NCBI GenBank assembly: GCA_027490195.1
Contig: JAIXYN010000090.1
Coordinates: 1-64,000, forward strand
From: Verrucomicrobiaceae bacterium
Lineage (GTDB): Bacteria > Verrucomicrobiota > Verrucomicrobiia > Verrucomicrobiales > Verrucomicrobiaceae
DNA: 64,000 bases
Direction: 5' to 3'
Shown: positions 1-64,000 of the stretch, piece after piece
Numbering within the stretch: the first letter of the stretch is position 1
Layout of the letters: each line of letters opens with the position of its first letter
Notes under the pieces: generated by a model
What the model saw: only the letters and a program-made list of their open reading frames with translations
What the model was told of the DNA's origin: nothing
The model's database searches: none
Translations under genes and position numbers: made by a program

Positions 1-587
1 ATGACGGCGATGCCGTAGCGGCTGGCGGCATCGACGAGGTCGGTGAGGTTCTTGAGGGACTGGCGCTCGTAAGCGCTGCCGATGAACACCTGTACAGCGA
101 GCACAGCCGCATTGAGGCGGATGGCTTCTTCGATGTTGAGCGCGGTGCTTTCGTTGGAGAGTGGTTCAAAGCCGGGGCGGCCAAACTTGGCCTTCTTGCC
201 GTCGATCTCGCCTTCCCACTCTTCCATGGGGCTGATCATCGAGGTGCCGCCGGAGGCGCGCAGGGCGATGGCTTTCGTCGTGGAGGCTGGAATGACGGAG
301 CGCTGGATGCCACGGGTGAGCATGAGGCAGTCGGCATAGGGGGCGAGGGGGAGGATGGTCTGGTCCACGCGCTCCAAGCCGGTGGTCGGGCCCTGGAAGT
401 AGCCGTGGTCAAAGGCGAGCATGACGGTGCGGCCGTCCTTGGGGTTGAAGACCTTGGCGAGGCGGTTTTTGAGGCCCCAGTCGTACTGGTGGCAGCCCTT
501 GAGGAAGAAGCCGGGGGCCTCCTGGGGGACGTCGGTGAAGAATTCCTTTTCCTTCTTGTCTGCTGCGCTGGTTTGGATGTCGGCCAT
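1..587 (-). CDS. LsrF/DhnA-family class I aldolase or thiolase, 3' end outside window
   Basis: Read on the minus strand from ATG at 587, the N-terminal 195 residues follow LsrF (3-hydroxy-5-phosphonooxypentane-2,4-dione thiolase) closely. The block VMLAFDHGYFQGPTTGLER and the later LMLTRGIQRSV are close to the E. coli protein. LsrF acts at the end of autoinducer-2 phosphate breakdown, but related DeoC/FbaB-fold enzymes act in other pathways and no other lsr gene is visible, so the substrate is open. An extra stretch of about 20 residues (around MEEWEGEIDGKKAKFGRPGF) sits between the RASGG strand and the LSNES helix, where E. coli LsrF has none as I recall it. The catalytic lysine lies beyond the window. 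The gene is divergent from the aminotransferase at 703, sharing a 115-bp intergenic region. Confidence 0.8.
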   Translation of the reverse strand, partial: MADIQTSAADKKEKEFFTDVPQEAPGFFLKGCHQYDWGLKNRLAKVFNPKDGRTVMLAFDHGYFQGPTTGLERVDQTILPLAPYADCLMLTRGIQRSVIPASTTKAIALRASGGTSMISPMEEWEGEIDGKKAKFGRPGFEPLSNESTALNIEEAIRLNAAVLAVQVFIGSAYERQSLKNLTDLVDAASRYGIAV

Positions 588-702
588 GGTGATTTCTGGG
601 GTGCGGGTTAAACGGGGCGGGCAGGATGAGCGCGAATTGGTCTTGCGCAAGCACATTGCCAGCGCTTGCAAAACCCTCCCGCCTGTGGATTCTACGCGCC
701 CC

Positions 703-1590
703 ATGTCCGCAAATCTCCTCATTTACCTTGATGGCAAGCTCGTTCCTGAATCCGAGGCGAAGATCTCCGTCTTCGACCACGGCCTGCTTTACGGTGATGG
801 CGTATTTGAAGGCATCCGCATTTACAATGGCCGCGTGTTCCGCCTGACCGAGCATCTTCACCGCCTCTATGACTGTGCGAAGGCGATCTGCCTGACCATA
901 CCAATCTCCTTTGAGGAAATGGAAAAAGCCACGCTCGACACGGTGGCAGCAAACAACCTTCGCGACGGCTACATCCGCCTCGTCATCACACGCGGCGTGG
1001 GCTCGCTCGGTTTGAACCCCTATCAGTGTCCGAAGGCGAGTGTCATCGTCATCGCCAGCAGCATCACACTCTATCCGGCGGAGCGTTATGAGAAAGGCCT
1101 GGAGCTCATCACCTGCGGCACCCGCCGTCCGAACTCCGCGGCGCTCAGCCCCCAGGTCAAGAGCCTGAACTACCTCAACAACATCATGGCCAAGATCGAG
1201 TGTCTGCAGGCCGGCTGTGATGAAGGGATCATGCTCAACGATCAGGGCTTCGTCTCTGAATGCACCGGCGACAACGTCTTCATCGTGAAGAACGGCAAAG
1301 TCAGCACACCACCGATTTCCTCGGGTGCTCTGGACGGCATCACTCGCCGTGCGGTCATGGAAATCCTCGCGGAGATGGGCCAGCCCTGCATCGAGTCCGT
1401 CATGACGCGCTTTGATATTTACACCGCTGACGAATGCTTCCTCACCGGCACCGCCGCTGAAGTCATCCCTGCCGTGAAGTATGACCGCCGCGCCATCGGC
1501 GACGGCACCCCAGGTAAGCTCACGCAGGAGCTGACCAAGCGCTTCAAAGCTCTCGCCAACAGCACAGGCACCCCGGTGACCTATGCGTGA
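703..1590 (+). CDS. ilvE: Branched-chain amino acid aminotransferase (class IV PLP enzyme)
   Basis: The product is 295 residues, the usual size for IlvE. It should transfer the amino group between glutamate and the keto acids of valine, leucine and isoleucine in the cytoplasm. The fold-type IV N-terminal signature FDHGLLYGDGVFEGIR is at residues 25-40, the PLP lysine is K153 in SPQVKSLNYLNN, and the phosphate-binding GTAAEV motif is near the C-terminus. The open frame extends upstream to 421, but the ATG at 703 begins at the family's usual N-terminus (MSANLLIYLDGK) and the upstream stretch overlaps the divergent gene. A D-amino-acid aminotransferase or aminodeoxychorismate lyase is less likely, given the length and the KSLNYLNN motif. 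Confidence 0.9.
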   Translation: MSANLLIYLDGKLVPESEAKISVFDHGLLYGDGVFEGIRIYNGRVFRLTEHLHRLYDCAKAICLTIPISFEEMEKATLDTVAANNLRDGYIRLVITRGVGSLGLNPYQCPKASVIVIASSITLYPAERYEKGLELITCGTRRPNSAALSPQVKSLNYLNNIMAKIECLQAGCDEGIMLNDQGFVSECTGDNVFIVKNGKVSTPPISSGALDGITRRAVMEILAEMGQPCIESVMTRFDIYTADECFLTGTAAEVIPAVKYDRRAIGDGTPGKLTQELTKRFKALANSTGTPVTYA

Positions 1591-1651
1591 TGCGGTGCCC
1601 ACGTCAGATTCCAGTTGGAAAGTGGCGCGCTAATTGCAAGTTTCCCCAAGA

Positions 1652-2458
1652 ATGAATTCAAAAAGTCCATTCGCCCGCTGTTGCAGATGGCTGCTGATTT
1701 TGGGATGGTCTCTGAGCGGTCTCAGCTGCTCAAGCCCGAAACCAGTGGCTGAAAATCCCCTTAGCAGCCGTGCCTGGTGGAAGGGAGATGGTGTCGTGGG
1801 CAAGCCTAGGATCGTGATCAATCTCACCACGCAGCGTGTGCAGTACTACAAGGGCACGCAACTCGTCGGGGTCTCGCCGATCTCGTCCGGTCGTGAGAGC
1901 CATGGCACGGTGACCGGTTCTTACAGCATCTTGGACAAGGACATTGATCATCGTTCATCCCTCTTTGGTGCCTACGTGGACAAGGCGGGCAATGTGGTGC
2001 AGGGAGATGTGGACACCCGCACCGATCGTGCGCCACCGGGCACGACTTACATGGGTGCCAACATGCGGTACTTCATGCGCATCGTTGGCGGCATCGGCAT
2101 GCATGAAGGCTACCTGCCGGGGTATCCTGCCTCGCATGGCTGCATTCGCCTGCCCACTAAAATGGCGGCCATCTTTTTCAAAGAGACACCTCCTGGAACA
2201 CCGGTGCAAATAACGGGTGAAAGCGCTCTTGCCGCCACGGAGTCCGCGATTCCGATCGGCGCGGACAATATCATGGATGTGGCTTCGGCGGAGCCCAAGC
2301 GTGGTGCCAAAAAGTCGAAGGTAGCAGCCCCCGAGAAGAAGCCTGCGACTAAAGCCCAACCGACGGTGCGCCGTGCCATTGTGGATGTGTCCAAGCCTTC
2401 GTTTTTTAACTGGACTCGGCGGCCGCCTCGTGGGACCACGATTTTTTTGAATGAGTAG
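1652..2458 (+). CDS. L,D-transpeptidase (YkuD domain), probable lipoprotein
   Basis: The 268-residue product begins with a basic, hydrophobic export signal ending at LSGLSC (Cys26), a loose lipobox. A YkuD domain follows from about residue 50. The catalytic motif is SHGCIRLP with Cys164 as nucleophile, and the upstream GIGMHEG contributes the usual conserved His. Such enzymes make 3-3 crosslinks in peptidoglycan or attach lipoproteins to it, acting in the periplasm. The C-terminal 70 residues are Lys/Ala/Pro-rich and probably disordered. An in-frame TTG lies at 1634, but the ATG at 1652 gives a better signal peptide. Neither start has a clear ribosome binding site. Confidence 0.85.
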   Translation: MNSKSPFARCCRWLLILGWSLSGLSCSSPKPVAENPLSSRAWWKGDGVVGKPRIVINLTTQRVQYYKGTQLVGVSPISSGRESHGTVTGSYSILDKDIDHRSSLFGAYVDKAGNVVQGDVDTRTDRAPPGTTYMGANMRYFMRIVGGIGMHEGYLPGYPASHGCIRLPTKMAAIFFKETPPGTPVQITGESALAATESAIPIGADNIMDVASAEPKRGAKKSKVAAPEKKPATKAQPTVRRAIVDVSKPSFFNWTRRPPRGTTIFLNE

Positions 2459-2633
2459 CGACCTTTGGGGGTGCTCTGCGAATGCGTCAGTCTTCCGTCG
2501 GATAGGGATGGCCCTGATCCTTGACGCAGCCGTGCCGTTCAGCGTTTCCGCACATTTTCAATCACACGCCCCAAACCTGGGGAGTCAGGATCATCACCTC
2601 TATGGGTAGACCTGTTCTGATCAGATCATGGCA

Positions 2634-3950
2634 TTACTTCACCATGATCCAACCCACGAAAATGAGGATCGGGAGGAGGATGGGAATCGAAAAGCGGAGC
2701 ATGTAGTCCACGAAGGAGGGGGCGTTTACTTTAGCCTTGTCCGCGATGGACTTGACCATGAAATTGGGCCCGTTGCCGATGTAGCTGCCAGCTCCAAAGA
2801 ACACCGCTCCGAGTGAAATGGCGATGAGGTGCGGCGCGTGCTCGGCCGCAAATTTCATCACGTCGGCAGGGGAATCGACTGACAGATGCTGCTGGCCCAT
2901 CGAAGCGGCTAGGAAGGAGAGGTAGGTAGGCGCGTTGTCCAGGAAGGCGGAAAGTGCTCCTGTGGTGAAGTAGTACTGCATCGGCGAGCTGATGTCCAAG
3001 CCCTGCCCGCTTTGCAGGATCTGCAGCGCGGGGATCATGGTGAGGAAGATGCCGACGAAGAGATAGCCGACCTCCTTGACCGGGCCAAAGTTGAAGTCGT
3101 TCGACTCATGCACTGCCGGCTTGGTGGTGTAGTAGGAGGCCACTGCGGCGGCAAACATTACCAAGGCGGGAATGGATAAGACACCGAGGAGGGTGGTCTC
3201 CTGCACACTCTTCGGCAGGAATACCGCGCCAAGCACCACCCCGAGCCACAGGATGTTGATCAGACCGCTGAAGTGCCAGTGCTCATTGGCGGTTTCCTTG
3301 TCACGAATGTTCTTGGGAATGCGGGAGAAGTTGCGCGTGTCAAAGATGAAAAAGACGATGAGGAGGAGCGTGACCGCCAGCGCCCAGGCCTGCCAGCAGT
3401 GCTGCAGCACCCAGAAGAAGGATACACCACGCAGGAAGCCAAGAAAAAGCGGCGGATCGCCGATCGGGGTGAGGCAGCCGCCCACGTTGCTGATGATGAA
3501 AATGAAAAAGACGATGTGGAAGTGCGTGATGCGGAACTTGTTCATCTTGATCCAGGGCCGGATCAGCAGCATCGAGGCTCCAGTGGTGCCGATGAAATTG
3601 GCCAGCACCGCACCGATGAAAAGGTACAGGGTGTTGACGAACGGAGTGGCCTCACCTTTGACCCGGATGCTGATTCCCCCAGAGATGACAAAGAGAGAAC
3701 CCACCAGCGCCATGAAGCTGACATACTCGTGCGCCGCATGGTGCAGCGGGTGCCAGTCCTTTTGAACAAAGGCGTAATACGCCGTGGTGACCAGCCCCAG
3801 CCCCACGGCGACCTTCGGATAATGATGTTCCCAGAAGTGCGCAGCAAACAGCGGCAGCAGCGCGATGCAAAGCAGCAGAATGGCAAATGGCGCCAGCATG
3901 CCCAAGGGCGGCAGTGCGGCATGTTCTGTGGCGATGGCTAGGAGGGGCAT
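2634..3950 (-). CDS. NhaD-type sodium/proton antiporter (ion transporter superfamily)
   Basis: The 438-residue, highly hydrophobic protein has about 11-13 predicted membrane segments. The signature runs of NhaD/ArsB-like carriers are present: IGTTGASMLLIRP and SNVGGCLTPIGDPPLFLGF, with a later FLDNAPTYLSFL. These resemble the discontinuous helices that bind ions in this superfamily. The expected role is Na+ (or Li+) export in exchange for protons at the inner membrane. It is convergent with the L,D-transpeptidase, with a 175-bp gap. A dicarboxylate or citrate carrier of the same superfamily cannot be fully excluded. Confidence 0.8.
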   Translation of the reverse strand: MPLLAIATEHAALPPLGMLAPFAILLLCIALLPLFAAHFWEHHYPKVAVGLGLVTTAYYAFVQKDWHPLHHAAHEYVSFMALVGSLFVISGGISIRVKGEATPFVNTLYLFIGAVLANFIGTTGASMLLIRPWIKMNKFRITHFHIVFFIFIISNVGGCLTPIGDPPLFLGFLRGVSFFWVLQHCWQAWALAVTLLLIVFFIFDTRNFSRIPKNIRDKETANEHWHFSGLINILWLGVVLGAVFLPKSVQETTLLGVLSIPALVMFAAAVASYYTTKPAVHESNDFNFGPVKEVGYLFVGIFLTMIPALQILQSGQGLDISSPMQYYFTTGALSAFLDNAPTYLSFLAASMGQQHLSVDSPADVMKFAAEHAPHLIAISLGAVFFGAGSYIGNGPNFMVKSIADKAKVNAPSFVDYMLRFSIPILLPILIFVGWIMVK

Positions 3951-4045
3951 GCAGCGAGGAATGGCTATGGGTCTGGACAGGTGTATAGGCGCAATCGGAG
4001 TGCCGAAAGCTCTGAAATCCTCAGGTAGGAGACCGAAGAGCCGAC

Positions 4046-4525
4046 TTATTCTGGACGACGTTCCAAAATCCCTTTGGCCTTCTCCAATTCACCGATCGCC
4101 CAGTCGCTCACACCGGGTTCCTCGGTGTCGGCTGATCCGGTGATGTGCATGCGGCGGATATAATACTTGTCCATGAAACCCACGATCTTCTCAGAAACTC
4201 CGAGAATGCCGCGGTGGACGTGCAGGACGGGCTTTTTCTGCTTCTTGGCTGAACTGATGGCTTTCTGGGCCGTGCCTGCTGCCTTGGTGGCCAGGGTGAA
4301 GACGAGGGTAGCCTCGGCATCACGCACATTGGAGATGACGGCCTCCAGCACGTTGTCTGTCTCGCCTTGCTTGAGCTTGTAGCGCGGGTCCAGCGGTTCT
4401 TCAGATCCGAGGATACCTTTGGGGCACCAGCCGCCGTGCGGGCATTCGTATTTCAACGCCCAGTCCAGAGCGGCGCGTTCGACGCCCATCTGGGCGCCGG
4501 TGATGATGACAAGTTTGAAAGCCAT
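4046..4525 (-). CDS. SLOG/YpsA-like putative molybdenum-carrier family protein
   Basis: The 159-residue protein has a Rossmann-like start LVIITGAQMGVERAALDWAL and the hallmark GGWCPKG motif seen in the family annotated as putative molybdenum carrier and now grouped with nucleotide-binding SLOG proteins. The usual family N-terminus reads SGGQTGVDRAALD, so Gly to Ala, Thr to Met and Asp to Glu changes are visible in the phosphate-binding loop. Downstream, LVFTLATKAAGTAQKAI and KPVLHV match the remaining Rossmann strands. The frame extends to 4567, but the ATG at 4525 starts at the first beta-strand. The role is not established; nucleotide-derivative binding is more likely than true molybdenum transport. 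Confidence 0.7.
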   Translation of the reverse strand: MAFKLVIITGAQMGVERAALDWALKYECPHGGWCPKGILGSEEPLDPRYKLKQGETDNVLEAVISNVRDAEATLVFTLATKAAGTAQKAISSAKKQKKPVLHVHRGILGVSEKIVGFMDKYYIRRMHITGSADTEEPGVSDWAIGELEKAKGILERRPE

Positions 4526-4576
4526 GGAATGGTCAGAAGAAATCAGGACAGCGCCCACGGCAAGCACGATCTCGCT

Positions 4577-5608
4577 TTATTCCAAGTGGCGCCCCAGCAT
4601 GAGGTCGAGGTTGCGTTCGACGATTGAGCCCATGGATTTGCAGGTGTCAAAGAGATGGGTGCTGTGGTACTGACCGAGTTCAGTGCGAAGTTGGACGACT
4701 TTTTCGAAGGGCTCGACCGCGTTGTTTTTCATGCATCGGAGCAGTGCTGCGATGCGCTGATGCTCGGAGAGGTATCGGCGGGAGATGAGGCTACGCTCCT
4801 CCTCCTGGTACTGCTTCATGGTGGGGGTGTTCAGGCACGATGAGCAGAGCTGGACGACGGGATTGTTCTCCTTGAAAAACTGCGGGAGGTAAAGGCTTTT
4901 GCGGCCTTCATAGCTCTGCTGGTCAAAGTCGATGGCGCGTACTCGGTACTGCACTTCCTCAAAATCGGGCGTCATGTCCACGACGTAGTTGTAGCTGCGC
5001 ATGTCGCCGAGGAGGCGGATGAAGCAGCGTTCGCTGAACTTCACGAACTCCTTCGCGAGGCGGACGCCGTTGAAGTCGGGGCGTTGGAGATAGTCGCGTA
5101 TGAAGGCGTCTCCCGGCACGCCAGCAATGTGCTCCTCCACCAGTGTGCCTCCCCGGTGCATCAGGTAGTTGATGCGGTTGGGGGAGAGCAGGTGCTCCAG
5201 TTCCAGGCCATAAACACGGGAAGCGTCCGCCGTCTTGACGTAAAAATGGTCGTAGTTGTCATTGTACTGATTCACCACGCGGACGCGGAAGGGACGGGAG
5301 TTGCCAAATTCGCAGTAGTCCACTCGCTCGACGAAGAGATGAGGCACCGCGTGGAAGTCACCCGTGCGGAGCTGGGAATAGATGCTGGTGAGCTTGGGGT
5401 AGAGCTCCTGCTGCAGCTCGCGCGGATAGAGAACGCTGCTCCAGTAGGTGGCGTTGCCCTCCTTGTCGAAAAGCGGGTAGCTTTCGGAGAAGTTACGCAG
5501 TTCATCATACTGCGTGGGCAGCGAGTAGCAGCGCCCGAATTGGTCGAGGTACTCGATTAGCTCATCAGTGACCGGAATGAAGTTTTTGCGCTTGGTGATC
5601 TCGTTCAT
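4577..5608 (-). CDS. Conserved-looking protein of unknown function, possibly kinase-like fold
   Basis: A 343-residue soluble protein without signal peptide or membrane segment. I do not recognise the family. A central stretch, ERCFIRLLGDMRSYNYVVD followed by RVRAIDFDQQSYEG, recalls the catalytic and metal-binding loops (xNxxxD then hhDFDxxxxG) of small-molecule kinases such as HipA-, APH- or lipopolysaccharide-kinase-like enzymes; this is inference from the pattern only. ATG 5608 is preferred over an upstream in-frame TTG at 5638. It ends 51 bp upstream of the start of the SLOG-like gene on the same strand, so the two may be co-transcribed. Confidence 0.6.
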   Translation of the reverse strand: MNEITKRKNFIPVTDELIEYLDQFGRCYSLPTQYDELRNFSESYPLFDKEGNATYWSSVLYPRELQQELYPKLTSIYSQLRTGDFHAVPHLFVERVDYCEFGNSRPFRVRVVNQYNDNYDHFYVKTADASRVYGLELEHLLSPNRINYLMHRGGTLVEEHIAGVPGDAFIRDYLQRPDFNGVRLAKEFVKFSERCFIRLLGDMRSYNYVVDMTPDFEEVQYRVRAIDFDQQSYEGRKSLYLPQFFKENNPVVQLCSSCLNTPTMKQYQEEERSLISRRYLSEHQRIAALLRCMKNNAVEPFEKVVQLRTELGQYHSTHLFDTCKSMGSIVERNLDLMLGRHLE

Positions 5609-5709
5609 GCCAGCGCTGTGTCGCACTTCGCGTTCCAAGTATCAAGAAGGGAAGAAGCGTGGGGCAGGAGCGATTGGAAGCTTTGCAGCTTGCTTAACCA
5701 TGGCATTTT

Positions 5710-6918
5710 GTGGAACGTGTCATCATCTGTGTGAAGCTTCTGCATCATCAATTACTGCGCGAGTTGTCGAAACTGCGTTCATGGCGGAGTTTTGGCTGGC
5801 TCGCGCTGGATTATGCCTGTGTGCTGCTGGTAGCTGGCTGTGCGGTCGGGTTTCACCTGATTCGTCAGGAGCAGGGAATTCACTGGGCCTGGGAAGTTCC
5901 GGTGGTGGTGTTGGCGGTATTTCACCTCGGCATCCTTCAGCATCGAATCGCTCTCGTGGGGCATGAGGCCTCCCACGGCCTGCTGCTTCCCAGCCGGTGC
6001 TGGAATGACTGCGTGGCAAACCTGCTGACGTTTTATCCGTTGTTCTCCGACATTCGGCTCTACCGCAAACGGCATTTGGGGCATCACCTGCATCCGAATG
6101 ATCATGAGCATGATCCAAATTTGTTCGGCGGCAAGTCGGAGCGCATCTGGGCGAAGTTTCCCATGGGGAAGCAAAAGTTTGCACGCTGCTTCTACCTCAT
6201 GTTTTTCTGGCCGCCGTTTGTGCTGAGAAACCTGCTGGACCTGTTTCTGTCCCTGACGGTGGGCACGCGTGGTGCGGCGTGCAGCGCGGATTCCGGGAAG
6301 AGCAGGGTGCCACTGCTGGGGCGGGTCTGGTTCATCCTCTCCTCCTGGCTGCTGGTGGCCTGCGTGTGGTCGGGCGTGCGGAGTTGGCCCGCGCTTATCC
6401 TTTTAACTGCGGTGGCGCTGCTGGTGTGGGTATGGCTGCCAGCGCAGGCTTTCTGCGATGTTGCTGGTAAGTCCCCCGGCGCGCTGAAGCTTGCGGCGTT
6501 GCAAAAGCTCAGCTTCAACGCGCTGCTGCTCTTGCTGCTAGGAGGCCTTAGTCAGGAGTTCGGTGGTGGGGTGATCGTGGGTTTTGTGGTGCTCTGGCTC
6601 TGCCCGCTGATCTATGTGTTTCCTTATTTGATGCTGCTGCGGGAGATCTATCAGCATGCCAATGCCGGGAAGGACGATTTGAACAACTCGCGTATCATGC
6701 ATGTGGACATCTACACACGTTGGGCGCTGCTGGGCTATGGCAATGACTACCATCTGGTGCACCACTTGTATCCGAACATTCCACATGACCGCTTGGCAGA
6801 GGTGCATGACGCACTGATGCAGGAGTCCGGCGAGTATGCTGCCCAAGTGGGGGAAAGTTACGGTGTGGTGTGCGCTCCAAGGGGGCGACGCAGCATTTTG
6901 GACATGCTGGCTCAGTGA
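5710..6918 (+). CDS. Membrane fatty acid desaturase
   Basis: The 402-residue membrane protein carries the three histidine boxes of acyl-lipid desaturases: GHEASHG, RKRHLGHHLHP and DYHLVHHLYP, which bind the di-iron centre, separated by hydrophobic segments. It should introduce a double bond, or hydroxylate, an acyl chain at the inner membrane. No ATG fits; the start is GTG at 5710 or GTG at 5731. It converges on the giant polyketide synthase with a gap of only 21 bp, which makes a joint role in an unusual lipid possible but unproven. A carotenoid-type or sphingolipid-type desaturase/hydroxylase is an alternative within the same superfamily. Confidence 0.8.
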   Translation: MERVIICVKLLHHQLLRELSKLRSWRSFGWLALDYACVLLVAGCAVGFHLIRQEQGIHWAWEVPVVVLAVFHLGILQHRIALVGHEASHGLLLPSRCWNDCVANLLTFYPLFSDIRLYRKRHLGHHLHPNDHEHDPNLFGGKSERIWAKFPMGKQKFARCFYLMFFWPPFVLRNLLDLFLSLTVGTRGAACSADSGKSRVPLLGRVWFILSSWLLVACVWSGVRSWPALILLTAVALLVWVWLPAQAFCDVAGKSPGALKLAALQKLSFNALLLLLLGGLSQEFGGGVIVGFVVLWLCPLIYVFPYLMLLREIYQHANAGKDDLNNSRIMHVDIYTRWALLGYGNDYHLVHHLYPNIPHDRLAEVHDALMQESGEYAAQVGESYGVVCAPRGRRSILDMLAQ

Positions 6919-6939
6919 TCATGTGACCAGAGGCGCGCG

Positions 6940-9900
6940 TTAGGTCACGGCGGGTGGCAGGAAGCCGATGCTTGAGAGGTGCTCGAGGTAGAGGTGCATG
7001 CGGGCCTGATCGATCTGCGGGCAGGTGATGCCAGTCCCCTGAAGATCCTGAAGCGCGTTTTGGCAAAATTCCGCCGACTGCTCCTGCACAAGGTTTGTGA
7101 GCACCTGGCGTGGAATGAAAATCTGGTAAACGGCCACTGGGTTGTGCTGCACATTGAGGCCACCACCCGACAACGCCACCTCCCATTGATCTTCCTCCAC
7201 TTCACGAATGGAGTAGCCGCTGGCGCGCGCGAAGTCCAGCAGCTCGCGGAATCCGGGAGCTGTTGGATTGATGAGGTGGTAAGTGCGTCCGGTACCGGTG
7301 AGACTGAGTGAGAGACGCACCATGGCTGCGGCCACGAAATCGACAGGCGTCAGGAGGCTGCTGTAGGTCGAGTCCGGTCCCACCCCGGCGGCGATGCAGG
7401 TTTTGAGGAAAAGCCAGATGATGTTGTCTGTGGGGCAGATTCCGGTCTGGTCATCACCCACGAGGAGGCCTGGGCGGTACACGTGCACGGGCAGCCCGTG
7501 TGCGCGGGCTTGCACAAACAACTGCTCCGAGACCCAGCGGCTCTGGCTGTAGCCCACGAGGAGTTTGTCATGGAGAGGGAGCTGGGAGTCTTCGCGCAGT
7601 GGCCGTTCTTCGGTCGCATCGCCGGCGGCGAGGACGCTGGCGCTGGAAAGGTAATGCACGGGCTTTAGCCTGCTCTGGGCGGCCAGACGGATGATCTCCA
7701 ACGAGCCGTTCACATTGATACTCCTGAGCTGCGCATAGGCGGCGATGTGGTTGATGTGCGACGCTGTATGGTGGATGGCGTCCAGAGTGTTGGCGAGCTG
7801 ATCAAAGGCGGCTTTCTCAAGACCGAGCAAGGGCACCCCGAGATCTCCCAAGACCGGGACGATGCGAGTGCGGAAGGACTCCTCCCAGCAGCCGTGTTGC
7901 GCTAGGTGCACCTCAATCTTCTGCGCGGCGTCTGCTGCATCTGCGGCGCTGAGCAGGCAGTGGATCGTGGCTTGGGTCTGCTGCAGCAGATCACGCAGCA
8001 GGTAAGCACCGAGGAACTCCAAGGCTCCGGTGAAGAAGATGTGCTGCGGTTGCTGGATCTGTGCTGTCGAGACCTTGCCCTTGGCGAAAGGAATGTCCCA
8101 GCGGGCAAGATCGGCATCCTGCACCAGGTCGCTTTCAGCTGAGGTCAATGCCTCAGATTCTTGAGCGTTGGCGACCGATTCAGCTTTGCCGCCGGTCATC
8201 ATGCTCAGCAGGATCTCGGCGAGTTTTTGCACCGTTGGAGCCCCCCCCATGAGCTGCCCTGTGGGAATGGCGATGCCAGTCTGGCCTTCGATCTGGTGGA
8301 TGAGCTCCACCGCCATGAGCGAGTCGATGCCGATCTCATTAAGTGGACGTTTGGAATCAATCTTGGAAGGAGAAGTGCGAAGGATCTTGGCCACCTGCTC
8401 GCGCAGGAAGGTGTCAAGAATGCCGATCTGGTCCGCAGGCGCAGCGCCGAGCACGGCATCGCGCAGCCAGTTGGCTCCATCGGACTGATGCTGCCTGAGT
8501 GCATCTTCCGTGGTCAGCAAAGCATAGCGAGGAGTTTCGATGATAGCAGGGGTAACGGCGGCCCACTTGGACCAGTCAATGCGCGAAACCATCATCTGGC
8601 TGATGGCCGGTTGCTGCATGAGACGGCCCAGAATGGGCAGTGTCTCAGCAGGCGTCAGACCCGACCAGCCGATGCGGGCAAAGTGCTCCTCCAGCTTCTT
8701 GTGGCGCGCCACGTATCCGACGCCGGCCATGACACCCCAGTTGATGGTCAGCGCTGGAAGTCCCTGCATGCGACGATGGTTTGCTAGGGCATCAAGGAAG
8801 CCGTTCGCCGCAGCATAGTTCGCCTGGCCGGGACTGCCAATAATGGAGGCCACTGAGGAGAACATGACGAAGTGATCGAGCGCGAGCCCCTGCGTCTGCA
8901 AATGCAGATTCCACGCGCCGTTGATCTTGGGCGTGGTGACCTTTTGAAAACGCTCTGCATTGAGCTGGGAGATCAGGCCGTCATCCAGAACCATCGCGAC
9001 GTGAAAGACACCCCGCAGCGGCGGATGCGACTTCTTAATCTCTTCCAGCAGCGAGGCTACGCTTGCTGGATTACTGACATCCGACTGGATCACGGTGACC
9101 TTAGCACCTGCGGACTGCATGGCGGCCACGCCGGCACGGGCTTCATCGGTGGCGGCTCCACTGCGGCTGGAGAGCACGAGATGGCGCGCGCCTTTTTCCA
9201 CGAGCCACTGCGACATAGCCAGGCCGAAGCCTCCAAGTCCGCCCGCCACGAGATAAGTGGCCTCTGGATTGAGTTTGAGAGCGGCATCCGGCGCATCGGC
9301 GCTGAGCGAGGCTTTGGCATCGGCCATGGTGAGCACCACTTTGCCGATCTGCCGTGCCTGCGTGATATAGCGGAAGGCATGCGCTGCATCCGCGATTGGA
9401 AAGGTGCGATAAGGCAGCGCAGGAAGCTTGCGCGAGGTGAATAGCTTTTTAAGGCTGCCCATGAGGGGCTTCGAATTGCGCGGGTTGAGCGCATGCCCGA
9501 GGTCGATGGCGTGATAAGAAAGGTTATGGCGGAACGGAAAGAGCCCCACCTTGGTGTTGCTGTAGATGTCGCGCTTGCCGATTTCAAGGAAACGGCCGTA
9601 TTGGCGCAGCAGCGAGAGGCTCTGATGAATGGCGTCGCCCGCGAGTGAATTGAGCACGAGATCGACACCCTCATCATTCGTGATGCGCATGACCTCACCG
9701 GCAAAGGCGAGCGTGCGTGAATCCAGCACATGCTCAACACCGATTTTCTTCAAGAACGCACGCTTCTCCGCACTGCCAGCCGTGGCAAAAATCTCCGCGC
9801 CCGTTGCCTTTGCAATGCGTACCGCAGCCTGACCAACACCACCCGTTGCGGCATGAATGAGTACTCGTTCGCCCTTGCACATGCGGCCTTGATGCGAGAG

Positions 9901-12900
9901 CGCGTAGGAGGCAGTCAAATACGTGACCATCAGGGTGGCCGCCTCTTCCATGGTAAGATGCGCGGGCTTGATCAACACGGCATGCTCGACGGTGGTGACG
10001 TGCGTGCCGAAGCACCCGGCTGCCAGCGCCATGACTTCGTCTCCTTGTTTGAACTGAGTCACGTTTGCACCCACTCGCACGATGCGTCCGGCGCACTCAT
10101 CACCCAGGAGCATGGCGTCGGCAGCCTCGGCAGGATAGATGCCGAGGGCCTTCATCACATCGCGGAAGTTCAGCGCGGCGGCACAGATTTCGATCTCAAC
10201 TTCATTCGGGCCGGGCGCACGGCGCTCCTTGGCACGAAACACCAGCTTATCCAATGAGCCAGGCTTGGCGGACTCGAGACGGAAGCACTGCTCAACAGAG
10301 AGCGTGGACGTGGAAGTTTGCGCCAGGTGATCCAGAGAGCCATGCACCAAACGGTGGGCATAGCGTGCCTCACCGCGCCAAGCGATCTCGGTTTCCTCAT
10401 CCGCATGCAGCACTTCATTGAGCAGGATGGCAGTGTCATCCCCGCCAGCGGAATCGAGATCAATGCTCCGGCAGTGCAGGTCCGGAAACTCGCTCATAAT
10501 CACGCGGGCCATGCCGTGTAGCGGCGCTTGCGTGAGGGATAGCTCAGAAGTTTTTTCACCAGCAGGCTGTGCGCCACGTGTGACAAACCACAGGCCGGGC
10601 AGCGACGCATGGCCTGCTGCGGTCAGCGCCTGCACCAGATAGAGCGGGCTGTGGCAGACGAGTGCCTGAGACTGCGCAATCTCATCCGTTGCGTCGAGAC
10701 TCCAGAAGTGCATGACGCCGCGCAGAGGTGCAGATGGCAGGAACTCAGTGAGCAGGCGGGCGTAGTCCTCCCGTGTTGAGGCATCAATATGAATGTCATC
10801 GTCAGCGATAAGTGTGAGGCAGTCCGATGCTCTGACGAGCACGCATGTGTCGCCGCGCCCGCGCAGCGTGTCAGCTATTGAATTTGCGAGGCCATTCTGA
10901 TCGACAAAGAGCACCCAAAGTCCAGGCTCCGCAGGTGCTTCCTCAACGACGTCAGCAAGTTGCGGCATCTCTGGGCCATGTGCGAGCAGGACGACCTGTC
11001 CGCTCTGGCTTGAGTTGGTGGCATCAGTCACGGTTTCCACGTTGCTGAAGCCTGCTGCAGCGATCATCTTTTCCCATTCGATTGCTGGTAGCAGAGGATG
11101 ATGTGCACGCAGCGCCGTGTCCTGGAAGATCCACCAGCGCGGATCCGTTCCGCATACCAGATCATGCCAGGGAGAGGCTTGTTCAATCTCCAATACCATG
11201 AGCAGTCCGCCGGAGGTGAGCAATTGACGCACATGCCCCAGAGACTGCTGCACGTTCTGTGTCAATGACAGCGCATTGGAAATGACAACGATGTCGAAAC
11301 GCTCGTCGGCGAAACCCTGCTCAGTAGGCGGCAGATCCAGGTCAAGCACACGGAACTGCACCGATTGATAGTCGCTGAATTTTTTCCCCGCCTGTTCAAA
11401 GTGGCGGTCAGAAAAATCACTAAAACAGTAGTCCGCACCGGCCTGTGGCAGGCGCGGCAGCACGCTGGCAGTGACACCACCGGTGCCTGCACCGATCTCC
11501 AGGATTCGCACTCTCCGGCCTTCGGGAAGATGCGCCAGCGCTGCGGCCACGGCTTCCCCGATGAGGTGATTGTAAACACGGGTGAATACGGACGCTGCTT
11601 GAAAGTGCTCCAGCATGTTCGCGGAGAGCACGGCTGCGGCGTCGCACTTGCCGCGTAGCAGGTCAGCGAGCCCATTCGTGCAGCGGTCCAGCAGAATGAG
11701 CTCGGGATGAAAGGCCGGGAAGTGGAAGACAAGGTCCTGCCAAAGCTTGTCGCGATTCAGCGCAGCCGGTTTGGCCGTGACCGTCCATGCAGGTGCTTCG
11801 GCAGATGGCTGAGCTTGCAGCCAGCCGTCCGACTCTAGCAACGTGAGCAGGCGGTGCACAAAGCGCTCATGCGCTGGCTGCACCTGGGTGCGTTTCAACA
11901 AGGCGGGCAGAGTGAAGCTCTCGCCCGGTTTGGGACGCCAGCCGAGTTGCTTGAATACCGCAAGAATGGAACTGCGGCAGAGCTGGAGAAAGCGCTCCTC
12001 CCACTCCTGATAGCGCGCGTTCATACCAAGCGCCGTGCTGAAATCCGCAGCACTCTCTCGGAGCTTTGCGGCCAGCTTGCCATTTTCTGGCAGGTAGTCT
12101 GCAGGCTTACGCGTGCCAGGCAATGCGGAGAGAGGCTTGAGCTGCCACTCCGACTGATAGAGCCAGTCGGCCTGCGCACCAGAGCCCGGTGCACTGCTCA
12201 TGGCGGTGTGCTTGCAGAGGAAATCGGTGATCTCTAGCAGCACATTCCCAGCTTCATCGAGGATGAAGAGGTCGATGACGATGATCTTCTTCGCGATAGC
12301 CTGCGTCCTTCGCACGTAGGCCCAGACTTTGGCGCCGGGCTTGGAGTAGCAGCGGATGCGCTCCATACGCGCGGGCAGGTAGAGCCCGTCTGCCGGAATA
12401 GCGATGGTGGGATGGATGCAGGCGTCCAGCAGTGCGGGATGAACAATGTAGCGGTCCATCTCGGCCACGACGGCGGCGGGCAGTTCGATGCGACCGAGGG
12501 CCTCGTCCTGGCCTGCCCATACATGTGTTAGCGCTTGAAACTGTGGGCCATAGTGCAGCTCGGCAGCGGCTGCGGATTGATAAAAAGTTTTGCCATCGAG
12601 CTCCGACACGCAGCGCTGCCGGATGGCGGCAAGTTCGAAGCGTGGAGGCTGGCTGCGCTCGGGCTCGGCACGCACGCGTCCGGTGACGTGCTGCACCCAG
12701 CTCGGTGGATCTTCGGTGATCGAGCTCTGAATGACGAAGGACTTTTCATCCGGCAGGCAGGCGATCTGCAGCAGCGTCACGTCATCGCCGGTAGGGAGGA
12801 TACATCCGCGATGGATTTCGAGTTCTTCGACGAGCACCGGCTGGTCTGGATGGAGTTCATGACCTGCCGCGAGCGCCATTTCCACATAGCCTGCACCGGG

Positions 12901-15726
12901 GAAGATGAGGTGCTGGCCCACACGGTGGTCCTTCAGCCAAGTCATCACTGATTTGTTCAGCGCGGCCTCCCAGGTTGGGTGGATGTTAGGCAGCGAGAGA
13001 TGGATCAGCGGATTCAACATCGGACGCGTGCGCAGCCGTAGTGAAAGTGCGGGTTCATGCCAAAAGCGCTCCTTCTGCCAGGGATACTCTGGCAGGCGCA
13101 ACGCTGAGCTCACCTGAGGGTAGAGCGCTGGCCAGTCCACATCATGGCCGTTCACATGCAGGGCACCCAGCGTGCCAACCAGCGTGGCGCGCTCCGGCTT
13201 CTGACGGCGCAGGGACGGCAGCACAAGGCCGATGGCATCCGCTTCCGCGAGGCATTCGGTCATGGAATTGGATAGCACCGGGTGCGGGCTGATCTCCAGG
13301 AAATGCGTCTGCCCTGCGGCGATGACGGCATCGATGGCCGGGGCAAAGAGCACGCTCTGCCGCACATTGTGCCACCAATAGTCCGCATCGTAGTCAGTGC
13401 CTTCGGCCAGCCGTCCGGTGACGGTGGAGAAGATTTTTACCCTGCCGGGCTGCGGCTGCAGACCTGCGAGAGATTCGGCCAGTTCCTCGCGCACCGGGTC
13501 CATGTGGGCGCTGTGAAAGGCGTAGTTCACCGGCACGTACCGCACGAATAGCGCGCGCTTTTCCACCTCTTTGAAAATTTCATCCACCGCATCGCTGTCA
13601 CCCGAGATGGAGACCATCTTGGGGCCGTTGACCGCCGCGAGCGAGGCTCTGCTGCCATAGGGGGCGATGACCTCTTCAGCCTCCGCACGGGTCAGCGCGG
13701 CGGCGATCATTTTTCCTCGCAGCGGCGTCTTCTCCATGCAGCGCCCACGATGGTGGATGACGCGCACTGCGTCCGGCAGAGACAGCGCCCCGCACACATG
13801 CGCGGCGGCGACTTCACCCATGCTATGTCCTACCACGGCATAAGGGCGGACACCCCACGACTGCCATAGCGCGGCCAGCCCAACTTGAATGGCGAAGAGC
13901 GCGGTCTGCGCAATCTGCGTTTCGTTCAGTCGGGTGGTCTTTTCGTCACGCCTCAGTTCATCAAGGAGCGAGCAGCCGCCGAGCTTAAGCAGTTCATCAT
14001 GGCAGGTCTGGATGGTTTGGTAAAACACGGGCTCCTGCTCTAGGAGCTCGCGGCCCATGGCCCACCACTGCGGTCCCTGACCGCTGAAGACAAAGACGAG
14101 GCGGGCGTTTTTAACGGGCTGCCCAACGTTGAGTCCCGGGGCCTGCTCTCCACTCAGAAACGCAGACAGCGCGGCTCTCATCCCGGCCCGGGTACTGGCG
14201 ACGGCGGTGAGACGAAACTCATGGTGCGTGCGCCTGCGGCTGGCAGCAGCGCAGATGTCGCTAAGTGATAGAGATTCATCCGCCGACTCCAGGAAGGAGT
14301 GGAAAGACTGCGCGACTGCCACCAGCGCGGCATCGGTGCCACGTGCTGAGAGCGGCAGGATGAGTTCTCGCTCATCTTCAGCGGGGGCAGGGGTAGGCAC
14401 CTTCGGAGCGGCCAGTGGTGCAGCTTCCAGCACAGCGTGGGCATTGGAACCGCCGAAGCCAAAGGAATTGATGCAGGCAAGCAGTCGGCGCTGCGCGTCC
14501 TGTTTCAATGGCGTGGCTTTGACGGGCACCTTCAAGTGCAGGCGCTCAAAGTTGAGCGTAGGATTCGGCGTGTTGAAATGCAGGTTCGGCGGCACCATGC
14601 CGTGCTTGAGGCAGAGGGCCACTTTGATAAGGCCCGCGATTCCAGAGCCGGCCTCCAAATGGCCGATGTTCGTCTTCACTGAGCCGAGGAGGCAGTCATT
14701 TCCTGGCTGGCGACCAACACCAAGGATGGTACCGAGGGCGCTGCCCTCGATGAGATCGCCGATGGTAGTGCCGGTGCCGTGGGCTTCGGCGTACTGGATT
14801 TCATGCGGGGCCACGCCCGCAAGACTGCAGGCTCTGGCGATGAGTTCCTGCTGGGAGCCACGGCTGGGCACCGTCATGCCGGAGGTGCGGCCGTCCTGAT
14901 TGACGGCGGTGCTGCGGATCACAGCGTAGATGGGGTCTCCGTCCGCCAGCGCGGCAGAGAGGGGTTTCAGACAGACGGCACCGACACCCTCGCCACGGAC
15001 GAAGCCGTTGGCGCTGGCATCAAACGCTTTGCAGCGCCCGTCTGGAGACAACATGCCCATACTGGAGAAGGCGACGAAGGGGTAGGGGGTGATGATGCAG
15101 TTCACCCCGGCAGCGATGGCGCGCGTGCATTCCTTGTTCCACAGCGCCTGGCAGGCCATGTGTACGGCCACCAGGGAGGATGAGCAGGCGGTATCCACGG
15201 CGACGCTGGGGCCCTGGAAATTCAGCGCGTAGGAGATTCGATTGGCGGCGATGCTGGCGGCGACACCCGTGGCCGAGTGCGGGTAGGCCACGCCGCGGCC
15301 CATGGAATTCTGCTGGATGTCCCCGTAGTCATGCGTGGAGATGCCCACAAAGACACCGGTGTCCTCCCCTTTGACGATGTCCACCTGCTGACCGGCATCC
15401 ATAAGAGCCTCCCAAGTGGCCTGCAGGAGGAGACGCTGCTGGGGGTCGATGAAGGGTGCCTCACGCTGCGTGATACCGAAGAAGCCAGCGTCAAAGGTGT
15501 CGATCTCGTCGATCAGGCCTGCCCATTTGGAGTAGGTCTTGCCGGGCTTGCCCTGCTCCGGATCGAAATAGTAGCGGTGATCCCAGCGGTCCGGCGTGAC
15601 CTCGCGGATGGCGTCCACCCCGTTCATGAGCATCTTCCAGAAGGAACTGGCATTGGTGGCACCTCCAGGCATGCGGCATCCGATTCCAATGATGGCGATA
15701 GGGTCGGCGGCGGTTGGTTGTGGCAT
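6940..15726 (-). CDS. Type I polyketide synthase, single module: KS-AT-DH-cMT-ER-KR-ACP-reductase-like
   Basis: The 2928-residue multienzyme has every domain of a highly reducing module. Ketosynthase, about 8-430: active Cys181 in DTACSSS, then EAHGTGT and NIGHLEAG. Acyltransferase, about 540-850: Ser635 in GHSMGE and YAFHSAHMD, suggesting malonyl-CoA. Dehydratase, about 905-1190: His934 and Asp1101. C-methyltransferase, about 1290-1620: ILEIGAGTGG. Enoylreductase, about 1795-2110: HAATGGVGQAAV. Ketoreductase, about 2150-2330: LDD motif (B-type) and the catalytic Tyr in NYAAANG. Carrier domain: Ser2469 in GIDSLMAVEL. The last 360 residues resemble a thioester reductase, but its GxxGxxG loop reads GALEFLG (Glu2570) and YxxxK reads Y2726-SQS-R2730, so reductive release may be impaired. 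It probably works iteratively to build a methyl-branched acyl chain. No phosphopantetheinyl transferase lies in the window. Confidence 0.93.
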   Translation of the reverse strand: MPQPTAADPIAIIGIGCRMPGGATNASSFWKMLMNGVDAIREVTPDRWDHRYYFDPEQGKPGKTYSKWAGLIDEIDTFDAGFFGITQREAPFIDPQQRLLLQATWEALMDAGQQVDIVKGEDTGVFVGISTHDYGDIQQNSMGRGVAYPHSATGVAASIAANRISYALNFQGPSVAVDTACSSSLVAVHMACQALWNKECTRAIAAGVNCIITPYPFVAFSSMGMLSPDGRCKAFDASANGFVRGEGVGAVCLKPLSAALADGDPIYAVIRSTAVNQDGRTSGMTVPSRGSQQELIARACSLAGVAPHEIQYAEAHGTGTTIGDLIEGSALGTILGVGRQPGNDCLLGSVKTNIGHLEAGSGIAGLIKVALCLKHGMVPPNLHFNTPNPTLNFERLHLKVPVKATPLKQDAQRRLLACINSFGFGGSNAHAVLEAAPLAAPKVPTPAPAEDERELILPLSARGTDAALVAVAQSFHSFLESADESLSLSDICAAASRRRTHHEFRLTAVASTRAGMRAALSAFLSGEQAPGLNVGQPVKNARLVFVFSGQGPQWWAMGRELLEQEPVFYQTIQTCHDELLKLGGCSLLDELRRDEKTTRLNETQIAQTALFAIQVGLAALWQSWGVRPYAVVGHSMGEVAAAHVCGALSLPDAVRVIHHRGRCMEKTPLRGKMIAAALTRAEAEEVIAPYGSRASLAAVNGPKMVSISGDSDAVDEIFKEVEKRALFVRYVPVNYAFHSAHMDPVREELAESLAGLQPQPGRVKIFSTVTGRLAEGTDYDADYWWHNVRQSVLFAPAIDAVIAAGQTHFLEISPHPVLSNSMTECLAEADAIGLVLPSLRRQKPERATLVGTLGALHVNGHDVDWPALYPQVSSALRLPEYPWQKERFWHEPALSLRLRTRPMLNPLIHLSLPNIHPTWEAALNKSVMTWLKDHRVGQHLIFPGAGYVEMALAAGHELHPDQPVLVEELEIHRGCILPTGDDVTLLQIACLPDEKSFVIQSSITEDPPSWVQHVTGRVRAEPERSQPPRFELAAIRQRCVSELDGKTFYQSAAAAELHYGPQFQALTHVWAGQDEALGRIELPAAVVAEMDRYIVHPALLDACIHPTIAIPADGLYLPARMERIRCYSKPGAKVWAYVRRTQAIAKKIIVIDLFILDEAGNVLLEITDFLCKHTAMSSAPGSGAQADWLYQSEWQLKPLSALPGTRKPADYLPENGKLAAKLRESAADFSTALGMNARYQEWEERFLQLCRSSILAVFKQLGWRPKPGESFTLPALLKRTQVQPAHERFVHRLLTLLESDGWLQAQPSAEAPAWTVTAKPAALNRDKLWQDLVFHFPAFHPELILLDRCTNGLADLLRGKCDAAAVLSANMLEHFQAASVFTRVYNHLIGEAVAAALAHLPEGRRVRILEIGAGTGGVTASVLPRLPQAGADYCFSDFSDRHFEQAGKKFSDYQSVQFRVLDLDLPPTEQGFADERFDIVVISNALSLTQNVQQSLGHVRQLLTSGGLLMVLEIEQASPWHDLVCGTDPRWWIFQDTALRAHHPLLPAIEWEKMIAAAGFSNVETVTDATNSSQSGQVVLLAHGPEMPQLADVVEEAPAEPGLWVLFVDQNGLANSIADTLRGRGDTCVLVRASDCLTLIADDDIHIDASTREDYARLLTEFLPSAPLRGVMHFWSLDATDEIAQSQALVCHSPLYLVQALTAAGHASLPGLWFVTRGAQPAGEKTSELSLTQAPLHGMARVIMSEFPDLHCRSIDLDSAGGDDTAILLNEVLHADEETEIAWRGEARYAHRLVHGSLDHLAQTSTSTLSVEQCFRLESAKPGSLDKLVFRAKERRAPGPNEVEIEICAAALNFRDVMKALGIYPAEAADAMLLGDECAGRIVRVGANVTQFKQGDEVMALAAGCFGTHVTTVEHAVLIKPAHLTMEEAATLMVTYLTASYALSHQGRMCKGERVLIHAATGGVGQAAVRIAKATGAEIFATAGSAEKRAFLKKIGVEHVLDSRTLAFAGEVMRITNDEGVDLVLNSLAGDAIHQSLSLLRQYGRFLEIGKRDIYSNTKVGLFPFRHNLSYHAIDLGHALNPRNSKPLMGSLKKLFTSRKLPALPYRTFPIADAAHAFRYITQARQIGKVVLTMADAKASLSADAPDAALKLNPEATYLVAGGLGGFGLAMSQWLVEKGARHLVLSSRSGAATDEARAGVAAMQSAGAKVTVIQSDVSNPASVASLLEEIKKSHPPLRGVFHVAMVLDDGLISQLNAERFQKVTTPKINGAWNLHLQTQGLALDHFVMFSSVASIIGSPGQANYAAANGFLDALANHRRMQGLPALTINWGVMAGVGYVARHKKLEEHFARIGWSGLTPAETLPILGRLMQQPAISQMMVSRIDWSKWAAVTPAIIETPRYALLTTEDALRQHQSDGANWLRDAVLGAAPADQIGILDTFLREQVAKILRTSPSKIDSKRPLNEIGIDSLMAVELIHQIEGQTGIAIPTGQLMGGAPTVQKLAEILLSMMTGGKAESVANAQESEALTSAESDLVQDADLARWDIPFAKGKVSTAQIQQPQHIFFTGALEFLGAYLLRDLLQQTQATIHCLLSAADAADAAQKIEVHLAQHGCWEESFRTRIVPVLGDLGVPLLGLEKAAFDQLANTLDAIHHTASHINHIAAYAQLRSINVNGSLEIIRLAAQSRLKPVHYLSSASVLAAGDATEERPLREDSQLPLHDKLLVGYSQSRWVSEQLFVQARAHGLPVHVYRPGLLVGDDQTGICPTDNIIWLFLKTCIAAGVGPDSTYSSLLTPVDFVAAAMVRLSLSLTGTGRTYHLINPTAPGFRELLDFARASGYSIREVEEDQWEVALSGGGLNVQHNPVAVYQIFIPRQVLTNLVQEQSAEFCQNALQDLQGTGITCPQIDQARMHLYLEHLSSIGFLPPAVT

Positions 15727-15854
15727 TGGTTGTAATACTTGCTTACTTGCTCACGGTGCAGCTTGTCAAGAAACCGGCTTGGAAATAGCGTGAGACAGAC
15801 GTTGCCTACATGGGTGACTGCTTTGACATGGCCGCCGTTGCAAATTCATTCTGA

Positions 15855-18221
15855 ATGATCACCACACTCAACCGCAAGCTCCTCCGCGACATCGGCGGCA
15901 TGAAGGGGCAAATGCTGGTGGTGAGCCTTGTCATGGCCTGCGGAGTGGCGATGATGATCGTTTCACAAAGTGTGATTCTGAGCCTGGAGAGCACCAGGGA
16001 TGCGTACTACCAGCACTACCGCATGCCGGATGTATTTGGCTTGGTGAGAAGCGCGCCCCTGTCTCTGCGGAATCGAATGAGCCAAATCCCCGGAGTGGCC
16101 GGTGTGGAACTGCGGGTGGTAAAAACCGCTCTGCTCGACATGGAGGGGGTTCAGGAGCCGGTCCGGGCACGACTGGTCTCCCTTCCGGATGGCGGGACTC
16201 ACCACCTGAACCAGATCTTTTTGCGGCGGGGCAGGCTGCCACACGTGGGCTCGCAGCGGGAGGCTGTGGTCAGCGAGGCTTTCGCGCAGGCGCATGGGCT
16301 GCAAATCGGCGACCACATCACGGCCATCCTCAATGGACATCGCGATCACCTCGACATCTGCGGCATTGGGCTGTCGCCAGAGTTTGTGTTTGAGGCACCG
16401 CCAGGGCAAACGCTGCCGGACAACCGGCACTACGGGGTCTTCTGGCTGCGCTACGAGTCCCTGGCCACCGCATTTGATCTGGACGGTGCGTTCAATGACT
16501 TCTGCATGGATCTTTCCCCCGGCACGCCGTCGAAGGGGGCGATCGAGGAGGTCGATAGGATGCTGGTCACCTACGGTGCGCCGGGGGCCTATTCGCTGAG
16601 CGACCATGCCAGCTCCAAGCGGCTCGGTGACGAGTTGCGGATCGTGCGTGCGCTGTCCATGGCATATCCGGCGGTGTTTCTCTGCGTGGCGGCCTTCATG
16701 GTGAACTCGGTCACCTCGCGGCTGGTGCGGCTGCAGCGGGAGCAGATCGCGCAGCTCAAAGCGCTGGGCTACACCTCCTGGCAGGTGGGCCGGCACTACC
16801 TGAACTATGGGCTGGTGATCGTGGCCGCAGGCAGCGTATTGGGTTTCCTCGCGGGCTGGCGGCTGGGGCACATCATGCTGCGGGTGTACACGCTGATGTT
16901 TCATTTTCCTGAGCTACGGTTTCAGCTGGATCAACGCGCGCTGGTGCTGGCGCTGCTGGTAAGCGTGGTTTCGGCGGTACTGGGGGTGGCGGGGGCGGTC
17001 TGGCTAGCGGTGAAACTCTCTCCCGCGGAGGCCATGCGGCCGGAACCGCCGACGGATTTCAAGCAGTCGCTGCTGGAACGTCTTGGTGTCACGCGTGGCA
17101 CAGGACTGGTGTTTCGCATGGCCTTGAGAAACATCGAACGTCGCCCGCTTCAGGCTGGGTTCACCGTGGCGGGGCTGGCGCTGGCCACCGGGTTGCTGGT
17201 GCTGCCAGGGGCTCTCGCAGACAGCGTTGACCAGCTGCTGACCTACCAGTGGAACGATCAGTTCCGGCAAAGCGTGATCATCAACATGCGGGATCCCGTT
17301 TCCCGCAATACACGGCATGAACTGGAGCATCTGCCGGGTGCCATTCTGGTGGAGCCGGTGCGCGGCTTCTTGGCGGCTGCGAGCCATGCGCATCACGAGC
17401 GCAGGCTCTACATCCTGGGCTTCGCCAAGAACCATCAGCTCATCCATCCTCGGGACACGCAGGGGCGGCCCATCGCGCTTCCTAGCGAGGGGCTGGTTAT
17501 CTCGCAGAAACTGGCAGAGGTGCTGGGGGTAAAGATTGGGGACCGCCTGCAGGTGCAGATACTGGAAGGGCGCTGCGAACGCCGGGAGGTCACGGTGAGC
17601 GGCCTCATGGCCGACTTCCACGGCATGGCGGCGTACATGGACATTGATGCGGTGCGCCATCTGCTGCGCGAGAGCGAGACGATGACGGGAGCTTTTCTCA
17701 GTGTCGATGACAGTCAATGGGACAAATTCATGCACGCGGTCAAAAATCAGCCGAAGATCGAGTTTGCCAGCGTGAAGAAGAACGATCTGGAGGCGTTTCG
17801 AGCCTCCACCGGTCAAAGCATCGGCACGCTCCGCCAGCTCTTTCTGTGGCTGGCCGTCATTGTGGCCTTCGGAGTGGTTTACAACAGTGCGCGCATCGCG
17901 CTGTCTGAGCGCGGGCGTGACCTCGCCACGCTCCGTGTGGTGGGGCTGACAAAGCGCGAGGTGGCCGGCGTGCTGCTCGGGGAGCTGACGCTACTGGTGC
18001 TCGTGGCATTGCCCTTGGGTCTGGCGTTTGGGAGCGTGCTCGCCTCCTATGTGATTGCCGCCGTGAGCAATGAAACGGTGCGCCTGCCGCACTACATCAG
18101 CACCATCACCTACGCGAACTCCGTGCTGGTGATATTGGCGGCCACAGCTGCCTCATTTACCGTGATCGGCTTCATGCTGAACAAACTCGATCTGGTCAGC
18201 GTGCTCAAGGCACGTGATTGA
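15855..18221 (+). CDS. FtsX-type ABC transporter permease (permease A of a tandem pair)
   Basis: The 788-residue protein has an N-terminal membrane helix, a large periplasmic region (about 50-260), a first three-helix FtsX domain (about 265-395), a linker, a second N-terminal helix near 435, a second periplasmic region and a C-terminal FtsX domain (about 660-785). VYNSARIALSERGRDLATLRVVG is the typical last-domain signature (positions about 675-697). Such double-FtsX permeases move lipids, lipoproteins or peptides out of the inner membrane, driven by a MacB/LolD-like ATPase. No ATPase gene is adjacent; the nearest candidate is at 57720. The gene starts 128 bp from the divergent polyketide synthase, so export of its product is conceivable. 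It is paralogous to permease B at 24884 along its whole length. Confidence 0.85.
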   Translation: MITTLNRKLLRDIGGMKGQMLVVSLVMACGVAMMIVSQSVILSLESTRDAYYQHYRMPDVFGLVRSAPLSLRNRMSQIPGVAGVELRVVKTALLDMEGVQEPVRARLVSLPDGGTHHLNQIFLRRGRLPHVGSQREAVVSEAFAQAHGLQIGDHITAILNGHRDHLDICGIGLSPEFVFEAPPGQTLPDNRHYGVFWLRYESLATAFDLDGAFNDFCMDLSPGTPSKGAIEEVDRMLVTYGAPGAYSLSDHASSKRLGDELRIVRALSMAYPAVFLCVAAFMVNSVTSRLVRLQREQIAQLKALGYTSWQVGRHYLNYGLVIVAAGSVLGFLAGWRLGHIMLRVYTLMFHFPELRFQLDQRALVLALLVSVVSAVLGVAGAVWLAVKLSPAEAMRPEPPTDFKQSLLERLGVTRGTGLVFRMALRNIERRPLQAGFTVAGLALATGLLVLPGALADSVDQLLTYQWNDQFRQSVIINMRDPVSRNTRHELEHLPGAILVEPVRGFLAAASHAHHERRLYILGFAKNHQLIHPRDTQGRPIALPSEGLVISQKLAEVLGVKIGDRLQVQILEGRCERREVTVSGLMADFHGMAAYMDIDAVRHLLRESETMTGAFLSVDDSQWDKFMHAVKNQPKIEFASVKKNDLEAFRASTGQSIGTLRQLFLWLAVIVAFGVVYNSARIALSERGRDLATLRVVGLTKREVAGVLLGELTLLVLVALPLGLAFGSVLASYVIAAVSNETVRLPHYISTITYANSVLVILAATAASFTVIGFMLNKLDLVSVLKARD

Positions 18222-18238
18222 TCGTATGGATACTACCC

Positions 18239-18367
18239 CATGCTCACCCCACTCGATTTAAAACTCTTCCGCGATCTCGGTCGCATGAAGGGGCAGATCG
18301 TAGCGGTGAGTCTCGTCATGGCTTGCGGACTGGCGATGATGATCATGACGCGCAGCATCGTGCTGAC
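18239..18367 (+). repeat. 129-bp direct repeat, left copy
   Basis: Matches 24883-25011 with two visible differences (GGGGCAG versus GGGTCAG, and GTAGCGG versus GTGGCGG), i.e. 127 of 129 positions. The repeat is the start of the permease B reading frame. Confidence 0.9.
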
Positions 18368-18369
18368 TC
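18239..18369 (+). pseudogene. Truncated 5' copy of permease B (first 43 codons)
   Basis: ATG at 18240, 18 nt after the stop of permease A, begins a frame identical in protein to permease B (MLTPLDLKLFRDLGRMKGQI... through SIVLT). Nucleotide identity runs from 18239 to 18367. It then breaks off into unrelated sequence (PMMRLSS...), so the remainder of the permease, some 745 codons, is missing. This is the left scar of the AT-rich island. Confidence 0.85.
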
Positions 18370-18479
18370 CTATGATGCGACTGTCCTCCCCTCTCCGCGC
18401 AGTTGGGGTAAAATCACAGAAGGCAATCAGACACATTGTAAGTCAATGTTTTGCGATACCCAGGATTTACATAATGCCC

Positions 18480-18491
18480 GGCATGAATGGC
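18480..18491 (+). repeat. 12-bp direct repeat at left edge of the coding part of the island
   Basis: GGCATGAATGGC, repeated at 24601-24612 in the same orientation. The two copies lie 18 bp outside the first and 19 bp outside the last gene of the AT-rich block, so they may mark the ends of an inserted unit (target duplication or attachment core). Chance is not excluded. Confidence 0.45.
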
Positions 18492-18509
18492 ACTCAAAAA
18501 TAACAGGCT

Positions 18510-19886
18510 CTAGTGTCCCTGGATCGGATACAGCAGCAGTTTCTGTTCTTCTTTTTGAGGATCAGAATTGTCGTGAATAGTGGCCCAAATCTCTATCATC
18601 GAGGGCTCAACTTTGTGTTTTTTGGAAATCCACGTTGCAAAGGAGTTCAGTTTTGCAGGATTTTTAAAGTGAATAAGTTCTGCACAATATTCCCGGAAAA
18701 ATCTGGAACCCAAATGGGCAGGAATCACAACCTCGTCATGAGTTAATATGGTGGGCCAAACAGATGCATCGGGCCTTGGATTCCACTTGATATACACTCT
18801 GAGGGTGCCTTCCGCTGTACGAACACTGGGAGCAAAAAAGGACCACCCTTGATCGAAGCCCAAAAACTGCATTGATCCAGCCAATGCCATTTTAACACCG
18901 GGCATAGTCGAGCGGTGTGAAAATGTAAAAATTGACAATTTGATTAGAGCAAGAAATGCCAATCCCAAGGGTAAAAAATCTCCGACTCCAATCCTGAGAC
19001 ACCCATCAGACTTGTGGCTTGATCTTCTAAACAATTTATAAAAGCGGCTAGGAATAAACAAAATCCAAGCTGACATAGACACAAACGGAAATTGCCCAAG
19101 GTCGAAGCAAGCTGAAATTGATAGATGAAAAGAAATCATCACAAAAGCACCTAAAGTTCTCAATCGGGAGGAATGTGATGCAAAAAGCGTCAGAAGAGGG
19201 ACTATTTCTTCAAGCAACAGCGTGCACCTGCCAAGCAAACATAATAGCCCATGGGGAGCCGACCTTAGTGCTACACCAAATGTAGTAGTGAGGCTATCCA
19301 GTGAAAGGGCCCGTGGGAGAGCGTCGCCGGAGATTCGCCAGGATGGGTCAGATTTCGCTACTGCCGCAAATATGTAAACTGTTACGATCTGGAGAAGAAT
19401 AGCAGCACAGGCTGGATGGCAGAAGTCTTCAAATTGATTCTTGGCTAATGAGTGAAAATGGAAAAGTAAAACTGAATAAAGTAATAGAACAACAAGAAGC
19501 AAATCCCCCCCGTTACATGAGTCTGGAAATCTGTGGTAAATAGAGGCTGCTGAAAACCATCCAAATAGAAGAGATGACCGGACGAAGCGACCGAGCATAA
19601 CGAAAACGCCAGAACAAGCGCCAATAAACAAAAGGGTCCAACCTGTTCCTGAATTGCCCCACGGTAGAATGAGATTGCCGAAGTAGTTTGCCGATGGAGC
19701 ATTGACCATGCTCACCGGCAGCAATCCCTCTTGAGTCATCAATTCTGTGGTAAACGGCACCCTAGAAAGAGAAAACCAGACAAGGTTCAGACCTAGGGTG
19801 AAGCGGAAAAGTGCAAGGCTCTCGCTAGGAATCGTCGCAAGATTTCGTAAAAACAAGCCAGCATTGAAAAAAATAGTTGACAGCAT
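18510..19886 (-). CDS. Fused HTTM (SdpB-like) and SdpA-like membrane protein
   Basis: A 458-residue polytopic protein. Residues about 20-285 have the layout of HTTM / vitamin-K-dependent-carboxylase-like membrane proteins, the superfamily of SdpB, including a polar NGGD at 125-128 between membrane segments. A further membrane helix (about 305-322) is followed by QGWSFFAP at 346-353 and a soluble C-terminal region of about 100 residues; this helix plus QxWxFFxP layout matches what I recall of SdpA-type proteins. The island's other copies of these two parts are separate genes (22966 and 23676). SdpA and SdpB are needed in Bacillus to mature the secreted SDP toxin. The ATG at 19886 is preceded by a purine-rich stretch. 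It is divergent, by 55 bp, from the 48-residue peptide gene at 19942. The assignment is from pattern, not from a search. Confidence 0.6.
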   Translation of the reverse strand: MLSTIFFNAGLFLRNLATIPSESLALFRFTLGLNLVWFSLSRVPFTTELMTQEGLLPVSMVNAPSANYFGNLILPWGNSGTGWTLLFIGACSGVFVMLGRFVRSSLLFGWFSAASIYHRFPDSCNGGDLLLVVLLLYSVLLFHFHSLAKNQFEDFCHPACAAILLQIVTVYIFAAVAKSDPSWRISGDALPRALSLDSLTTTFGVALRSAPHGLLCLLGRCTLLLEEIVPLLTLFASHSSRLRTLGAFVMISFHLSISACFDLGQFPFVSMSAWILFIPSRFYKLFRRSSHKSDGCLRIGVGDFLPLGLAFLALIKLSIFTFSHRSTMPGVKMALAGSMQFLGFDQGWSFFAPSVRTAEGTLRVYIKWNPRPDASVWPTILTHDEVVIPAHLGSRFFREYCAELIHFKNPAKLNSFATWISKKHKVEPSMIEIWATIHDNSDPQKEEQKLLLYPIQGH

Positions 19887-19941
19887 CTTTTCTTCGGAAT
19901 AAAACTTTAACCATCAGAGAAGCAACTAGTACAAACCTAAA

Positions 19942-20088
19942 ATGAAATCAATAATAAAACTAACATTAATCGCGGCTCTAATACATATTGGTAGCGAACT
20001 GGCATCCGCAAGTGTCCCAAAAAAGCTGTTTGGTGAGGGGGGGTATTGCACCCCTCCACCTCCACCTCCAACCACAGACGGAGAGTGA
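19942..20088 (+). CDS. 48-residue exported peptide with CTPPPPPP tail
   Basis: ATG at 19942 opens a short frame with a good signal peptide (MKSIIKLTLIAALIHIGSELASA) and a probable mature part of about 25 residues containing one cysteine (Cys36) followed by Thr and six prolines. Its start lies 55 bp from the divergent SdpBA-like fusion gene, which suggests a functional pair. I do not recognise the mature sequence. It could be a peptide substrate or a small structural peptide; the frame is short enough that chance must be kept in mind. Confidence 0.45.
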   Translation: MKSIIKLTLIAALIHIGSELASASVPKKLFGEGGYCTPPPPPPTTDGE

Positions 20089-20269
20089 GGCAAGCAGAAT
20101 TAATTGGTTTCGTTTAAGCTTTCCTGGAAGCAAAATTATGAGAATCATTCAAAGATTTCTGACCAGTTAAAATTTATCCCTTAATACGTTGTAGGATGAT
20201 TGAGTGGCCAGTTTTGGGTGACCGGGATTAATCATGAGAACTTTTCACACGTCAACCGCCTATTAATTC

Positions 20270-21523
20270 ATGAACATCAAATGCACAATCGCAACTTGGT
20301 TGGTATTGGCAGCTATAAACGCCAATGCATACGAGCATGGGTGTCCTCGCAACAGGATAGGTTTGGCGGACGTGTCTGGCGCGGCTAGCCTGTGGGTGGA
20401 TGTTCCGTTTGAACTTTCTGCCGTCGGGATTGAACTCCCCGTCGTGCTCCACTATCTTAGTGATCCAAGTAGATCGGCGCGTGGGATTATCGGTGTAAAT
20501 TGGCGCTTTCCTTTGCTTGATAGTGGGGTCGAGCAGGTTAATGAAAAAGTGGCTAGGATTAATCTCATCTCTGGTGCTCACGCCTACTTGGTGCGTGATA
20601 CGTCTGACCCTGACATTTGGACTTCTGTTGACTCTTCCTTGAAGGGAAAGGTTGAAGGAAAAGTGATGAAAATCACTTCGCTAAACGGATGGGGCTACAA
20701 ATATCGTGAGGGTCGTCTTGAGGAAATTACGACGCCTAAGGGGGATGGTTTTTTGTTTAAGCGGACTAAGGGGGTGATTGATTCAATAATCTCCCGTGGA
20801 GTGTCGGTGGCAAATTTTGAATATAATAACGAAGGGCTATTGCGCTTTTTTTCTATAGGTGATAAAATGCGTCTAGATTTCGGTTATTCTGAGTATCCGG
20901 TCATCACAAATGAAGGATTTGTCGTAAGGTTGGAGCGAGCAATGAGTCAAATTACAGTGAAAGCTAATGGGAAGGAACGTTTCTCGAAAAGTATTTCATA
21001 CTCGCCAAATTTAGACGAAAAAACAGTCATGCTTAGTTGTGATCCCGGCCTCTTTACAACAGACAAAAGCGAGGTCATTCATGATTTAATTACCGGTCAA
21101 TTAAAACGGGACTCTGTAAGCGCCTATCGCGTCGAAAGAGGAGCCGGTGGCATTTGGCCGAAGGTTATTCGGGAATGGAATGATGGATCAATTGAAAGCT
21201 ACTTTTTTGATACCAAGACGTACTCCGAGAAAATATGCGCAAAGGATGGCACTAATAGAGAAATGTTGTTTCACGGAGGAAGTGGTCCCAACTACCTCCT
21301 GCTGAAATCCATTAAAGACACCTCTGCTAGTGGTGAAATAAAGTCTGTATTTAATTGTTACAGGGCTGCTGATGGTTCAATTCTTCGATCTAGCCAATCA
21401 AAAAACGATGGCTGGTCAAACGAAATAAAAAACAGAGGTGCAGTCACCGAGGTATCTCTGAAGTCTCCGACTGGGAAAATCATCACCCTGAATTTCTTGA
21501 TGAATAAATTAAATAAAAAATAG
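20270..21523 (+). CDS. Exported RHS/YD-repeat-like N-terminal domain protein
   Basis: The 417-residue product starts with a signal peptide (MNIKCTIATWLVLAAINANA). The region around residues 40-85 (LPVVLHYLSDPSRSARGIIG, then NWRFPLLDSG) follows the pattern found at the start of RHS/YD-repeat wall-associated proteins. Later segments such as GWGYKYREGRLEEITTPKG and FEYNNEGLLRFF look like degenerate YD repeats. It lacks the long repeat cage, the RHS core motif and a toxin tip, so it is either a short relative or a truncated derivative. It lies in the island between the two SdpA/B-like sets, in AT-rich DNA. Function unknown; a cell-surface or secreted role is likely. Confidence 0.6.
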   Translation: MNIKCTIATWLVLAAINANAYEHGCPRNRIGLADVSGAASLWVDVPFELSAVGIELPVVLHYLSDPSRSARGIIGVNWRFPLLDSGVEQVNEKVARINLISGAHAYLVRDTSDPDIWTSVDSSLKGKVEGKVMKITSLNGWGYKYREGRLEEITTPKGDGFLFKRTKGVIDSIISRGVSVANFEYNNEGLLRFFSIGDKMRLDFGYSEYPVITNEGFVVRLERAMSQITVKANGKERFSKSISYSPNLDEKTVMLSCDPGLFTTDKSEVIHDLITGQLKRDSVSAYRVERGAGGIWPKVIREWNDGSIESYFFDTKTYSEKICAKDGTNREMLFHGGSGPNYLLLKSIKDTSASGEIKSVFNCYRAADGSILRSSQSKNDGWSNEIKNRGAVTEVSLKSPTGKIITLNFLMNKLNKK

Positions 21524-21529
21524 TACCAA

Positions 21530-21697
21530 ATGACTAAAGAGCATAAATTTTTAACGTACTTCCCGCTCGCGATAGGAGCAATGCTAATCATTGTCGCTAT
21601 GATTCATGGTGGAGAGGGTTACCACATACAGACTTGCAGTGGTCTAATATGCGGGTGCCTAAGCGCAATTGCCAGGATTATCGCGACTAAAGCTTAA
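21530..21697 (+). CDS. 55-residue hydrophobic peptide with CxxxxCxC motif
   Basis: ATG at 21530, 6 bp after the preceding stop, encodes MTKEHKFLTYFPLAIGAMLI followed by more hydrophobic residues, then a polar GGEGYHIQ turn and a C-terminal segment TCSGLICGCLSAIARI with Cys36, Cys41 and Cys43. The first half could be a signal or membrane anchor and the second a short cysteine-bearing hydrophobic peptide, the general design of the SDP toxin. Its close spacing to the genes on both sides (11 bp before the 21709 start) supports translation within one transcript. Immunity peptide or small membrane protein are alternatives. Confidence 0.5.
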   Translation: MTKEHKFLTYFPLAIGAMLIIVAMIHGGEGYHIQTCSGLICGCLSAIARIIATKA

Positions 21698-21708
21698 TTC
21701 TATTCATT

Positions 21709-22614
21709 ATGAGCTATTTAACAATGAACTGTCGAGCGAGCTTCGGTGTGGTGATTGCAATTACTATACATCTTTTTTGTATCGATAAGCTGGCAGCAGT
21801 CGAACCCACCGATGTAAAACAATTGTTGGATTATAATTTGCTCAAAAAGCAATTTCAAGATGGTTATACAGTGGAAGGCCCACAAACACCCGCCCAATAT
21901 TATGCAATTCACCTGCAGCCCAAGGGTGAATTTCGTTATGAAGCTAAGGTTTGTCAGACCGCAATGGGACAATTTGTGGAAACTCAGTTTGCCCGCTTGG
22001 TTAAATGGTCAAATGCTACTGGGCTACAAGAAGCCCGTATATCGACAGAGATAACAAGTCTAAAGATGGCGAATGTGCCGAAGTCCATGGCACCAAAGTT
22101 TGAGACGAAAGGATTTGTAACTCAGCAACTTGCACTGGGTACGGGCAGACTTCAGCGTCAAACTGTCAGCGAGGATTACATCACAAAAATGTCAATCCTG
22201 GGGATGGAAGAGGTCATCATTGATTCTTCTTCAAAGTTCAACGAAAACATTGTAAACGATCTTATAGTGCCGTTTGAATTTCCAGATCATCCACTAAAGA
22301 TTGGCGATACATGGAGTTACACGGTTTTTGCACAAAAAATTGAATGTAAAATTATTAGCATGGGCCAGCTCCGGGGGGATAAAGTGGCGGAAATTGAGAG
22401 GACGGGGAATTTTACAATGGATCTGCTTTCAGGGCTTTCAGGGCAGGTGACCACTGGATCTGCTACTAAGGAGACGATACCTTTTGTTGATAGGTCCTTA
22501 GTGCGTCTCGATAATGCCTTGCCACTTAGAGTGATTTCCAAGTCTGGCGCAGAAGGAAATACATTTTCAGGACTGTCGACGTTAGTCTTGGAACTACAGA
22601 ACAAACCGCAATGA
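21709..22614 (+). CDS. Exported protein of unknown function in the island
   Basis: A 301-residue protein with an N-terminal hydrophobic segment (about residues 10-28, ending near DKLAAVEP) that looks like a signal peptide. The rest is soluble, beta-rich in appearance, with no cysteine pattern or catalytic motif I recognise. The phrase PFEFPDHPLKIGDTWSY resembles the 'xxLKxGDxW' turn found in several periplasmic DUFs of this phylum. It sits 13 bp upstream of the 111-residue precursor-like gene, as if the first member of an operon running to 24581. Confidence 0.65.
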   Translation: MSYLTMNCRASFGVVIAITIHLFCIDKLAAVEPTDVKQLLDYNLLKKQFQDGYTVEGPQTPAQYYAIHLQPKGEFRYEAKVCQTAMGQFVETQFARLVKWSNATGLQEARISTEITSLKMANVPKSMAPKFETKGFVTQQLALGTGRLQRQTVSEDYITKMSILGMEEVIIDSSSKFNENIVNDLIVPFEFPDHPLKIGDTWSYTVFAQKIECKIISMGQLRGDKVAEIERTGNFTMDLLSGLSGQVTTGSATKETIPFVDRSLVRLDNALPLRVISKSGAEGNTFSGLSTLVLELQNKPQ

Positions 22615-22627
22615 TTGATACAAAAAA

Positions 22628-22963
22628 ATGAATACGAAAATAAATAACACATTTAGAAGTGCCGTTTGCACCATTTTAATGGTAGCTCTAATTGGAGGAG
22701 CTGGAAGTCAGGTAAGTGCTTCGCTTTCTCTGCATAACAAACCTTTGCCTTCTCACGTAAAGATTCCGGGCGCCGGGTTTTCGAAAGATGGTAAGATACT
22801 ACCAGATAAGGATGTAGCTCTTTGTTGGCCAGTTTGTTGTCTTGTCATAATGGTGGCTTATGGAATGTATACATGTTACTTTAATAGGTGCGAAAAACAA
22901 CAATACGGTGACACAAAAGATTCGCAAGAGAGACATGATGTGTTAATGGCGCAACTACCTTGA
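22628..22963 (+). CDS. 111-residue precursor-like protein, SdpC-like toxin candidate
   Basis: The protein starts with a signal peptide (to about residue 31, SQVSA), followed by a polar stretch of some 30 residues and then a hydrophobic Cys-rich core, ALCWPVCCLVIMVAYGMYTC (64-83), with Cys66, Cys70, Cys71, Cys83 and Cys88, and a charged tail. In Bacillus, SdpC is likewise a secreted precursor from which a hydrophobic peptide with a disulfide near its N-terminus is cut. The gene is immediately followed by the SdpA-like gene (2 bp gap) and then the SdpB-like gene, the same set as sdpABC in another order. Sequence identity to SdpC is not apparent; the proposal rests on gene context and peptide design. 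Confidence 0.6.
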   Translation: MNTKINNTFRSAVCTILMVALIGGAGSQVSASLSLHNKPLPSHVKIPGAGFSKDGKILPDKDVALCWPVCCLVIMVAYGMYTCYFNRCEKQQYGDTKDSQERHDVLMAQLP

Positions 22964-22965
22964 AT

Positions 22966-23679
22966 ATGAGGTGGCATTTGTCTAACAACAAGTATGTTAT
23001 TCGGGCGCAATATGGGTTAGGCGGTCTGTTGTGGTTTATCTATTGCTTACTCACTATCTTTACTGTCTTACCTGTCTCTCCTATACGTGCAAAATTAGAG
23101 TATTGGTATCTTTTTGATCTTTTCAAGATGCGGTTTGAACAAAACTGGACTTTTTTTACTCCACCATTGAAGGGCAATATCCTAATTGTGTACGACTTCT
23201 GGGAGTATTCTTCTGAGTCAAAAAATACTAAGCCTTGTGACTACTCCATTGAAGTCGTAAGTGAGACTAACGCTGCTAAGAGGCGTGACCCGTTTGCCTT
23301 TGGAACCGAGGTTTCTTCATACATTGTTGAAGGTAGTGCCCTGGTTACACAAAATCTCTTTGTTGAAATTAGGAAATTCTTGACACTAGAGTTGGGAAGA
23401 GTTCCTACCGACGATGAGCTCAAAGCTGAGATTGATAAGAACGAACAGAATTTTGGCAGTCTTCAAACCCTATATGGATATTCTAATGTTGTCATTAATG
23501 AAGTTGTGCGGCGAGGGGGGCGTAAACCTGCTTCATACCGATTTCGAATACTCCGTCAAGAAACACCTAAATTCATTAATCGCAAACAGCTTGTAGATCC
23601 AACTTATAGCCCACAAATTGTTATGATTTTTGAGTCAAGGGTGAGGGATGTTGTAAACTCATCCTCAATGTCACAATGA
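22966..23679 (+). CDS. SdpA-like membrane-anchored protein
   Basis: The 237-residue product has one N-terminal membrane helix (about 16-37), then FEQNWTFFTPP with Asn60-Trp61 and a following beta-strand ILIVYDFW. The helix plus QxWxFFxP layout is what I know from SdpA-family and DUF5819-like proteins that accompany HTTM proteins. The remaining 160 residues are soluble and should face outward. The frame opens with TTG at 22960, but ATG at 22966 is the natural start, 2 bp after the preceding stop. Its stop overlaps the start of the next gene in ATGA, so translation of the two is coupled. Expected role: partner of the HTTM protein in maturing or exporting a peptide. Confidence 0.6.
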   Translation: MRWHLSNNKYVIRAQYGLGGLLWFIYCLLTIFTVLPVSPIRAKLEYWYLFDLFKMRFEQNWTFFTPPLKGNILIVYDFWEYSSESKNTKPCDYSIEVVSETNAAKRRDPFAFGTEVSSYIVEGSALVTQNLFVEIRKFLTLELGRVPTDDELKAEIDKNEQNFGSLQTLYGYSNVVINEVVRRGGRKPASYRFRILRQETPKFINRKQLVDPTYSPQIVMIFESRVRDVVNSSSMSQ

Positions 23680-24581
23680 ATTACTTGTTTCGGAAAGCTG
23701 ATCATGCATTATTAATGCAATTAGAGTATCAGAGAGGATACCGTTATGTGCATGCTGCCTCGATGATATATATAGTATGTAAGTACCTACTGGTTTGGCC
23801 TTACATTGAAGTCTTGTTCAGTAAGAATAGCTTTCTCACTCCTGAGCGCAGTATTGGCCCTATAGTGACCGAATTACTCGGGACTACTCCCCAATTTTGG
23901 GTGGGTGTTCTGTTGATTTCATGCATCGCCAGTGCCTTTGTTCCTTCGAGGACTTTGGCTATTGTTATATATGCTATACATGAGTTGCTGATAACTGGTT
24001 CAGGCTATTATTCCAATGGAGGTGACAATTGGATGAGGCTTCTCCTTTTTTACTTTGTAATAGCACCACCAGTCGGCAGTTCAAATGGTGGGCGACTTTT
24101 GGCCTTAACTATACTCACGGCAAAATGTCACTTTTGTCTTATATTTTTGGTTTCTGCCTGCGGCAAACTTAACTCTGATTACTGGTACTCTGGCGTGGCT
24201 ACCTACTATGTTTTGGTGTCGGAAAGATTTATGGCTTTTACGTGGATTAAGCAAGCCGTTCAGAACGCGTGGTTCGTAAACCTCACGACGTACTACACGC
24301 TCGCTGTAGAGCTTGCTTTGCCATTTTTGCTTTGGTCAAGCAATAGAATATCGAGGCTTGTTATTGTTTTAGCCGCAATTACGCTGCATCTCGGCATAGC
24401 AATTTTCATGTCACTTTGGGCTTTTCAATTTCTTTTCATTTGTTGCTATCTACTGTTCTTCCAAAATGGGGAATTGGATGCTGCCACTCGACGATTTGAA
24501 GAGTTGAGACGTCGAATGTGGCGCTGGAGTGCTGCCTGGTGGGGCGCAGGCCGATTGGGGGACTCCTCCAGTTCATTGTGA
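23676..24581 (+). CDS. HTTM-domain (SdpB-like) polytopic membrane protein
   Basis: A 301-residue protein with about 7-8 hydrophobic segments, matching the size of SdpB. A polar NGGD at residues 114-117, after SGYYS and before a hydrophobic helix, parallels the NGGD of the fused protein at 18510 and fits the HTTM / vitamin-K-dependent carboxylase-like superfamily. SdpB is required in Bacillus for production of the mature SDP toxin. The ATG overlaps the stop of the SdpA-like gene by 4 bp. The C-terminus is Arg/Trp-rich and noticeably more GC-rich than the rest. It is the last gene of the likely operon 21530-24581. Confidence 0.65.
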   Translation: MNYLFRKADHALLMQLEYQRGYRYVHAASMIYIVCKYLLVWPYIEVLFSKNSFLTPERSIGPIVTELLGTTPQFWVGVLLISCIASAFVPSRTLAIVIYAIHELLITGSGYYSNGGDNWMRLLLFYFVIAPPVGSSNGGRLLALTILTAKCHFCLIFLVSACGKLNSDYWYSGVATYYVLVSERFMAFTWIKQAVQNAWFVNLTTYYTLAVELALPFLLWSSNRISRLVIVLAAITLHLGIAIFMSLWAFQFLFICCYLLFFQNGELDAATRRFEELRRRMWRWSAAWWGAGRLGDSSSSL

Positions 24582-24600
24582 AGCTAAAAAATTGTAGCCA

Positions 24601-24612
24601 GGCATGAATGGC
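24601..24612 (+). repeat. 12-bp direct repeat at right edge of the coding part of the island
   Basis: GGCATGAATGGC, same orientation as 18480-18491; see that entry. Confidence 0.45.
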
Positions 24613-24829
24613 TCTTAATTAAGTAGCCTTTCGAGATTTTTCGCGGTTAGGAATGTCCTGGAATTCATGATGCGGCTGTGTATTTGAGGGGCAACACGTG
24701 CTCTTCGGCCCGAAGCGCAAAAATGGGAGCGCGGCGCTTGTCGGAATCGGATGCATACTGCCCGAGGCTTCTGCTCCTAAAGCCACCTGGATGATGGGGC
24801 TTTGAGGCCATGGCACCGCTCGGGGGCTG

Positions 24830-24865
24830 CTTAATCTCATCTATTTTTGCAAAGCACGCGCATGA
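24830..24865 (+). pseudogene. Possible 3'-end remnant of a further FtsX permease
   Basis: In frame, these 12 codons read LNLIYFCKARA and a stop, comparable with the ends of permease A (LDLVSVLKARD, stop) and permease B (LDMVGVLKARD, stop). The stop is followed by exactly 18 nt before the ATG of permease B, as in the A-to-left-copy junction, and the two 18-nt spacers match at 12 positions. The preceding 250 bp (24582-24829) show no homologous sequence and no gene. Confidence 0.45.
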
Positions 24866-24882
24866 ACGTATCCATACGTCCG

Positions 24883-25011
24883 CATGCTCACCCCACTCGA
24901 TTTAAAACTCTTCCGCGATCTCGGTCGCATGAAGGGTCAGATCGTGGCGGTGAGTCTCGTCATGGCTTGCGGACTGGCGATGATGATCATGACGCGCAGC
25001 ATCGTGCTGAC
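24883..25011 (+). repeat. 129-bp direct repeat, right copy
   Basis: Partner of 18239-18367 (127 of 129 positions identical). This copy is continuous with the intact permease B. Confidence 0.9.
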
Positions 25012-27250
25012 GCTGGAAAGTACCCGGGATGCCTACTATCAGCGCTACCGCCTCGCGGATGTCTTTGCCTCATTAAAGCGTGCGCCGCTTTCGCTGGCCG
25101 ACCGCGTCGCAGAGATCCCCGGCGTGGCTGCGGTGGAGGCCCGGGTGGTGGTCGATGCCACGCTCGATCTCGTGGGCATGACGGAGCCCGCGACAGCACA
25201 TCTGGTATCTCTCCCCAAAGGGCGCTCGCAGACACTCAACCAGGTTTTCATCCGTCAGGGCCGCATGCCCCAGCCCGATGAACGACGTCAGGCCGTAGTG
25301 AGTGAATCCTTCGCGCTGGCAAACAAGCTGCAGATTGGCGACAGCCTGATCGCCATTATCAACGGCCACCGCGACATTATCATTATCTGCGGCATCGGCC
25401 TTTCGCCTGAGTTTGTCTTTGAAGCGCGGCCCGGTCAGACCCTGCCGGACAACAAACGCTACGGCGTCTTCTGGATGAACTACGAATCCATCGCTGTGCC
25501 CTACGATCTCGACGGCGCGTTCAATGATCTCTGCGTCGATCTTTCACCCGGCGCGCATTCTGGACCGGTGATGGCGGAGATCGACCGCCTGCTGCTGGGC
25601 TACGGCGCGCAGGGTGCCTACACGCGGCTCGAGCACAACAGCGCGCAGCGCCTGGATGATGAACTGCGCGTCGTTCGTGCGCTCTCCGTGGCCTACCCCG
25701 TGGTCTTCCTCAGTGTGGCGGCCTTCATGGTAAATGCGGTGCTTGCGCGGCTCGTGCGCCTGCAGCGCGAGCAGATCGCGCAGCTTAAGGCGCTGGGCTA
25801 TTCCTCTTGGCAAGTCGGCCGTCACTACCTGAACTACGCCCTAGTCATTGTCGTGCTGGGCACTCTGATCGGTGGTGTGGTGGGACGTTGGATGGGCGGC
25901 GCACTGGTAAGCATCTACGATCTTTTTTTCCGCTTCCCCGCACTCAACTTCCGCATGGATTACAGTGCCTTGGGCATTGCTTTGGTCGTCAGTACCGTGG
26001 CCTCATTTCTTGGCGTCATCAGCGTCGTCTGGATGGCCGTCAAGCTACCGCCCGCCGAGGCCATGCGGCCAGAGCCACCTGCGGACTTCAAGCCTTCGAT
26101 GATCGAGCGCATGGGCCTCACCCGTGGCAGTAGCCCGGCGCTGCGCATGGCCTTGAGAAACATCGAGCGTCGTCCCGTGCAGGCGCTGTTCACGGTTTTC
26201 GGTCTCGCCTTGGCCACAGGGTTAATGGTGTTGCCAGGCTCCATGGCGGACAGCATCGACTACATGCTCACTTATCAATGGAACGACGTACAGCGGCAGG
26301 ATGTGGTCGCCTTTTTCGCCGAGCCCAGTTCGGGAGATGCGCTGCACAATCTGGAGCAGCTGCCCGGCGTACAGCGGGCCGAGCCAGTCCGTGCCGTGCA
26401 GGCGCGCATTCACTACGGCCACCATTCACGCAAGATCGCTGTCACAGGCCTGCCCCGTGATGCCGATCTCAACCGCCTGCTCGATGCAGAAAGGCGGCTC
26501 ATCGTGCTGCCGGAGGAAGGCATCGTGATGTCCGCGCAGCTCGGCAAAATCCTCGGCGCACGCATTGGTGATGTGGTTCAGGTGGAGGCTCTCGAAGGCC
26601 GGCGCGAAACGATCGGGGTCCCTATCCGTGGTTTTATGGAAGACTTCGCCGGCATCTCCGCCTTCATGGACATCAGCGCCCTGCATCGCCTCATGCGTGA
26701 AGGCGACACCGTGAGCGGGGCCTACATGACCGTGGATCAAAACCGCTGGAGCGACTTCATGCGCGCTGTGAAGGACACGCCGCGCATCGCCATCACCCTG
26801 GTCAAACAGGACCAGCTCGATTCCTTTCGCAGCACCACCGGCCAGAGCATCGGCATCCTACGCAAGCTCTACCTCGTGCTCGCCATCGTTGTGGCCTTTG
26901 GCGTCGTTTACAACAGCGCCCGCATCGCCCTCTCAGAGCGCAGCCGCGACCTCGCCACCCTGCGCGTCGTCGGCTTCACCCAGCGCGAAGTGGCCGGTGT
27001 GCTGCTCGGCGAGCTTCTGCTCCTCATCGCCGCCGCCATCCCCGCAGGCCTCCTCTTTGGCAAAGGCCTCGCCACCTTCATCATTTCTAAAGTCAGCACC
27101 GAAACCATCCGCATGCCCCTCGTCATCAGCCTGCACACCTACACCATGGCCGTCCTCGTCGTCGCCGCCGCCTCATGCGCCTCCTTCATCGTCGTCAGCC
27201 GCATGCTGCGCCAGCTCGACATGGTGGGCGTGCTGAAGGCGAGGGATTGA
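24884..27250 (+). CDS. FtsX-type ABC transporter permease (permease B)
   Basis: A 788-residue paralogue of permease A with the same architecture: N-terminal helix, periplasmic domain, FtsX domain (about 265-395), second helix, second periplasmic domain and C-terminal FtsX domain with VYNSARIALSERSRDLATLR (positions about 675-694). Long identical blocks with permease A include LVRLQREQIAQLKALGY and MALRNIERRP. The two were probably adjacent, with an 18-nt spacer, before the island arrived, and may form a heterodimer served by a separately encoded ATPase. The gene is intact. Downstream, 27251-27521 contains nothing I can identify. Confidence 0.85.
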   Translation: MLTPLDLKLFRDLGRMKGQIVAVSLVMACGLAMMIMTRSIVLTLESTRDAYYQRYRLADVFASLKRAPLSLADRVAEIPGVAAVEARVVVDATLDLVGMTEPATAHLVSLPKGRSQTLNQVFIRQGRMPQPDERRQAVVSESFALANKLQIGDSLIAIINGHRDIIIICGIGLSPEFVFEARPGQTLPDNKRYGVFWMNYESIAVPYDLDGAFNDLCVDLSPGAHSGPVMAEIDRLLLGYGAQGAYTRLEHNSAQRLDDELRVVRALSVAYPVVFLSVAAFMVNAVLARLVRLQREQIAQLKALGYSSWQVGRHYLNYALVIVVLGTLIGGVVGRWMGGALVSIYDLFFRFPALNFRMDYSALGIALVVSTVASFLGVISVVWMAVKLPPAEAMRPEPPADFKPSMIERMGLTRGSSPALRMALRNIERRPVQALFTVFGLALATGLMVLPGSMADSIDYMLTYQWNDVQRQDVVAFFAEPSSGDALHNLEQLPGVQRAEPVRAVQARIHYGHHSRKIAVTGLPRDADLNRLLDAERRLIVLPEEGIVMSAQLGKILGARIGDVVQVEALEGRRETIGVPIRGFMEDFAGISAFMDISALHRLMREGDTVSGAYMTVDQNRWSDFMRAVKDTPRIAITLVKQDQLDSFRSTTGQSIGILRKLYLVLAIVVAFGVVYNSARIALSERSRDLATLRVVGFTQREVAGVLLGELLLLIAAAIPAGLLFGKGLATFIISKVSTETIRMPLVISLHTYTMAVLVVAAASCASFIVVSRMLRQLDMVGVLKARD

Positions 27251-27521
27251 GGGCCTTTCCCCTTCAAACGCAACCATCCCAACTGGCCCGCCGGCTCTCC
27301 TGGGCGTGCGAGCGTTCATGGCGTAAAGGTAGGGCGGTTCAAGAGTTCCCATTCCGCATCACTGAGATCGGTGTCTTAGCCTGCTGGCTGGTAAGTTTTC
27401 GCTTCCATTGACCACCCTGCCTCAACTCCTTTTCACTCGCTACAATCTTTTGCCGGATAGACTCTAAGCAATGTGTTCAATTTATGGTGTCTGGCTTTTG
27501 ATTAGAAAGATTCGTGGCGGG

Positions 27522-29993
27522 CTATTTCACAAATTCACTGAACAAAAGTGCCCAGTCTTCAGGCAGAACGAAACGCTGTAGTGGATCGGCCTTTACTGGC
27601 TCGATTGAACCGGTCTCGCTGACACGACAACCTGCGATTTGATGAGCAATGGCCACAATAGCAGACACTTGGTATTTACTTAGCACGGCCTGCGATGAAG
27701 GAAGCCTCGGCCTGAAATTGAGGCTGCCAGAAAGCCGTTTCCCGGCTTTTCGGTCAAAATAAGTGATTCTTGCTTCACCTGCACCGTCTTTTTTGTCATC
27801 GACGATCAGCCAAAAGACATCGCCAGAATGATCTACAAAACCTAACCCCTTCAATACGTCTCTTTCAGAGCTGAAGATGTCGTTCGTCCTAGCTTGAATA
27901 TACGAACCATCTTTTGATGCTATCTTCACCTCTCTTGACCTGCCTGCGATGAAGCATGAAAGTGTGATTTGACCGTTGTTTGACGATGCTTTTGCATCTT
28001 CGAGGTTCTCTTCACCATGAAAAAAGTCGTTCAGATCGTCACCTAGAGCCGGGCTACTCAAGGCTGCGCTCTTGATGAATTTGCAAAGCATGCGATCTTG
28101 CCACTTTGTTCCCCATCGCGCTTCTTGAAGCCCTTTAACCCAAGGATTTGTGACGGTTCCACCTTCGTAATATATGCAAGGAAGCACCTCTTGGGTGGCA
28201 AAATCAGTGATCAACCATGTTGATTCAACGTAAGGCTTCAATTGAGGGGTGGGGAATTCTGCTTCTGTTAGTAAATGCAGCGGATCAGGCGAGCGAATAT
28301 CTAAATCGCTACTGAAAGGCTTTTTGCATTTCCAAGCTCCTCCTCGACTTGCGACCCACATGAAGAGACCTGCATCCTCATTTGATGCCATGCTGTACCC
28401 TTCATTGGCGGAAAATGAATCGGCTGTCACCAAGTATGTCAATGATTCGGTGTCGGCCATTACGATCGAAACCTCTGCCTCCTGCCCTGTTGAGCATCCA
28501 AAACTAGCCTCCAGGGCCAGCATCTCGTAACGTCCGTCGTTACTCCAGCCAACTGAATGTAGAGTTCCAAAAAGGCTTTCTTGGCGTTCATCATCTTGGG
28601 AGGCGCGCAAATCCTGACCGCCTTGATCCGCACGTTTTGGGTTTAACTCTGAATGGTGACCATTTTCAACAGACCATGCCAGTATTCTTGAAATCACAAA
28701 TTCTGATTCGTGATTGCTGCCAATGATCCGACATACCGAGTTGTTGGGGCTAATAGCTATAGAAACAGAAGCACTCTCCTTCATCGGCGCTTCTTCTGGT
28801 TCATGATTTGTGTTTTCACCGGCCAATTGCCTCTTGGAATCATGAAGCATGCCATCCTCGTGCTGTTCCCAAACCGAGTTAACCCATTGCAGACGTAACA
28901 GCTTTCCGGAGCGCAGGACCACACAAATCCAATCACCGTTCGTAGTAGAGTCAGCGTCCGCTACTTCTTCGTGGAACAGCACTTCTTGAGACCTAACTCG
29001 CTGTGGGTCTTCGACCACTAGCTTACGCGAGTCAGGTTCTCCAAGCGCCAGATTGAGCCGCTTTCTCCGAGAACTGTGATGAAGATTTTGATTCGGCTGC
29101 GCTGATCGCTTTGGCAATATTCGGCGATTTTGTGAATTCCAAATAGGATGCTCAATACCTGAGTCAGGAGTGTTTGCATCATCAACCGGCAGTATCCAGG
29201 TGCGCTCGGCGATGGCCATCCATAAACCAACGCGGGCCGAATAGTCATCTGGGGTCAACTCAAACGCTTTGGCAAACCGAGCTACCGCTTCTGCCCCCTT
29301 GCCTTCGTTGATCAAATCGGCACCACTTTCTATCTGAGCACGAGCTGTTTGAACGATCAAAGCTCTTTGTCGGGCTTCCGAGTCTCTCCAAAAGCCTATC
29401 GTCAGACCAAGTAGCAGCATCAAGAGGAGTATGACGCCCACGATCCATCGAGTTCTGCGGGAGGCTTTTCTTAGCTCCTGGAAATCGTTCAGAAGCTTTT
29501 CGACGATCAGAGATGACGGCGATCCTATCTCGAAAGCAGAATCCGAATCATACGCGCATATGTTGTCGGTCGTGCTTCCAAGTAAAGTTAGTAATGTCGA
29601 TTTAGGATTGTCTTGATGGGAAAGACTTTTTCTGGTGCCAACGGGGACAATCAAGCCGGTGGAGTGTCGTCTTTTGAACTCGACAATTTCATTTCTCAAA
29701 TGCATAGCCTCCTCGTCGTGAGCATGCGGAGTGACGACAACAATCAACCGAGTGGTCTTTGCCAAGGCTCGGGCCTGCATGGAAGGAAGACTCCCACCGG
29801 CATGGTAGTGTCGGACGTCGAGAAAGCAGTCCAGTTTTTTCCCACCGCTTGTAAGCGCATTGTAGAGAGAGAGAGCATATGCCTTCCCGTCCAAAGACCG
29901 GTGAGCGATGAAATAGTCATACCCAAAGAACCAGTCCAGCAGCCGATGGTGCCAAGTTGAGAAATTGGTGCGGTTAGTCGCTTGATCTTTCAT
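27522..29993 (-). CDS. TIR domain, transmembrane helix and C-terminal repeat-like region
   Basis: An 823-residue protein from ATG 29993 (an in-frame TTG is at 30014). Residues about 24-150 form a TIR domain: box 1 YDYFIAHRS, the loop CFLDVRHYHAGGSL, then TRLIVVVTP and LRNEIVEF, whose Glu102 is a candidate NADase catalytic residue. A single helix WIVGVILLLMLLLGLTIGFW (about 183-202) follows, then a short TPR-like stretch (GKGAEAVARFAKAFELTPDD) and about 550 residues of beta-rich sequence resembling a degenerate WD40/propeller. The TIR is predicted cytoplasmic and the rest periplasmic, so it may sense an outside signal. Codon use is less GC-rich than in its neighbours, which hints at transfer. 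Defence or stress signalling is plausible, not shown. Confidence 0.7.
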   Translation of the reverse strand: MKDQATNRTNFSTWHHRLLDWFFGYDYFIAHRSLDGKAYALSLYNALTSGGKKLDCFLDVRHYHAGGSLPSMQARALAKTTRLIVVVTPHAHDEEAMHLRNEIVEFKRRHSTGLIVPVGTRKSLSHQDNPKSTLLTLLGSTTDNICAYDSDSAFEIGSPSSLIVEKLLNDFQELRKASRRTRWIVGVILLLMLLLGLTIGFWRDSEARQRALIVQTARAQIESGADLINEGKGAEAVARFAKAFELTPDDYSARVGLWMAIAERTWILPVDDANTPDSGIEHPIWNSQNRRILPKRSAQPNQNLHHSSRRKRLNLALGEPDSRKLVVEDPQRVRSQEVLFHEEVADADSTTNGDWICVVLRSGKLLRLQWVNSVWEQHEDGMLHDSKRQLAGENTNHEPEEAPMKESASVSIAISPNNSVCRIIGSNHESEFVISRILAWSVENGHHSELNPKRADQGGQDLRASQDDERQESLFGTLHSVGWSNDGRYEMLALEASFGCSTGQEAEVSIVMADTESLTYLVTADSFSANEGYSMASNEDAGLFMWVASRGGAWKCKKPFSSDLDIRSPDPLHLLTEAEFPTPQLKPYVESTWLITDFATQEVLPCIYYEGGTVTNPWVKGLQEARWGTKWQDRMLCKFIKSAALSSPALGDDLNDFFHGEENLEDAKASSNNGQITLSCFIAGRSREVKIASKDGSYIQARTNDIFSSERDVLKGLGFVDHSGDVFWLIVDDKKDGAGEARITYFDRKAGKRLSGSLNFRPRLPSSQAVLSKYQVSAIVAIAHQIAGCRVSETGSIEPVKADPLQRFVLPEDWALLFSEFVK

Positions 29994-30078
29994 AGCGGAG
30001 ATTGGCAAATGCAATTTCTGTGAAATTGAGGTCGGTTGCGTCGCTGACTGATCTTGTGATAATCCACATGAGCAAATT

Positions 30079-31731
30079 TCACAGCAGCCCCAATGCCGTC
30101 TCGATATTCTGCTGGCGGCCTTCCATAAGGGGCTTGCCGGCGTGGACGTAGGTGGTGTCTTTCATGAGCTTGGCGAGGCCGACATCACGCTGGTAGCCAG
30201 AGACAAGGTGGTCGTAAGGGATGGTGGGTTTGGCGGGCGGGGTGGCGCGGTAGTTGCCGCTGTAAAAGTAGCCGTGCACGACGCCGGCGAGGACCTTGGC
30301 TTGGCGGACGATGTTGTCCTTGATCTTGTCGAGACGGAAGAGGCCCATGTAGAGGCGGCGGGTGCCGCCCGTGAGGTCCTTGTTCTTCAGGTGGCCGAGG
30401 TAGAGGAAGAAGTGCTCGAGGTTTCGGGCAATGGGCATGGGCTTGTTCCATGCGGGGGCATCCGGACCGTTCCAGTCACGAATGCGCTCTGGAAGAGGAA
30501 GCAGGCCGCGCTCGCCTTCGGAGTGCCTGTGATCAGGGTCCACCTTACCATCACTGCGCAGTCCCGCCTCGCAGTAGGTGAGCACCCACGCATCCTCACG
30601 GGTGAGCGGGCAGGTGGCGGCTCCATACTTCTGGGTGAGCCTGGCGTTCACCGCGGCAATGAGGCGGGTGAGTTCCTTGTCGTTTTGCTTCAGGAACTGC
30701 TCTTTGGCGAGATCCTTCGTGACGAACACAAAGTCGTCTTCCTTGGGTGCAATGGTGCTGGCGACAATCTTCTCAGTCACAGCGCTGGGGACCGGATTGG
30801 AGATCGTGATGGCATACTCGTCGATGGCGTCGGCATAGGCGGCGGCCAGCTCGTCTTTAATCGCAGCGACGGCGGCAAATTCGGCCTCGTTGTCGATGAA
30901 GAAGGGCTCGCCCAGGACGATGACGGCTTTGGTCATGGCAAGCTGGTCGCCGCCACGATCTGAGCTGGTCTTTGGCTTGATCTTGCGGTCACGCAGGCCG
31001 AGGCGGACGAGGAAATGCTTTTGCAGAATGCCGGCGAACTTTTTCCCTTCGATGCTGGTGTGGAAATAAAGCACCTCACTGCCGCCCGCTTTGGTGTCGG
31101 CGGCGTTGGCGTGCAGGCTGATGACGAAATTGGGGTTCAGGGCGTTCGTCTTGGCTGGTAGGGCGCGGCGTCCTTCATCATTCCCAGGCTCGCGATTAAT
31201 GGTGATGATGCGGGCGTTTTTAACCTTGGCCTGAATCATGGCGGCGAGTTCTTTGTTGAAGGTGAACTCTGAGACTTTTTTGCCGTTCAGACGGCCGGTG
31301 GCTCCGGGAGCATCCGGGTGATGGCCGATGTCGAGCACGCAGAGCGGCTGTGGATCGGAGGCCTTGATCTCGAGCGGCTGCTCTTCGGCAGGAACGGGTT
31401 CCGGCTCGCCCACGATCTCGTCACGCACCTCGCGGGCGATTCCTAGGACGCGGCCATGGATGCCTTTATTGTTATCCACCAGCCGGGCAAAGACGCTCGA
31501 AGCGAGCGGCGGCACGGACTCGACGAGCGAGCAGTCGAGAATCACATCCTCGCTGGGCAGGCCACGGATCGCCGCAAAGAGGCCGTCACGCTCACGCGCC
31601 TCAGGAAACGGATTCTTTTTGGCTTCCTGAACGGAAGTGCCCTCAGGAGATGAGGAGAGGAAAAACTCCCCTTCAGAGGTGCGGAAGACATTGTTGGCGA
31701 GGAAGCGGCCGAAGTGCAGGGGCTGTTTCAT
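30079..31731 (-). CDS. N-acetylmuramoyl-L-alanine amidase (Amidase_3) with extra N- and C-terminal domains
   Basis: The 550-residue product has a zinc amidase domain at about 130-310: VLDIGHHPDAPGA (His137), Glu155 in KVSEFTF, SLHANA (His207) and the late catalytic Glu275 in VLGEPFF. These are the residues expected for cleavage of the bond between muramic acid and L-alanine. No signal peptide is visible, and the first 120 residues form an unrecognised domain. The C-terminal 200 residues (from about DAWVLTYCEAG, with RHSEGERGLLPLPERIRDWN) resemble a lysozyme-like fold in pattern, a suggestion only. Lack of a signal peptide raises the possibility of a non-classical export route or a cytoplasmic role. 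Confidence 0.75.
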   Translation of the reverse strand: MKQPLHFGRFLANNVFRTSEGEFFLSSSPEGTSVQEAKKNPFPEARERDGLFAAIRGLPSEDVILDCSLVESVPPLASSVFARLVDNNKGIHGRVLGIAREVRDEIVGEPEPVPAEEQPLEIKASDPQPLCVLDIGHHPDAPGATGRLNGKKVSEFTFNKELAAMIQAKVKNARIITINREPGNDEGRRALPAKTNALNPNFVISLHANAADTKAGGSEVLYFHTSIEGKKFAGILQKHFLVRLGLRDRKIKPKTSSDRGGDQLAMTKAVIVLGEPFFIDNEAEFAAVAAIKDELAAAYADAIDEYAITISNPVPSAVTEKIVASTIAPKEDDFVFVTKDLAKEQFLKQNDKELTRLIAAVNARLTQKYGAATCPLTREDAWVLTYCEAGLRSDGKVDPDHRHSEGERGLLPLPERIRDWNGPDAPAWNKPMPIARNLEHFFLYLGHLKNKDLTGGTRRLYMGLFRLDKIKDNIVRQAKVLAGVVHGYFYSGNYRATPPAKPTIPYDHLVSGYQRDVGLAKLMKDTTYVHAGKPLMEGRQQNIETALGLL

Positions 31732-32482
31732 GGGATAATTCGAGGCTGATGGTTTGGAGTCTTAAAAGAGAGATTTTTTTGACGGCCAACGTGGTGCTGG
31801 TGGTTTTGACCCGAACGACATCAATTCGTATTCTAGAACACATTCGGTTTCACAGCCATCCCATAGGGTCTTGATGTTTTTGAAGAGAAGTGGGCTGACT
31901 AAGGGCGCGAAGCGGCTTGATTTAGAGTGCAAATTCTAAAGTAAAATACACGCCAGTAACTCAGTCAGCAAGTCATCAACACTAAAAAAAGATGCAAGAA
32001 AAATAATCCATACACTTAGTGGGGGTGGATGGTACAACGTATTGATTTACAATGCGTCTCATGGATCTATGTACCTCCTCACTGGCGCTTACGATGGCGG
32101 CAGAGGGGGGCGGTATTCATGCGTTGCAGTCCCATCATCTTCGTTCACTCCAATTCGTCAGCCTTTCAACGGCAGTGCCGATGGCTCTTTTTGGCGACTA
32201 CAGCGCCAACTTTGATGAAGCTGCCCAGTTTGCGGGCATGCCTGATACCATCGTCCCCTGGGCCACGCCAGCGGAGGCCGACAAGCCCACTGCTCTGCTG
32301 CCTCCGCCTGCGACCGTGGAGGCCGAGCCAAAAAAGGGCTCTTTGGAAAGATGAAGGGGTGGTTTCATCAATCGAATCCGGAATGGCGGGGCGGTCCTGA
32401 TTGATTCGGCGTTTCTCAAGCCGCTGCGGAATTCAACCGGGTGCCTTCAAAATGCTTGGCCTCGTCTGCGTTTTGAGGTGTA
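31732..32482. other. Long intergenic stretch with one doubtful ORF
   Basis: A 751-bp region between divergent genes. The part 31860-32050 is AT-rich and may hold promoters. A 100-codon frame at 32052-32354 (+) begins MRLMDLCTSSLAL and ends in a Pro/Glu/Lys-rich tail. It has no recognisable domain, and a competing frame overlaps it, so I do not call it a gene with confidence. No RNA gene is recognisable. Confidence 0.4.
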
Positions 32483-34357
32483 ATGCCACGCATGAGCCAG
32501 ACTGCTTCTCACAACCCGGCCTTTGCCCTCGTGGCACAGCGTGTCCAGGTGTGGGTGGCGCTGCTGCGCTGGCTTGCGGTGCTGCGCATGACGCTGATTC
32601 CGGCCTCGCTGGTGCTGGTGCTCCTCATGCTGGCGGCGCTGCGTGGGTCAGGGGTGGTGTTTTCACCGTGGCTGGGTCTGGTCCTGTGGCTGGCAGGCTG
32701 TCTTGGCTACGTGTGGTGGCAGCGTCCCGGTGAGTTCAGCGCGCTGGCCTTGTGGGATCAGGCGGCGGGGCGACGCGAGGCTTTCGCCTCCGCCTGGTGG
32801 TTTGAGAAGCATGCGGAAGAAGGAGAGACTGCGCGGGCGCATATTGACGCGCAGCGTGAGGTTTTGGCGCAGGCATGGCCCGCTTCATTGAAGCAAGACT
32901 TGCCGTTACGGCCGGACCGCTGGCTCGCTCTACCGCTGCTCATTGCGATTCTCGGCAGCTTCATCAGCATTGTCATGGCCCCGCCTTCTGAGGTGGTGGT
33001 GATGGATCAGGACATGACGCGCAAAGCCGCTGAAGAGGCGAAGAAGCTGGCGCAGACCGACTGGGAAAAGAAGAAACTCGCGGGTCTCAAGGATGAGGAG
33101 TCCAAGCAGGTGGATGATTTGAAACAGAAGCTGCAAAAGACCGCTTCAGTGCTCGCCAATGCGGGGGGCAAGGACGCGCGCGATGTGCTGGCCGAACTGG
33201 AGAAGCGTGCGCGTGAAGCGGAGAAACTCGCGGAGGAACTGGGTAACGGCAAGGAGCCCTGGGCTTCTGAAAAACTCATCGATGCGTTGCGCCAGCATGC
33301 CGACACAGCAGATCTGGGGGACGCCGTGGCTGCAAAGAATGCCCAAGCCGCTTCGCAGGCCGCTGAGGCGCTGGCCACCCAGCTCAAATCACCCCAGTTC
33401 AATGCTGAAGCGAAAGAGCGGATGAATGAAACGCTCAAGGATGCGCAGCAGCAGGCTGACAAGGAGGATCGCAAACGTGCCGTAGGTCAGAACGTTCTCG
33501 CGGCGGGAGATCAGATGCAGCAGGGCAAACCGGCAGGTGCTGGCGAAGAATTTCAAAAACTCGCCGACAAGCTGCGCGACCTCGCGCTGCGTGAGCAGTC
33601 GCGCAAGGAGCTGCAGCAGCTTGCGCAGCAGTTGCGTGATTCTGGCAGCAACATCGCCGGACAGCAGGACAGCAGCAATGGGGCGATGCAGCAAATGAGC
33701 CAAGCAGGGCAGGGGGATTCCTCCCAGCAGCAGGGGCAGCAGAGTGTACCGCAGACAGGGCAGTCGCAGAATGGCCAGCAGATGCTCAATCCACCGGGCA
33801 TGGGCCAAGCAGGGCAGCAAAACCAAATGCAGCAGCCTCAGGAAGGACAAGGGCAGGGGCAGCAACAGCAGCCTATGATGAGTATGGGCCAGGGGCAGCC
33901 GGGACAGGCTGGCAAGCAGGGCCAGCCCGGCGATGGCCAGCCGATGCTACTCGCACCAATTCCTGGAGGAGCCAAGCCGGATGACAAGGCCCCCACGATC
34001 ATCATTACAGGAGAAGGCGCGCCGCCTGACCCCAATGGTCCTATGCTCGCCATGCCCGGCAATGGTCTGCCCCCCGGCAAAGGCAAAGCTGACCTTAACA
34101 ATGCCCCCACTACCAAGCAGAGCACCGACAATCAAAGAGTGGTCCGCGCCCAGCAGGGCAACGAGGGCCAGAGCACCGTGCGCAGCGTCGAAGGTGGTGT
34201 GCGCAATGAACAGTCCACCCGCACCTCCACACAGACCGCGCTCGATGTGATCCAAGCTGAAGAAGCCGCCCTAGATGAGGCCGCCCTGCCACCCGCACGT
34301 CGAGAACAGGTGCGGCGCTACTTCAACGAATTGCGGAAACGATTTGAGGGGAAGTGA
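32483..34357 (+). CDS. Gln/Gly-rich coiled-coil membrane protein (DUF4175-like)
   Basis: The 624-residue product has two close membrane helices (about 36-56 and 60-75) and a third near 150-168, then a long charged coiled coil (about 175-400), a low-complexity Gln/Gly/Met/Pro region (about 400-520) and a conserved-looking end, LPPARREQVRRYFNELRKRF. This layout recalls the DUF4175-like proteins that accompany MoxR/DUF58/VWA genes in this group of bacteria, but none of those partners is in the window. A GAGGTG lies only 2 nt before ATG 32483; a second in-frame ATG at 32492 has better spacing. Function unknown. Confidence 0.6.
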   Translation: MPRMSQTASHNPAFALVAQRVQVWVALLRWLAVLRMTLIPASLVLVLLMLAALRGSGVVFSPWLGLVLWLAGCLGYVWWQRPGEFSALALWDQAAGRREAFASAWWFEKHAEEGETARAHIDAQREVLAQAWPASLKQDLPLRPDRWLALPLLIAILGSFISIVMAPPSEVVVMDQDMTRKAAEEAKKLAQTDWEKKKLAGLKDEESKQVDDLKQKLQKTASVLANAGGKDARDVLAELEKRAREAEKLAEELGNGKEPWASEKLIDALRQHADTADLGDAVAAKNAQAASQAAEALATQLKSPQFNAEAKERMNETLKDAQQQADKEDRKRAVGQNVLAAGDQMQQGKPAGAGEEFQKLADKLRDLALREQSRKELQQLAQQLRDSGSNIAGQQDSSNGAMQQMSQAGQGDSSQQQGQQSVPQTGQSQNGQQMLNPPGMGQAGQQNQMQQPQEGQGQGQQQQPMMSMGQGQPGQAGKQGQPGDGQPMLLAPIPGGAKPDDKAPTIIITGEGAPPDPNGPMLAMPGNGLPPGKGKADLNNAPTTKQSTDNQRVVRAQQGNEGQSTVRSVEGGVRNEQSTRTSTQTALDVIQAEEAALDEAALPPARREQVRRYFNELRKRFEGK

Positions 34358-34375
34358 AGGGGCCTCACCCAGCTT

Positions 34376-34816
34376 ATGCAGGCGATCTTGAACTCGACCA
34401 AAATGCTGGCCATTTCATGGACTGAGGGCGTGAACTTCCTTCTTGTGATCGCTGGCAGTATTTTAACATGTTATGCATTTGCTGCGATGTGCTTTTTGTT
34501 CCACCGCTTTGTCCGAAGGGAGACGGCAGAGCGGCAGCGGCATTTTCTGGGGAAGTTATACTTCTTCTTCACCTTCCGCCCTTTCAGCCAGGCCAAAACA
34601 GAAGTGACGCAGCAAACGATTCGCGAAGCGGGACGACGAGTTTGGGGACTGGTGGCAATGGCATGCGTCTCGTTGAACCACGGGATGACTTCCTATAACC
34701 TCATCGCGAGCATTGGGATTTTATATTTTGGCGGATTAACGCTGTCTTATGCCTGGTACGGGCAGCGCTGCCTAAGGATGCTGGGATTGGAGACTTTCAA
34801 GAAAGAGACGGTCTAG
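34376..34816 (+). CDS. Small membrane protein of unknown function
   Basis: A 146-residue protein with about four hydrophobic segments (near 18-42, 62-68, 90-108 and 110-128), no recognised motif. It begins 18 bp after the preceding gene and is likely co-transcribed with it. An Arg/Lys-rich loop (FVRRETAERQRHFLGK) lies after the first helix. Confidence 0.5.
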   Translation: MQAILNSTKMLAISWTEGVNFLLVIAGSILTCYAFAAMCFLFHRFVRRETAERQRHFLGKLYFFFTFRPFSQAKTEVTQQTIREAGRRVWGLVAMACVSLNHGMTSYNLIASIGILYFGGLTLSYAWYGQRCLRMLGLETFKKETV

Positions 34817-34839
34817 GCTATTTCTCAGAAAGTGATCAC

Positions 34840-35229
34840 TCACAGTGCCAGGGGCGAAGAGGACGCATTCGGTACATGCCGCCTCAGCTTGGTTCCCCCG
34901 CCTTTTCCAGATGTCATGCATGGGATCAGCCCAGCCAGAAACGTTGCCCGCGTGGGCGAGCAAACGGGATCGCTGCTCTGCGCATGCGTGAAGCAGACGC
35001 CCTCTGCGGCCAGCCGGTCGATGTTCGGCGTGCGAATGTCCGGGTTCCCGCAGCAGGCCAGCGTCCAGGCATCTTGATTGTCGGTCAGGATGAAAACGAT
35101 ATTGGTGGGACGCATCGCGGCAGCGGCGCATGCTATGGAGACAAGCCCAAGGGCGAGAAAACAGAGGGCTTCATGGAAAGATAACGGTCCGTGGTCATTG
35201 AGTCTTGGATTAGGACACCGGTAAAGCAC
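34840..35229 (-). pseudogene. Truncated sulfatase (N-terminal fragment)
   Basis: After a signal-like stretch, the frame reads MRPTNIVFILTDNQDAWTL, then TPNIDRLAAEGVCFTHAQSS and VCSPTRATFLAGL: the metal-binding start and the formylglycine motif (CxPxR) of type I sulfatases. Homology stops after about 100 residues, where a full enzyme needs 450 or more, and no ATG precedes the signal sequence in frame. It is a decayed or deleted sulfatase gene. The enzyme family hydrolyses sulfate esters of polysaccharides in the periplasm and is abundant in this phylum. Confidence 0.75.
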
Positions 35230-35279
35230 CCCTAAACATCAATAATTAACTAGAATTACCATATCAAACAGGGTTTATT

Positions 35280-37622
35280 ATGAGCCTCGGTGCCGTTTTG
35301 AGGCACTTCGGATCTTTCATGCCTGCCCCCCCAGTTTCCCAGCAATTACCTGACAAGCCAGTGCGCATCGCACCGTGGCGCGGGCCTTTGCATTTTGGGC
35401 TCTTGTTGGTGACTGCCACCTGGACCCTAGCGCTGCCACTCATTTACCTCATGCTGGTGCTGGGCTTGCTGCTGTGGATGGGCTGGGAAGGCTGGCTGCT
35501 CACGGGTCACAAGGCGTGGAGCGACTTGCTGAAGTGGCGCATGGTTCCTGAGTTACTGAAGTTTCTCCTCATGGGGGTGACCTGGGTGTTCATGCTCCGG
35601 CCTCTGCTCCCCCCGAAAAAGCGTGCGCAGGTGGCGGTGCAGGTCAGTGCCTCCACACAGCCTCAGCTCTTTGAGATCATCCACCAGCTCTGCTGGCACC
35701 TCGGCGCGCAGCCGCCAGTGCAAGTATGGCTGGACTCCACCATCACCATTCGCAGTTCCATGCTGGGCGGTTTAACCGGCATCCTCAGCGGTCAGACGGT
35801 GCTGCACCTCGGCTTGCCGGTGGTGTCTGTCATCACTTCGCGCGAGCTCGGCGGCCTGCTGGCTCAGGAGCTCAGTCACAGTGCGGGCGGCATTGGCACC
35901 CCCTTTGTTCATGTCGTGCGGGAGATGAACGCCTGGTTTTTCCGCGCCGCGCTGGAGTGCAACCCGTGGGAGGTGTACACGCATGTGACACCGCAGCGTG
36001 AGCCCGAATGGCACCATCTGGGCCGCAAGCTGATGCGCGGCTGGATGTGGGCTGCCAAAATCCCCTTCATTGTTTTTGCGCTCGCCGCCCGCTTGGTCAG
36101 TGCTTTCACGCTCTGGCTCATCCAGCGTTCGACAGCACGCTGCGGTGCCAATGTCATCGGCAAGGAGATGCATCGGCGCATGCAGCACAAGCTGGCTCTT
36201 CTCAGTGGCGCATGGGAGGCGGCGCAGCAGGAAATCCAGGAAGGCATCACTCAGCATCGCCTGCCTGAAAACCTCTCGCTGATCATTGCACGCCACGTTG
36301 CCACGGAGGCCAAGGATCGCGCCTCTTCCCGTGCGGAAGCAGAGGCGGCCAGTGGCGAAGAGAGAGCCGCTGGCGAAACCGTGAATGGCGCAGGCAAAGC
36401 CGCCAAGGGCGCGGCCATCGTCGCCCATCTGTCTCATTTGCAGCCGTCGGCCGCGATGCTGCGGCAGTTCGTCGATCTCTCGCGTCAGGTCAGCTGCTTT
36501 TACTATCAGCACGCGCTGGGCTTGAACCTGCACGATCATCGCATGGTGGGGGATGAGGAGGTCATTCATCAAAACCGGGGCCAGGAGGAGGCGCTGCTAG
36601 TCATCCGGCGATACTTCGGCGGGCTTGCGCATCCGGAACGTGCGATGTGCGGACTGGGCAGCACGCCCACGAGTTCCACCGCGCTGCCGGACCTGCAGCG
36701 CGAAATCCTGAGCGTGCGTGAGGAAATTATTGCCTGGGGGCCGCAGTTCAAGGTGGCCTTGCAGGAGTGGAATCAGGCCTGGCAGCGCCGACGTGATCTC
36801 GAAGCCGCCGCCACGCTCAGCATCGCAGGTTTCACTGTCTCGCGCATGCAGTTCGGCACCCGAGACTCTAGCCCTGGCTCCCTTCGTGACGAGGCCTACA
36901 GCCAGCGCATGGTCATGGACCACATGGAAGGCCCACTGCAGGAGCGCGAGCGTGTGCTGGAGCGCCGCTTTGCAGCCGCACTCGGCATGCTCTGGTGGAG
37001 CGAAGCGGCAGAACTCAGTGAGTGGCTGCGCGTGCGCCGCCGCGACCTTCCTGCCTGGGTCACGATCTATGAAGCCATGAGTGGCGCACTGCCATCTTTT
37101 CGCGAACTGCTCACCACCTTCTTTGCCTTTCAGACTCTCAACGCGAAGTTTGCCAATGTGGATGATCCCAGCGCCTTCCTCACCGCGCTGCAGTCCGTCG
37201 TCCCGAAGATGCTCAATCTCCTGCGGCAGATCTCGGCGACGATGGATGGTGCGCCGTTTCCCTTCACCGATGATGGCAAGATCGTTACCCTGAACCAACA
37301 CCTCCTGCCTGGGCCGCTGCCGGAGATGCCGGGGGTGTCGATGACGCTGTTGGATGCCGCCAGCATGCGTGGCATCGGGATGCAGATGGCTTCGCGGGCC
37401 GATGAATGCATAGCACCCTACGTGGAAACCTTTCTGAGCCACTACCACCGCGCCTTTGCCTGGCTGGCGGAATCTGCCGAACGCACGGAGACTCATTTCC
37501 TAGGCTCGCTCAATCACGGTTCCAACACCGAGATCCTCCTGCCCGATGAGTTCACCACTCAGCGCCTTGGCATGAAAAACCGGTCTCCCGATGCCATCGC
37601 CGCATGGAAGCCGCCGTCGTGA
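35280..37622 (+). CDS. M48-like membrane protein with inactivated zinc motif
   Basis: The 780-residue protein has two N-terminal membrane helices (about 38-66 and 90-106), then a domain laid out like M48 peptidases, with LGGLLAQELSHSAGG at about 190-204. M48 enzymes have HExxH here; this protein has Q196-E-L-S-H200, so the first zinc ligand is lost and proteolysis is unlikely. Another hydrophobic segment (about 262-285) follows, as in HtpX-type proteins, and then about 480 soluble residues, mostly helical, without a recognised domain. It is followed 97 bp downstream by a pseudokinase-like gene, and the two may act together in signalling rather than catalysis. Confidence 0.65.
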   Translation: MSLGAVLRHFGSFMPAPPVSQQLPDKPVRIAPWRGPLHFGLLLVTATWTLALPLIYLMLVLGLLLWMGWEGWLLTGHKAWSDLLKWRMVPELLKFLLMGVTWVFMLRPLLPPKKRAQVAVQVSASTQPQLFEIIHQLCWHLGAQPPVQVWLDSTITIRSSMLGGLTGILSGQTVLHLGLPVVSVITSRELGGLLAQELSHSAGGIGTPFVHVVREMNAWFFRAALECNPWEVYTHVTPQREPEWHHLGRKLMRGWMWAAKIPFIVFALAARLVSAFTLWLIQRSTARCGANVIGKEMHRRMQHKLALLSGAWEAAQQEIQEGITQHRLPENLSLIIARHVATEAKDRASSRAEAEAASGEERAAGETVNGAGKAAKGAAIVAHLSHLQPSAAMLRQFVDLSRQVSCFYYQHALGLNLHDHRMVGDEEVIHQNRGQEEALLVIRRYFGGLAHPERAMCGLGSTPTSSTALPDLQREILSVREEIIAWGPQFKVALQEWNQAWQRRRDLEAAATLSIAGFTVSRMQFGTRDSSPGSLRDEAYSQRMVMDHMEGPLQERERVLERRFAAALGMLWWSEAAELSEWLRVRRRDLPAWVTIYEAMSGALPSFRELLTTFFAFQTLNAKFANVDDPSAFLTALQSVVPKMLNLLRQISATMDGAPFPFTDDGKIVTLNQHLLPGPLPEMPGVSMTLLDAASMRGIGMQMASRADECIAPYVETFLSHYHRAFAWLAESAERTETHFLGSLNHGSNTEILLPDEFTTQRLGMKNRSPDAIAAWKPPS

Positions 37623-37719
37623 GGCTAGGACGAAATCACTCATCTTCAGAGTAAACGCTGGCTTGAACATCTCCTGCATGGCAGGATAGTGAGACATTCC
37701 TCCCCCACACAGCGCCCCC

Positions 37720-40020
37720 ATGTCGGAGCCGAGTCTATTCAGGCATTATCAAATTGTTCAGGACGCCGACGGCAACAACGTCGAGCTGGTTCGTAATTCT
37801 GAGCAGGTGGCGGTGCTGGCCTTTGACATTCAGCGGCTGGAATACGTGCACTGCCATGTGCTGCTTGAGCCCCTGCAGAACCGCGCTGCGTTTGAGGACG
37901 CCTGCAAAATGCTGCAAAAGCGCGGCCACCCCGCGCTGGTGCGCATGATCGAGTTTGGCGAGGACGAGGAAAATCCTTTTTACATCACCAGCAACGTGGA
38001 TGGCGAGGCCCTGAGGCCCTATCTCGCCCGGTTGCAGGACATTCCTGGTTGGCTCGCCATCATGATCGCCACTCGTGCGATTGAGACTGCCGTGGCGCTG
38101 TGTGAGCGCGGGGAATTCCTCTCTGAGGCACCGCTCGACAGCCTGCGCATCGTGCAGACAGCCCCGCAGGCCGTGCAGGTGCTGGCGGCAGATTTTCGTG
38201 TGCTTGACACTCATGCGGGCAAAAAGCGCGCTTTGAAAACCAGCTTTGAAAAGCAGGCCAAATTTCTCCGCACCTTCCTCGTGGAGCAGGGCGGCACACT
38301 GCCGGACCACACCCTCGCGGTGGCGGATTTTGCCGAACTCCTCGGTGCCTGCCTCTCCAGCGCGGGCGTCGGTGTCATCGCTGCGATGCGCGAGTTGCGC
38401 GCGAGCCTGCAAAAGCTCGCGCCGGCACAACTCTCCGGGGAGATCCCCACCGCGCATAAACCGCGCGCCCTGCTCGCCCCGCTGCTGGCTGGTTATCAGG
38501 ATGTGGCGCGCGGCCTCGTCAATCTCGTGCGGATTCAGAGCCAGCGCCTCGACATGGCCAATCCCTACAGCATGCGCGGCACGCTGACCAAGACGGGACG
38601 CTCCGCGCTCATCGAACAAGTGCCGCCCGCGCGCATCTCCCATGCAAGCGTGAAAGAGGCCGACGACTGCGCCTTCAAGATCACCAAGCAGCGCGACAAT
38701 CCCAGCCTCATCACTCTCGCACTCGTCAATGAGTCCGAGGACATCACCTGCCTCGCGGAAGAAATCGCGGAGGGCATCAGTCTCGCCGAGCTCATGCGGG
38801 AGCGCCACTGCCTGGAAGTTCAGGAGGCCTACCTCGTGCTGGCCGGGCTCGACACCGCACTGACGCAACTGGACAAATCCACGCTTCCCACCAGCAAGCT
38901 GCGGCTTGAGGACATCTTTCTGCTTACCGGATTTGCCCGTGAGGACTCGCGCAGCACCAAGCTGCTCGTCTCCAAGCTCAACGAGTGGCCCGCCTTCAAC
39001 ATCATCGTGCGTGCGCATCCTACGCTCGCCTCCATGTCCGGGCGTGGCACCGATCCCGCAGTGCTGCTGCCACCAAAGATCGGCACTAGCACCACCGAAT
39101 GGCATGGCGGCTGGCTCGCTGCCTTGTGCAAATTCCTTCTCGGTTTTGAGCCCCCCCTTGGCATTCACGCCGAACCCATGGGTGGCGCGCGCGAGCGCGA
39201 AACCGTGGCGCGACTTCTCGATGACGAGATCGCCAAGGTGGCCGAGACCAAGCCCGCCCAGCGCAGTGACTTCCTCGCCCGCTATGCTCGCATCATTCAG
39301 CACTACGACCTCGTCAAACCAAACGAGCCCTTGCGTGCAGGCGGCACGGAACCTGCGGTGATCCCTGGCTTAAAGCCTCGTCCCCAAACAGTTCCCGTGA
39401 CCCGAGCGCCGGTGAAGCGTGAAATGTCCGCGCCGCTGGGCTTCGAATCATCCCGCCCATCTACGGGCGCGCTCACCTCTGGTGGAGCGGCCAAGCCGGG
39501 GGAAGAGCCTACCATTGGTTTTGCTGAACTCCTCTTTCGCAACGGCGGCAGCGAGCCCTCCCCCCCCGACGCGCCCGACTGGGCGCTCGCCGCCGCCAGC
39601 GCGCCCCCCACGCTGCCCTCCCATCTCATGGTACGCGAGGTTGTCCCCATCTGGCTGAAGGCAGCGGTGTTTCTCAGCGGCTCCATGGTCCTCGGTGCCA
39701 TGTGTGCGCACCTTTCGGGTTCCGCCCTCTGGCAGAAAAAGCACACGCCAGCCCCCGTGGAGGCCAAAGCTCCGAGCCAGCCTGCCACCGCTGCGGCACC
39801 CGCCAAGCCCGTGACTGCACCTGCACCCAAAGCCATTGCTGTCGAACCCGAGGTGCCCAAGGCTATCCCGGTGCCCAAACCTCCGCTGGAAGTCACCGCA
39901 CCACCGGACAGCACTGTCCCACGTGGCAGCGGCGTCTCTCTCACTCTACCGGCAGGGGCTACAAACCAACTGCGCGACCAGCTCCCTGCGGGCAATCCAC
40001 CCGCACCTCCACCGCGATGA
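37720..40020 (+). CDS. Large pseudokinase-like protein with C-terminal membrane helix
   Basis: The 766-residue protein has an N-terminal region (about 5-215) that follows the order of a protein kinase fold, with RGHPALVRMIEFGEDEENPF resembling the alpha-C/beta-4 part and VDGEALRPYL the hinge. No Gly-rich loop, VAIK lysine, HRD or DFG motif is present. A second region (about 290-520) may repeat the plan (ISLAELMRERHCLEV). One membrane helix lies near 650-670 and is followed by a Pro/Ala/Lys-rich external tail. Binding rather than phosphorylation is likely. Its stop overlaps the start of the lipoprotein gene at 40017 (ATGA), so the two are translationally coupled. Confidence 0.55.
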   Translation: MSEPSLFRHYQIVQDADGNNVELVRNSEQVAVLAFDIQRLEYVHCHVLLEPLQNRAAFEDACKMLQKRGHPALVRMIEFGEDEENPFYITSNVDGEALRPYLARLQDIPGWLAIMIATRAIETAVALCERGEFLSEAPLDSLRIVQTAPQAVQVLAADFRVLDTHAGKKRALKTSFEKQAKFLRTFLVEQGGTLPDHTLAVADFAELLGACLSSAGVGVIAAMRELRASLQKLAPAQLSGEIPTAHKPRALLAPLLAGYQDVARGLVNLVRIQSQRLDMANPYSMRGTLTKTGRSALIEQVPPARISHASVKEADDCAFKITKQRDNPSLITLALVNESEDITCLAEEIAEGISLAELMRERHCLEVQEAYLVLAGLDTALTQLDKSTLPTSKLRLEDIFLLTGFAREDSRSTKLLVSKLNEWPAFNIIVRAHPTLASMSGRGTDPAVLLPPKIGTSTTEWHGGWLAALCKFLLGFEPPLGIHAEPMGGARERETVARLLDDEIAKVAETKPAQRSDFLARYARIIQHYDLVKPNEPLRAGGTEPAVIPGLKPRPQTVPVTRAPVKREMSAPLGFESSRPSTGALTSGGAAKPGEEPTIGFAELLFRNGGSEPSPPDAPDWALAAASAPPTLPSHLMVREVVPIWLKAAVFLSGSMVLGAMCAHLSGSALWQKKHTPAPVEAKAPSQPATAAAPAKPVTAPAPKAIAVEPEVPKAIPVPKPPLEVTAPPDSTVPRGSGVSLTLPAGATNQLRDQLPAGNPPAPPPR

Positions 40021-40574
40021 AAACACTGTTTCGTGGCATTGCCGTAGCGCTGCTCGCCTGCGTGCTCACCGCCTGCCCTGAGACCACCGTCAATGACGAC
40101 TTCGGTCTCAAGCCGGCCATTCTCAAAACCGCCGACTGGAACGGCACCTGGACTCCGGTGGATGACGATGACGCTTTGCACTTCGCAGTCACCAACACGG
40201 AGCCAGACCTCCTTGTTTTGACCGAGCCCGGGAAAAAAGATGCCAAGCCCATCGAGTTTCACATTCGCCGCGCTTCTGCCGACTCCCAGATCAAGCTTTG
40301 CTTTGCCGTTGCTCACGAACGCGATGCCAAAAAGCCCGGCACCGCGTCCCTGTTTCTCATGCGCACCGCCGAAGAAGGTGTGCTCTACACCTGGAGCATC
40401 AATCACGACACCGTCGCCGCAGCCATCAAATCCGGCCAGCTCCAAGGCACCGTCAAACCCGACAAAGACGGCCCCCACAGCCATCTGGATTCCACTGCCG
40501 CCAATTATGACAAGCTGCTGGAGCCGCAGTTTTGGAACTGGTCCGATCCCACTTGTCTGAAGCGTGCGAAGTAG
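40017..40574 (+). CDS. Small lipoprotein of unknown function
   Basis: A 185-residue product beginning MKTLFRGIAVALLACVLTAC, a standard lipoprotein signal with lipobox LTAC and Cys20. The mature part is about 165 residues, beta-rich in appearance (WNGTWTPVDDDDALHF and KPIEFHIRRASADSQIKLCF), without a recognised domain. The start overlaps the stop of the pseudokinase-like gene by 4 bp, which indicates a joint function at the cell envelope. Confidence 0.7.
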   Translation: MKTLFRGIAVALLACVLTACPETTVNDDFGLKPAILKTADWNGTWTPVDDDDALHFAVTNTEPDLLVLTEPGKKDAKPIEFHIRRASADSQIKLCFAVAHERDAKKPGTASLFLMRTAEEGVLYTWSINHDTVAAAIKSGQLQGTVKPDKDGPHSHLDSTAANYDKLLEPQFWNWSDPTCLKRAK

Positions 40575-40647
40575 TGCCATGTGGGAGCCGGTTGGCTAGG
40601 ATGCCGCCAAGGTGAGGTGAATGGTTCACCCAATGGACTTGGCAGAA

Positions 40648-41754
40648 TCAAAGTGGAGCCGGAGAGATCACTCGCGAGCCTTCTCTGGCTGAAACCAAGC
40701 ATGCATCCAGTACGCGTTGCGTGAGCAGACTGATCTCGGGCCAGTGTGCATCGATTTCACCATCGATCACGAGCTGGGAAAATGTGTGAAACAGACCTGC
40801 TTCCTGCGAGCCGGGCGCGTTGTTGCTGGGTTCATCGAGGGCTTCGATCTGCCGGCCTTCGTGCATGTGGGCCTGGCAGCGATCGAGTGCGAACTCGGAG
40901 CGCGTGAGGCTGTACTTTGTTTCCGGGCCAGAGAAGGGCAGCACAAAGTCGGATACTTGGAGTAGTCCTTTGTCGCCGCTGACGATAGCCCACTGCGCAT
41001 TCGTGGTGGTGAAGGAGCAGTAAAAGGAGGCATTGGCACCATCGGCAAAGCTCAGCGTGCCGGAAAACTCCAGAGGCACCGGCGGTGCATCGGCGGTCTG
41101 CTGCGTTTCCGCATGAATGCGGCCTGTCACCTGCGTGGGCGTGGCGTAGTTCATGGCCCAGAGTGTGAAGCGTAGGCAGTACCAGCCCAAATCTCCCAGA
41201 CAGCCCAGAGGTTCGAGTTTGCCATGTGCACGGATGTTGCTGCGCTTGAATTCATCATCGCTCATGAAACTGAACTGCGTGGCGATATTCCGCACCTTGC
41301 CGACGTCATGGTCCACAACCCCGCGTAGTCGCAGCAGCCGGCGACCGTGCACGAACATCACTCCGTCCATGAATTGCACGCCGTGCTGTTCGCAAGCTGC
41401 GATGATCTCCGTCACATCCGCCGCAGTCACGCCCACCGGTTTCTCCACCAGTACATGCTTGCCGACCTGTGCCGCGCGGATCACCCACTCCTTGCGCAGT
41501 CCTGTGGGCAGGGGGATGTACACGGCATCAATGTCCTTTCGGGCCAGAAGCGCGGCGTAGTCATCCATCGCCTCGGGCATTGCCGCATGGGGTGCGCTGC
41601 TCTGACATTCCGCAATGAAAGCCTGTGCGCGCGCGAGGTCACGACTGGCGACGGCGATGAGCACGGCGTTGCCCGCATCACGAATGGCCTGCCAGTTTTT
41701 ACGGGCGATAAAAGCGGCACCCAGGATGCCCCAGCGACAGTGGTTGGTGTTCAT
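40648..41754 (-). CDS. Gfo/Idh/MocA-family NAD(P)-dependent oxidoreductase
   Basis: The 368-residue protein starts with a Rossmann fold, WGILGAAFIARKN, in which the usual GxGxxA is loosened to GAAFIA. VEKPVG carries the conserved EKP lysine. A C-terminal GFO_IDH_MocA domain follows. It should oxidise or reduce a sugar or inositol-type substrate in the cytoplasm. ATG 41754 starts directly at the nucleotide-binding domain; the frame extends a few codons to a GTG. The region LGCLGDLGWYCLRFTLW holds the conserved GxxxDxGxY-like segment of this family. The substrate cannot be inferred from the neighbours. Confidence 0.85.
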   Translation of the reverse strand: MNTNHCRWGILGAAFIARKNWQAIRDAGNAVLIAVASRDLARAQAFIAECQSSAPHAAMPEAMDDYAALLARKDIDAVYIPLPTGLRKEWVIRAAQVGKHVLVEKPVGVTAADVTEIIAACEQHGVQFMDGVMFVHGRRLLRLRGVVDHDVGKVRNIATQFSFMSDDEFKRSNIRAHGKLEPLGCLGDLGWYCLRFTLWAMNYATPTQVTGRIHAETQQTADAPPVPLEFSGTLSFADGANASFYCSFTTTNAQWAIVSGDKGLLQVSDFVLPFSGPETKYSLTRSEFALDRCQAHMHEGRQIEALDEPSNNAPGSQEAGLFHTFSQLVIDGEIDAHWPEISLLTQRVLDACLVSAREGSRVISPAPL

Positions 41755-41791
41755 GCTCGGATGAAGCACGCGCCCTTACCACGAGTCAAGC

Positions 41792-42151
41792 TCACAGCAT
41801 CAAACCAAAGCGTGCGGTGATGGCGCGCAGCATGGCAAATAGCAGGAGCGTGAGCACGGCGCTGCCACCCAGTGCACCGTAAAAGCCCCACCAGCGCTGA
41901 AATGCCGGGAAGAGTAGAAACATCGGCAGTGTGGGCAGTACATACCAGAAGATGTAGTACATGTGGTCTGCAGTCTTCTGCGCTCTAACATCAGGCTCGC
42001 TTTCGAAATGAACCCAGAAGAGTGTGATGACGCTGACGAACGGTAGCGCCGCCAGCAGCGCGCCGAGTTTGTCGCTGCGCTTCACCATCTCGCTCACCAG
42101 CGTGATGATGCATGCACTGAGCAGGTACTTGATGAGGAGATTCAGAGTCAT
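41792..42151 (-). CDS. DUF3147-type small membrane protein
   Basis: A 119-residue protein with four hydrophobic segments; MTLNLLIKYLLSACIITLVSE, then KLGALLAALPFVSVITLFWV and a final helix fit the DUF3147 pattern as I know it. ATG 42151 is chosen because the upstream extension overlaps the opposite gene's 5' region and adds unrelated sequence. It lies 37 bp upstream of the oxidoreductase on the same strand. Function unknown. Confidence 0.65.
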   Translation of the reverse strand: MTLNLLIKYLLSACIITLVSEMVKRSDKLGALLAALPFVSVITLFWVHFESEPDVRAQKTADHMYYIFWYVLPTLPMFLLFPAFQRWWGFYGALGGSAVLTLLLFAMLRAITARFGLML

Positions 42152-42257
42152 GGGCGGAGGGGGGGAAGAATATGAGTAACGAAATTCGATGCGCGGGATT
42201 TCTCCAGTCAACGAGATCACGCACGAGCGTGACAGCAGCCAACCCAATAATCTTGCC

Positions 42258-43502
42258 ATGAAAGCGATCCGCATCACCTCCTATCTCGCACTTGCCCTAG
42301 CGTCTTCCTTCGCGCTCCAAGTGATGGCACAGCCACCCAAGCATCCGTCAAATCGTCCCAAGCATCCACCTCATCCGCCGGGATCGTCTCCGAACGGCTT
42401 TAAGCCGCCGCAGTTGGGTGATCCGCTGCCGGGTTTGACCAAGGCGCAGGTGGCGACCTTCCCCGATGGCAAAGAAGATTTCGAAGATGCGGAAACCGAG
42501 GCGGGCGGTCTGGGCCCCATCTTCAACCGCTCCTCCTGCGTGACGTGCCACAGTGCGCCTGTCACCGGTGGCGCAAGCTCCATCAACGTGACACGCTTTG
42601 GCCGCGTGGATGGCGGCGTGTTCAATCCGCTCGCATCGCTGGGCGGTTCCTTGCAGCAGGAGATGGAGATCAATTCGGCACTGCACGAGGTGGTCCCGCC
42701 GGAGGCCAATGTGGTGGCACAACGCAATTCCACCCCACTCTTCGGCCTGGGCCTCATCGAGGCGATCCCGGACCAGGAAATCCTGCGCAATGTGCGGAGA
42801 ATGCCGCTCGATGGTGTGCTGGGGAAGGTGTCGAAGGTGGCGGACGCAGCCACCGGCAAGATGCTGATCGGGCGCTTTGGCTGGAAGGCCCAGCAGGCCA
42901 CACTGTTGAGCTTTGCAGGGGATGCCTACCTGAATGAAATGGGCATCACCAGCCGCCTGTTCCCAGTGGAAAACGCACCGAACGGCAACGCCCAACTGCT
43001 CGCGCAATACGATACCGTGGTCGATCCAGAAGACGTGGTTGATCCCGCCACGGGCCGGGGAGACATCGACCGCGTGGCGGACTTTATGCGTTACCTTGGT
43101 GCGCCACCTCGCCCGCCTCTGACCCATTCCGCTGCTGCCGGACGCAGCGTGTTTCAAAACACTGGCTGCGCCATATGCCACGTGCCGCTAATGATCACCG
43201 GGCCAAATAAAGTGACTGCGCTGGACCGGCAGGAAGTGTGGCTCTTCTCCGATCTGCTCCTACATGACATGGGATCGCTCGGCGACGGCATCGGCCAGGG
43301 AACCGCAGATGTGCGTGACATGAAGACCGCACCGCTCTGGGGCCTGCGCGCCAGCGCCCCGTATCTGCATGATGGCCGTGCCACGACTGTCGATGAAGCG
43401 ATCAAGGCCCACGATGGCGAATCCAAGGCGGCCAAGGACCGCTACCTGAAGCTGAATAAGCAACAGGTGCAGCAGCTTATCGATTTCCTCATGTCCATTT
43501 GA
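42258..43502 (+). CDS. Dihaem c-type cytochrome, DUF1111 / thiol-oxidoreductase-like family
   Basis: The 414-residue product has a signal peptide (to about residue 24, QVMAQ), a Pro/His/Lys-rich linker and two CxxCH haem-binding motifs: CVTCH (Cys94-His98) and CAICH (Cys304-His308). Other family features are DFEDAETEAGGLGPIFN before the first haem, TPLFGLGLIEAIPD, and the end MKTAPLWGLRASAPYLHDGRA (about residues 354-374). These proteins are periplasmic or outer-membrane-associated electron-transfer enzymes related to the cytochrome c peroxidase/MauG group. The ATG at 42258 gives the signal peptide; the frame opens earlier at 42189. Confidence 0.85.
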   Translation: MKAIRITSYLALALASSFALQVMAQPPKHPSNRPKHPPHPPGSSPNGFKPPQLGDPLPGLTKAQVATFPDGKEDFEDAETEAGGLGPIFNRSSCVTCHSAPVTGGASSINVTRFGRVDGGVFNPLASLGGSLQQEMEINSALHEVVPPEANVVAQRNSTPLFGLGLIEAIPDQEILRNVRRMPLDGVLGKVSKVADAATGKMLIGRFGWKAQQATLLSFAGDAYLNEMGITSRLFPVENAPNGNAQLLAQYDTVVDPEDVVDPATGRGDIDRVADFMRYLGAPPRPPLTHSAAAGRSVFQNTGCAICHVPLMITGPNKVTALDRQEVWLFSDLLLHDMGSLGDGIGQGTADVRDMKTAPLWGLRASAPYLHDGRATTVDEAIKAHDGESKAAKDRYLKLNKQQVQQLIDFLMSI

Positions 43503-43650
43503 TGAGTGTGTCCGTGCGATGGGTTGAAGGTGTGAAGCAGGCAGCAATGCCTGCTTCATTCATTGTCACTCATTGGCCGCAAAAAAGTCACAAAGCCGAG
43601 CCAAAAAAGGGTGCATGCCGCCTTCTTAGATTTGAAAGAACACCTTCAGA

Positions 43651-44877
43651 TCAATATTTTTTCTGTGTTGCACTGCCTTTTGCCGGGGCGGGCTTCTGGC
43701 CGCAGCGCGGCAGAACGAAGATAGCAAGCAGGAGCACGATTGCCGCGGCGGCGATCGCGATGGGCTTGTTCTTACTGATTATGGCAATTGCGTCTGCCAG
43801 GGCCGTTGATTGGGCTGCTGGAGCCGGAGGTTTACGCGGCATGGGCGCGGAGATTTTGCGCTGTGCGGGCATCAGGGCTGCTGTGGGTCGTTGGGGCCTG
43901 TTGGCAGCCACATGCATTCCCGGCGAAATGGGGATCGTGCTGGAGGTCGCATTGCGCGCCCCTTGCTGGGGATTGGGAAGGACCACAGGAGCCGAAACCT
44001 GCGGATGGACGAGATTGACTGGCGGCGGGGGAGGGGCGCTCTCAGCGAGTTCGGCGCGTGTCGAAGGCAGTTCCGGCAGGTTGGGGGCTTCACGGCGCTC
44101 GAACAACTCCTTGGCCGCTGCCGCCTTGCGCGGACGTTGTTCAGGGTCCACCGCCATCAGATGCATCACCCAGGCGCACATCCAGCTTGGCACATGCGAG
44201 GCGAGTTTTTGCAGAGGGGCCAAATCATGGCCGAGGTGTTTCAGTCGCAGTTCCTTAAGAACGCGGCCGTCAAAGGGTGGTCTCGCGGTGAGTGCTTCAT
44301 AAAGAATGCAGCCCAGCGCATAAACATCGGTGCGTCGGCGGGTGGTGCCATCCTCCCACTGCTCTGGTGCGGTGCAGCGGTAGGCGCGGATCTGCTCCTC
44401 CTTGCTGTCATCCCGGCCTGCGAAGCCCTGGCCAAAGCCATGTAGGGTGACCTGCCAGTCGGCGGCGGTCTTGCCGGTGATGCGGACGTAATCAGGCCGC
44501 AGACTGCCATGAACGATGGCGTCTTCATGCAGGGCTGAAACTACCTCCAGAAGCTGCAATGCCACGGTTTCAAACTCCTTCTCCGTGAGCGGTCCGCGTT
44601 CCAGCACTTCGCTCAAAGTTTCTCCCGGCAGCGGCCCTGCCACAATGGTGTAGAAGCCGTCCTTGTCAGAGCCGAAATCGATCAGCCGGTCCAGATGCGG
44701 ATTTTCCAGGGTGGCAAGCTGGCGGAACAATTCCTGCAGACCCTCAATTTCCTCCGCTTTGGTGGTTTTGAAGCGCCGCAACCGCAGTTCGTCTCCACGT
44801 TTGTTGTCGCGGACGAGCAATAGCTTGCTGGCGGTGTCCTCTTCAAGGGGACGCAGAATTTCAAAACGGGAGGACAT
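43651..44877 (-). CDS. Membrane-anchored Ser/Thr pseudokinase
   Basis: A 408-residue protein with a clear Hanks-type kinase fold in residues 5-265. ENPHLDRLIDFGSDKDGFY is the alpha-C/beta-4 part, APEQ (170-173) and DVYALGCILYEALTARPPF are intact C-lobe motifs. The catalytic residues are lost: HRD is HGS (123-125), DFG is GFG (147-149), the VAIK position reads LRLRR, and no Gly-rich loop is seen. A Pro/Ala-rich linker leads to a membrane helix (about 373-392) and a short tail. It probably binds a ligand or partner without phosphotransfer. It is the second kinase-like protein without catalytic residues within 8 kb. Confidence 0.8.
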   Translation of the reverse strand: MSSRFEILRPLEEDTASKLLLVRDNKRGDELRLRRFKTTKAEEIEGLQELFRQLATLENPHLDRLIDFGSDKDGFYTIVAGPLPGETLSEVLERGPLTEKEFETVALQLLEVVSALHEDAIVHGSLRPDYVRITGKTAADWQVTLHGFGQGFAGRDDSKEEQIRAYRCTAPEQWEDGTTRRRTDVYALGCILYEALTARPPFDGRVLKELRLKHLGHDLAPLQKLASHVPSWMCAWVMHLMAVDPEQRPRKAAAAKELFERREAPNLPELPSTRAELAESAPPPPPVNLVHPQVSAPVVLPNPQQGARNATSSTIPISPGMHVAANRPQRPTAALMPAQRKISAPMPRKPPAPAAQSTALADAIAIISKNKPIAIAAAAIVLLLAIFVLPRCGQKPAPAKGSATQKKY

Positions 44878-44964
44878 TCGGTAAAGCTGGCCCGTTCCAG
44901 TGAATCCCGCAAGCTTCTTGCCACATCCATTATTTGCGCGCTACTGTACCGCCCGACCTACTGC

Positions 44965-46071
44965 ATGGACGATTTTCTCGTCATCGACCAAGTTTCCAAG
45001 ACCTTCGGCGCTCAGCGCGCCGTGGAGGATGTGTCGTTGACCGTAGCACAGGGAGAGGCCTTTTCGCTACTCGGTCCCAGTGGCTGCGGCAAAACCACGC
45101 TGCTGCGCATGATTGCTGGCTTTGAAAAGCCTGACCGTGGGCGGATTCTGGTCCGTGGTCAGGACATCACTGCTCTGCCGCCAGAACTGCGTCCGGTGAA
45201 CACGGTGTTTCAAAACTACGCTCTTTTTCCGCACTTAAGCGTCTGGGAGAACATCGCTTTCGGCCTGCGAATGAGCCGCCGCCCGCGTGAGGAAATCCGA
45301 ACCGGTGTGGAACGAATGCTCGAACTCGTGCGACTCGGCGAACATGCTCGCAAACGCCCCATGCAGCTCAGTGGAGGGCAGCGGCAGCGTGTGGCCATTG
45401 CGCGAGCCTTGGTAAACCGCCCCCAGGTGCTGCTGCTTGATGAGCCGCTGGCCGCGCTGGATCTCAAGCTGCGCCAGCACATGCTGATGGAGCTGAACAC
45501 GATCCATGAGCAGGTCGGCACCACCTTCATCTACGTCACACACGACCAGGGCGAGGCCATGAGCCTGAGTGATCGTATCGCCGTCATGAATGCTGGCAAG
45601 GTGGAGCAGGTGGACTCGCCTGAGAATCTGTATGAAACACCGGGCAGCAGCTTTGTGGCTTCCTTTATTGGCGATGCGAACTTCTTCACGGGCGTCGCAG
45701 TCGAACTGCAGCACGAGGGCTACGTGCGCGTGAAGGTTGACGGGCTGGGAAGTCCTCTCGTGCTGAGCAACGGTACTGTCTCTACGAATCAGACGCTGCG
45801 GCTCATGGTGCGGCCAGAGAAAATCAGCCTGACGCTCCAACGTCCGCCCAGTGGTGAAAGGGTGAACGCCTTTTCGGGGATCGTCGAGGACATGGCCTAC
45901 TTTGGCTCCCATACCCGCTACCGTATTCGCGCGGGAGAGCACCGCATCTTGGCCCAGTTGCAGCGCAGCCGCTTCAGTGGCGGGGAGATTGATCCTGCGC
46001 GTGGTGCGGAAGTGTGGATGAGTTTTCACCCGGATGAAGGCCGAGTCGTGCGACTGGAGGCGGCGGCATGA
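44965..46071 (+). CDS. potA: Spermidine/putrescine ABC transporter ATPase
   Basis: The 368-residue ATPase has Walker [10 protein letters not shown] (37-45), the signature [15 protein letters not shown], Walker B VLLLDEPLAALD and a C-terminal TOBE domain (IRIRAGEH region). The Q-loop reads VFQNYALFPHLSV, as in PotA and other CUT1/MOI-type ATPases. It should power uptake of a polyamine across the inner membrane. Its stop overlaps the permease start in ATGA. A different small cationic or organic substrate remains possible, because the binding protein is missing from the operon. Confidence 0.85.
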   Translation: MDDFLVIDQVSKTFGAQRAVEDVSLTVAQGEAFSLLGPSGCGKTTLLRMIAGFEKPDRGRILVRGQDITALPPELRPVNTVFQNYALFPHLSVWENIAFGLRMSRRPREEIRTGVERMLELVRLGEHARKRPMQLSGGQRQRVAIARALVNRPQVLLLDEPLAALDLKLRQHMLMELNTIHEQVGTTFIYVTHDQGEAMSLSDRIAVMNAGKVEQVDSPENLYETPGSSFVASFIGDANFFTGVAVELQHEGYVRVKVDGLGSPLVLSNGTVSTNQTLRLMVRPEKISLTLQRPPSGERVNAFSGIVEDMAYFGSHTRYRIRAGEHRILAQLQRSRFSGGEIDPARGAEVWMSFHPDEGRVVRLEAAA

Positions 46072-46925
46072 GCACCGAAACCCGTCCTGTCAGGCAGTGG
46101 CTGCTCACACTGCCCTCACTCACATGGCTGGCCGTGTTCTTTGTGATCCCGGCCATCCTGGTCATCATAACCGCCTTTCGACCGACAGATTTGCAGGGCG
46201 GTGTCGGGGCCGGCTGGACAATGGCCACGCTGCGTGAAGTGCAGGATCCGGCCTACCTGCCCATCCTCTGGCGCACTCTTTGGCTCAGCGGAGCGACCAC
46301 CCTGATCTGTCTGGCTTTGGCGCTGCCAGTGGCCTTTCAAATGGCGCGTGTCGGGCCGCACATGCGGCAGGTGCTGCTGCTGCTGGTCGTCATTCCGTTT
46401 TTGTCGAACTTCCTGATCCGTATCTTTGCGTGGAAATCCCTGCTGCATCCCGAAGGGCCGCTGACCAAGCTGCTCATCGGGCTGCATCTCATTCCAGAGA
46501 ATGCCGTTCTGCTGAACCATGTGGGCACGGTGTTGCTGGTGCTTGTCTACACGCAGTTGCCGTTTGCCATCCTGCCCCTCTATGCTGCGGCCGAGAAGTT
46601 TGATTTTGGCCTGCTGGATGCCGCACGTGATCTCGGGGCAGGCCCCTGGCGTGCTTTTTTCAAAGTGTTTGTTCCAGGAGTCCTTCGTGGCCTTATCTCT
46701 GCGTCGGTCATGGTGTTTGTCTGCTGCCTCGGGCAGTACGTCATCCCGCAGATGGTGGGAGGAACCTCGGATGAAATGCTCGGCAGCAAGATCGCCCAGC
46801 GGGTATTTTCAGACCGCAATCTGCCACATGCCAGCGCGTTGGCCGGCGGCCTGATGCTGGCCGTGCTGGTACCCATGCTGCTCGTTGTACTCTGGCAGCA
46901 GTTTGGCCGAAAGGAGGCTGAATGA
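46068..46925 (+). CDS. potB: ABC transporter permease, PotB type
   Basis: The 285-residue permease has six hydrophobic segments and the inner-membrane-component loop DAARDLGAGPWRAFFKVFVP (EAA motif), through which it contacts the ATPase. Size, position after potA and the loop sequence fit PotB/PotH. It starts inside the stop codon of potA (4-bp overlap) and overlaps the next permease in the same way. Confidence 0.85.
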   Translation: MSTETRPVRQWLLTLPSLTWLAVFFVIPAILVIITAFRPTDLQGGVGAGWTMATLREVQDPAYLPILWRTLWLSGATTLICLALALPVAFQMARVGPHMRQVLLLLVVIPFLSNFLIRIFAWKSLLHPEGPLTKLLIGLHLIPENAVLLNHVGTVLLVLVYTQLPFAILPLYAAAEKFDFGLLDAARDLGAGPWRAFFKVFVPGVLRGLISASVMVFVCCLGQYVIPQMVGGTSDEMLGSKIAQRVFSDRNLPHASALAGGLMLAVLVPMLLVVLWQQFGRKEAE

Positions 46926-47692
46926 AGCGCTCCAGGCTACCTGCGTTCATCACTTTTGGAGTGATCCTGTTTTTGTTCGCACCGCTGGTGGTTCTCGTGG
47001 TGAATTCCTTCAACGCCTCGCGTTTTGGTGGCGAGTGGGAGGGCTTCACCTGGAACTGGTATGTAAAACTTTGGGCTGCGGGTGAGGTCTGGGAATCGCT
47101 CTGGATCACGCTCAAGATCGCCTTCTCCGCCTCTCTGGCGGCCATGGCCCTTGGCACGCTGGCGGCTTATTCGCTCCATCGTTTTCGTTCCTGGCTACAA
47201 ACCGTTCACCACATGCTCATCACCCTGCCGCTGGTGATGCCGGACATTCTTATGGGCATGTCGCTGCTGGCCCTGTTTGTCCTCAGCGGCATAGAAACCG
47301 GACTGCTCACCATCTGGATCGCGCACGTCACCTTTTGCCTGAGTTTTGTGACAATGGTCGTGCTGGGCCGTCTACAGGACTTTGATTTCACCCTGCTGGA
47401 TGCCGCCCGTGATCTGGGGGCCACCCAGGCCAAGGCGGTGAAAAAGGTGCTGCTGCCGCTCCTTCTGCCGGGTGTGCTGGCTGGCGGCCTGCTGGCCTTC
47501 ACACTCTCGATTGACGATTACGTCATCACCTTCTTTGTCTCCGGTCCCGGCACCACCACGCTTCCATTGCGCGTCGCCAGCATGATGAAAACCAGCCGCA
47601 GCCTGCCCATGATCAACGCCCTCAGCGCGCTGCTCATTGCCAGCACCTTCATTTTTGCCGCACTTAGCTCTCGCCTTCAACGCCGCGCATGA
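46922..47692 (+). CDS. potC: ABC transporter permease, PotC type
   Basis: The 256-residue permease has six hydrophobic segments and the EAA loop DAARDLGATQAKAVKKVLLP, followed by the PotC/PotI-typical LAFTLSIDDYVITFFVSGPG. With PotB it forms the membrane channel. It overlaps both neighbours by 4 bp. The binding protein gene potD, which normally follows, is replaced by a ydcF-like gene. Confidence 0.85.
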   Translation: MKRSRLPAFITFGVILFLFAPLVVLVVNSFNASRFGGEWEGFTWNWYVKLWAAGEVWESLWITLKIAFSASLAAMALGTLAAYSLHRFRSWLQTVHHMLITLPLVMPDILMGMSLLALFVLSGIETGLLTIWIAHVTFCLSFVTMVVLGRLQDFDFTLLDAARDLGATQAKAVKKVLLPLLLPGVLAGGLLAFTLSIDDYVITFFVSGPGTTTLPLRVASMMKTSRSLPMINALSALLIASTFIFAALSSRLQRRA

Positions 47693-48465
47693 CTTCCATT
47701 CTCAGATCATTGTCCAATTTCTTGGAGCCTACTGGCATGGTCTGGATCATGCTTTTGGTGTGGTGCACAATAACTCTCCGTCGTCGCCAATGGCGGGCGC
47801 TGCTCCTGCCGGGTGCTGCGTGGTTGCTGCTCACACTCGCGTCAGCCACAGCCTTGCCACACACATTGCTGGCTACCTTGGAGTCTCAGTGGCCCCCCGT
47901 GGATCTGGCCACATTGCCTGAATGCGACGCAGTTGTCGTCCTTGGTGGTGGCATGTCGCCCTCTCACAACGAGCCTGCAGGCATTCATTTCATGGGGGGT
48001 GCGGACCGTTTGTTTACCGGCTTGATGCTTGCGAAGAAGGGCAAGGGCAAACAGCTGGTCGTTGGCGGTGGCAGTTTCAAGACGACCACCGGAATCGAGT
48101 CCGAAGCTGGGGCCGTCAAAGCTTGGGTGGAGGAATGGCAGCTCTCGCCTGTGCCTGTGCAAAGCCTGGGCCATTGCCTGGACACCCACGACGAGGCCGT
48201 CAAGGTTTCCGCTCTGGCGGTCAAGCACGGTTGGAAGAAGGTGGCGCTGGTGACGTCCGCCTACCACATGACCCGGGCGCGGGCAGTATTTGAAACCTCA
48301 GGCACCTCGGTTGTTGCCGTTCCGTGCAATTATCTCAGCCAAGCGCTACGTGGTCATAAGGTAAATTGGGTGGAAGTGCCGAATGCAGCAAACCTATGCC
48401 ATTTTGAGGCATGGATGCATGAAATCATCGGTTGGTGGGCATATCGCCTATGCGGTTGGGTTTAG
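47689..48465 (+). CDS. YdcF/ElyC-like (DUF218) membrane protein
   Basis: The 258-residue product has two N-terminal membrane helices (about 15-28 and 36-56) and a DUF218 domain: CDAVVVLGGGM, GADRLFTGLMLAKKGKGKQL, LVVGGGS and VALVTSAYHMTRA. DUF218 proteins of this size (ElyC/YdcF/SanA relatives) act in envelope integrity or lipid-carrier recycling. The expected domain faces the periplasm. The start overlaps potC by 4 bp, so it is co-translated with the transporter. Confidence 0.8.
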   Translation: MTSILRSLSNFLEPTGMVWIMLLVWCTITLRRRQWRALLLPGAAWLLLTLASATALPHTLLATLESQWPPVDLATLPECDAVVVLGGGMSPSHNEPAGIHFMGGADRLFTGLMLAKKGKGKQLVVGGGSFKTTTGIESEAGAVKAWVEEWQLSPVPVQSLGHCLDTHDEAVKVSALAVKHGWKKVALVTSAYHMTRARAVFETSGTSVVAVPCNYLSQALRGHKVNWVEVPNAANLCHFEAWMHEIIGWWAYRLCGWV

Positions 48466-48550
48466 GGCGCTTTATTTTGGCCCGCAATCTGCTCATTGCG
48501 GAGGAAAGAAGGCTTGCTTTTGGGTCGTAGCGCGGTCATGTGGAACTCAC

Positions 48551-49579
48551 ATGACTAGTGGCCTGGCGATAGCCGATACCATCACTCTTGGCGGCAGAAA
48601 CAGGACAGGCACTGAGCTTATCCTGGCCACCAAGCCTTATGCTGTGGACAGCACCTTAAAAAGCTGGTGGTGCATCCTGTCCACCACCTCACTTTGGCTG
48701 GCGGTCATCGCTGGAACACTGTGGATACCCTATTTGGTGGTGAAGTTAGCGCTCAGTGTTCTTTCTGGGCTGCTGCTGCTGCGACTTTTCGTCATCTATC
48801 ATGACCAGCAGCACAATGCCATCCTGCCCACTTCCAAGCTCGCGGAATGGTTCATGCGTGGTTTTGGCATTCTCGCTCTGAGTCCCAGCAGCATTTGGCG
48901 CAGCTCGCATAATCATCACCACAACCACAACTCCAAGATCAAGGGGTCGCACATTGGTTCCTACCCGATCATGACCAAGGACCATTACCTCAAGGCGTCC
49001 AAGTCCGCGCGGTTGATCTACCTTTTCATGCGTCATCCGCTGACGATTCTCTTCGGTTACATTTTCGTCTTCCTGCACGGCATGTGCCTGCGCCCATTTG
49101 TCATGAAGCCCAAGCAGCATTTGGACTGCCTGCTGGCCCTCCTGGTGCATGCAGGCATCGCCGCTGCGCTGATTCATTTCTTTGGCTGGCAGTTGTGGCT
49201 TCTGGTGCAGGTTATCCCGCATTTCATCACGTATGCCATCGGGTCCTATCTCTTCTATGCGCAGCACAATTTTCCGGACGTGGCCTTTTATGACAAGGCG
49301 GGATGGACCTATGAGCGTGCTGCTCTGGATTCTTCCAGCTACATGAAGACGAGCAAGTTGATGGCCTGGTTCTCCGCCAACATCGGCTACCATCACATTC
49401 ATCATCTGAACGCGCGCATTCCCTTCTACCGTCTGCCAGAGGTGCTGAAGGCCATGCCAGAACTGCAGAAGCCAAAGGTCACCACCCTGAGCCCGCGTGA
49501 CATCCTGAGATGCCTGCGGCTGAAGGTCTGGGACACGGAACTGCAGCGGATGGTGCCACTGCCAGTATCAAAACGGTAA
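48551..49579 (+). CDS. Fatty acid desaturase, delta-12-like
   Basis: The 342-residue membrane protein has the three di-iron histidine boxes: HDQQH (84-88), HNHHH (120-124) and GYHHIHHLN near 280. Hydrophobic segments separate them. ATG 48551 is preferred; the frame opens earlier but overlaps the ydcF-like gene. It is not closely similar to the desaturase at 5710 in box sequence, so the two probably act on different substrates or positions. Confidence 0.85.
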   Translation: MTSGLAIADTITLGGRNRTGTELILATKPYAVDSTLKSWWCILSTTSLWLAVIAGTLWIPYLVVKLALSVLSGLLLLRLFVIYHDQQHNAILPTSKLAEWFMRGFGILALSPSSIWRSSHNHHHNHNSKIKGSHIGSYPIMTKDHYLKASKSARLIYLFMRHPLTILFGYIFVFLHGMCLRPFVMKPKQHLDCLLALLVHAGIAAALIHFFGWQLWLLVQVIPHFITYAIGSYLFYAQHNFPDVAFYDKAGWTYERAALDSSSYMKTSKLMAWFSANIGYHHIHHLNARIPFYRLPEVLKAMPELQKPKVTTLSPRDILRCLRLKVWDTELQRMVPLPVSKR

Positions 49580-49603
49580 TTCCCTTCAGCCCCCAATTTT
49601 CCC

Positions 49604-50629
49604 ATGTTCACCGCATCAAATCTTGCAGAACTGATCGGTGGTGAAGTGGTGGGGGATGGATCGGTGATTCTCACGGGCATCGCACCTGCTGATGTCGCAT
49701 CAGCAGGTGATCTCACCTTTGCAGAGAAGCCCAGCTACCTCGCAGCTGCCGAGGCAGGCCAGGCCAGCGCCATTCTGGTGCCTAAAAGTTTCGAGTCTGC
49801 GACGAAAGTCCTGATCCGGGTTAAGGATGCCCGCATAGCCATCGCCAAAGTGCTGCCGCTGTTCTTTCCGCCTGAAAAGCATGCCACGGGCATCCATGCC
49901 AGCGCGGTGGTTGATTCCTCGGCGCAGATCGACGCCACCGCCAGCGTCGGTCCGCACTGCGTCGTCGGTGCCGGTGTTTCGCTGGGAAAAAACTCGGTCC
50001 TCATGGGTGGGAACCACATTGGTCGTGACAGTCATGTGGGAGACAATGTCTGCCTGCACCCCAACGTGGTACTTTATGCGAGGACGCAGATAGGCAACCG
50101 CGTCAGTATTCATGCGGGTACCACCATCGGCTCGGACGGCTACGGCTATGTCTTTGACCAGGGGCACCACCGTAAAATGCTCCAGGTGGGGAATGTCGTG
50201 ATTCATGACGATGTGGAGATCGGCTCCAACACCTCGATTGACCGGGGCGCACTGGGCTCCACGGTGATCGGCCAGGGAACGAAGATCGACAATCTCGTGC
50301 ACGTGGCGCACAACGTGGTCATGGGCCGCCACTGCCTGATCATGGGCCAGGTGGGCTTTGCCGGGAGCACGCAGCTTTCCGACTACGTCGTTATCGCCTC
50401 GCAGTCGGGCATCGGGGGGCATCTCAAGCTCGGCGCCCAGTCCACCATCGGTGCAAAATCGGGTGTGATGCGCGATGTTGCCGCAGGGGATACCGTATTG
50501 GGTTATCCTTCGTCGTCCGACAAGCAGGCGAAGCGCCAGTGGATCGCCGTGTCGAAGATGCCTGACGCTTTGCGGCGGCTGAAGAGCTTGGAAAAACGGA
50601 TGAACGGCAGCAAAAAGCCTGACGTCTGA
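49604..50629 (+). CDS. lpxD: UDP-3-O-(3-hydroxyacyl)glucosamine N-acyltransferase
   Basis: The 341-residue protein has the LpxD N-terminal uridine-binding domain (DLTFAEKPSYLAAA), then a left-handed beta-helix of hexapeptide repeats, with GTTIGSDGYGYVFD and IDRGALGSTVIGQGTKIDNL. The catalytic His is in the VHVAHN motif. It adds the N-linked 3-hydroxyacyl chain in lipid A synthesis, third step, in the cytoplasm. The presence of lpxD indicates a lipid-A-bearing outer membrane. Other lpx genes are not in the window. Confidence 0.93.
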   Translation: MFTASNLAELIGGEVVGDGSVILTGIAPADVASAGDLTFAEKPSYLAAAEAGQASAILVPKSFESATKVLIRVKDARIAIAKVLPLFFPPEKHATGIHASAVVDSSAQIDATASVGPHCVVGAGVSLGKNSVLMGGNHIGRDSHVGDNVCLHPNVVLYARTQIGNRVSIHAGTTIGSDGYGYVFDQGHHRKMLQVGNVVIHDDVEIGSNTSIDRGALGSTVIGQGTKIDNLVHVAHNVVMGRHCLIMGQVGFAGSTQLSDYVVIASQSGIGGHLKLGAQSTIGAKSGVMRDVAAGDTVLGYPSSSDKQAKRQWIAVSKMPDALRRLKSLEKRMNGSKKPDV

Positions 50630-50671
50630 TTTCGCGCTTCACCTCACGGCAACTCACGCCATGATGAGTGC

Positions 50672-52414
50672 ATGACCCGTGAAGACGCCGCCACCATTTT
50701 TGAACGCATCGCCCTACTGCTGGAGCTCAAGGGGGAGAACACCTTTAAAGTCAGAGCCTACCGTACGGGTGCGGAGATTGTGGAAAGCTACAGCGGCGAC
50801 ATCATGAAGCTGGCGGCGGAAAATCAGTTGGAGGGCATCAAGGGCCTGGGCGAAGCTCTGCGTGACAAGCTGCGTGAGATGGCGACTACCGGGAAGCTAG
50901 AGTTTTATGCGAAGCTCAAGGCGGAGTTTCCAGACACGCTGTTTGAGCTGTTTGATGTGCAGGGTCTTGGGCCGAAGAAGGTGGCCGCGCTTCATGGAGA
51001 GCTGGGCGTCTCCTCCATCGCCGATCTAAAGCGTGCTTGCGAGAGCGGTGAGGCGGCGAAGCTCTCCGGCTTTGGCGGCAAAACAGTGGAGAAAATTCTC
51101 GAAAGTATCGCCTTTCGTGAGCAGCATGCGGCGGAGTTTCGTCTGGATCTGGTGCAACCGCTGGTGCAGGAGATTCTGGAGGCGCTGCGGCAGCACCCGA
51201 ATGTCTCGCATGCTGAGGTCTGTGGCAGTTTCCGCCGTGGCAAGGAGACGGTGCATGACCTCGATTTCCTCGTGGCCACGCGGAAGCCGGAGTTGGTGAT
51301 CGAGGATTTCGTTCAACTGCCGCTTGTGGTCGATGTCATCGCCAAGGGGCCGACGAAGGCCAGTGTGCATGTTACTCACGGTGTACAGTGCGATCTGCGG
51401 GCCGTTTCCAGCAAAGAGTTCCCCTTTGCGCTGGCCTACTTCACCGGCAGCAAGGAGCACAATGTGGCGATCCGCCAGCGTGCGCTCGCGCGTGGGTGGT
51501 CGCTCAATGAGTATGCCTTCACCCAGGTGCCGGATCGTGCCGATGCGCCGGTCATTCCTCCGATCCATGATGAAGCGGAGCTCTATCGCGCGCTGGATCT
51601 CGACTTCATCGATCCCGAGTTGCGTGAAAACACGGGCGAAATCGATGCTGCCGAACACGGCGGTCTGCCGCGCCTCATTCAGCTCGAAAACCTACGGGGC
51701 GTCTTCCACAACCACACCACCGCCAGCGATGGCAGTGCGACCTTGCGCGAGATGGCAGAGGCGGCTCATGATCTTGGTCTGCAGTACCTCGGCATCGCTG
51801 ATCACAGCAAGTCGTCCTTCCAGGCGAACGGGCTCGATGAAAAACGGCTGCTGGCGCAGATCCAGGAGATCAAGGCACTGAATGAGGAGATGTCCGAAGA
51901 GGGCTTTCGCATCTTTGCCGGTAGCGAGGTGGACATCCTCAAGGACGGCAGCCTTGACTTCAGCGATGAGATCATGGGCCAGCTCGACTACGTGGTGGCT
52001 TCCGTGCACAACGTCTTCAATCTGCCTGAGGCCGAGATGACAAAGCGCATCATCCGTGCCATCGAAAATCCGCACGTCACCATGCTGGGGCATCTCACCG
52101 GACGACTGCTGCTCCAGCGCCCAGCCTACAACGTCAACGTGGCTGCCGTGATCGATGCCGCAGCGGAAACCGGCACCATCATCGAGCTCAACGCCAGCGC
52201 CTGGCGTCTCGACATGGATTGGCGCTGGTGGAAGCTCGCGAAGGCAAAAGGCGTGAAATGCAGCATCAACCCGGACGCCCACAGCACGCATGGTCTGCAG
52301 GCCGTGATCTATGGCATCAAAGCCGCCCGCAAAGGCTGGCTAACGCGCAAGGATGTCATCAACTGCCTGCCGCTGGGAGAGGTGGAGGAGGTGCTGCGGG
52401 CCAAACGCACGTAA
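50672..52414 (+). CDS. polX: Family X DNA polymerase with PHP domain (PolX)
   Basis: The 580-residue protein has helix-hairpin-helix units (GIKGLGEALRDKL, VQGLGPKKVAALHGELGV), a polymerase-beta-like nucleotidyltransferase core with CGSFRRGKETVHDLDFLV (both Asp of DxD present) and a third Asp in VQCDLRAV, and a C-terminal PHP domain starting VFHNHTTASDGS with GIADHS later. The metal-binding residues look intact. PolX fills short gaps in base-excision repair and the PHP domain has 3'-5' exonuclease and AP-endonuclease activity in studied members. The gene begins 42 bp after lpxD. Confidence 0.9.
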   Translation: MTREDAATIFERIALLLELKGENTFKVRAYRTGAEIVESYSGDIMKLAAENQLEGIKGLGEALRDKLREMATTGKLEFYAKLKAEFPDTLFELFDVQGLGPKKVAALHGELGVSSIADLKRACESGEAAKLSGFGGKTVEKILESIAFREQHAAEFRLDLVQPLVQEILEALRQHPNVSHAEVCGSFRRGKETVHDLDFLVATRKPELVIEDFVQLPLVVDVIAKGPTKASVHVTHGVQCDLRAVSSKEFPFALAYFTGSKEHNVAIRQRALARGWSLNEYAFTQVPDRADAPVIPPIHDEAELYRALDLDFIDPELRENTGEIDAAEHGGLPRLIQLENLRGVFHNHTTASDGSATLREMAEAAHDLGLQYLGIADHSKSSFQANGLDEKRLLAQIQEIKALNEEMSEEGFRIFAGSEVDILKDGSLDFSDEIMGQLDYVVASVHNVFNLPEAEMTKRIIRAIENPHVTMLGHLTGRLLLQRPAYNVNVAAVIDAAAETGTIIELNASAWRLDMDWRWWKLAKAKGVKCSINPDAHSTHGLQAVIYGIKAARKGWLTRKDVINCLPLGEVEEVLRAKRT

Positions 52415-52476
52415 TCCCCCCAAGTCTCCTGCTCGTTCTCGACTAGGGGCCATGAATCAGATTCACTCCAGAGACC

Positions 52477-52878
52477 ATGCCGACTCCACGCCAAACCAAA
52501 CGCAAACCAAAGCACATCACTGCCACCTCCATCACTCTCGAAGATGCGCAGGGCAAGCCGCGCATTTTCATGGATGCAGGAGACGGCAACGGTCCAGCCA
52601 GTATCTGCATCTTCGGCAAGGAAGAGCGTTCGATTCAGATCCAGGCATCGCCTGATGGAGTTTTATCCATTGCACTTTTGGGCAATCGTTTTGGGGCATC
52701 TCTCGTTGTCTCTCCACAGAACGACGCCGGGCTTTGCTTCCGTGATCGCAATGGCCTGCTGGGCACTATGTTGGGTTCCAGCTCTGAATCGGGCAAACAC
52801 CAACTGGTGCTGTTTGAAGACGGGCAGCCTGTGTGGAGCAGTGGAAATCAGCCCCAGCCGAAACGGGAAAAATCTTGA
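52477..52878 (+). CDS. Small soluble protein of unknown function
   Basis: A 133-residue protein, no signal peptide or membrane segment, with a basic N-terminus (MPTPRQTKRKPKHIT) and a beta-rich remainder built of short repeats around ITLEDAQGKPRIFMDAG and SICIFGKEERSIQIQ. This resembles the 'phage-like' beta-repeat proteins with xxLxDxxGKxRxxL turns, but I cannot name the family. It follows polX by 62 bp. Confidence 0.5.
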   Translation: MPTPRQTKRKPKHITATSITLEDAQGKPRIFMDAGDGNGPASICIFGKEERSIQIQASPDGVLSIALLGNRFGASLVVSPQNDAGLCFRDRNGLLGTMLGSSSESGKHQLVLFEDGQPVWSSGNQPQPKREKS

Positions 52879-52915
52879 GGAGTCGTGTAACACAGCATCC
52901 AGGTGCCAGGCTCAG

Positions 52916-54232
52916 TTATTGAGCCGCCGCCTTGCTGCTATCCAGAAAATCACAGACTGCTGCGGCCATCGCTGCCACACCGGTTTTGATGCTCTCTTCA
53001 TCGCAGTCATACATGGGGGTGTGACCGCCATAGGTCATGCCTTTCTCCTCGTTTGCGACGCCCAGGCGGAAGTAGAAGCCGGGAACGACCTGCGCGAAGT
53101 AGCTGAAGTCTTCGCCGCCCATACCGGGAATGAGTTCGATGACATTCTTTTGCCCCACGATGCGCCGGAAGCTGGGCAGTGTGGCATCGATGAGTTTGCG
53201 ATCGTTCAGGATGCTGGGGTAAGTTTTACGGTACTCCATTTCGTAGGTGGCACCGTGGGCTGCGGTGATGCCTTTGAGGATGCGCTCCATCTGCTCGATG
53301 ATGCCGTCACGGAAGGTGGCATCGTAGGTGCGCACGGTGCCGCCGAGCTCGACTTTCTCGGCGATGATGTTTTCGCGATCGCCACCGCTGATGGTACCGA
53401 TGCTGATGACGAGCGGCTGGCGGGTGTTGGTCTGGCGGCTCTTGATCATCTGCAGGGCCATGATGGCCTCTGCGGCCACGGCGATGGCATCCACGCCTTT
53501 GTGCGGTGAGGAACCGTGCGCCATCTTTCCATGGATGGTGATGTGAAAGCGGTCGCTGTTCGCATTGTCGATGCCGGGTGTGTAGCCGATCTGCCCGGAC
53601 TTCAAATAATGTGCGGCATCATCCATGATACCCGCTGGCTGCACCAAGGCCGTGGTGTGCAGGCCGAAAACCGCCGCAGGCTTTGGGTTTTCCATCGCGC
53701 CTTCAGCCACCATGAGCTTGGCACCCCAGTCACCTTTGAAGGTGGCGGGCATGGCTTCTTCAGCGGGTTGAAACAGAAACTTCACGCTGCCTTTGACGAG
53801 ATCCCGATGCTTCGACAGCAGTTCCGCAACGCCAAGCGCGCAGGTCACATGCACATCATGTCCACAGGCATGCATGACCCCCGGATTCTGCGAACGGTAG
53901 GGCACGCTGCGCAGCTCCCTGATCGGCAGCGCATCCATGTCTGCGCGCACCGCTACGCATGGGCCATCCTGCGCGCCTTTCAGCATCGCCACCACGCCAT
54001 GTTTGGCCACACCAGTCCGAATATCAGTAAAGCCGAGCTCTTTCAAACGATCCGCCACCAGCTTTGACGTGCGCACCTCTTCGTTCGAAAGTTCGGGGTG
54101 CATGTGAATGTCCCGCCGAATTTCCACGAGCCGCGGAAACATCTCGTCGATGCTCTTTTGAAATACAGCGTCGCGGGTGTCAGCGGCGAAGGATGACGCG
54201 CAGAAGATGAGAGGAAGTATGAAGTGCTTCAT
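52916..54232 (-). CDS. M20-family amidohydrolase, exported
   Basis: The 438-residue product begins with a signal peptide (MKHFILPLIFCASSFA). The M20D peptidase fold carries RADMDALPI, HACGHDVHVT and LFQPAEE, with the metal-binding Cys/His/Glu residues of amidohydrolases such as N-acyl-amino-acid and hippurate hydrolases, and GGEDFSYF near the end. It should hydrolyse an N-acylated amino acid or similar amide in the periplasm. The ATG at 54232 is chosen; an in-frame TTG lies at 54241. Confidence 0.88.
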   Translation of the reverse strand: MKHFILPLIFCASSFAADTRDAVFQKSIDEMFPRLVEIRRDIHMHPELSNEEVRTSKLVADRLKELGFTDIRTGVAKHGVVAMLKGAQDGPCVAVRADMDALPIRELRSVPYRSQNPGVMHACGHDVHVTCALGVAELLSKHRDLVKGSVKFLFQPAEEAMPATFKGDWGAKLMVAEGAMENPKPAAVFGLHTTALVQPAGIMDDAAHYLKSGQIGYTPGIDNANSDRFHITIHGKMAHGSSPHKGVDAIAVAAEAIMALQMIKSRQTNTRQPLVISIGTISGGDRENIIAEKVELGGTVRTYDATFRDGIIEQMERILKGITAAHGATYEMEYRKTYPSILNDRKLIDATLPSFRRIVGQKNVIELIPGMGGEDFSYFAQVVPGFYFRLGVANEEKGMTYGGHTPMYDCDEESIKTGVAAMAAAVCDFLDSSKAAAQ

Positions 54233-54260
54233 GAGGAACAAAAAATCAAAGTCGTTAGTG

Positions 54261-54620
54261 TCAGTATTCGGGCCTTCGGTGGTGATGCATCTCGGCTACC
54301 AGATAGAGTGAACTCCACGCCGAGAAGACGAGGCGGCGGCATTTGATTTCACCGCTCAAAAACTGCTCCCAGTGGTGGCTGTTGGCGTTGGCACCGTCAA
54401 ATCGGATGCGGTTCAGCGTCACGTGACTTTCAAACCCCATGCCATCCTCTCCCGCCCAGGCCATCTGCGGCGCGGAGGCTGATTTAACAGTCCACGCCTG
54501 TTGCAGCGGCTGTTGGAGCTCATCCGCCGTCGCGCCGACGCGTGAGGCATCGTGCAGGTAGGTCGGCCAGTCGGCACTGAAGGTGGAAAGAGCAAGCAGG
54601 AGTAGCAGAAGCGGACGCAT
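54261..54620 (-). pseudogene. Truncated/fused remnant of a PQQ-like beta-propeller protein
   Basis: The frame starts with a signal peptide (MRPLLLLLLALSTFSA) and DWPTYLHDASRVGATADEL, the typical start of outer-membrane or periplasmic PQQ-like beta-propeller proteins, which are normally 500 residues or more. After about 65 residues it continues into unrelated sequence (VTLNRIRFDGANANSHHWEQ to the end at HHHRRPEY). This looks like the two ends of one or two larger genes joined by a deletion. It lies 28 bp upstream of the amidohydrolase on the same strand and may share its promoter. Confidence 0.6.
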
Positions 54621-54684
54621 GGTCGGACTAAAACGCGCACCCGCTGGCGAATTCATCCAAAGTGCCGCGTATTGTGCAGTTCCC

Positions 54685-55635
54685 ATGCTGCGCCGTCTTG
54701 CCTCCTTCCTCGTTTTCTCCGCGACCACCGCGTTTGCATGCTCCGTTCCGGTGTTCCGTTATGCCCTGGAACATTGGGCCGCAGATCCATATCGGGTCAG
54801 GTTGCCGCATGGCGTCAAGCTGGAGGGCAATCTCAAAGTCACCGTCGGCGCTACGCAACGCATCGAGCTGCGGCAGCCGCTCATGATGCGAAATGATGAG
54901 GTCATCTGGTCGGCGGATTATTCGGAGGCGAATGCCAGGCTGCTGGTCGATTCACCCGCGCGTCAGCAGATCGCCGAGCGGCTCGCCAATGGCGAAAGTG
55001 CCGTGTGGGTGCTGCTCGAGTGCGGCGACGCGGCGAAGGACGGGGCGGCTGCCAAATTTCTCGACGAGCGCCTCGAATTCCTCAGCAGCGTGATGGAACT
55101 GCCAAAGCTCGACCAGCAGGACGTCAAAAACGGCCTCGTCTCCATTCCGGGGGACGGCCTTCGACTCGCCTTTTCGACGCTCCGCCTGAAGCGCACTGAT
55201 GCCGCCGAGAGCGCCTTTGTAGCGATGCTTCTCGCGAGCGAGCCCGACCTGCGCAGCCTCAATGAGCCGATCGCGTTTCCGATATTTGGGCAGGGTCGTG
55301 TGCTCTATGCGCTCGTCGGCAAAGGCATCAAGGTGGAAACCGTCGATCATGCCGCGCAGTTCCTCATTGGCTCCTGCTCCTGCCAGGTGAAGGAGCAAAA
55401 TCCCGGTGTGGATCTCATCATGGCGGTCGATTGGAAACAAATGGTGAAAGCTCAGGCGCTGCCCGGTCAGCAACTGCCGGAGTTAAGCCAGATCGCCGAC
55501 CTGCTGCCGCAGACGGTGAAGATTGAGGGCTTGCCTCCACAGAAGCTGGCACCTGACAGCTCCCGCTTGTATTGGGGCATCAGTCTGGGGCTGCTCGCCC
55601 TACTTTTCGCGCTCGGAAGGCTCAGGCGCTCGTAG
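54685..55635 (+). CDS. Exported single-helix protein of unknown function
   Basis: The 316-residue product has a signal peptide (to about residue 18, TTAFA), then ACSVPVFRYALEHWAADPYRV, a start I know from proteins of unknown role that often lie near FtsX-type transporters in this phylum. A C-terminal membrane helix (about 293-311) ends in RLRRS. GSCSCQVKEQNPGVDLI sits before it. ATG 54685 is preferred over the longer frame, since it gives the signal peptide. It is followed nearby by a LolD-like ATPase (57720) on the opposite strand. Confidence 0.65.
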   Translation: MLRRLASFLVFSATTAFACSVPVFRYALEHWAADPYRVRLPHGVKLEGNLKVTVGATQRIELRQPLMMRNDEVIWSADYSEANARLLVDSPARQQIAERLANGESAVWVLLECGDAAKDGAAAKFLDERLEFLSSVMELPKLDQQDVKNGLVSIPGDGLRLAFSTLRLKRTDAAESAFVAMLLASEPDLRSLNEPIAFPIFGQGRVLYALVGKGIKVETVDHAAQFLIGSCSCQVKEQNPGVDLIMAVDWKQMVKAQALPGQQLPELSQIADLLPQTVKIEGLPPQKLAPDSSRLYWGISLGLLALLFALGRLRRS

Positions 55636-56497
55636 CATTCAGGTCAAGCCCCAGCTTCTTGAGTTCCCATTCCTGCGCCGGCCAGTCGATCTCCGCTGGC
55701 GTGCCCACGGGCTTTTCGTTGGCAAAGATCCCGGCGGACAGCGGGCGGATGCGGCGGTGCGTCGCGTGCCTGTCCACTAGCGGCATGCCCTGCGTTTTGG
55801 CCGCAGGATTTTGCGCCTCTTTCTCTTCCTCCTGCCACGCCGTGGCCAGTTGATGCAGCGCCACGATGCGGTACCAGTGCCAGGGCTGCTCGCACACCAC
55901 ATTGTCACGGCACCAGCGCCAGTTCGCAAAGCGCTCCAACTCGGCGGGCCGCACCAGAAAGCAGCGCACGCATTTGCGCCGCACCACCTGGCGGTCCTCA
56001 CAGGTCATGGCAAACATCCAGGTCTCACGCGCAAAGGGTGTGACCGCCAAATGTCCCGCGATGTGGTTGAACGCATCATTCAAGATTTCAAACCCCAGCG
56101 TGCCCTCGGTGCGCAGCACTGGCTTTCGCAGCGTCGTGATGTCCGCCAGCTCACGCACGATCTTCCGCGCCGCCGGATTGTCATAGAGATCATTCACTGT
56201 CGTGCTAGGCATCAGATTGCGAAAGAGGAGGACGTATTTGTCCGAGCCTGGAACTGGCGCGAGAAAGTGGGCCTGAAACAGTACATCATCCGAATCTCCA
56301 CGGCGCAGGCGGTCCAGTGATTTCAAATGCCGGCGGAACAGCAGGAACCAGCTCGCCCCAAATCCGAGCAGGAAGCCGAGGAATTTGCCCGTGATCTCCG
56401 GCACCACGCGATTCCATTCCAGATGACGCAGCCAGTCCGCCACCTGCTGGGCATTCAAACTGCCTGCCCATTGAACAAATTGATCGTAGAGATTCAT
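55622..56497 (-). CDS. Single-pass membrane protein of unknown function
   Basis: A 291-residue protein with one membrane helix (about 37-56, FLGFLLGFGASWFLLF) and a larger soluble C-terminal domain with several cysteines (FAMTCEDRQVVRRKCVRCFL) and many Trp residues. I do not recognise the family. It is convergent with the preceding gene and overlaps its end by 14 bp. Confidence 0.6.
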   Translation of the reverse strand: MNLYDQFVQWAGSLNAQQVADWLRHLEWNRVVPEITGKFLGFLLGFGASWFLLFRRHLKSLDRLRRGDSDDVLFQAHFLAPVPGSDKYVLLFRNLMPSTTVNDLYDNPAARKIVRELADITTLRKPVLRTEGTLGFEILNDAFNHIAGHLAVTPFARETWMFAMTCEDRQVVRRKCVRCFLVRPAELERFANWRWCRDNVVCEQPWHWYRIVALHQLATAWQEEEKEAQNPAAKTQGMPLVDRHATHRRIRPLSAGIFANEKPVGTPAEIDWPAQEWELKKLGLDLNATSA

Positions 56498-56661
56498 GAA
56501 GGTGAAGTGAGGGCGCTGAAACGCCGGAGGCTAGAGGTAAAACATCTTTTGGCAAGGCGTGAACATGCATTCAAAATCCGCTGAATGTTGATGGTCAAGG
56601 AATCGAAATAACAGGCGGCAAAACGTGGACATGCCAGAGCACGGAGCTAATCTGATGCCAC

Positions 56662-57405
56662 ATGCGAAACGCGTTTTACTTCTTCACTCTGCTTCTCGTT
56701 GCGGCTTGCTGCTGCGCTGGCCACGCTCAGGACAAGCCTTTGAGTGCCAAGGCGGCGAGAGCCTTGTTCGACAAGTCGGATCATGCCTTGAACGAAGCAT
56801 GGGCCGCAGCCAAGCAGGCGCTCCCTGAAGTTGAGTTTAACAAGCTCAAGGAAGACCAGCGCGCTTGGGTGGGTTACCGCGACTACCTCGCCCGCTCGCC
56901 CATGTTCACCGGCGCGGATGTTCAGGGCGAACTCCCTCTCGATTCAGCTGATTACTTGAAGGCCGCCGCTGGTCTGGAAGACATGCGCACTGAGTGGCTC
57001 AAAGGCTTGATTCACGAGTGGAAAGACGAAACGCTGACCGGTTATTGGACCGACAGCTACGGTGGCAGCATCGAGGTCGTGGAACGCGAAGGGCATCTGC
57101 ATTTCGTCATCCAATGCGTCCGTGGCCCCACCTCGCATCTTGGCGATCTGTCTGGCATCGCCGTTTGGAATCCGAACATCGGCTGGTTCAGCGACAAAGG
57201 CCTGGACAAAGACAAGACCGACGAGACGAATCTCAGTTTTATCCTCCGTGACAAAAAACTCGAAATCATCGGTGCCAATACGGGCTACTATCACGGTGCG
57301 CGTGCCTATTTTGATGGCAGCTACGTCAAAGTGAAAGCGCTGGACGCGAAATCACAGGCGAAGATTGTCAAAGCCGCGAAATCAGGCGAAGTGCCGGAAG
57401 AATAA
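56662..57405 (+). CDS. LprI-like (DUF1311) exported protein
   Basis: The 247-residue product has a signal peptide ([22 protein letters not shown]). A DUF1311/LprI-like helical domain follows at about 35-110, with [13 protein letters not shown], then [16 protein letters not shown], the conserved core. A C-terminal beta-rich domain of about 120 residues follows, starting [16 protein letters not shown]. LprI of Mycobacterium inhibits lysozyme; whether this protein does is unknown. Periplasmic or secreted location expected. Confidence 0.75.
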
Positions 57406-57425
57406 ACCCCACCCACGAACTCATC

Positions 57426-57707
57426 ATGCACGCCGCCGGCCCCAAAAACCCGCTTCATGGCATCACGCTTCAAATGATTGTCACGCAGCTCGTCGAACAT
57501 TACGGCTGGGAGATGCTCGGCCGCATGATCCCCATCAACTGTTTCAATTGGCAGCCCAGCATCAAGTCCAGTCTCGTCTTCCTCCGCCGCACTCCGTGGG
57601 CCCGTGAAAAAGTCGAAGCCTTGTACATCGATTCCCTGCCTGATATGCAGCCGCAGGCAACGCCCGAGCAAGCTCCTCCTGAAGGAGTGGAGCCGCCATC
57701 GCCTTGA
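57426..57707 (+). CDS. VF530-family (DUF2132) small DNA-binding-like protein
   Basis: A 93-residue protein whose first 68 residues match the VF530 family: [21 protein letters not shown], then [23 protein letters not shown] and KVEALY. These proteins fold like a small DNA-binding domain and occur as single genes across proteobacteria and others. The C-terminal 20 residues are Pro/Glu-rich. It starts 20 bp after the LprI-like gene and is probably co-transcribed. Confidence 0.85.
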
Positions 57708-57719
57708 CTGGGCAGTGCT

Positions 57720-58472
57720 TCACAGCTTCTCCACGTGCTTTAAATGCTCCGGCGGTGGATGGTTCGCATCCACGTCATGGACCTCCGCTACCCGTCCATC
57801 ATCCATGCTCGCGATGCGGTTGGCGTGGTGAAAGATACGGTTGTCGTGTGTCACGATCAGCACCGCGCGGTCTTTGCCACGGGCGACGTTTTCGAAGAGC
57901 TCCATCACCACGTGGCCGTTTTTCGCATCCAGCGCCGCCGTGGGTTCATCGCAGATGATGAGCTGAGGCTCATGCACCAGCGCACGGGCGATGGCCACGC
58001 GCTGCTGCTGCCCGCCGGAGAGCTGTGAGGGCCGGTGCTTGAAGCGGTCTCCCAATCCTACCTGATCCAGCACCTCCTTCGCGCGCTTTTCCGCCCTAGA
58101 GGCTCCCACTCCCTGGATCAGCAGCGGCACGCTCACGTTTTCCGCGCAGGTCAGCGTCGGGATGAGATTGAAGGACTGGAAAATGAAACCGATATGCTTG
58201 GAGCGGAAACGCGTGATCGCCGCTGTGGACATCTTGCGCAGATCATGGCCAAACACCGTCAGCTCCCCAGCATCCGCCTTCAAGGTGCCGGCAATGATGC
58301 TGATCAGCGTCGTCTTGCCACAGCCCGAAGGACCCACCAGCATGGTGATATCGCCACGGCGCACCTCAAGGTCGATCTCCTTCAGCACCTGCAGCCGTGA
58401 GCCGCCATCGCCAAAGCTTTTGGAGACGCCCTTCACATGCGCTGCGAGCTGGGTGGATTCAAGGGATGTCAT
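57720..58472 (-). CDS. LolD/MacB-type ABC transporter ATPase
   Basis: The 250-residue ATPase has Walker [10 protein letters not shown] (47-55), the Q-loop [13 protein letters not shown], signature [16 protein letters not shown] and Walker [21 protein letters not shown] is typical of the MacB/LolD/FtsE-type branch that partners with FtsX-type permeases. No such permease lies next to it, so it may serve the two large permeases at 15855 and 24884, or others outside the window. It is convergent with the VF530-like gene. Confidence 0.85.
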
Positions 58473-58610
58473 GCGTTGGGATTCTACGTGGTCTCGATGC
58501 CTGCGGTTGCCTGTCAGTTCAAGTCAGGACTGAGGCCAAGGCCAACGATGATCTGAAGCGCTTGAAACTTTCGCCGCGCTCCGGTTGTTTACAGCTCTCC
58601 CATTCCCTCT

Positions 58611-60263
58611 ATGAAGTATCGCACTCTGCTCTCTCTCCTCGCCCTCGCCGCATGCTCTGCAGGTGCCCTGGCTGCGCCGCCCAAGGCCCCGAAGCTCGTC
58701 GTCGCGATTCTGGTGGATCAACTGCGCTACGACTATCTGGACCGCTTTCACCACCAGTTTGTCGAAGGCGGGTTCCGCGAGCTCACGGACAAGGGCGCCT
58801 TCATGACCTTTGCCCAGTACAATTATTATCCTACTGTCACGGCGCCTGGGCATGCCAGCTTCTTCAGTGGCAGTTCGCCGATGCTGCATGGAGTCATTGG
58901 CAATGACTGGTTCGACAAGCGCAGCGGCGCAATGATGTACTGCGTGGAAGATCCCAGTGTGACGGGCGTGGGGACTGCTCCAGATGCGAAGGCAGGCAAG
59001 ATGTCGCCGCGCAATTTCATCGGAGCGACCGTGGCGGATCAAATGCGGCTGCACTGGGGCTCCAAGGTGGTCAGCATGTCCGTGAAGGATCGTGGGGCCA
59101 TTTTGCCCGCTGGAAAAAAGCCCACCGGGGCCTACTGGTTTGAATCTGCCTCCGGAAACTTCATCACCAGCAGCTACTATCAAAAGGAGCTGCCAGCATG
59201 GGTGAAGGCCTTTAACGACAGCAAACGGCCGGATGCCTTTGTCGGTCAGACCTGGGACCGCTTGCTCGATGAGAAGCAGTATCCCATGCCGGATGCGGCC
59301 GCTGGCGAATCCCATCTGGCCGGTGAAACGACCAGCACCTTTCCGCACAAGGTGATCAAGGAAGAGGCGGAAGGTTATGAGCCCATCCTCTCCACACCTT
59401 TCGGCAATCAGCTTCTGGCCGAATTCGCCAAAGCAGCCATTGAAGGGGAGAAACTGGGGCAGGGGACTCAGCCCGATTTGCTCTGCGTTTCGTTTTCCTC
59501 CATCGACTACTGCGGCCACAAATTTGGACCCTATTCTCAGGAGGTGCAGGATATCACCCTGCGGCTGGACCGGCAGTTGAAGGAACTCTTTGCCTACCTC
59601 GACAAAAAGGTGGGACTGGCCAACGTGGTGATGGTGCTGACCTCCGACCATGGCGTGGCGCCGAATCCTGAAAATGCCAAGGAGGATGGGCTGGATGGTG
59701 GCCGCCCGCCCGTCGCGGACATGCTCGGAGAGTTGCAGACCAAGGTGGTGGAACACTTCGGAGAGGGACGTTACTTTTTGTCTGCCAAAGGCAGCCTCAA
59801 ACCGCGACTGGTGGACGGCAATCTTTACTACGACCACTCAGTCTTGGAGGAGAAGAAGATCGCGCCCGAGGTGCTCACTGCCTTCGTGCGTGAATGGGCT
59901 TTGTCCGCCGGCGTGTTTCTTGCCGTGTATGGCCGCGACCAATTGCTCGAAGGCCGAGCACCCGGCGTGATCGGTGAACGCATTGCCAATGGGTTCAATG
60001 GCGAGCGCAGCGGAGATGCCGTGCTGATTCTCAAGCCTTGGCTGATCCCGGGCACGGGCAAGGCGGCGACGGGGACCACACATGGTTCGCCGTTTTCGTA
60101 TGACACGCATGTGCCGGTGATTTTTTATGGAGCGCCATTCAAGGCGGGACGCTATGCGGATGAGTTCAGCATCACGGATCTGGCACCAACGCTTTCAGCG
60201 GGACTGGGAATTCAGGAACCGCCGGTGTGCATGGGCAAGCCGCTGGTCAGGGCGCTGAAGTGA
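58611..60263 (+). CDS. PafA-like alkaline phosphatase / phosphodiesterase
   Basis: The 550-residue product has a signal peptide (to about residue 22, SAGALA). The alkaline-phosphatase-superfamily core carries VVAILVDQLRYDYL (first metal site), YPTVTAPGHASFFSG, in which Thr is the nucleophile, SIDYCGHKFGPYS and LTSDHGVAPNP (further metal ligands) and TTHGSPFSYDTHVP near the end. This pattern fits PafA of Bacteroidetes, which releases phosphate from organic esters in the periplasm. A nucleotide pyrophosphatase role is the main alternative. Confidence 0.85.
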   Translation: MKYRTLLSLLALAACSAGALAAPPKAPKLVVAILVDQLRYDYLDRFHHQFVEGGFRELTDKGAFMTFAQYNYYPTVTAPGHASFFSGSSPMLHGVIGNDWFDKRSGAMMYCVEDPSVTGVGTAPDAKAGKMSPRNFIGATVADQMRLHWGSKVVSMSVKDRGAILPAGKKPTGAYWFESASGNFITSSYYQKELPAWVKAFNDSKRPDAFVGQTWDRLLDEKQYPMPDAAAGESHLAGETTSTFPHKVIKEEAEGYEPILSTPFGNQLLAEFAKAAIEGEKLGQGTQPDLLCVSFSSIDYCGHKFGPYSQEVQDITLRLDRQLKELFAYLDKKVGLANVVMVLTSDHGVAPNPENAKEDGLDGGRPPVADMLGELQTKVVEHFGEGRYFLSAKGSLKPRLVDGNLYYDHSVLEEKKIAPEVLTAFVREWALSAGVFLAVYGRDQLLEGRAPGVIGERIANGFNGERSGDAVLILKPWLIPGTGKAATGTTHGSPFSYDTHVPVIFYGAPFKAGRYADEFSITDLAPTLSAGLGIQEPPVCMGKPLVRALK

Positions 60264-60279
60264 TGTGTTCCAAGGTGAA

Positions 60280-60294
60280 GGGGTCTCTGACCCC
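60280..60294. terminator. Hairpin GGGGTC-TCT-GACCCC
   Basis: A 6-bp perfect stem with a 3-nt loop, 17 bp after the stop of the phosphatase gene and before the convergent uvrA. No T-run follows, so terminator activity is uncertain. Confidence 0.4.
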
Positions 60295-60340
60295 GTTCCG
60301 GAATCATCCGAGGTGCAGAGGCTTCGCCCTCCATGCAGCA

Positions 60341-60362
60341 GACGGGGTCGGGAGACCCCGTC
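60341..60362. terminator. Hairpin GACGGGGTC-GGGA-GACCCCGTC
   Basis: A 9-bp perfect stem with a 4-nt loop, ending 8 bp before the 3' end of uvrA. It shares the GGGGTC/GACCCC core with the hairpin at 60280, in inverted relation. It may serve as a bidirectional terminator between the convergent genes or be a small repeat pair. Confidence 0.5.
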
Positions 60363-60370
60363 GCCTTGGC

Positions 60371-63232
60371 TCAAGCCTTCAAGAACTTTCCGGTCACGCT
60401 CTTCACATTGGCCGCCACCTGCTTGGGCGTTCCGGTGGCCAGCACGTACCCACCCTCGGTGCCGCCGCCCGGGCCGAGGTCGATGATCCAGTCGGCGCAG
60501 CGGATGACGTCGATGTGGTGTTCGATGACGATCAGGGTGTTGCCGGCATCGCGGAGGCGGAGGAGGACGCCGAGGAGGGTTTGGATGTCGGCGCTGTGGA
60601 GGCCGGTGGTGGGTTCGTCGAGGACGTAGAGGGTGCGGCCGGTGCTGCGTTTGGCGAGTTCAGCGCTGAGCTTGATGCGCTGCGCCTCACCGCCGGAGAG
60701 GGAGGCACCGCTCTGGCCGAGGCGGATGTAGCCGAGGCCGGTTTCTTCCAACGTGCGCAGCTTGGGGCCGATGCTGGTGCTGCGGTCAAAGAATCGGACG
60801 GCTTCGCTGACGGTCATGTCCAGCACATCGGCGATGTTCTTGCCTTTGAAGGTGACCTCCAGCGTCTCTGCACCGTAGCGACGGCCTTTGCAGGATTCGC
60901 AGGTGACATACACATCGGCGAGGAAGTGCATGTCGATCTTGATGACGCCATCGCCTTCGCATTTTTCGCAACGGCCGCCGGGGGTGTTGAAGCTGAAGCG
61001 TCCGGCATCGTAGCCGCGCATGCGGGCCAGCGGCAGTTGGGCGAAGAGTTCGCGGATGGGGCCGAAGGCGCCGGTGTAGGTGGCGGGATTGGAGCGCGGG
61101 CTGCGGCCGATGGGGGACTGATCGATGACGACGACTTTGTCGAGTTGCTCCAGACCGGTGATTTTTTCGTGTGCGCCGGGGATCTCCTTGGCGTCGTAAA
61201 AGTGGCGGCGCAGGGCGCGCATGAGGATGTCATCGACGAGGGTCGATTTGCCGCTGCCTGAGGGGCCGGTGACGCAGGTGAAGCTGCCGAGTGGGAAGGC
61301 GGCGGTGACGTTGCGCAGGTTGTGCTCGGTGGCACCGTGAATGGTGAGCGAGTGCTTCGAGCGCGGGCCCAGAGACTCTGTGATCAGCGTTTGCGGCAGT
61401 GCTTTTGCCTCGATGCGAACTCGGCCGCTCAAGTAGCCTCCAGTGATGGAATCGGGATTTGCGGCAATCTCTGCAGGCGTGCCCTGAGCGGTGATTTTGC
61501 CACCGAGTTGTCCGGCGCCGGGGCCGAGTTCGATGATGTAATCTGAGGCGCGCATGGTTGCCTCGTCGTGCTCCACGACGAGCACGGTGTTGCCGAGATC
61601 GCGCAGGCGGAGGAGGGTTTGAATGAGTCGCTCGTTGTCGCTGGGATGCAGGCCGATGCTGGGCTCATCCAGCACATAGAGCACCCCCGCGAGCCCCGCT
61701 CCGATCTGCGAGGCCAGGCGAATGCGCTGCATCTCGCCGCCGGAGAGCGTGCCGCTTTCGCGGTTCAGAGCGAGGTAGCCGAGGCCTACTTGCTCCAGAA
61801 ACTCGATGCGCTTGCTGATCTCGCGCTGTAGCTCGCCGACATACGCCTTCTGCTGCTCGGTGACTTCCAGCTCACGCATCCACAGCAAGGCATCGCGGGT
61901 TTGCAGGGCGGTGAAGTCGTGGATGTTCAGGTCTTTGTCCTGAGCACGCAGCTTGACCGCCAGTGATTCCGGCTTCAGACGCATGCCCCCACAAGCCGCG
62001 CAGGCCTGCAGATTCATCAGCCGACTGAGGGCGGCGCGCAGCACATCGCTCTCGGCGTTTTGATACAGGCGGGCGATTTCCGGCAGTAGTCCTTCAAAGG
62101 GCTTGGCCACGCTGCGTTTGTTCTCCGTCTTTTTCCAACCTGTGCTGATGGGGGTAGCATTGGTGCCATGAAAAAGGGCGTGTTTGAAGTCCTGCGGAAG
62201 GTCTTCAAACGGCACGTCCATCGCTGCGCCGAAGTGTTTGGCCAGGGCCTCGATGCTTTGATTGAAAATCTGCTTCACCTTGGGGTGGCGCGCCCACCAG
62301 GCCTTGATCGCGCCATCGTTCAGCGATTTGGATTCATCCGGCACCAGCAGGGTGGGGTCTGGCGTGGGCGTCGTGCCGGTGCCTTCGCAGATGGGGCAGG
62401 CACCGAGGTGGGTGTTGAATGAGAAATGTTGGGGCGTGAGGCGCTCGATCACATAGCCGGTGCGCGGATTGGCAAAGGCGGTGGTGTAGCTGAGAATTTC
62501 CTCGCTGCCGTCCAGATTTACGAGGAACTGCACCTCGCGCTCGTTCCAGTGCAGGGAGCTTTCGATGGCCTCCATGAGGCGCTGGCGGGAGTCTGCACGC
62601 ACGACCAGGCGGTCGATGACGATCTGGACTTGCTGCATTTCTGTGTCCTCCAGCTTGAGGGAATCCTCCAGCTCCGCCACGGCGCCGTTGAGCCGCACAC
62701 GCACGAAGCCCTGACGCTTGAGCTTTTCAAACAGAGTGAGAGTGTCTGCGCCGCTGGCCGGTGGCTGGGGGGAGAGGACCATGACGCGGGTGCCTTCACC
62801 CAGAGCCAGCACCTTGTCGGCGATCTCAGGCGGCGTGCTCCGGTGCAGTTTTTCACCCGTGCTTGGGTCATAGGGCTGGCCCGCTACGGCATAGAGGACG
62901 CGCAGGTAATCGTAGATCTCTGTGACGGTGGCGATGGTGCTGCGCGGGTTCGGATTTGAATGCACCTGCTCGATGGCCACCGCCGGGGACAGCCCTTCGA
63001 TGAAATCCACGTCCGGCTTCTGCATCTGGCCCAGAAATTGCCGTGCGTAGGCGGACAGGCTCTGCACATAGCGGCGCTGGCCCTCGGCAAAGAGCGTGTC
63101 GAATGCCAGGGACGACTTACCGCTGCCGCTGACGCCGGTCAGGACCACGAGTTGGTGTCGTGGGATGTCCACGTCGATGTTTTGGAGGTTGTGCTGGCGT
63201 GCACCTCGCACGCGGATCACGTCTTTAGGCAT
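60371..63232 (-). CDS. uvrA: UvrA-type excinuclease ATPase, divergent
   Basis: The 953-residue protein has two ABC halves: Walker A GVSGSGKSS (33-41) and a second GPSGSGKST, two signatures (LSGGEMQRIRLASQ and LSGGEAQRIKLSAE) and Walker B VLYVLDEPSIGLH and LYVLDEPTTGLH. CAACGGMRLKPES and CEKCEGDGVIKIDMHFLADV carry the middle and last zinc cysteines. In the first zinc module only C279 and C282 remain (GACPICEGTG); the partner CxxC, expected near 253-256, reads FANP. UvrA recognises bulky DNA damage with UvrB. Because of this change it may be a second, specialised UvrA. ATG 63232 starts at the family N-terminus. Confidence 0.9.
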   Translation of the reverse strand: MPKDVIRVRGARQHNLQNIDVDIPRHQLVVLTGVSGSGKSSLAFDTLFAEGQRRYVQSLSAYARQFLGQMQKPDVDFIEGLSPAVAIEQVHSNPNPRSTIATVTEIYDYLRVLYAVAGQPYDPSTGEKLHRSTPPEIADKVLALGEGTRVMVLSPQPPASGADTLTLFEKLKRQGFVRVRLNGAVAELEDSLKLEDTEMQQVQIVIDRLVVRADSRQRLMEAIESSLHWNEREVQFLVNLDGSEEILSYTTAFANPRTGYVIERLTPQHFSFNTHLGACPICEGTGTTPTPDPTLLVPDESKSLNDGAIKAWWARHPKVKQIFNQSIEALAKHFGAAMDVPFEDLPQDFKHALFHGTNATPISTGWKKTENKRSVAKPFEGLLPEIARLYQNAESDVLRAALSRLMNLQACAACGGMRLKPESLAVKLRAQDKDLNIHDFTALQTRDALLWMRELEVTEQQKAYVGELQREISKRIEFLEQVGLGYLALNRESGTLSGGEMQRIRLASQIGAGLAGVLYVLDEPSIGLHPSDNERLIQTLLRLRDLGNTVLVVEHDEATMRASDYIIELGPGAGQLGGKITAQGTPAEIAANPDSITGGYLSGRVRIEAKALPQTLITESLGPRSKHSLTIHGATEHNLRNVTAAFPLGSFTCVTGPSGSGKSTLVDDILMRALRRHFYDAKEIPGAHEKITGLEQLDKVVVIDQSPIGRSPRSNPATYTGAFGPIRELFAQLPLARMRGYDAGRFSFNTPGGRCEKCEGDGVIKIDMHFLADVYVTCESCKGRRYGAETLEVTFKGKNIADVLDMTVSEAVRFFDRSTSIGPKLRTLEETGLGYIRLGQSGASLSGGEAQRIKLSAELAKRSTGRTLYVLDEPTTGLHSADIQTLLGVLLRLRDAGNTLIVIEHHIDVIRCADWIIDLGPGGGTEGGYVLATGTPKQVAANVKSVTGKFLKA

Positions 63233-63358
63233 GAGTACACACAAGCCGCGTGGGGAAGGGGAGATCAAGCCCAAGAAAACCCCGGCTGGCCCGTTTCCAG
63301 AATGGTGCATGTGGGCGGTTGATTATTTCCGGCCTCTCTCCTAGACTCTCCTACTGCC

Positions 63359-64000
63359 ATGAAACCTCTCCTTGTCATCGCCCTGGCCATCGCCGTCGGT
63401 TACGTCTCCTACGAGTATGTGTATCCGCCTTTAGCTGATGCCATGAAGTTCACCAAGCACGTTCCTAAAAAGGAGGAGCCCAAGCAGGAGGTCGTCGTCG
63501 CCCCGGCACCGAAGCCGGTCAAAAAAGAGCCAAAGATCGTCATGGAGGCACCCGCTCCGAAGCCGGAGATGAAGCCTGAGGAGCCAAAACCTGAGATGGC
63601 CAAGGCTCCCGAGCCGCCGCCGGTGGACCCGAACGCTTTCGTCGCTCCCGTGTTCCCTCCCGTGGACGAAGTCACTCAGAACTGGGCCGTGGTGCCGAAA
63701 GGCTTCTTCAGCACGCCCAAGCAGGTGACCATGAAGAAGGACCTCGAACTCAAGATGCAGATGGGCAAAGCCACTGCGGCTACCACCTTCAAATCCGGCA
63801 CCAAAATCTTCGTCATGGGCCAGGAGGGGACCAACCTGGTCGTGGGTGCCTCTGCGGGTTCTCCTATGCGTGGCTTGGTGGGGATGGATGACACCGACTT
63901 CAAGGACGTCTTCACCGCCGCCTATGAACAGGTCAAAGTCGTGCAGACCGAGAACGCCCGCAAAGCCCACGAATACCGCCTGGCCTCCGCCGAGCGCGCC
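63359..64000 (+). CDS. Membrane-anchored Pro/Lys/Glu-rich protein, 3' end outside window
   Basis: From ATG 63359 the frame stays open to the window edge (214 codons). A hydrophobic N-terminus (MKPLLVIALAIAVGYVSYEY) acts as signal or anchor. Residues about 38-95 are low-complexity Pro/Lys/Glu (KPVKKEPKIVMEAPAPKPE), typical of a flexible linker across the cell wall. A folded region follows, with FKSGTKIFVMGQEGTNLVV, resembling an SH3-like barrel. Family not recognised. It is divergent from uvrA. Confidence 0.65.
   Translation, partial: MKPLLVIALAIAVGYVSYEYVYPPLADAMKFTKHVPKKEEPKQEVVVAPAPKPVKKEPKIVMEAPAPKPEMKPEEPKPEMAKAPEPPPVDPNAFVAPVFPPVDEVTQNWAVVPKGFFSTPKQVTMKKDLELKMQMGKATAATTFKSGTKIFVMGQEGTNLVVGASAGSPMRGLVGMDDTDFKDVFTAAYEQVKVVQTENARKAHEYRLASAERA

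What the first reader, a model, noticed from the sequence alone, without database searches (positions are those of the whole stretch)
27522..29993. TIR domain anchored to the membrane with a large outer repeat region
The protein joins a TIR domain (with candidate Glu102), one helix, a TPR-like stretch and about 550 residues of propeller-like sequence. The order would place the sensor outside and the TIR inside, unlike most TIR defence proteins, which are soluble. Lower GC and its position next to the island suggest transfer.
Basis: partly seen in the sequence, partly recalled or inferred. Interest (0 to 1): 0.55.

Follow-up and report, generated by a model that had tools for sequence, protein, structure and literature searches.

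The report
Membrane-anchored TIR sensor protein
A bacterium carries a probably acquired gene for a protein that spans the membrane, with a likely NAD-cutting immune (TIR) domain inside the cell and a large, variable, probably sensing part outside; some relatives of the gene sit among anti-virus defence genes, so it looks like a little-studied bacterial counterpart of membrane immune receptors.

Summary
Mostly right. The gene (27522-29993, minus, 823 aa from ATG) encodes a TIR fold (SARM1- and SPARTA-like, Z 14.7-14.9), one strong transmembrane helix (about 183-202), a short helical stretch and about 560 more residues. Glu102 aligns with the Glu of SARM1's WVHKE and is invariant in 25 of 25 family rows. 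The 'propeller' is unproven here: no Pfam hit, poor models. Relatives carry WD40, TPR, LRR or metallo-beta-lactamase-like modules in the same place, so TIR - TM - exchangeable module is a real, rare family. Charge bias puts the TIR inside. The gene is GC-poor and absent where congeners have its flanking genes side by side. Of 24 relative loci, 9 have another TIR, SLOG-cluster-2 or '156-aa adaptor' gene nearby, against 0 of 27 control loci; in genome G115 the gene lies beside complete Gabija. The window itself has no such neighbour. Best reading: a single-pass membrane receptor with TIR NADase output in conflict or defence; a new variant of known bacterial TIR NADases. No activity, ligand or phenotype is shown; ten paper searches found no description of such bacterial proteins.

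The parts
27522..29993 (-). TIR-TM protein gene, 823 aa from ATG (alternative TTG at 30014, 830 aa)
29469..29930 (-). TIR fold, residues 22-175
29688..29690 (-). codon of Glu102, the predicted catalytic glutamate; E in 25 of 25 rows
29388..29447 (-). transmembrane helix, about residues 183-202, part of one long predicted helix (161-229)
29199..29321 (-). short TPR-like helical stretch, about residues 225-265
   Evidence: weak
27525..29198 (-). C-terminal module, residues 266-823, probably extracytoplasmic; fold unproven (strand-rich low-confidence models)
30079..31731 (-). codirectional gene 85 bp upstream: N-acetylmuramoyl-L-alanine amidase (Amidase_3, residues 132-304) without a hydrophobic N-terminal signal; relation to the TIR protein unknown
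27340..31996 (.). stretch with TIR and amidase, absent where congeners have FtsX2 and gene 32483 side by side; boundaries approximate (left similarity ends at about 27255 against L067 and 27339 against L068; right similarity starts at about 31997 against L068 and 32190 against L065)
24884..27250 (+). FtsX2 permease, conserved left flank
32483..34357 (+). conserved right flank, gene 32483

Best explanation
A single-pass membrane receptor with an enzymatic TIR output. Shown by sequence: an N-terminal TIR with intact predicted catalytic glutamate, a TM helix, and a large C-terminal part at a place where relatives carry different modules. Inferred: the C-terminal part lies outside the inner membrane and senses an envelope event (phage adsorption, a foreign toxin or contact, or damage); binding clusters the protein; the clustered TIRs inside cleave NAD+. 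The output is either NAD+ depletion and growth arrest, or an ADP-ribose-type signal read by SLOG-cluster-2 proteins, which this genome encodes on other contigs. Its job is most likely conflict or antiviral defence.
For: TIR fold and Glu102; Glu102 E in 25 of 25 rows; hydrophobic helix behind the TIR in 25 of 25, 24 over threshold, with charge bias 20:3 and 2 ties; exchange of the C-terminal part: the window's sister L022 (support 98/96) has a TPR-like C-terminus with no detectable similarity to the window's, and starred branches force at least 4 changes of the propeller label (several labels by eye). 9 of 24 relative loci have another TIR, SLOG2 or adaptor gene, 0 of 27 control loci (seeds came from some of the same loci). 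Pfam or PADLOC names nearby: SLOG cluster2, SIR2, CHAT, HET, patatin, LCAT, and in L081 GajA 2.6e-222, GajB 1.5e-203, caspase, LmuA/Avs1a-type MBL. Own genome: 18 TIR_2 places and 2 SLOG2 places. Patchy occurrence and low GC.
Against: In the 64-kb window no second TIR, SLOG2 or adaptor gene is found, and of 10 window proteins scanned none is a PADLOC hit beyond E 0.59 for one FtsX; 15 of 24 relative loci show none of the three either. The C-terminal fold and ligand are unknown. Four residues before Glu102 the window has His where SARM1 has Trp. The window protein, alone of 23 scanned, does not match PDC-S66. No activity data.
Confidence: 0.5

Rival explanations
1. Signal producer rather than NAD destroyer: the TIR makes a cyclic or linear ADP-ribose product that activates SLOG-cluster-2 and adaptor-linked lipase, protease or SIR2 effectors, as in Thoeris but with a membrane-spanning sensor.
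For: SLOG2 beside 4 of 24 relatives and the adaptor beside 4 of 24; own genome has adaptor + TIR-SLOG2 on C64 and TIR + SLOG2 on C29; adaptor fused to a patatin-domain protein in L027 and to other long ORFs in L147 and L148; Thoeris precedent (passages of PMC11312562).
Against: In the window's genome these genes are on other contigs; of 387 genomes only two (G000, G076) have both the adaptor and a TIR-TM match, and sequences of both genomes were in the seed alignments (adaptor: G000; TIR-TM: G000 and G076). At most 8 candidates per genome were scored in those two searches, so the counts are lower bounds.
Confidence: 0.3
2. Envelope-damage or cell-wall sensor linked to the neighbouring amidase: the outer part monitors the wall, and the TIR slows metabolism or the signal-less amidase acts in self-lysis.
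For: Amidase gene 85 bp upstream and codirectional; a second TIR-TM locus, L040, also has an Amidase_3 neighbour, in divergent orientation; neither begins with an obvious signal peptide (for the window; L040 by eye).
Against: Seen at 2 loci only and noticed after the fact; blastp of the window amidase against the 195 neighbour ORFs found none at E 0.01 (it missed L040's too, and not all neighbours were scanned with Pfam); the two amidases are distantly alike (28% over 200 aa, E 0.003); the window amidase has GC3 0.76 like the host genes, the TIR gene 0.48, so they may have different origins.
Confidence: 0.12
3. Non-enzymatic TIR scaffold that recruits partners, as in many animal TIR adaptors.
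For: TIR domains can act as scaffolds (starts of the abstracts of PMC7075850 and PMC8494770, seen in the listings).
Against: Glu102 is E in 25 of 25 rows and the best solved sequence matches are SARM1, named NAD(+) hydrolase.
Confidence: 0.1
4. Reverse topology or fully cytoplasmic protein with a membrane-attached helix; the module then senses cytoplasmic molecules, like the repeats of TIR-STAND proteins.
For: WD40 repeats are often cytoplasmic (general knowledge); C-terminal location was not tested directly; three members, L022 among them, have the opposite charge bias; L027, L041 and L043 have further segments over 1.6 in their C-terminal parts.
Against: Charge bias 20:3; a single hydrophobic span in the window protein; single members score weakly to envelope families such as TolB, PorW and BamB-type PQQ_2.
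Confidence: 0.12

Closest known systems
SARM1-type and bacterial TIR NADases (SARM1, AbTir, BtTir, PdTIR)
   Same: TIR fold and aligned glutamate; family profile hits SARM1 at 2.5e-15 and AbTIR (8g83) at 1.1e-11
   Different: I know of no TM helix and outer module behind the TIR in these (recalled, not tested)
Thoeris (ThsB TIR sensor + ThsA effector)
   Same: TIR as infection sensor making a nucleotide (PMC11312562 passages); SLOG2 and a ThsA-like SIR2 gene beside some relatives; 19 of 23 members match ThcB4 at E 1e-3 or better
   Different: No ThsA-like protein among the 10 window proteins scanned; the window's own ThcB4 match is E 0.034, 13 bits against a cut-off of 220; the sensor would be membrane-spanning
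Animal Toll-like receptors / IL-1R
   Same: One TM helix, outer module, inner TIR (inner/outer inferred here)
   Different: Order reversed (TIR first); predicted catalytic Glu kept; no sign of common descent of the whole architecture
Bacterial TIR-STAND-WD40/TPR proteins
   Same: TIR first, repeats last; several in the same genome by eye
   Different: A TM helix stands where the NTPase would be; 0 of the other 17 TIR_2 ORFs of this genome have a hydrophobic segment directly behind the TIR
Dictyostelium TirC (PMC13142454, passages seen)
   Same: Membrane-tethered TIR NADase of bacterial origin; full length tolerated in amoebae, toxic without the tether
   Different: N-terminal tether, no large outer module; eukaryote; full length toxic in E. 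coli and yeast
PADLOC candidate PDC-S66
   Same: 22 of 23 scanned members match at E 1e-3 or better
   Different: In the 8 members inspected the match covers only the TIR (e.g. 149-230 of 282); the window protein itself does not match

Membership tests
TIR NADase | TIR fold | tested here: met
TIR NADase | glutamate at the SARM1 catalytic position (that this Glu is catalytic is recalled) | tested here: met
TIR NADase | NAD+ cleavage | not testable with these tools
   needs assay
Thoeris | ThsA-type effector gene beside the TIR gene | tested here: not met
   10 window proteins against PADLOC, no ThsA; only the genes scanned there
Thoeris | full-length ThsB/ThcB match | tested here: not met
   window: ThcB4 E 0.034, 13 bits, cut-off 220; no ThsB in PADLOC
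Toll-like receptor / IL-1R | outer domain N-terminal, TIR C-terminal | tested here: not met
   TIR residues 22-175, TM about 183-202
TIR-STAND (NLR-like) | central NTPase | tested here: not met
   no Pfam NTPase up to E 1; TM directly after the TIR
TIR-TM-module family (defined here) | TIR, then a hydrophobic helix starting at residue 155-206, then another part | tested here: met
   relatives were selected with a GYDxFI pattern, so that motif's invariance is imposed
WD40/beta-propeller protein | propeller repeats in the C-terminal part | tested here: inconclusive

The most novel reading that the evidence does not exclude
Bacteria have their own transmembrane TIR receptors: an exchangeable outer sensor, one TM helix and a cytoplasmic TIR NADase, whose nucleotide product is read by SLOG-cluster-2 proteins and passed by a conserved ~156-aa adaptor to lipase, CHAT-protease or SIR2 effectors. 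That would be a multi-part membrane-to-cytosol immune pathway, not described in the papers found by the ten searches, and mirrored in order to animal Toll-like receptors.
Probability: 0.25. Interest if true: 0.78.

Novelty: new variant of a known kind. Interest (0 to 1): 0.52.

Why it matters
Most known bacterial TIR defences are soluble (general knowledge) and some notice phage parts already inside the cell, such as capsid protein in staphylococcal Thoeris (PMC11312562, passages). A TIR enzyme driven from outside the membrane would mean that some bacteria respond at the envelope, before or during entry, and would give a simple one-protein system in which to test how a TIR is switched on through a membrane helix. 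The exchangeable outer modules suggest a fast-changing recognition repertoire.

Tried and rejected
Structure of the C-terminal part: full-length AlphaFold2 with 13 rows gave pLDDT 25-47 there, and the part alone a mean of 32.6; neither supports a propeller call. Folds were searched only with the full-length model, which barely tests the low-confidence part; no fold search was run with the C-terminal model. hhalign of the window's single C-terminus against those of 24 relatives: best probability 1.0 percent, so no homology shown, not even to L009/L081.

PADLOC as a label: PDC-S66 matches 22 of 23 members (not the window), through the TIR only in the 8 inspected; rejected as a membership. Retron-TIR (E 1e-5, 24.5 bits against 600) covers only the TIR; so do ThcB4 matches by score. 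Plasmids: one weak TIR match. Viral contigs: none of 45 candidates is a relative. Four further places match the TPR-like stretch of secretin-type proteins (label by eye), not relatives. The amidase as a partner: seen at 2 loci only.

Caveats on counts. Control loci are stretches around FtsX genes and amidase hits, all from the window's phylum, while relatives come from several phyla. All four SLOG2 loci and all four adaptor loci counted there supplied seeds of those profiles, as did five of the seven TIR loci of the TIR profile; the adaptor itself came out of an all-against-all comparison of the neighbours, and the SLOG2 and TIR hits were confirmed with Pfam (L022's TIR is under the cut-off). 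A rough second yardstick: at this TIR-rich genome's own density (18 TIR_2 and 2 SLOG2 in 6.98 Mb), 270 kb would hold about 0.7 TIR and 0.08 SLOG2 genes. In one search several module labels were given by eye (L023, L026, L031, L041, L044, L081 and the window itself); the propeller label alone is not more clustered than shuffles (6 changes, shuffled mean 7.6, as low in 66 of 500).

Full report
What is there. On the minus strand, 27522-29993, one ORF encodes 823 residues from an ATG; a TTG 21 bases upstream would give 830. Its first part matches Pfam TIR_2 at E 6.9e-6, 27.0 bits against a cut-off of 28; the genome-wide search scores the same place 30.1 bits, over the cut-off. AlphaFold2 with 13 aligned rows folds residues about 20-265 mostly with pLDDT 66-89 and the rest below 50. 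The confident part aligns with SPARTA TIR (Z 14.9, 2.7 A, 127 residues), human SARM1 (Z 14.7) and the E100A mutant of plant RUN1 bound to NAD (Z 14.5), over residues 22-175. By sequence alone the single TIR finds solved TIRs only weakly (best E 0.036), but a profile of 25 family members finds SARM1 first (E 2.5e-15), and its alignment puts the family's invariant glutamate on the E of SARM1's WVHKE. That this is the catalytic Glu642 is recalled; a SARM1 E642A entry bound to NAD+ is among the matches. Glu102 is E in 25 of 25 rows, and Asp59 and Leu47 are invariant too; Gly24, Tyr25, Asp26, Phe28 and Ile29 also, but those lie in the search pattern. Four residues before Glu102 the window has His where SARM1 has Trp.

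One hydrophobic helix follows (mean hydropathy 2.65 at residues 183-184; nothing else above 1.4 outside 165-215). In the model it is part of one long helix, 161-229. Behind it come two short helices that look TPR-like and about 560 residues with no known family. I could not confirm a propeller for this protein.

The family. A pattern scan of one genome each for 84,980 bacterial and archaeal species, guided by a four-row alignment, gave 77 candidates and 23 relatives, in Verrucomicrobia, Planctomycetota, Alpha- and Gammaproteobacteria, Aquabacterium, Pyxidicoccus, Croceivirga and two unclassified bacteria (the class of some named genera is from general knowledge). The one pattern used contains GYDxFI, so the scan is blind to other TIR-TM proteins. 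With the window and L009/L081 (one locus), all 25 have a hydrophobic helix starting at residue 155-206, over the 1.6 threshold in 24 and 1.51 in L024; L027, L041 and L043 have further segments later. K+R in the 20 residues before the helix exceed those in the 20 after in 20 of 25, are fewer in 3 (L022, L034, L039) and tied in 2 (a sign test on 23 gives 0.0005, ignoring relatedness). This favours TIR inside and the rest outside.

What follows the helix differs. Of the 24 relatives 20 were scanned with Pfam (L029, L030, L031 and L041 were not). WD40 repeats pass the cut-off in L024, L028, L034, L037, L038 and L039; propeller matches under the cut-off occur in L027, L035 and L036, PQQ_2 under the cut-off in L042; LRR passes in L025, TPR in L032, TPR under the cut-off in L022, HEAT under the cut-off in L043; L023, L026, L033, L040, L044 and L081 show no named module beyond the TIR. 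PADLOC adds TPR for L029 (2.5e-9) and LmuA (1.1e-26) and Avs1a (3.6e-11) type metallo-beta-lactamase for the C-terminus of L040. In the TIR tree the window pairs with L022 (98/96), whose C-terminus shows no detectable similarity to the window's, and starred branches force at least four changes of the propeller label (some labels by eye, and the label is not more clustered than in shuffles). So the outer part is exchanged. TIR ORFs with a hydrophobic segment at 154-207 also appear outside the GYD type (L155, two in L156, L157, L158, L159).

Within the window's phylum the family is rare: 3 of 387 genomes with the window TIR as query; with the profile, matches that reach the TM part (model position 184 or beyond of 189) occur in G000, G115, G076 (two) and G303, 4 of 387, a lower bound because at most 8 candidates per genome were scored. 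In the first search of 56 genomes the TIR part was found only in G000 and G052 (same order), and in none of the 34 congeners. The organism is probably a verrucomicrobium: G052's contig has the length and the TIR protein of a record named Verrucomicrobia bacterium (L002 and L022).

Genomic setting. Two FtsX-type genes flank the low-GC island at 18.2-24.9 kb. In 8 of 16 congener stretches the matched ends of the two are 20-23 bp apart; two others have 1.3 and 3.9 kb between them; in six no adjacent second copy was seen in the stretch. Separately, FtsX2 and gene 32483 are 49-149 bp apart in 5 of 16; two (L065, L071) have 5.3 kb of other genes there; in the other nine gene 32483 was not found in the stretch. 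None of the 16 stretches has the TIR gene at E 1e-8. In the window this gap is 5.2 kb with TIR and amidase; window positions 32190-32700 align at 89.6% with L065 and 31997-32174 at 83% with L068, remains of what stands there in other congeners. So FtsX2 is bordered by two variable sites. TIR GC is 48.9% (GC3 0.48), the amidase 60.4% (0.76), so the two may have arrived separately.

Neighbours of relatives. An all-against-all comparison of 195 neighbour ORFs of the 23 loci showed recurring families. Profiles for TIR, SLOG cluster 2 and a ~156-aa protein hit genes near the TIR-TM gene in 9 of 24 relative loci (270 kb): other TIR in 7, SLOG2 in 4, the 156-aa protein in 4; 0 of 27 control loci (277 kb) had any (seeding caveat under Tried and rejected). 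15 of 24 have none. Pfam and PADLOC name SLOG cluster2 and TIR_2 in L029, L035, L038 and L081, ThsB_TIR in L039 and L081, HET and LCAT in L029, CHAT in L035, SIR2 (ThsA-like) in L038 and patatin in L027. In L081, from a genome of the window's family, the TIR-TM gene stands between a TIR-SLOG2 gene and a complete Gabija pair (GajA 2.6e-222, GajB 1.5e-203), followed by a caspase-like gene and an LmuA/Avs1a-type MBL. The 156-aa protein has no Pfam family in the two copies scanned. In the window's own genome it stands directly before a TIR-SLOG2 fusion on contig C64 (its TIR_2 match is under the cut-off), and a TIR + SLOG2 pair lies on C29. It occurs in 7 of 387 genomes of the phylum (same lower-bound caveat).

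The window's genome holds 18 TIR_2 places, 16 over the cut-off. Several of the other 17 look like TIR-NTPase-repeat proteins by eye; none has a hydrophobic segment directly behind the TIR.

Mechanism. Shown: parts, order, intact predicted catalytic residue, invariance, exchange of the C-terminal part, variable genomic site, defence neighbours of some relatives. Inferred: topology, sensing outside, clustering through the helix, NAD+ cleavage, and the downstream step (depletion or an ADPR-type signal to SLOG2 readers). I put the NADase-receptor-in-conflict reading at 0.5. The main gap is that the window locus itself has no defence neighbour among what was scanned.

Literature. Ten searches listed no paper that I could recognise as describing bacterial TIR-TM-module receptors; most listed papers were seen only as titles and starts of abstracts, the library lacks most subscription papers, and domain databases may list the architecture. 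Passages were read in PMC8195603, PMC7159879, PMC9153377, PMC8866957, PMC7075850, PMC11312562 and PMC13142454. PMC9153377 says that TIR proteins in prokaryotes and other kingdoms can carry short additional transmembrane regions, and that plant and bacterial TIRs can be attached to an NTPase with LRR, WD40 or TPR repeats. [quoted passage not shown] In PMC13142454 an amoeba TIR NADase of bacterial origin is tolerated in amoebae with its membrane helix and toxic without it, an analogue for restraint by the membrane.

Verdict. A real, probably acquired, membrane-anchored TIR protein of a rare and under-described family; new variant of a known kind; interest 0.52.

Noticed in passing
window 18222-24883: Low-GC (41-46% in 2-kb windows) stretch between two FtsX genes whose matched ends are 20-23 bp apart in 8 of 16 congener stretches; contains an HTTM-domain gene (18510-19886) and four ORFs without a significant Pfam family.
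   Followed up: partly
L025:5125-5604, L039:774-1271, L035:10061-10606, L027:8769-11447, L111:7570-8040: A ~156-aa protein without Pfam family in the two copies scanned, found beside or fused to TIR, SLOG2 and patatin-type genes.
   Followed up: partly
L147:7039-8577 and 12682-15558; L148:9372-10937: The 156-aa domain fused to long ORFs; one kind looks DUF2235 lipase-like by eye (recalled, not scanned), beside a TIR-SLOG2 fusion and patatin-like ORFs (by eye) in G076.
   Followed up: no
L081 (G115:C4:190000-209000): Dense island: ThsB-type TIR, TIR-pentapeptide, TIR-SLOG2, TIR-TM, Gabija, caspase, LmuA/Avs1a-type MBL.
   Followed up: partly
window 30079-31731: Amidase with no obvious signal peptide; its C-terminal third looks lysozyme-like by eye (not supported by Pfam). 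A Devosia TIR-TM locus (L040) also has an Amidase_3 + Peptidase_M15 neighbour.
   Followed up: partly
G000, 18 places: The genome is rich in TIR domains (18 matches, 16 over the cut-off).
   Followed up: partly
L068:5191-11417: After FtsX2 another congener holds a 1833-aa ORF followed by a 46.8% GC ORF of 238 aa; possibly a large surface protein with a partner gene (by eye).
   Followed up: no
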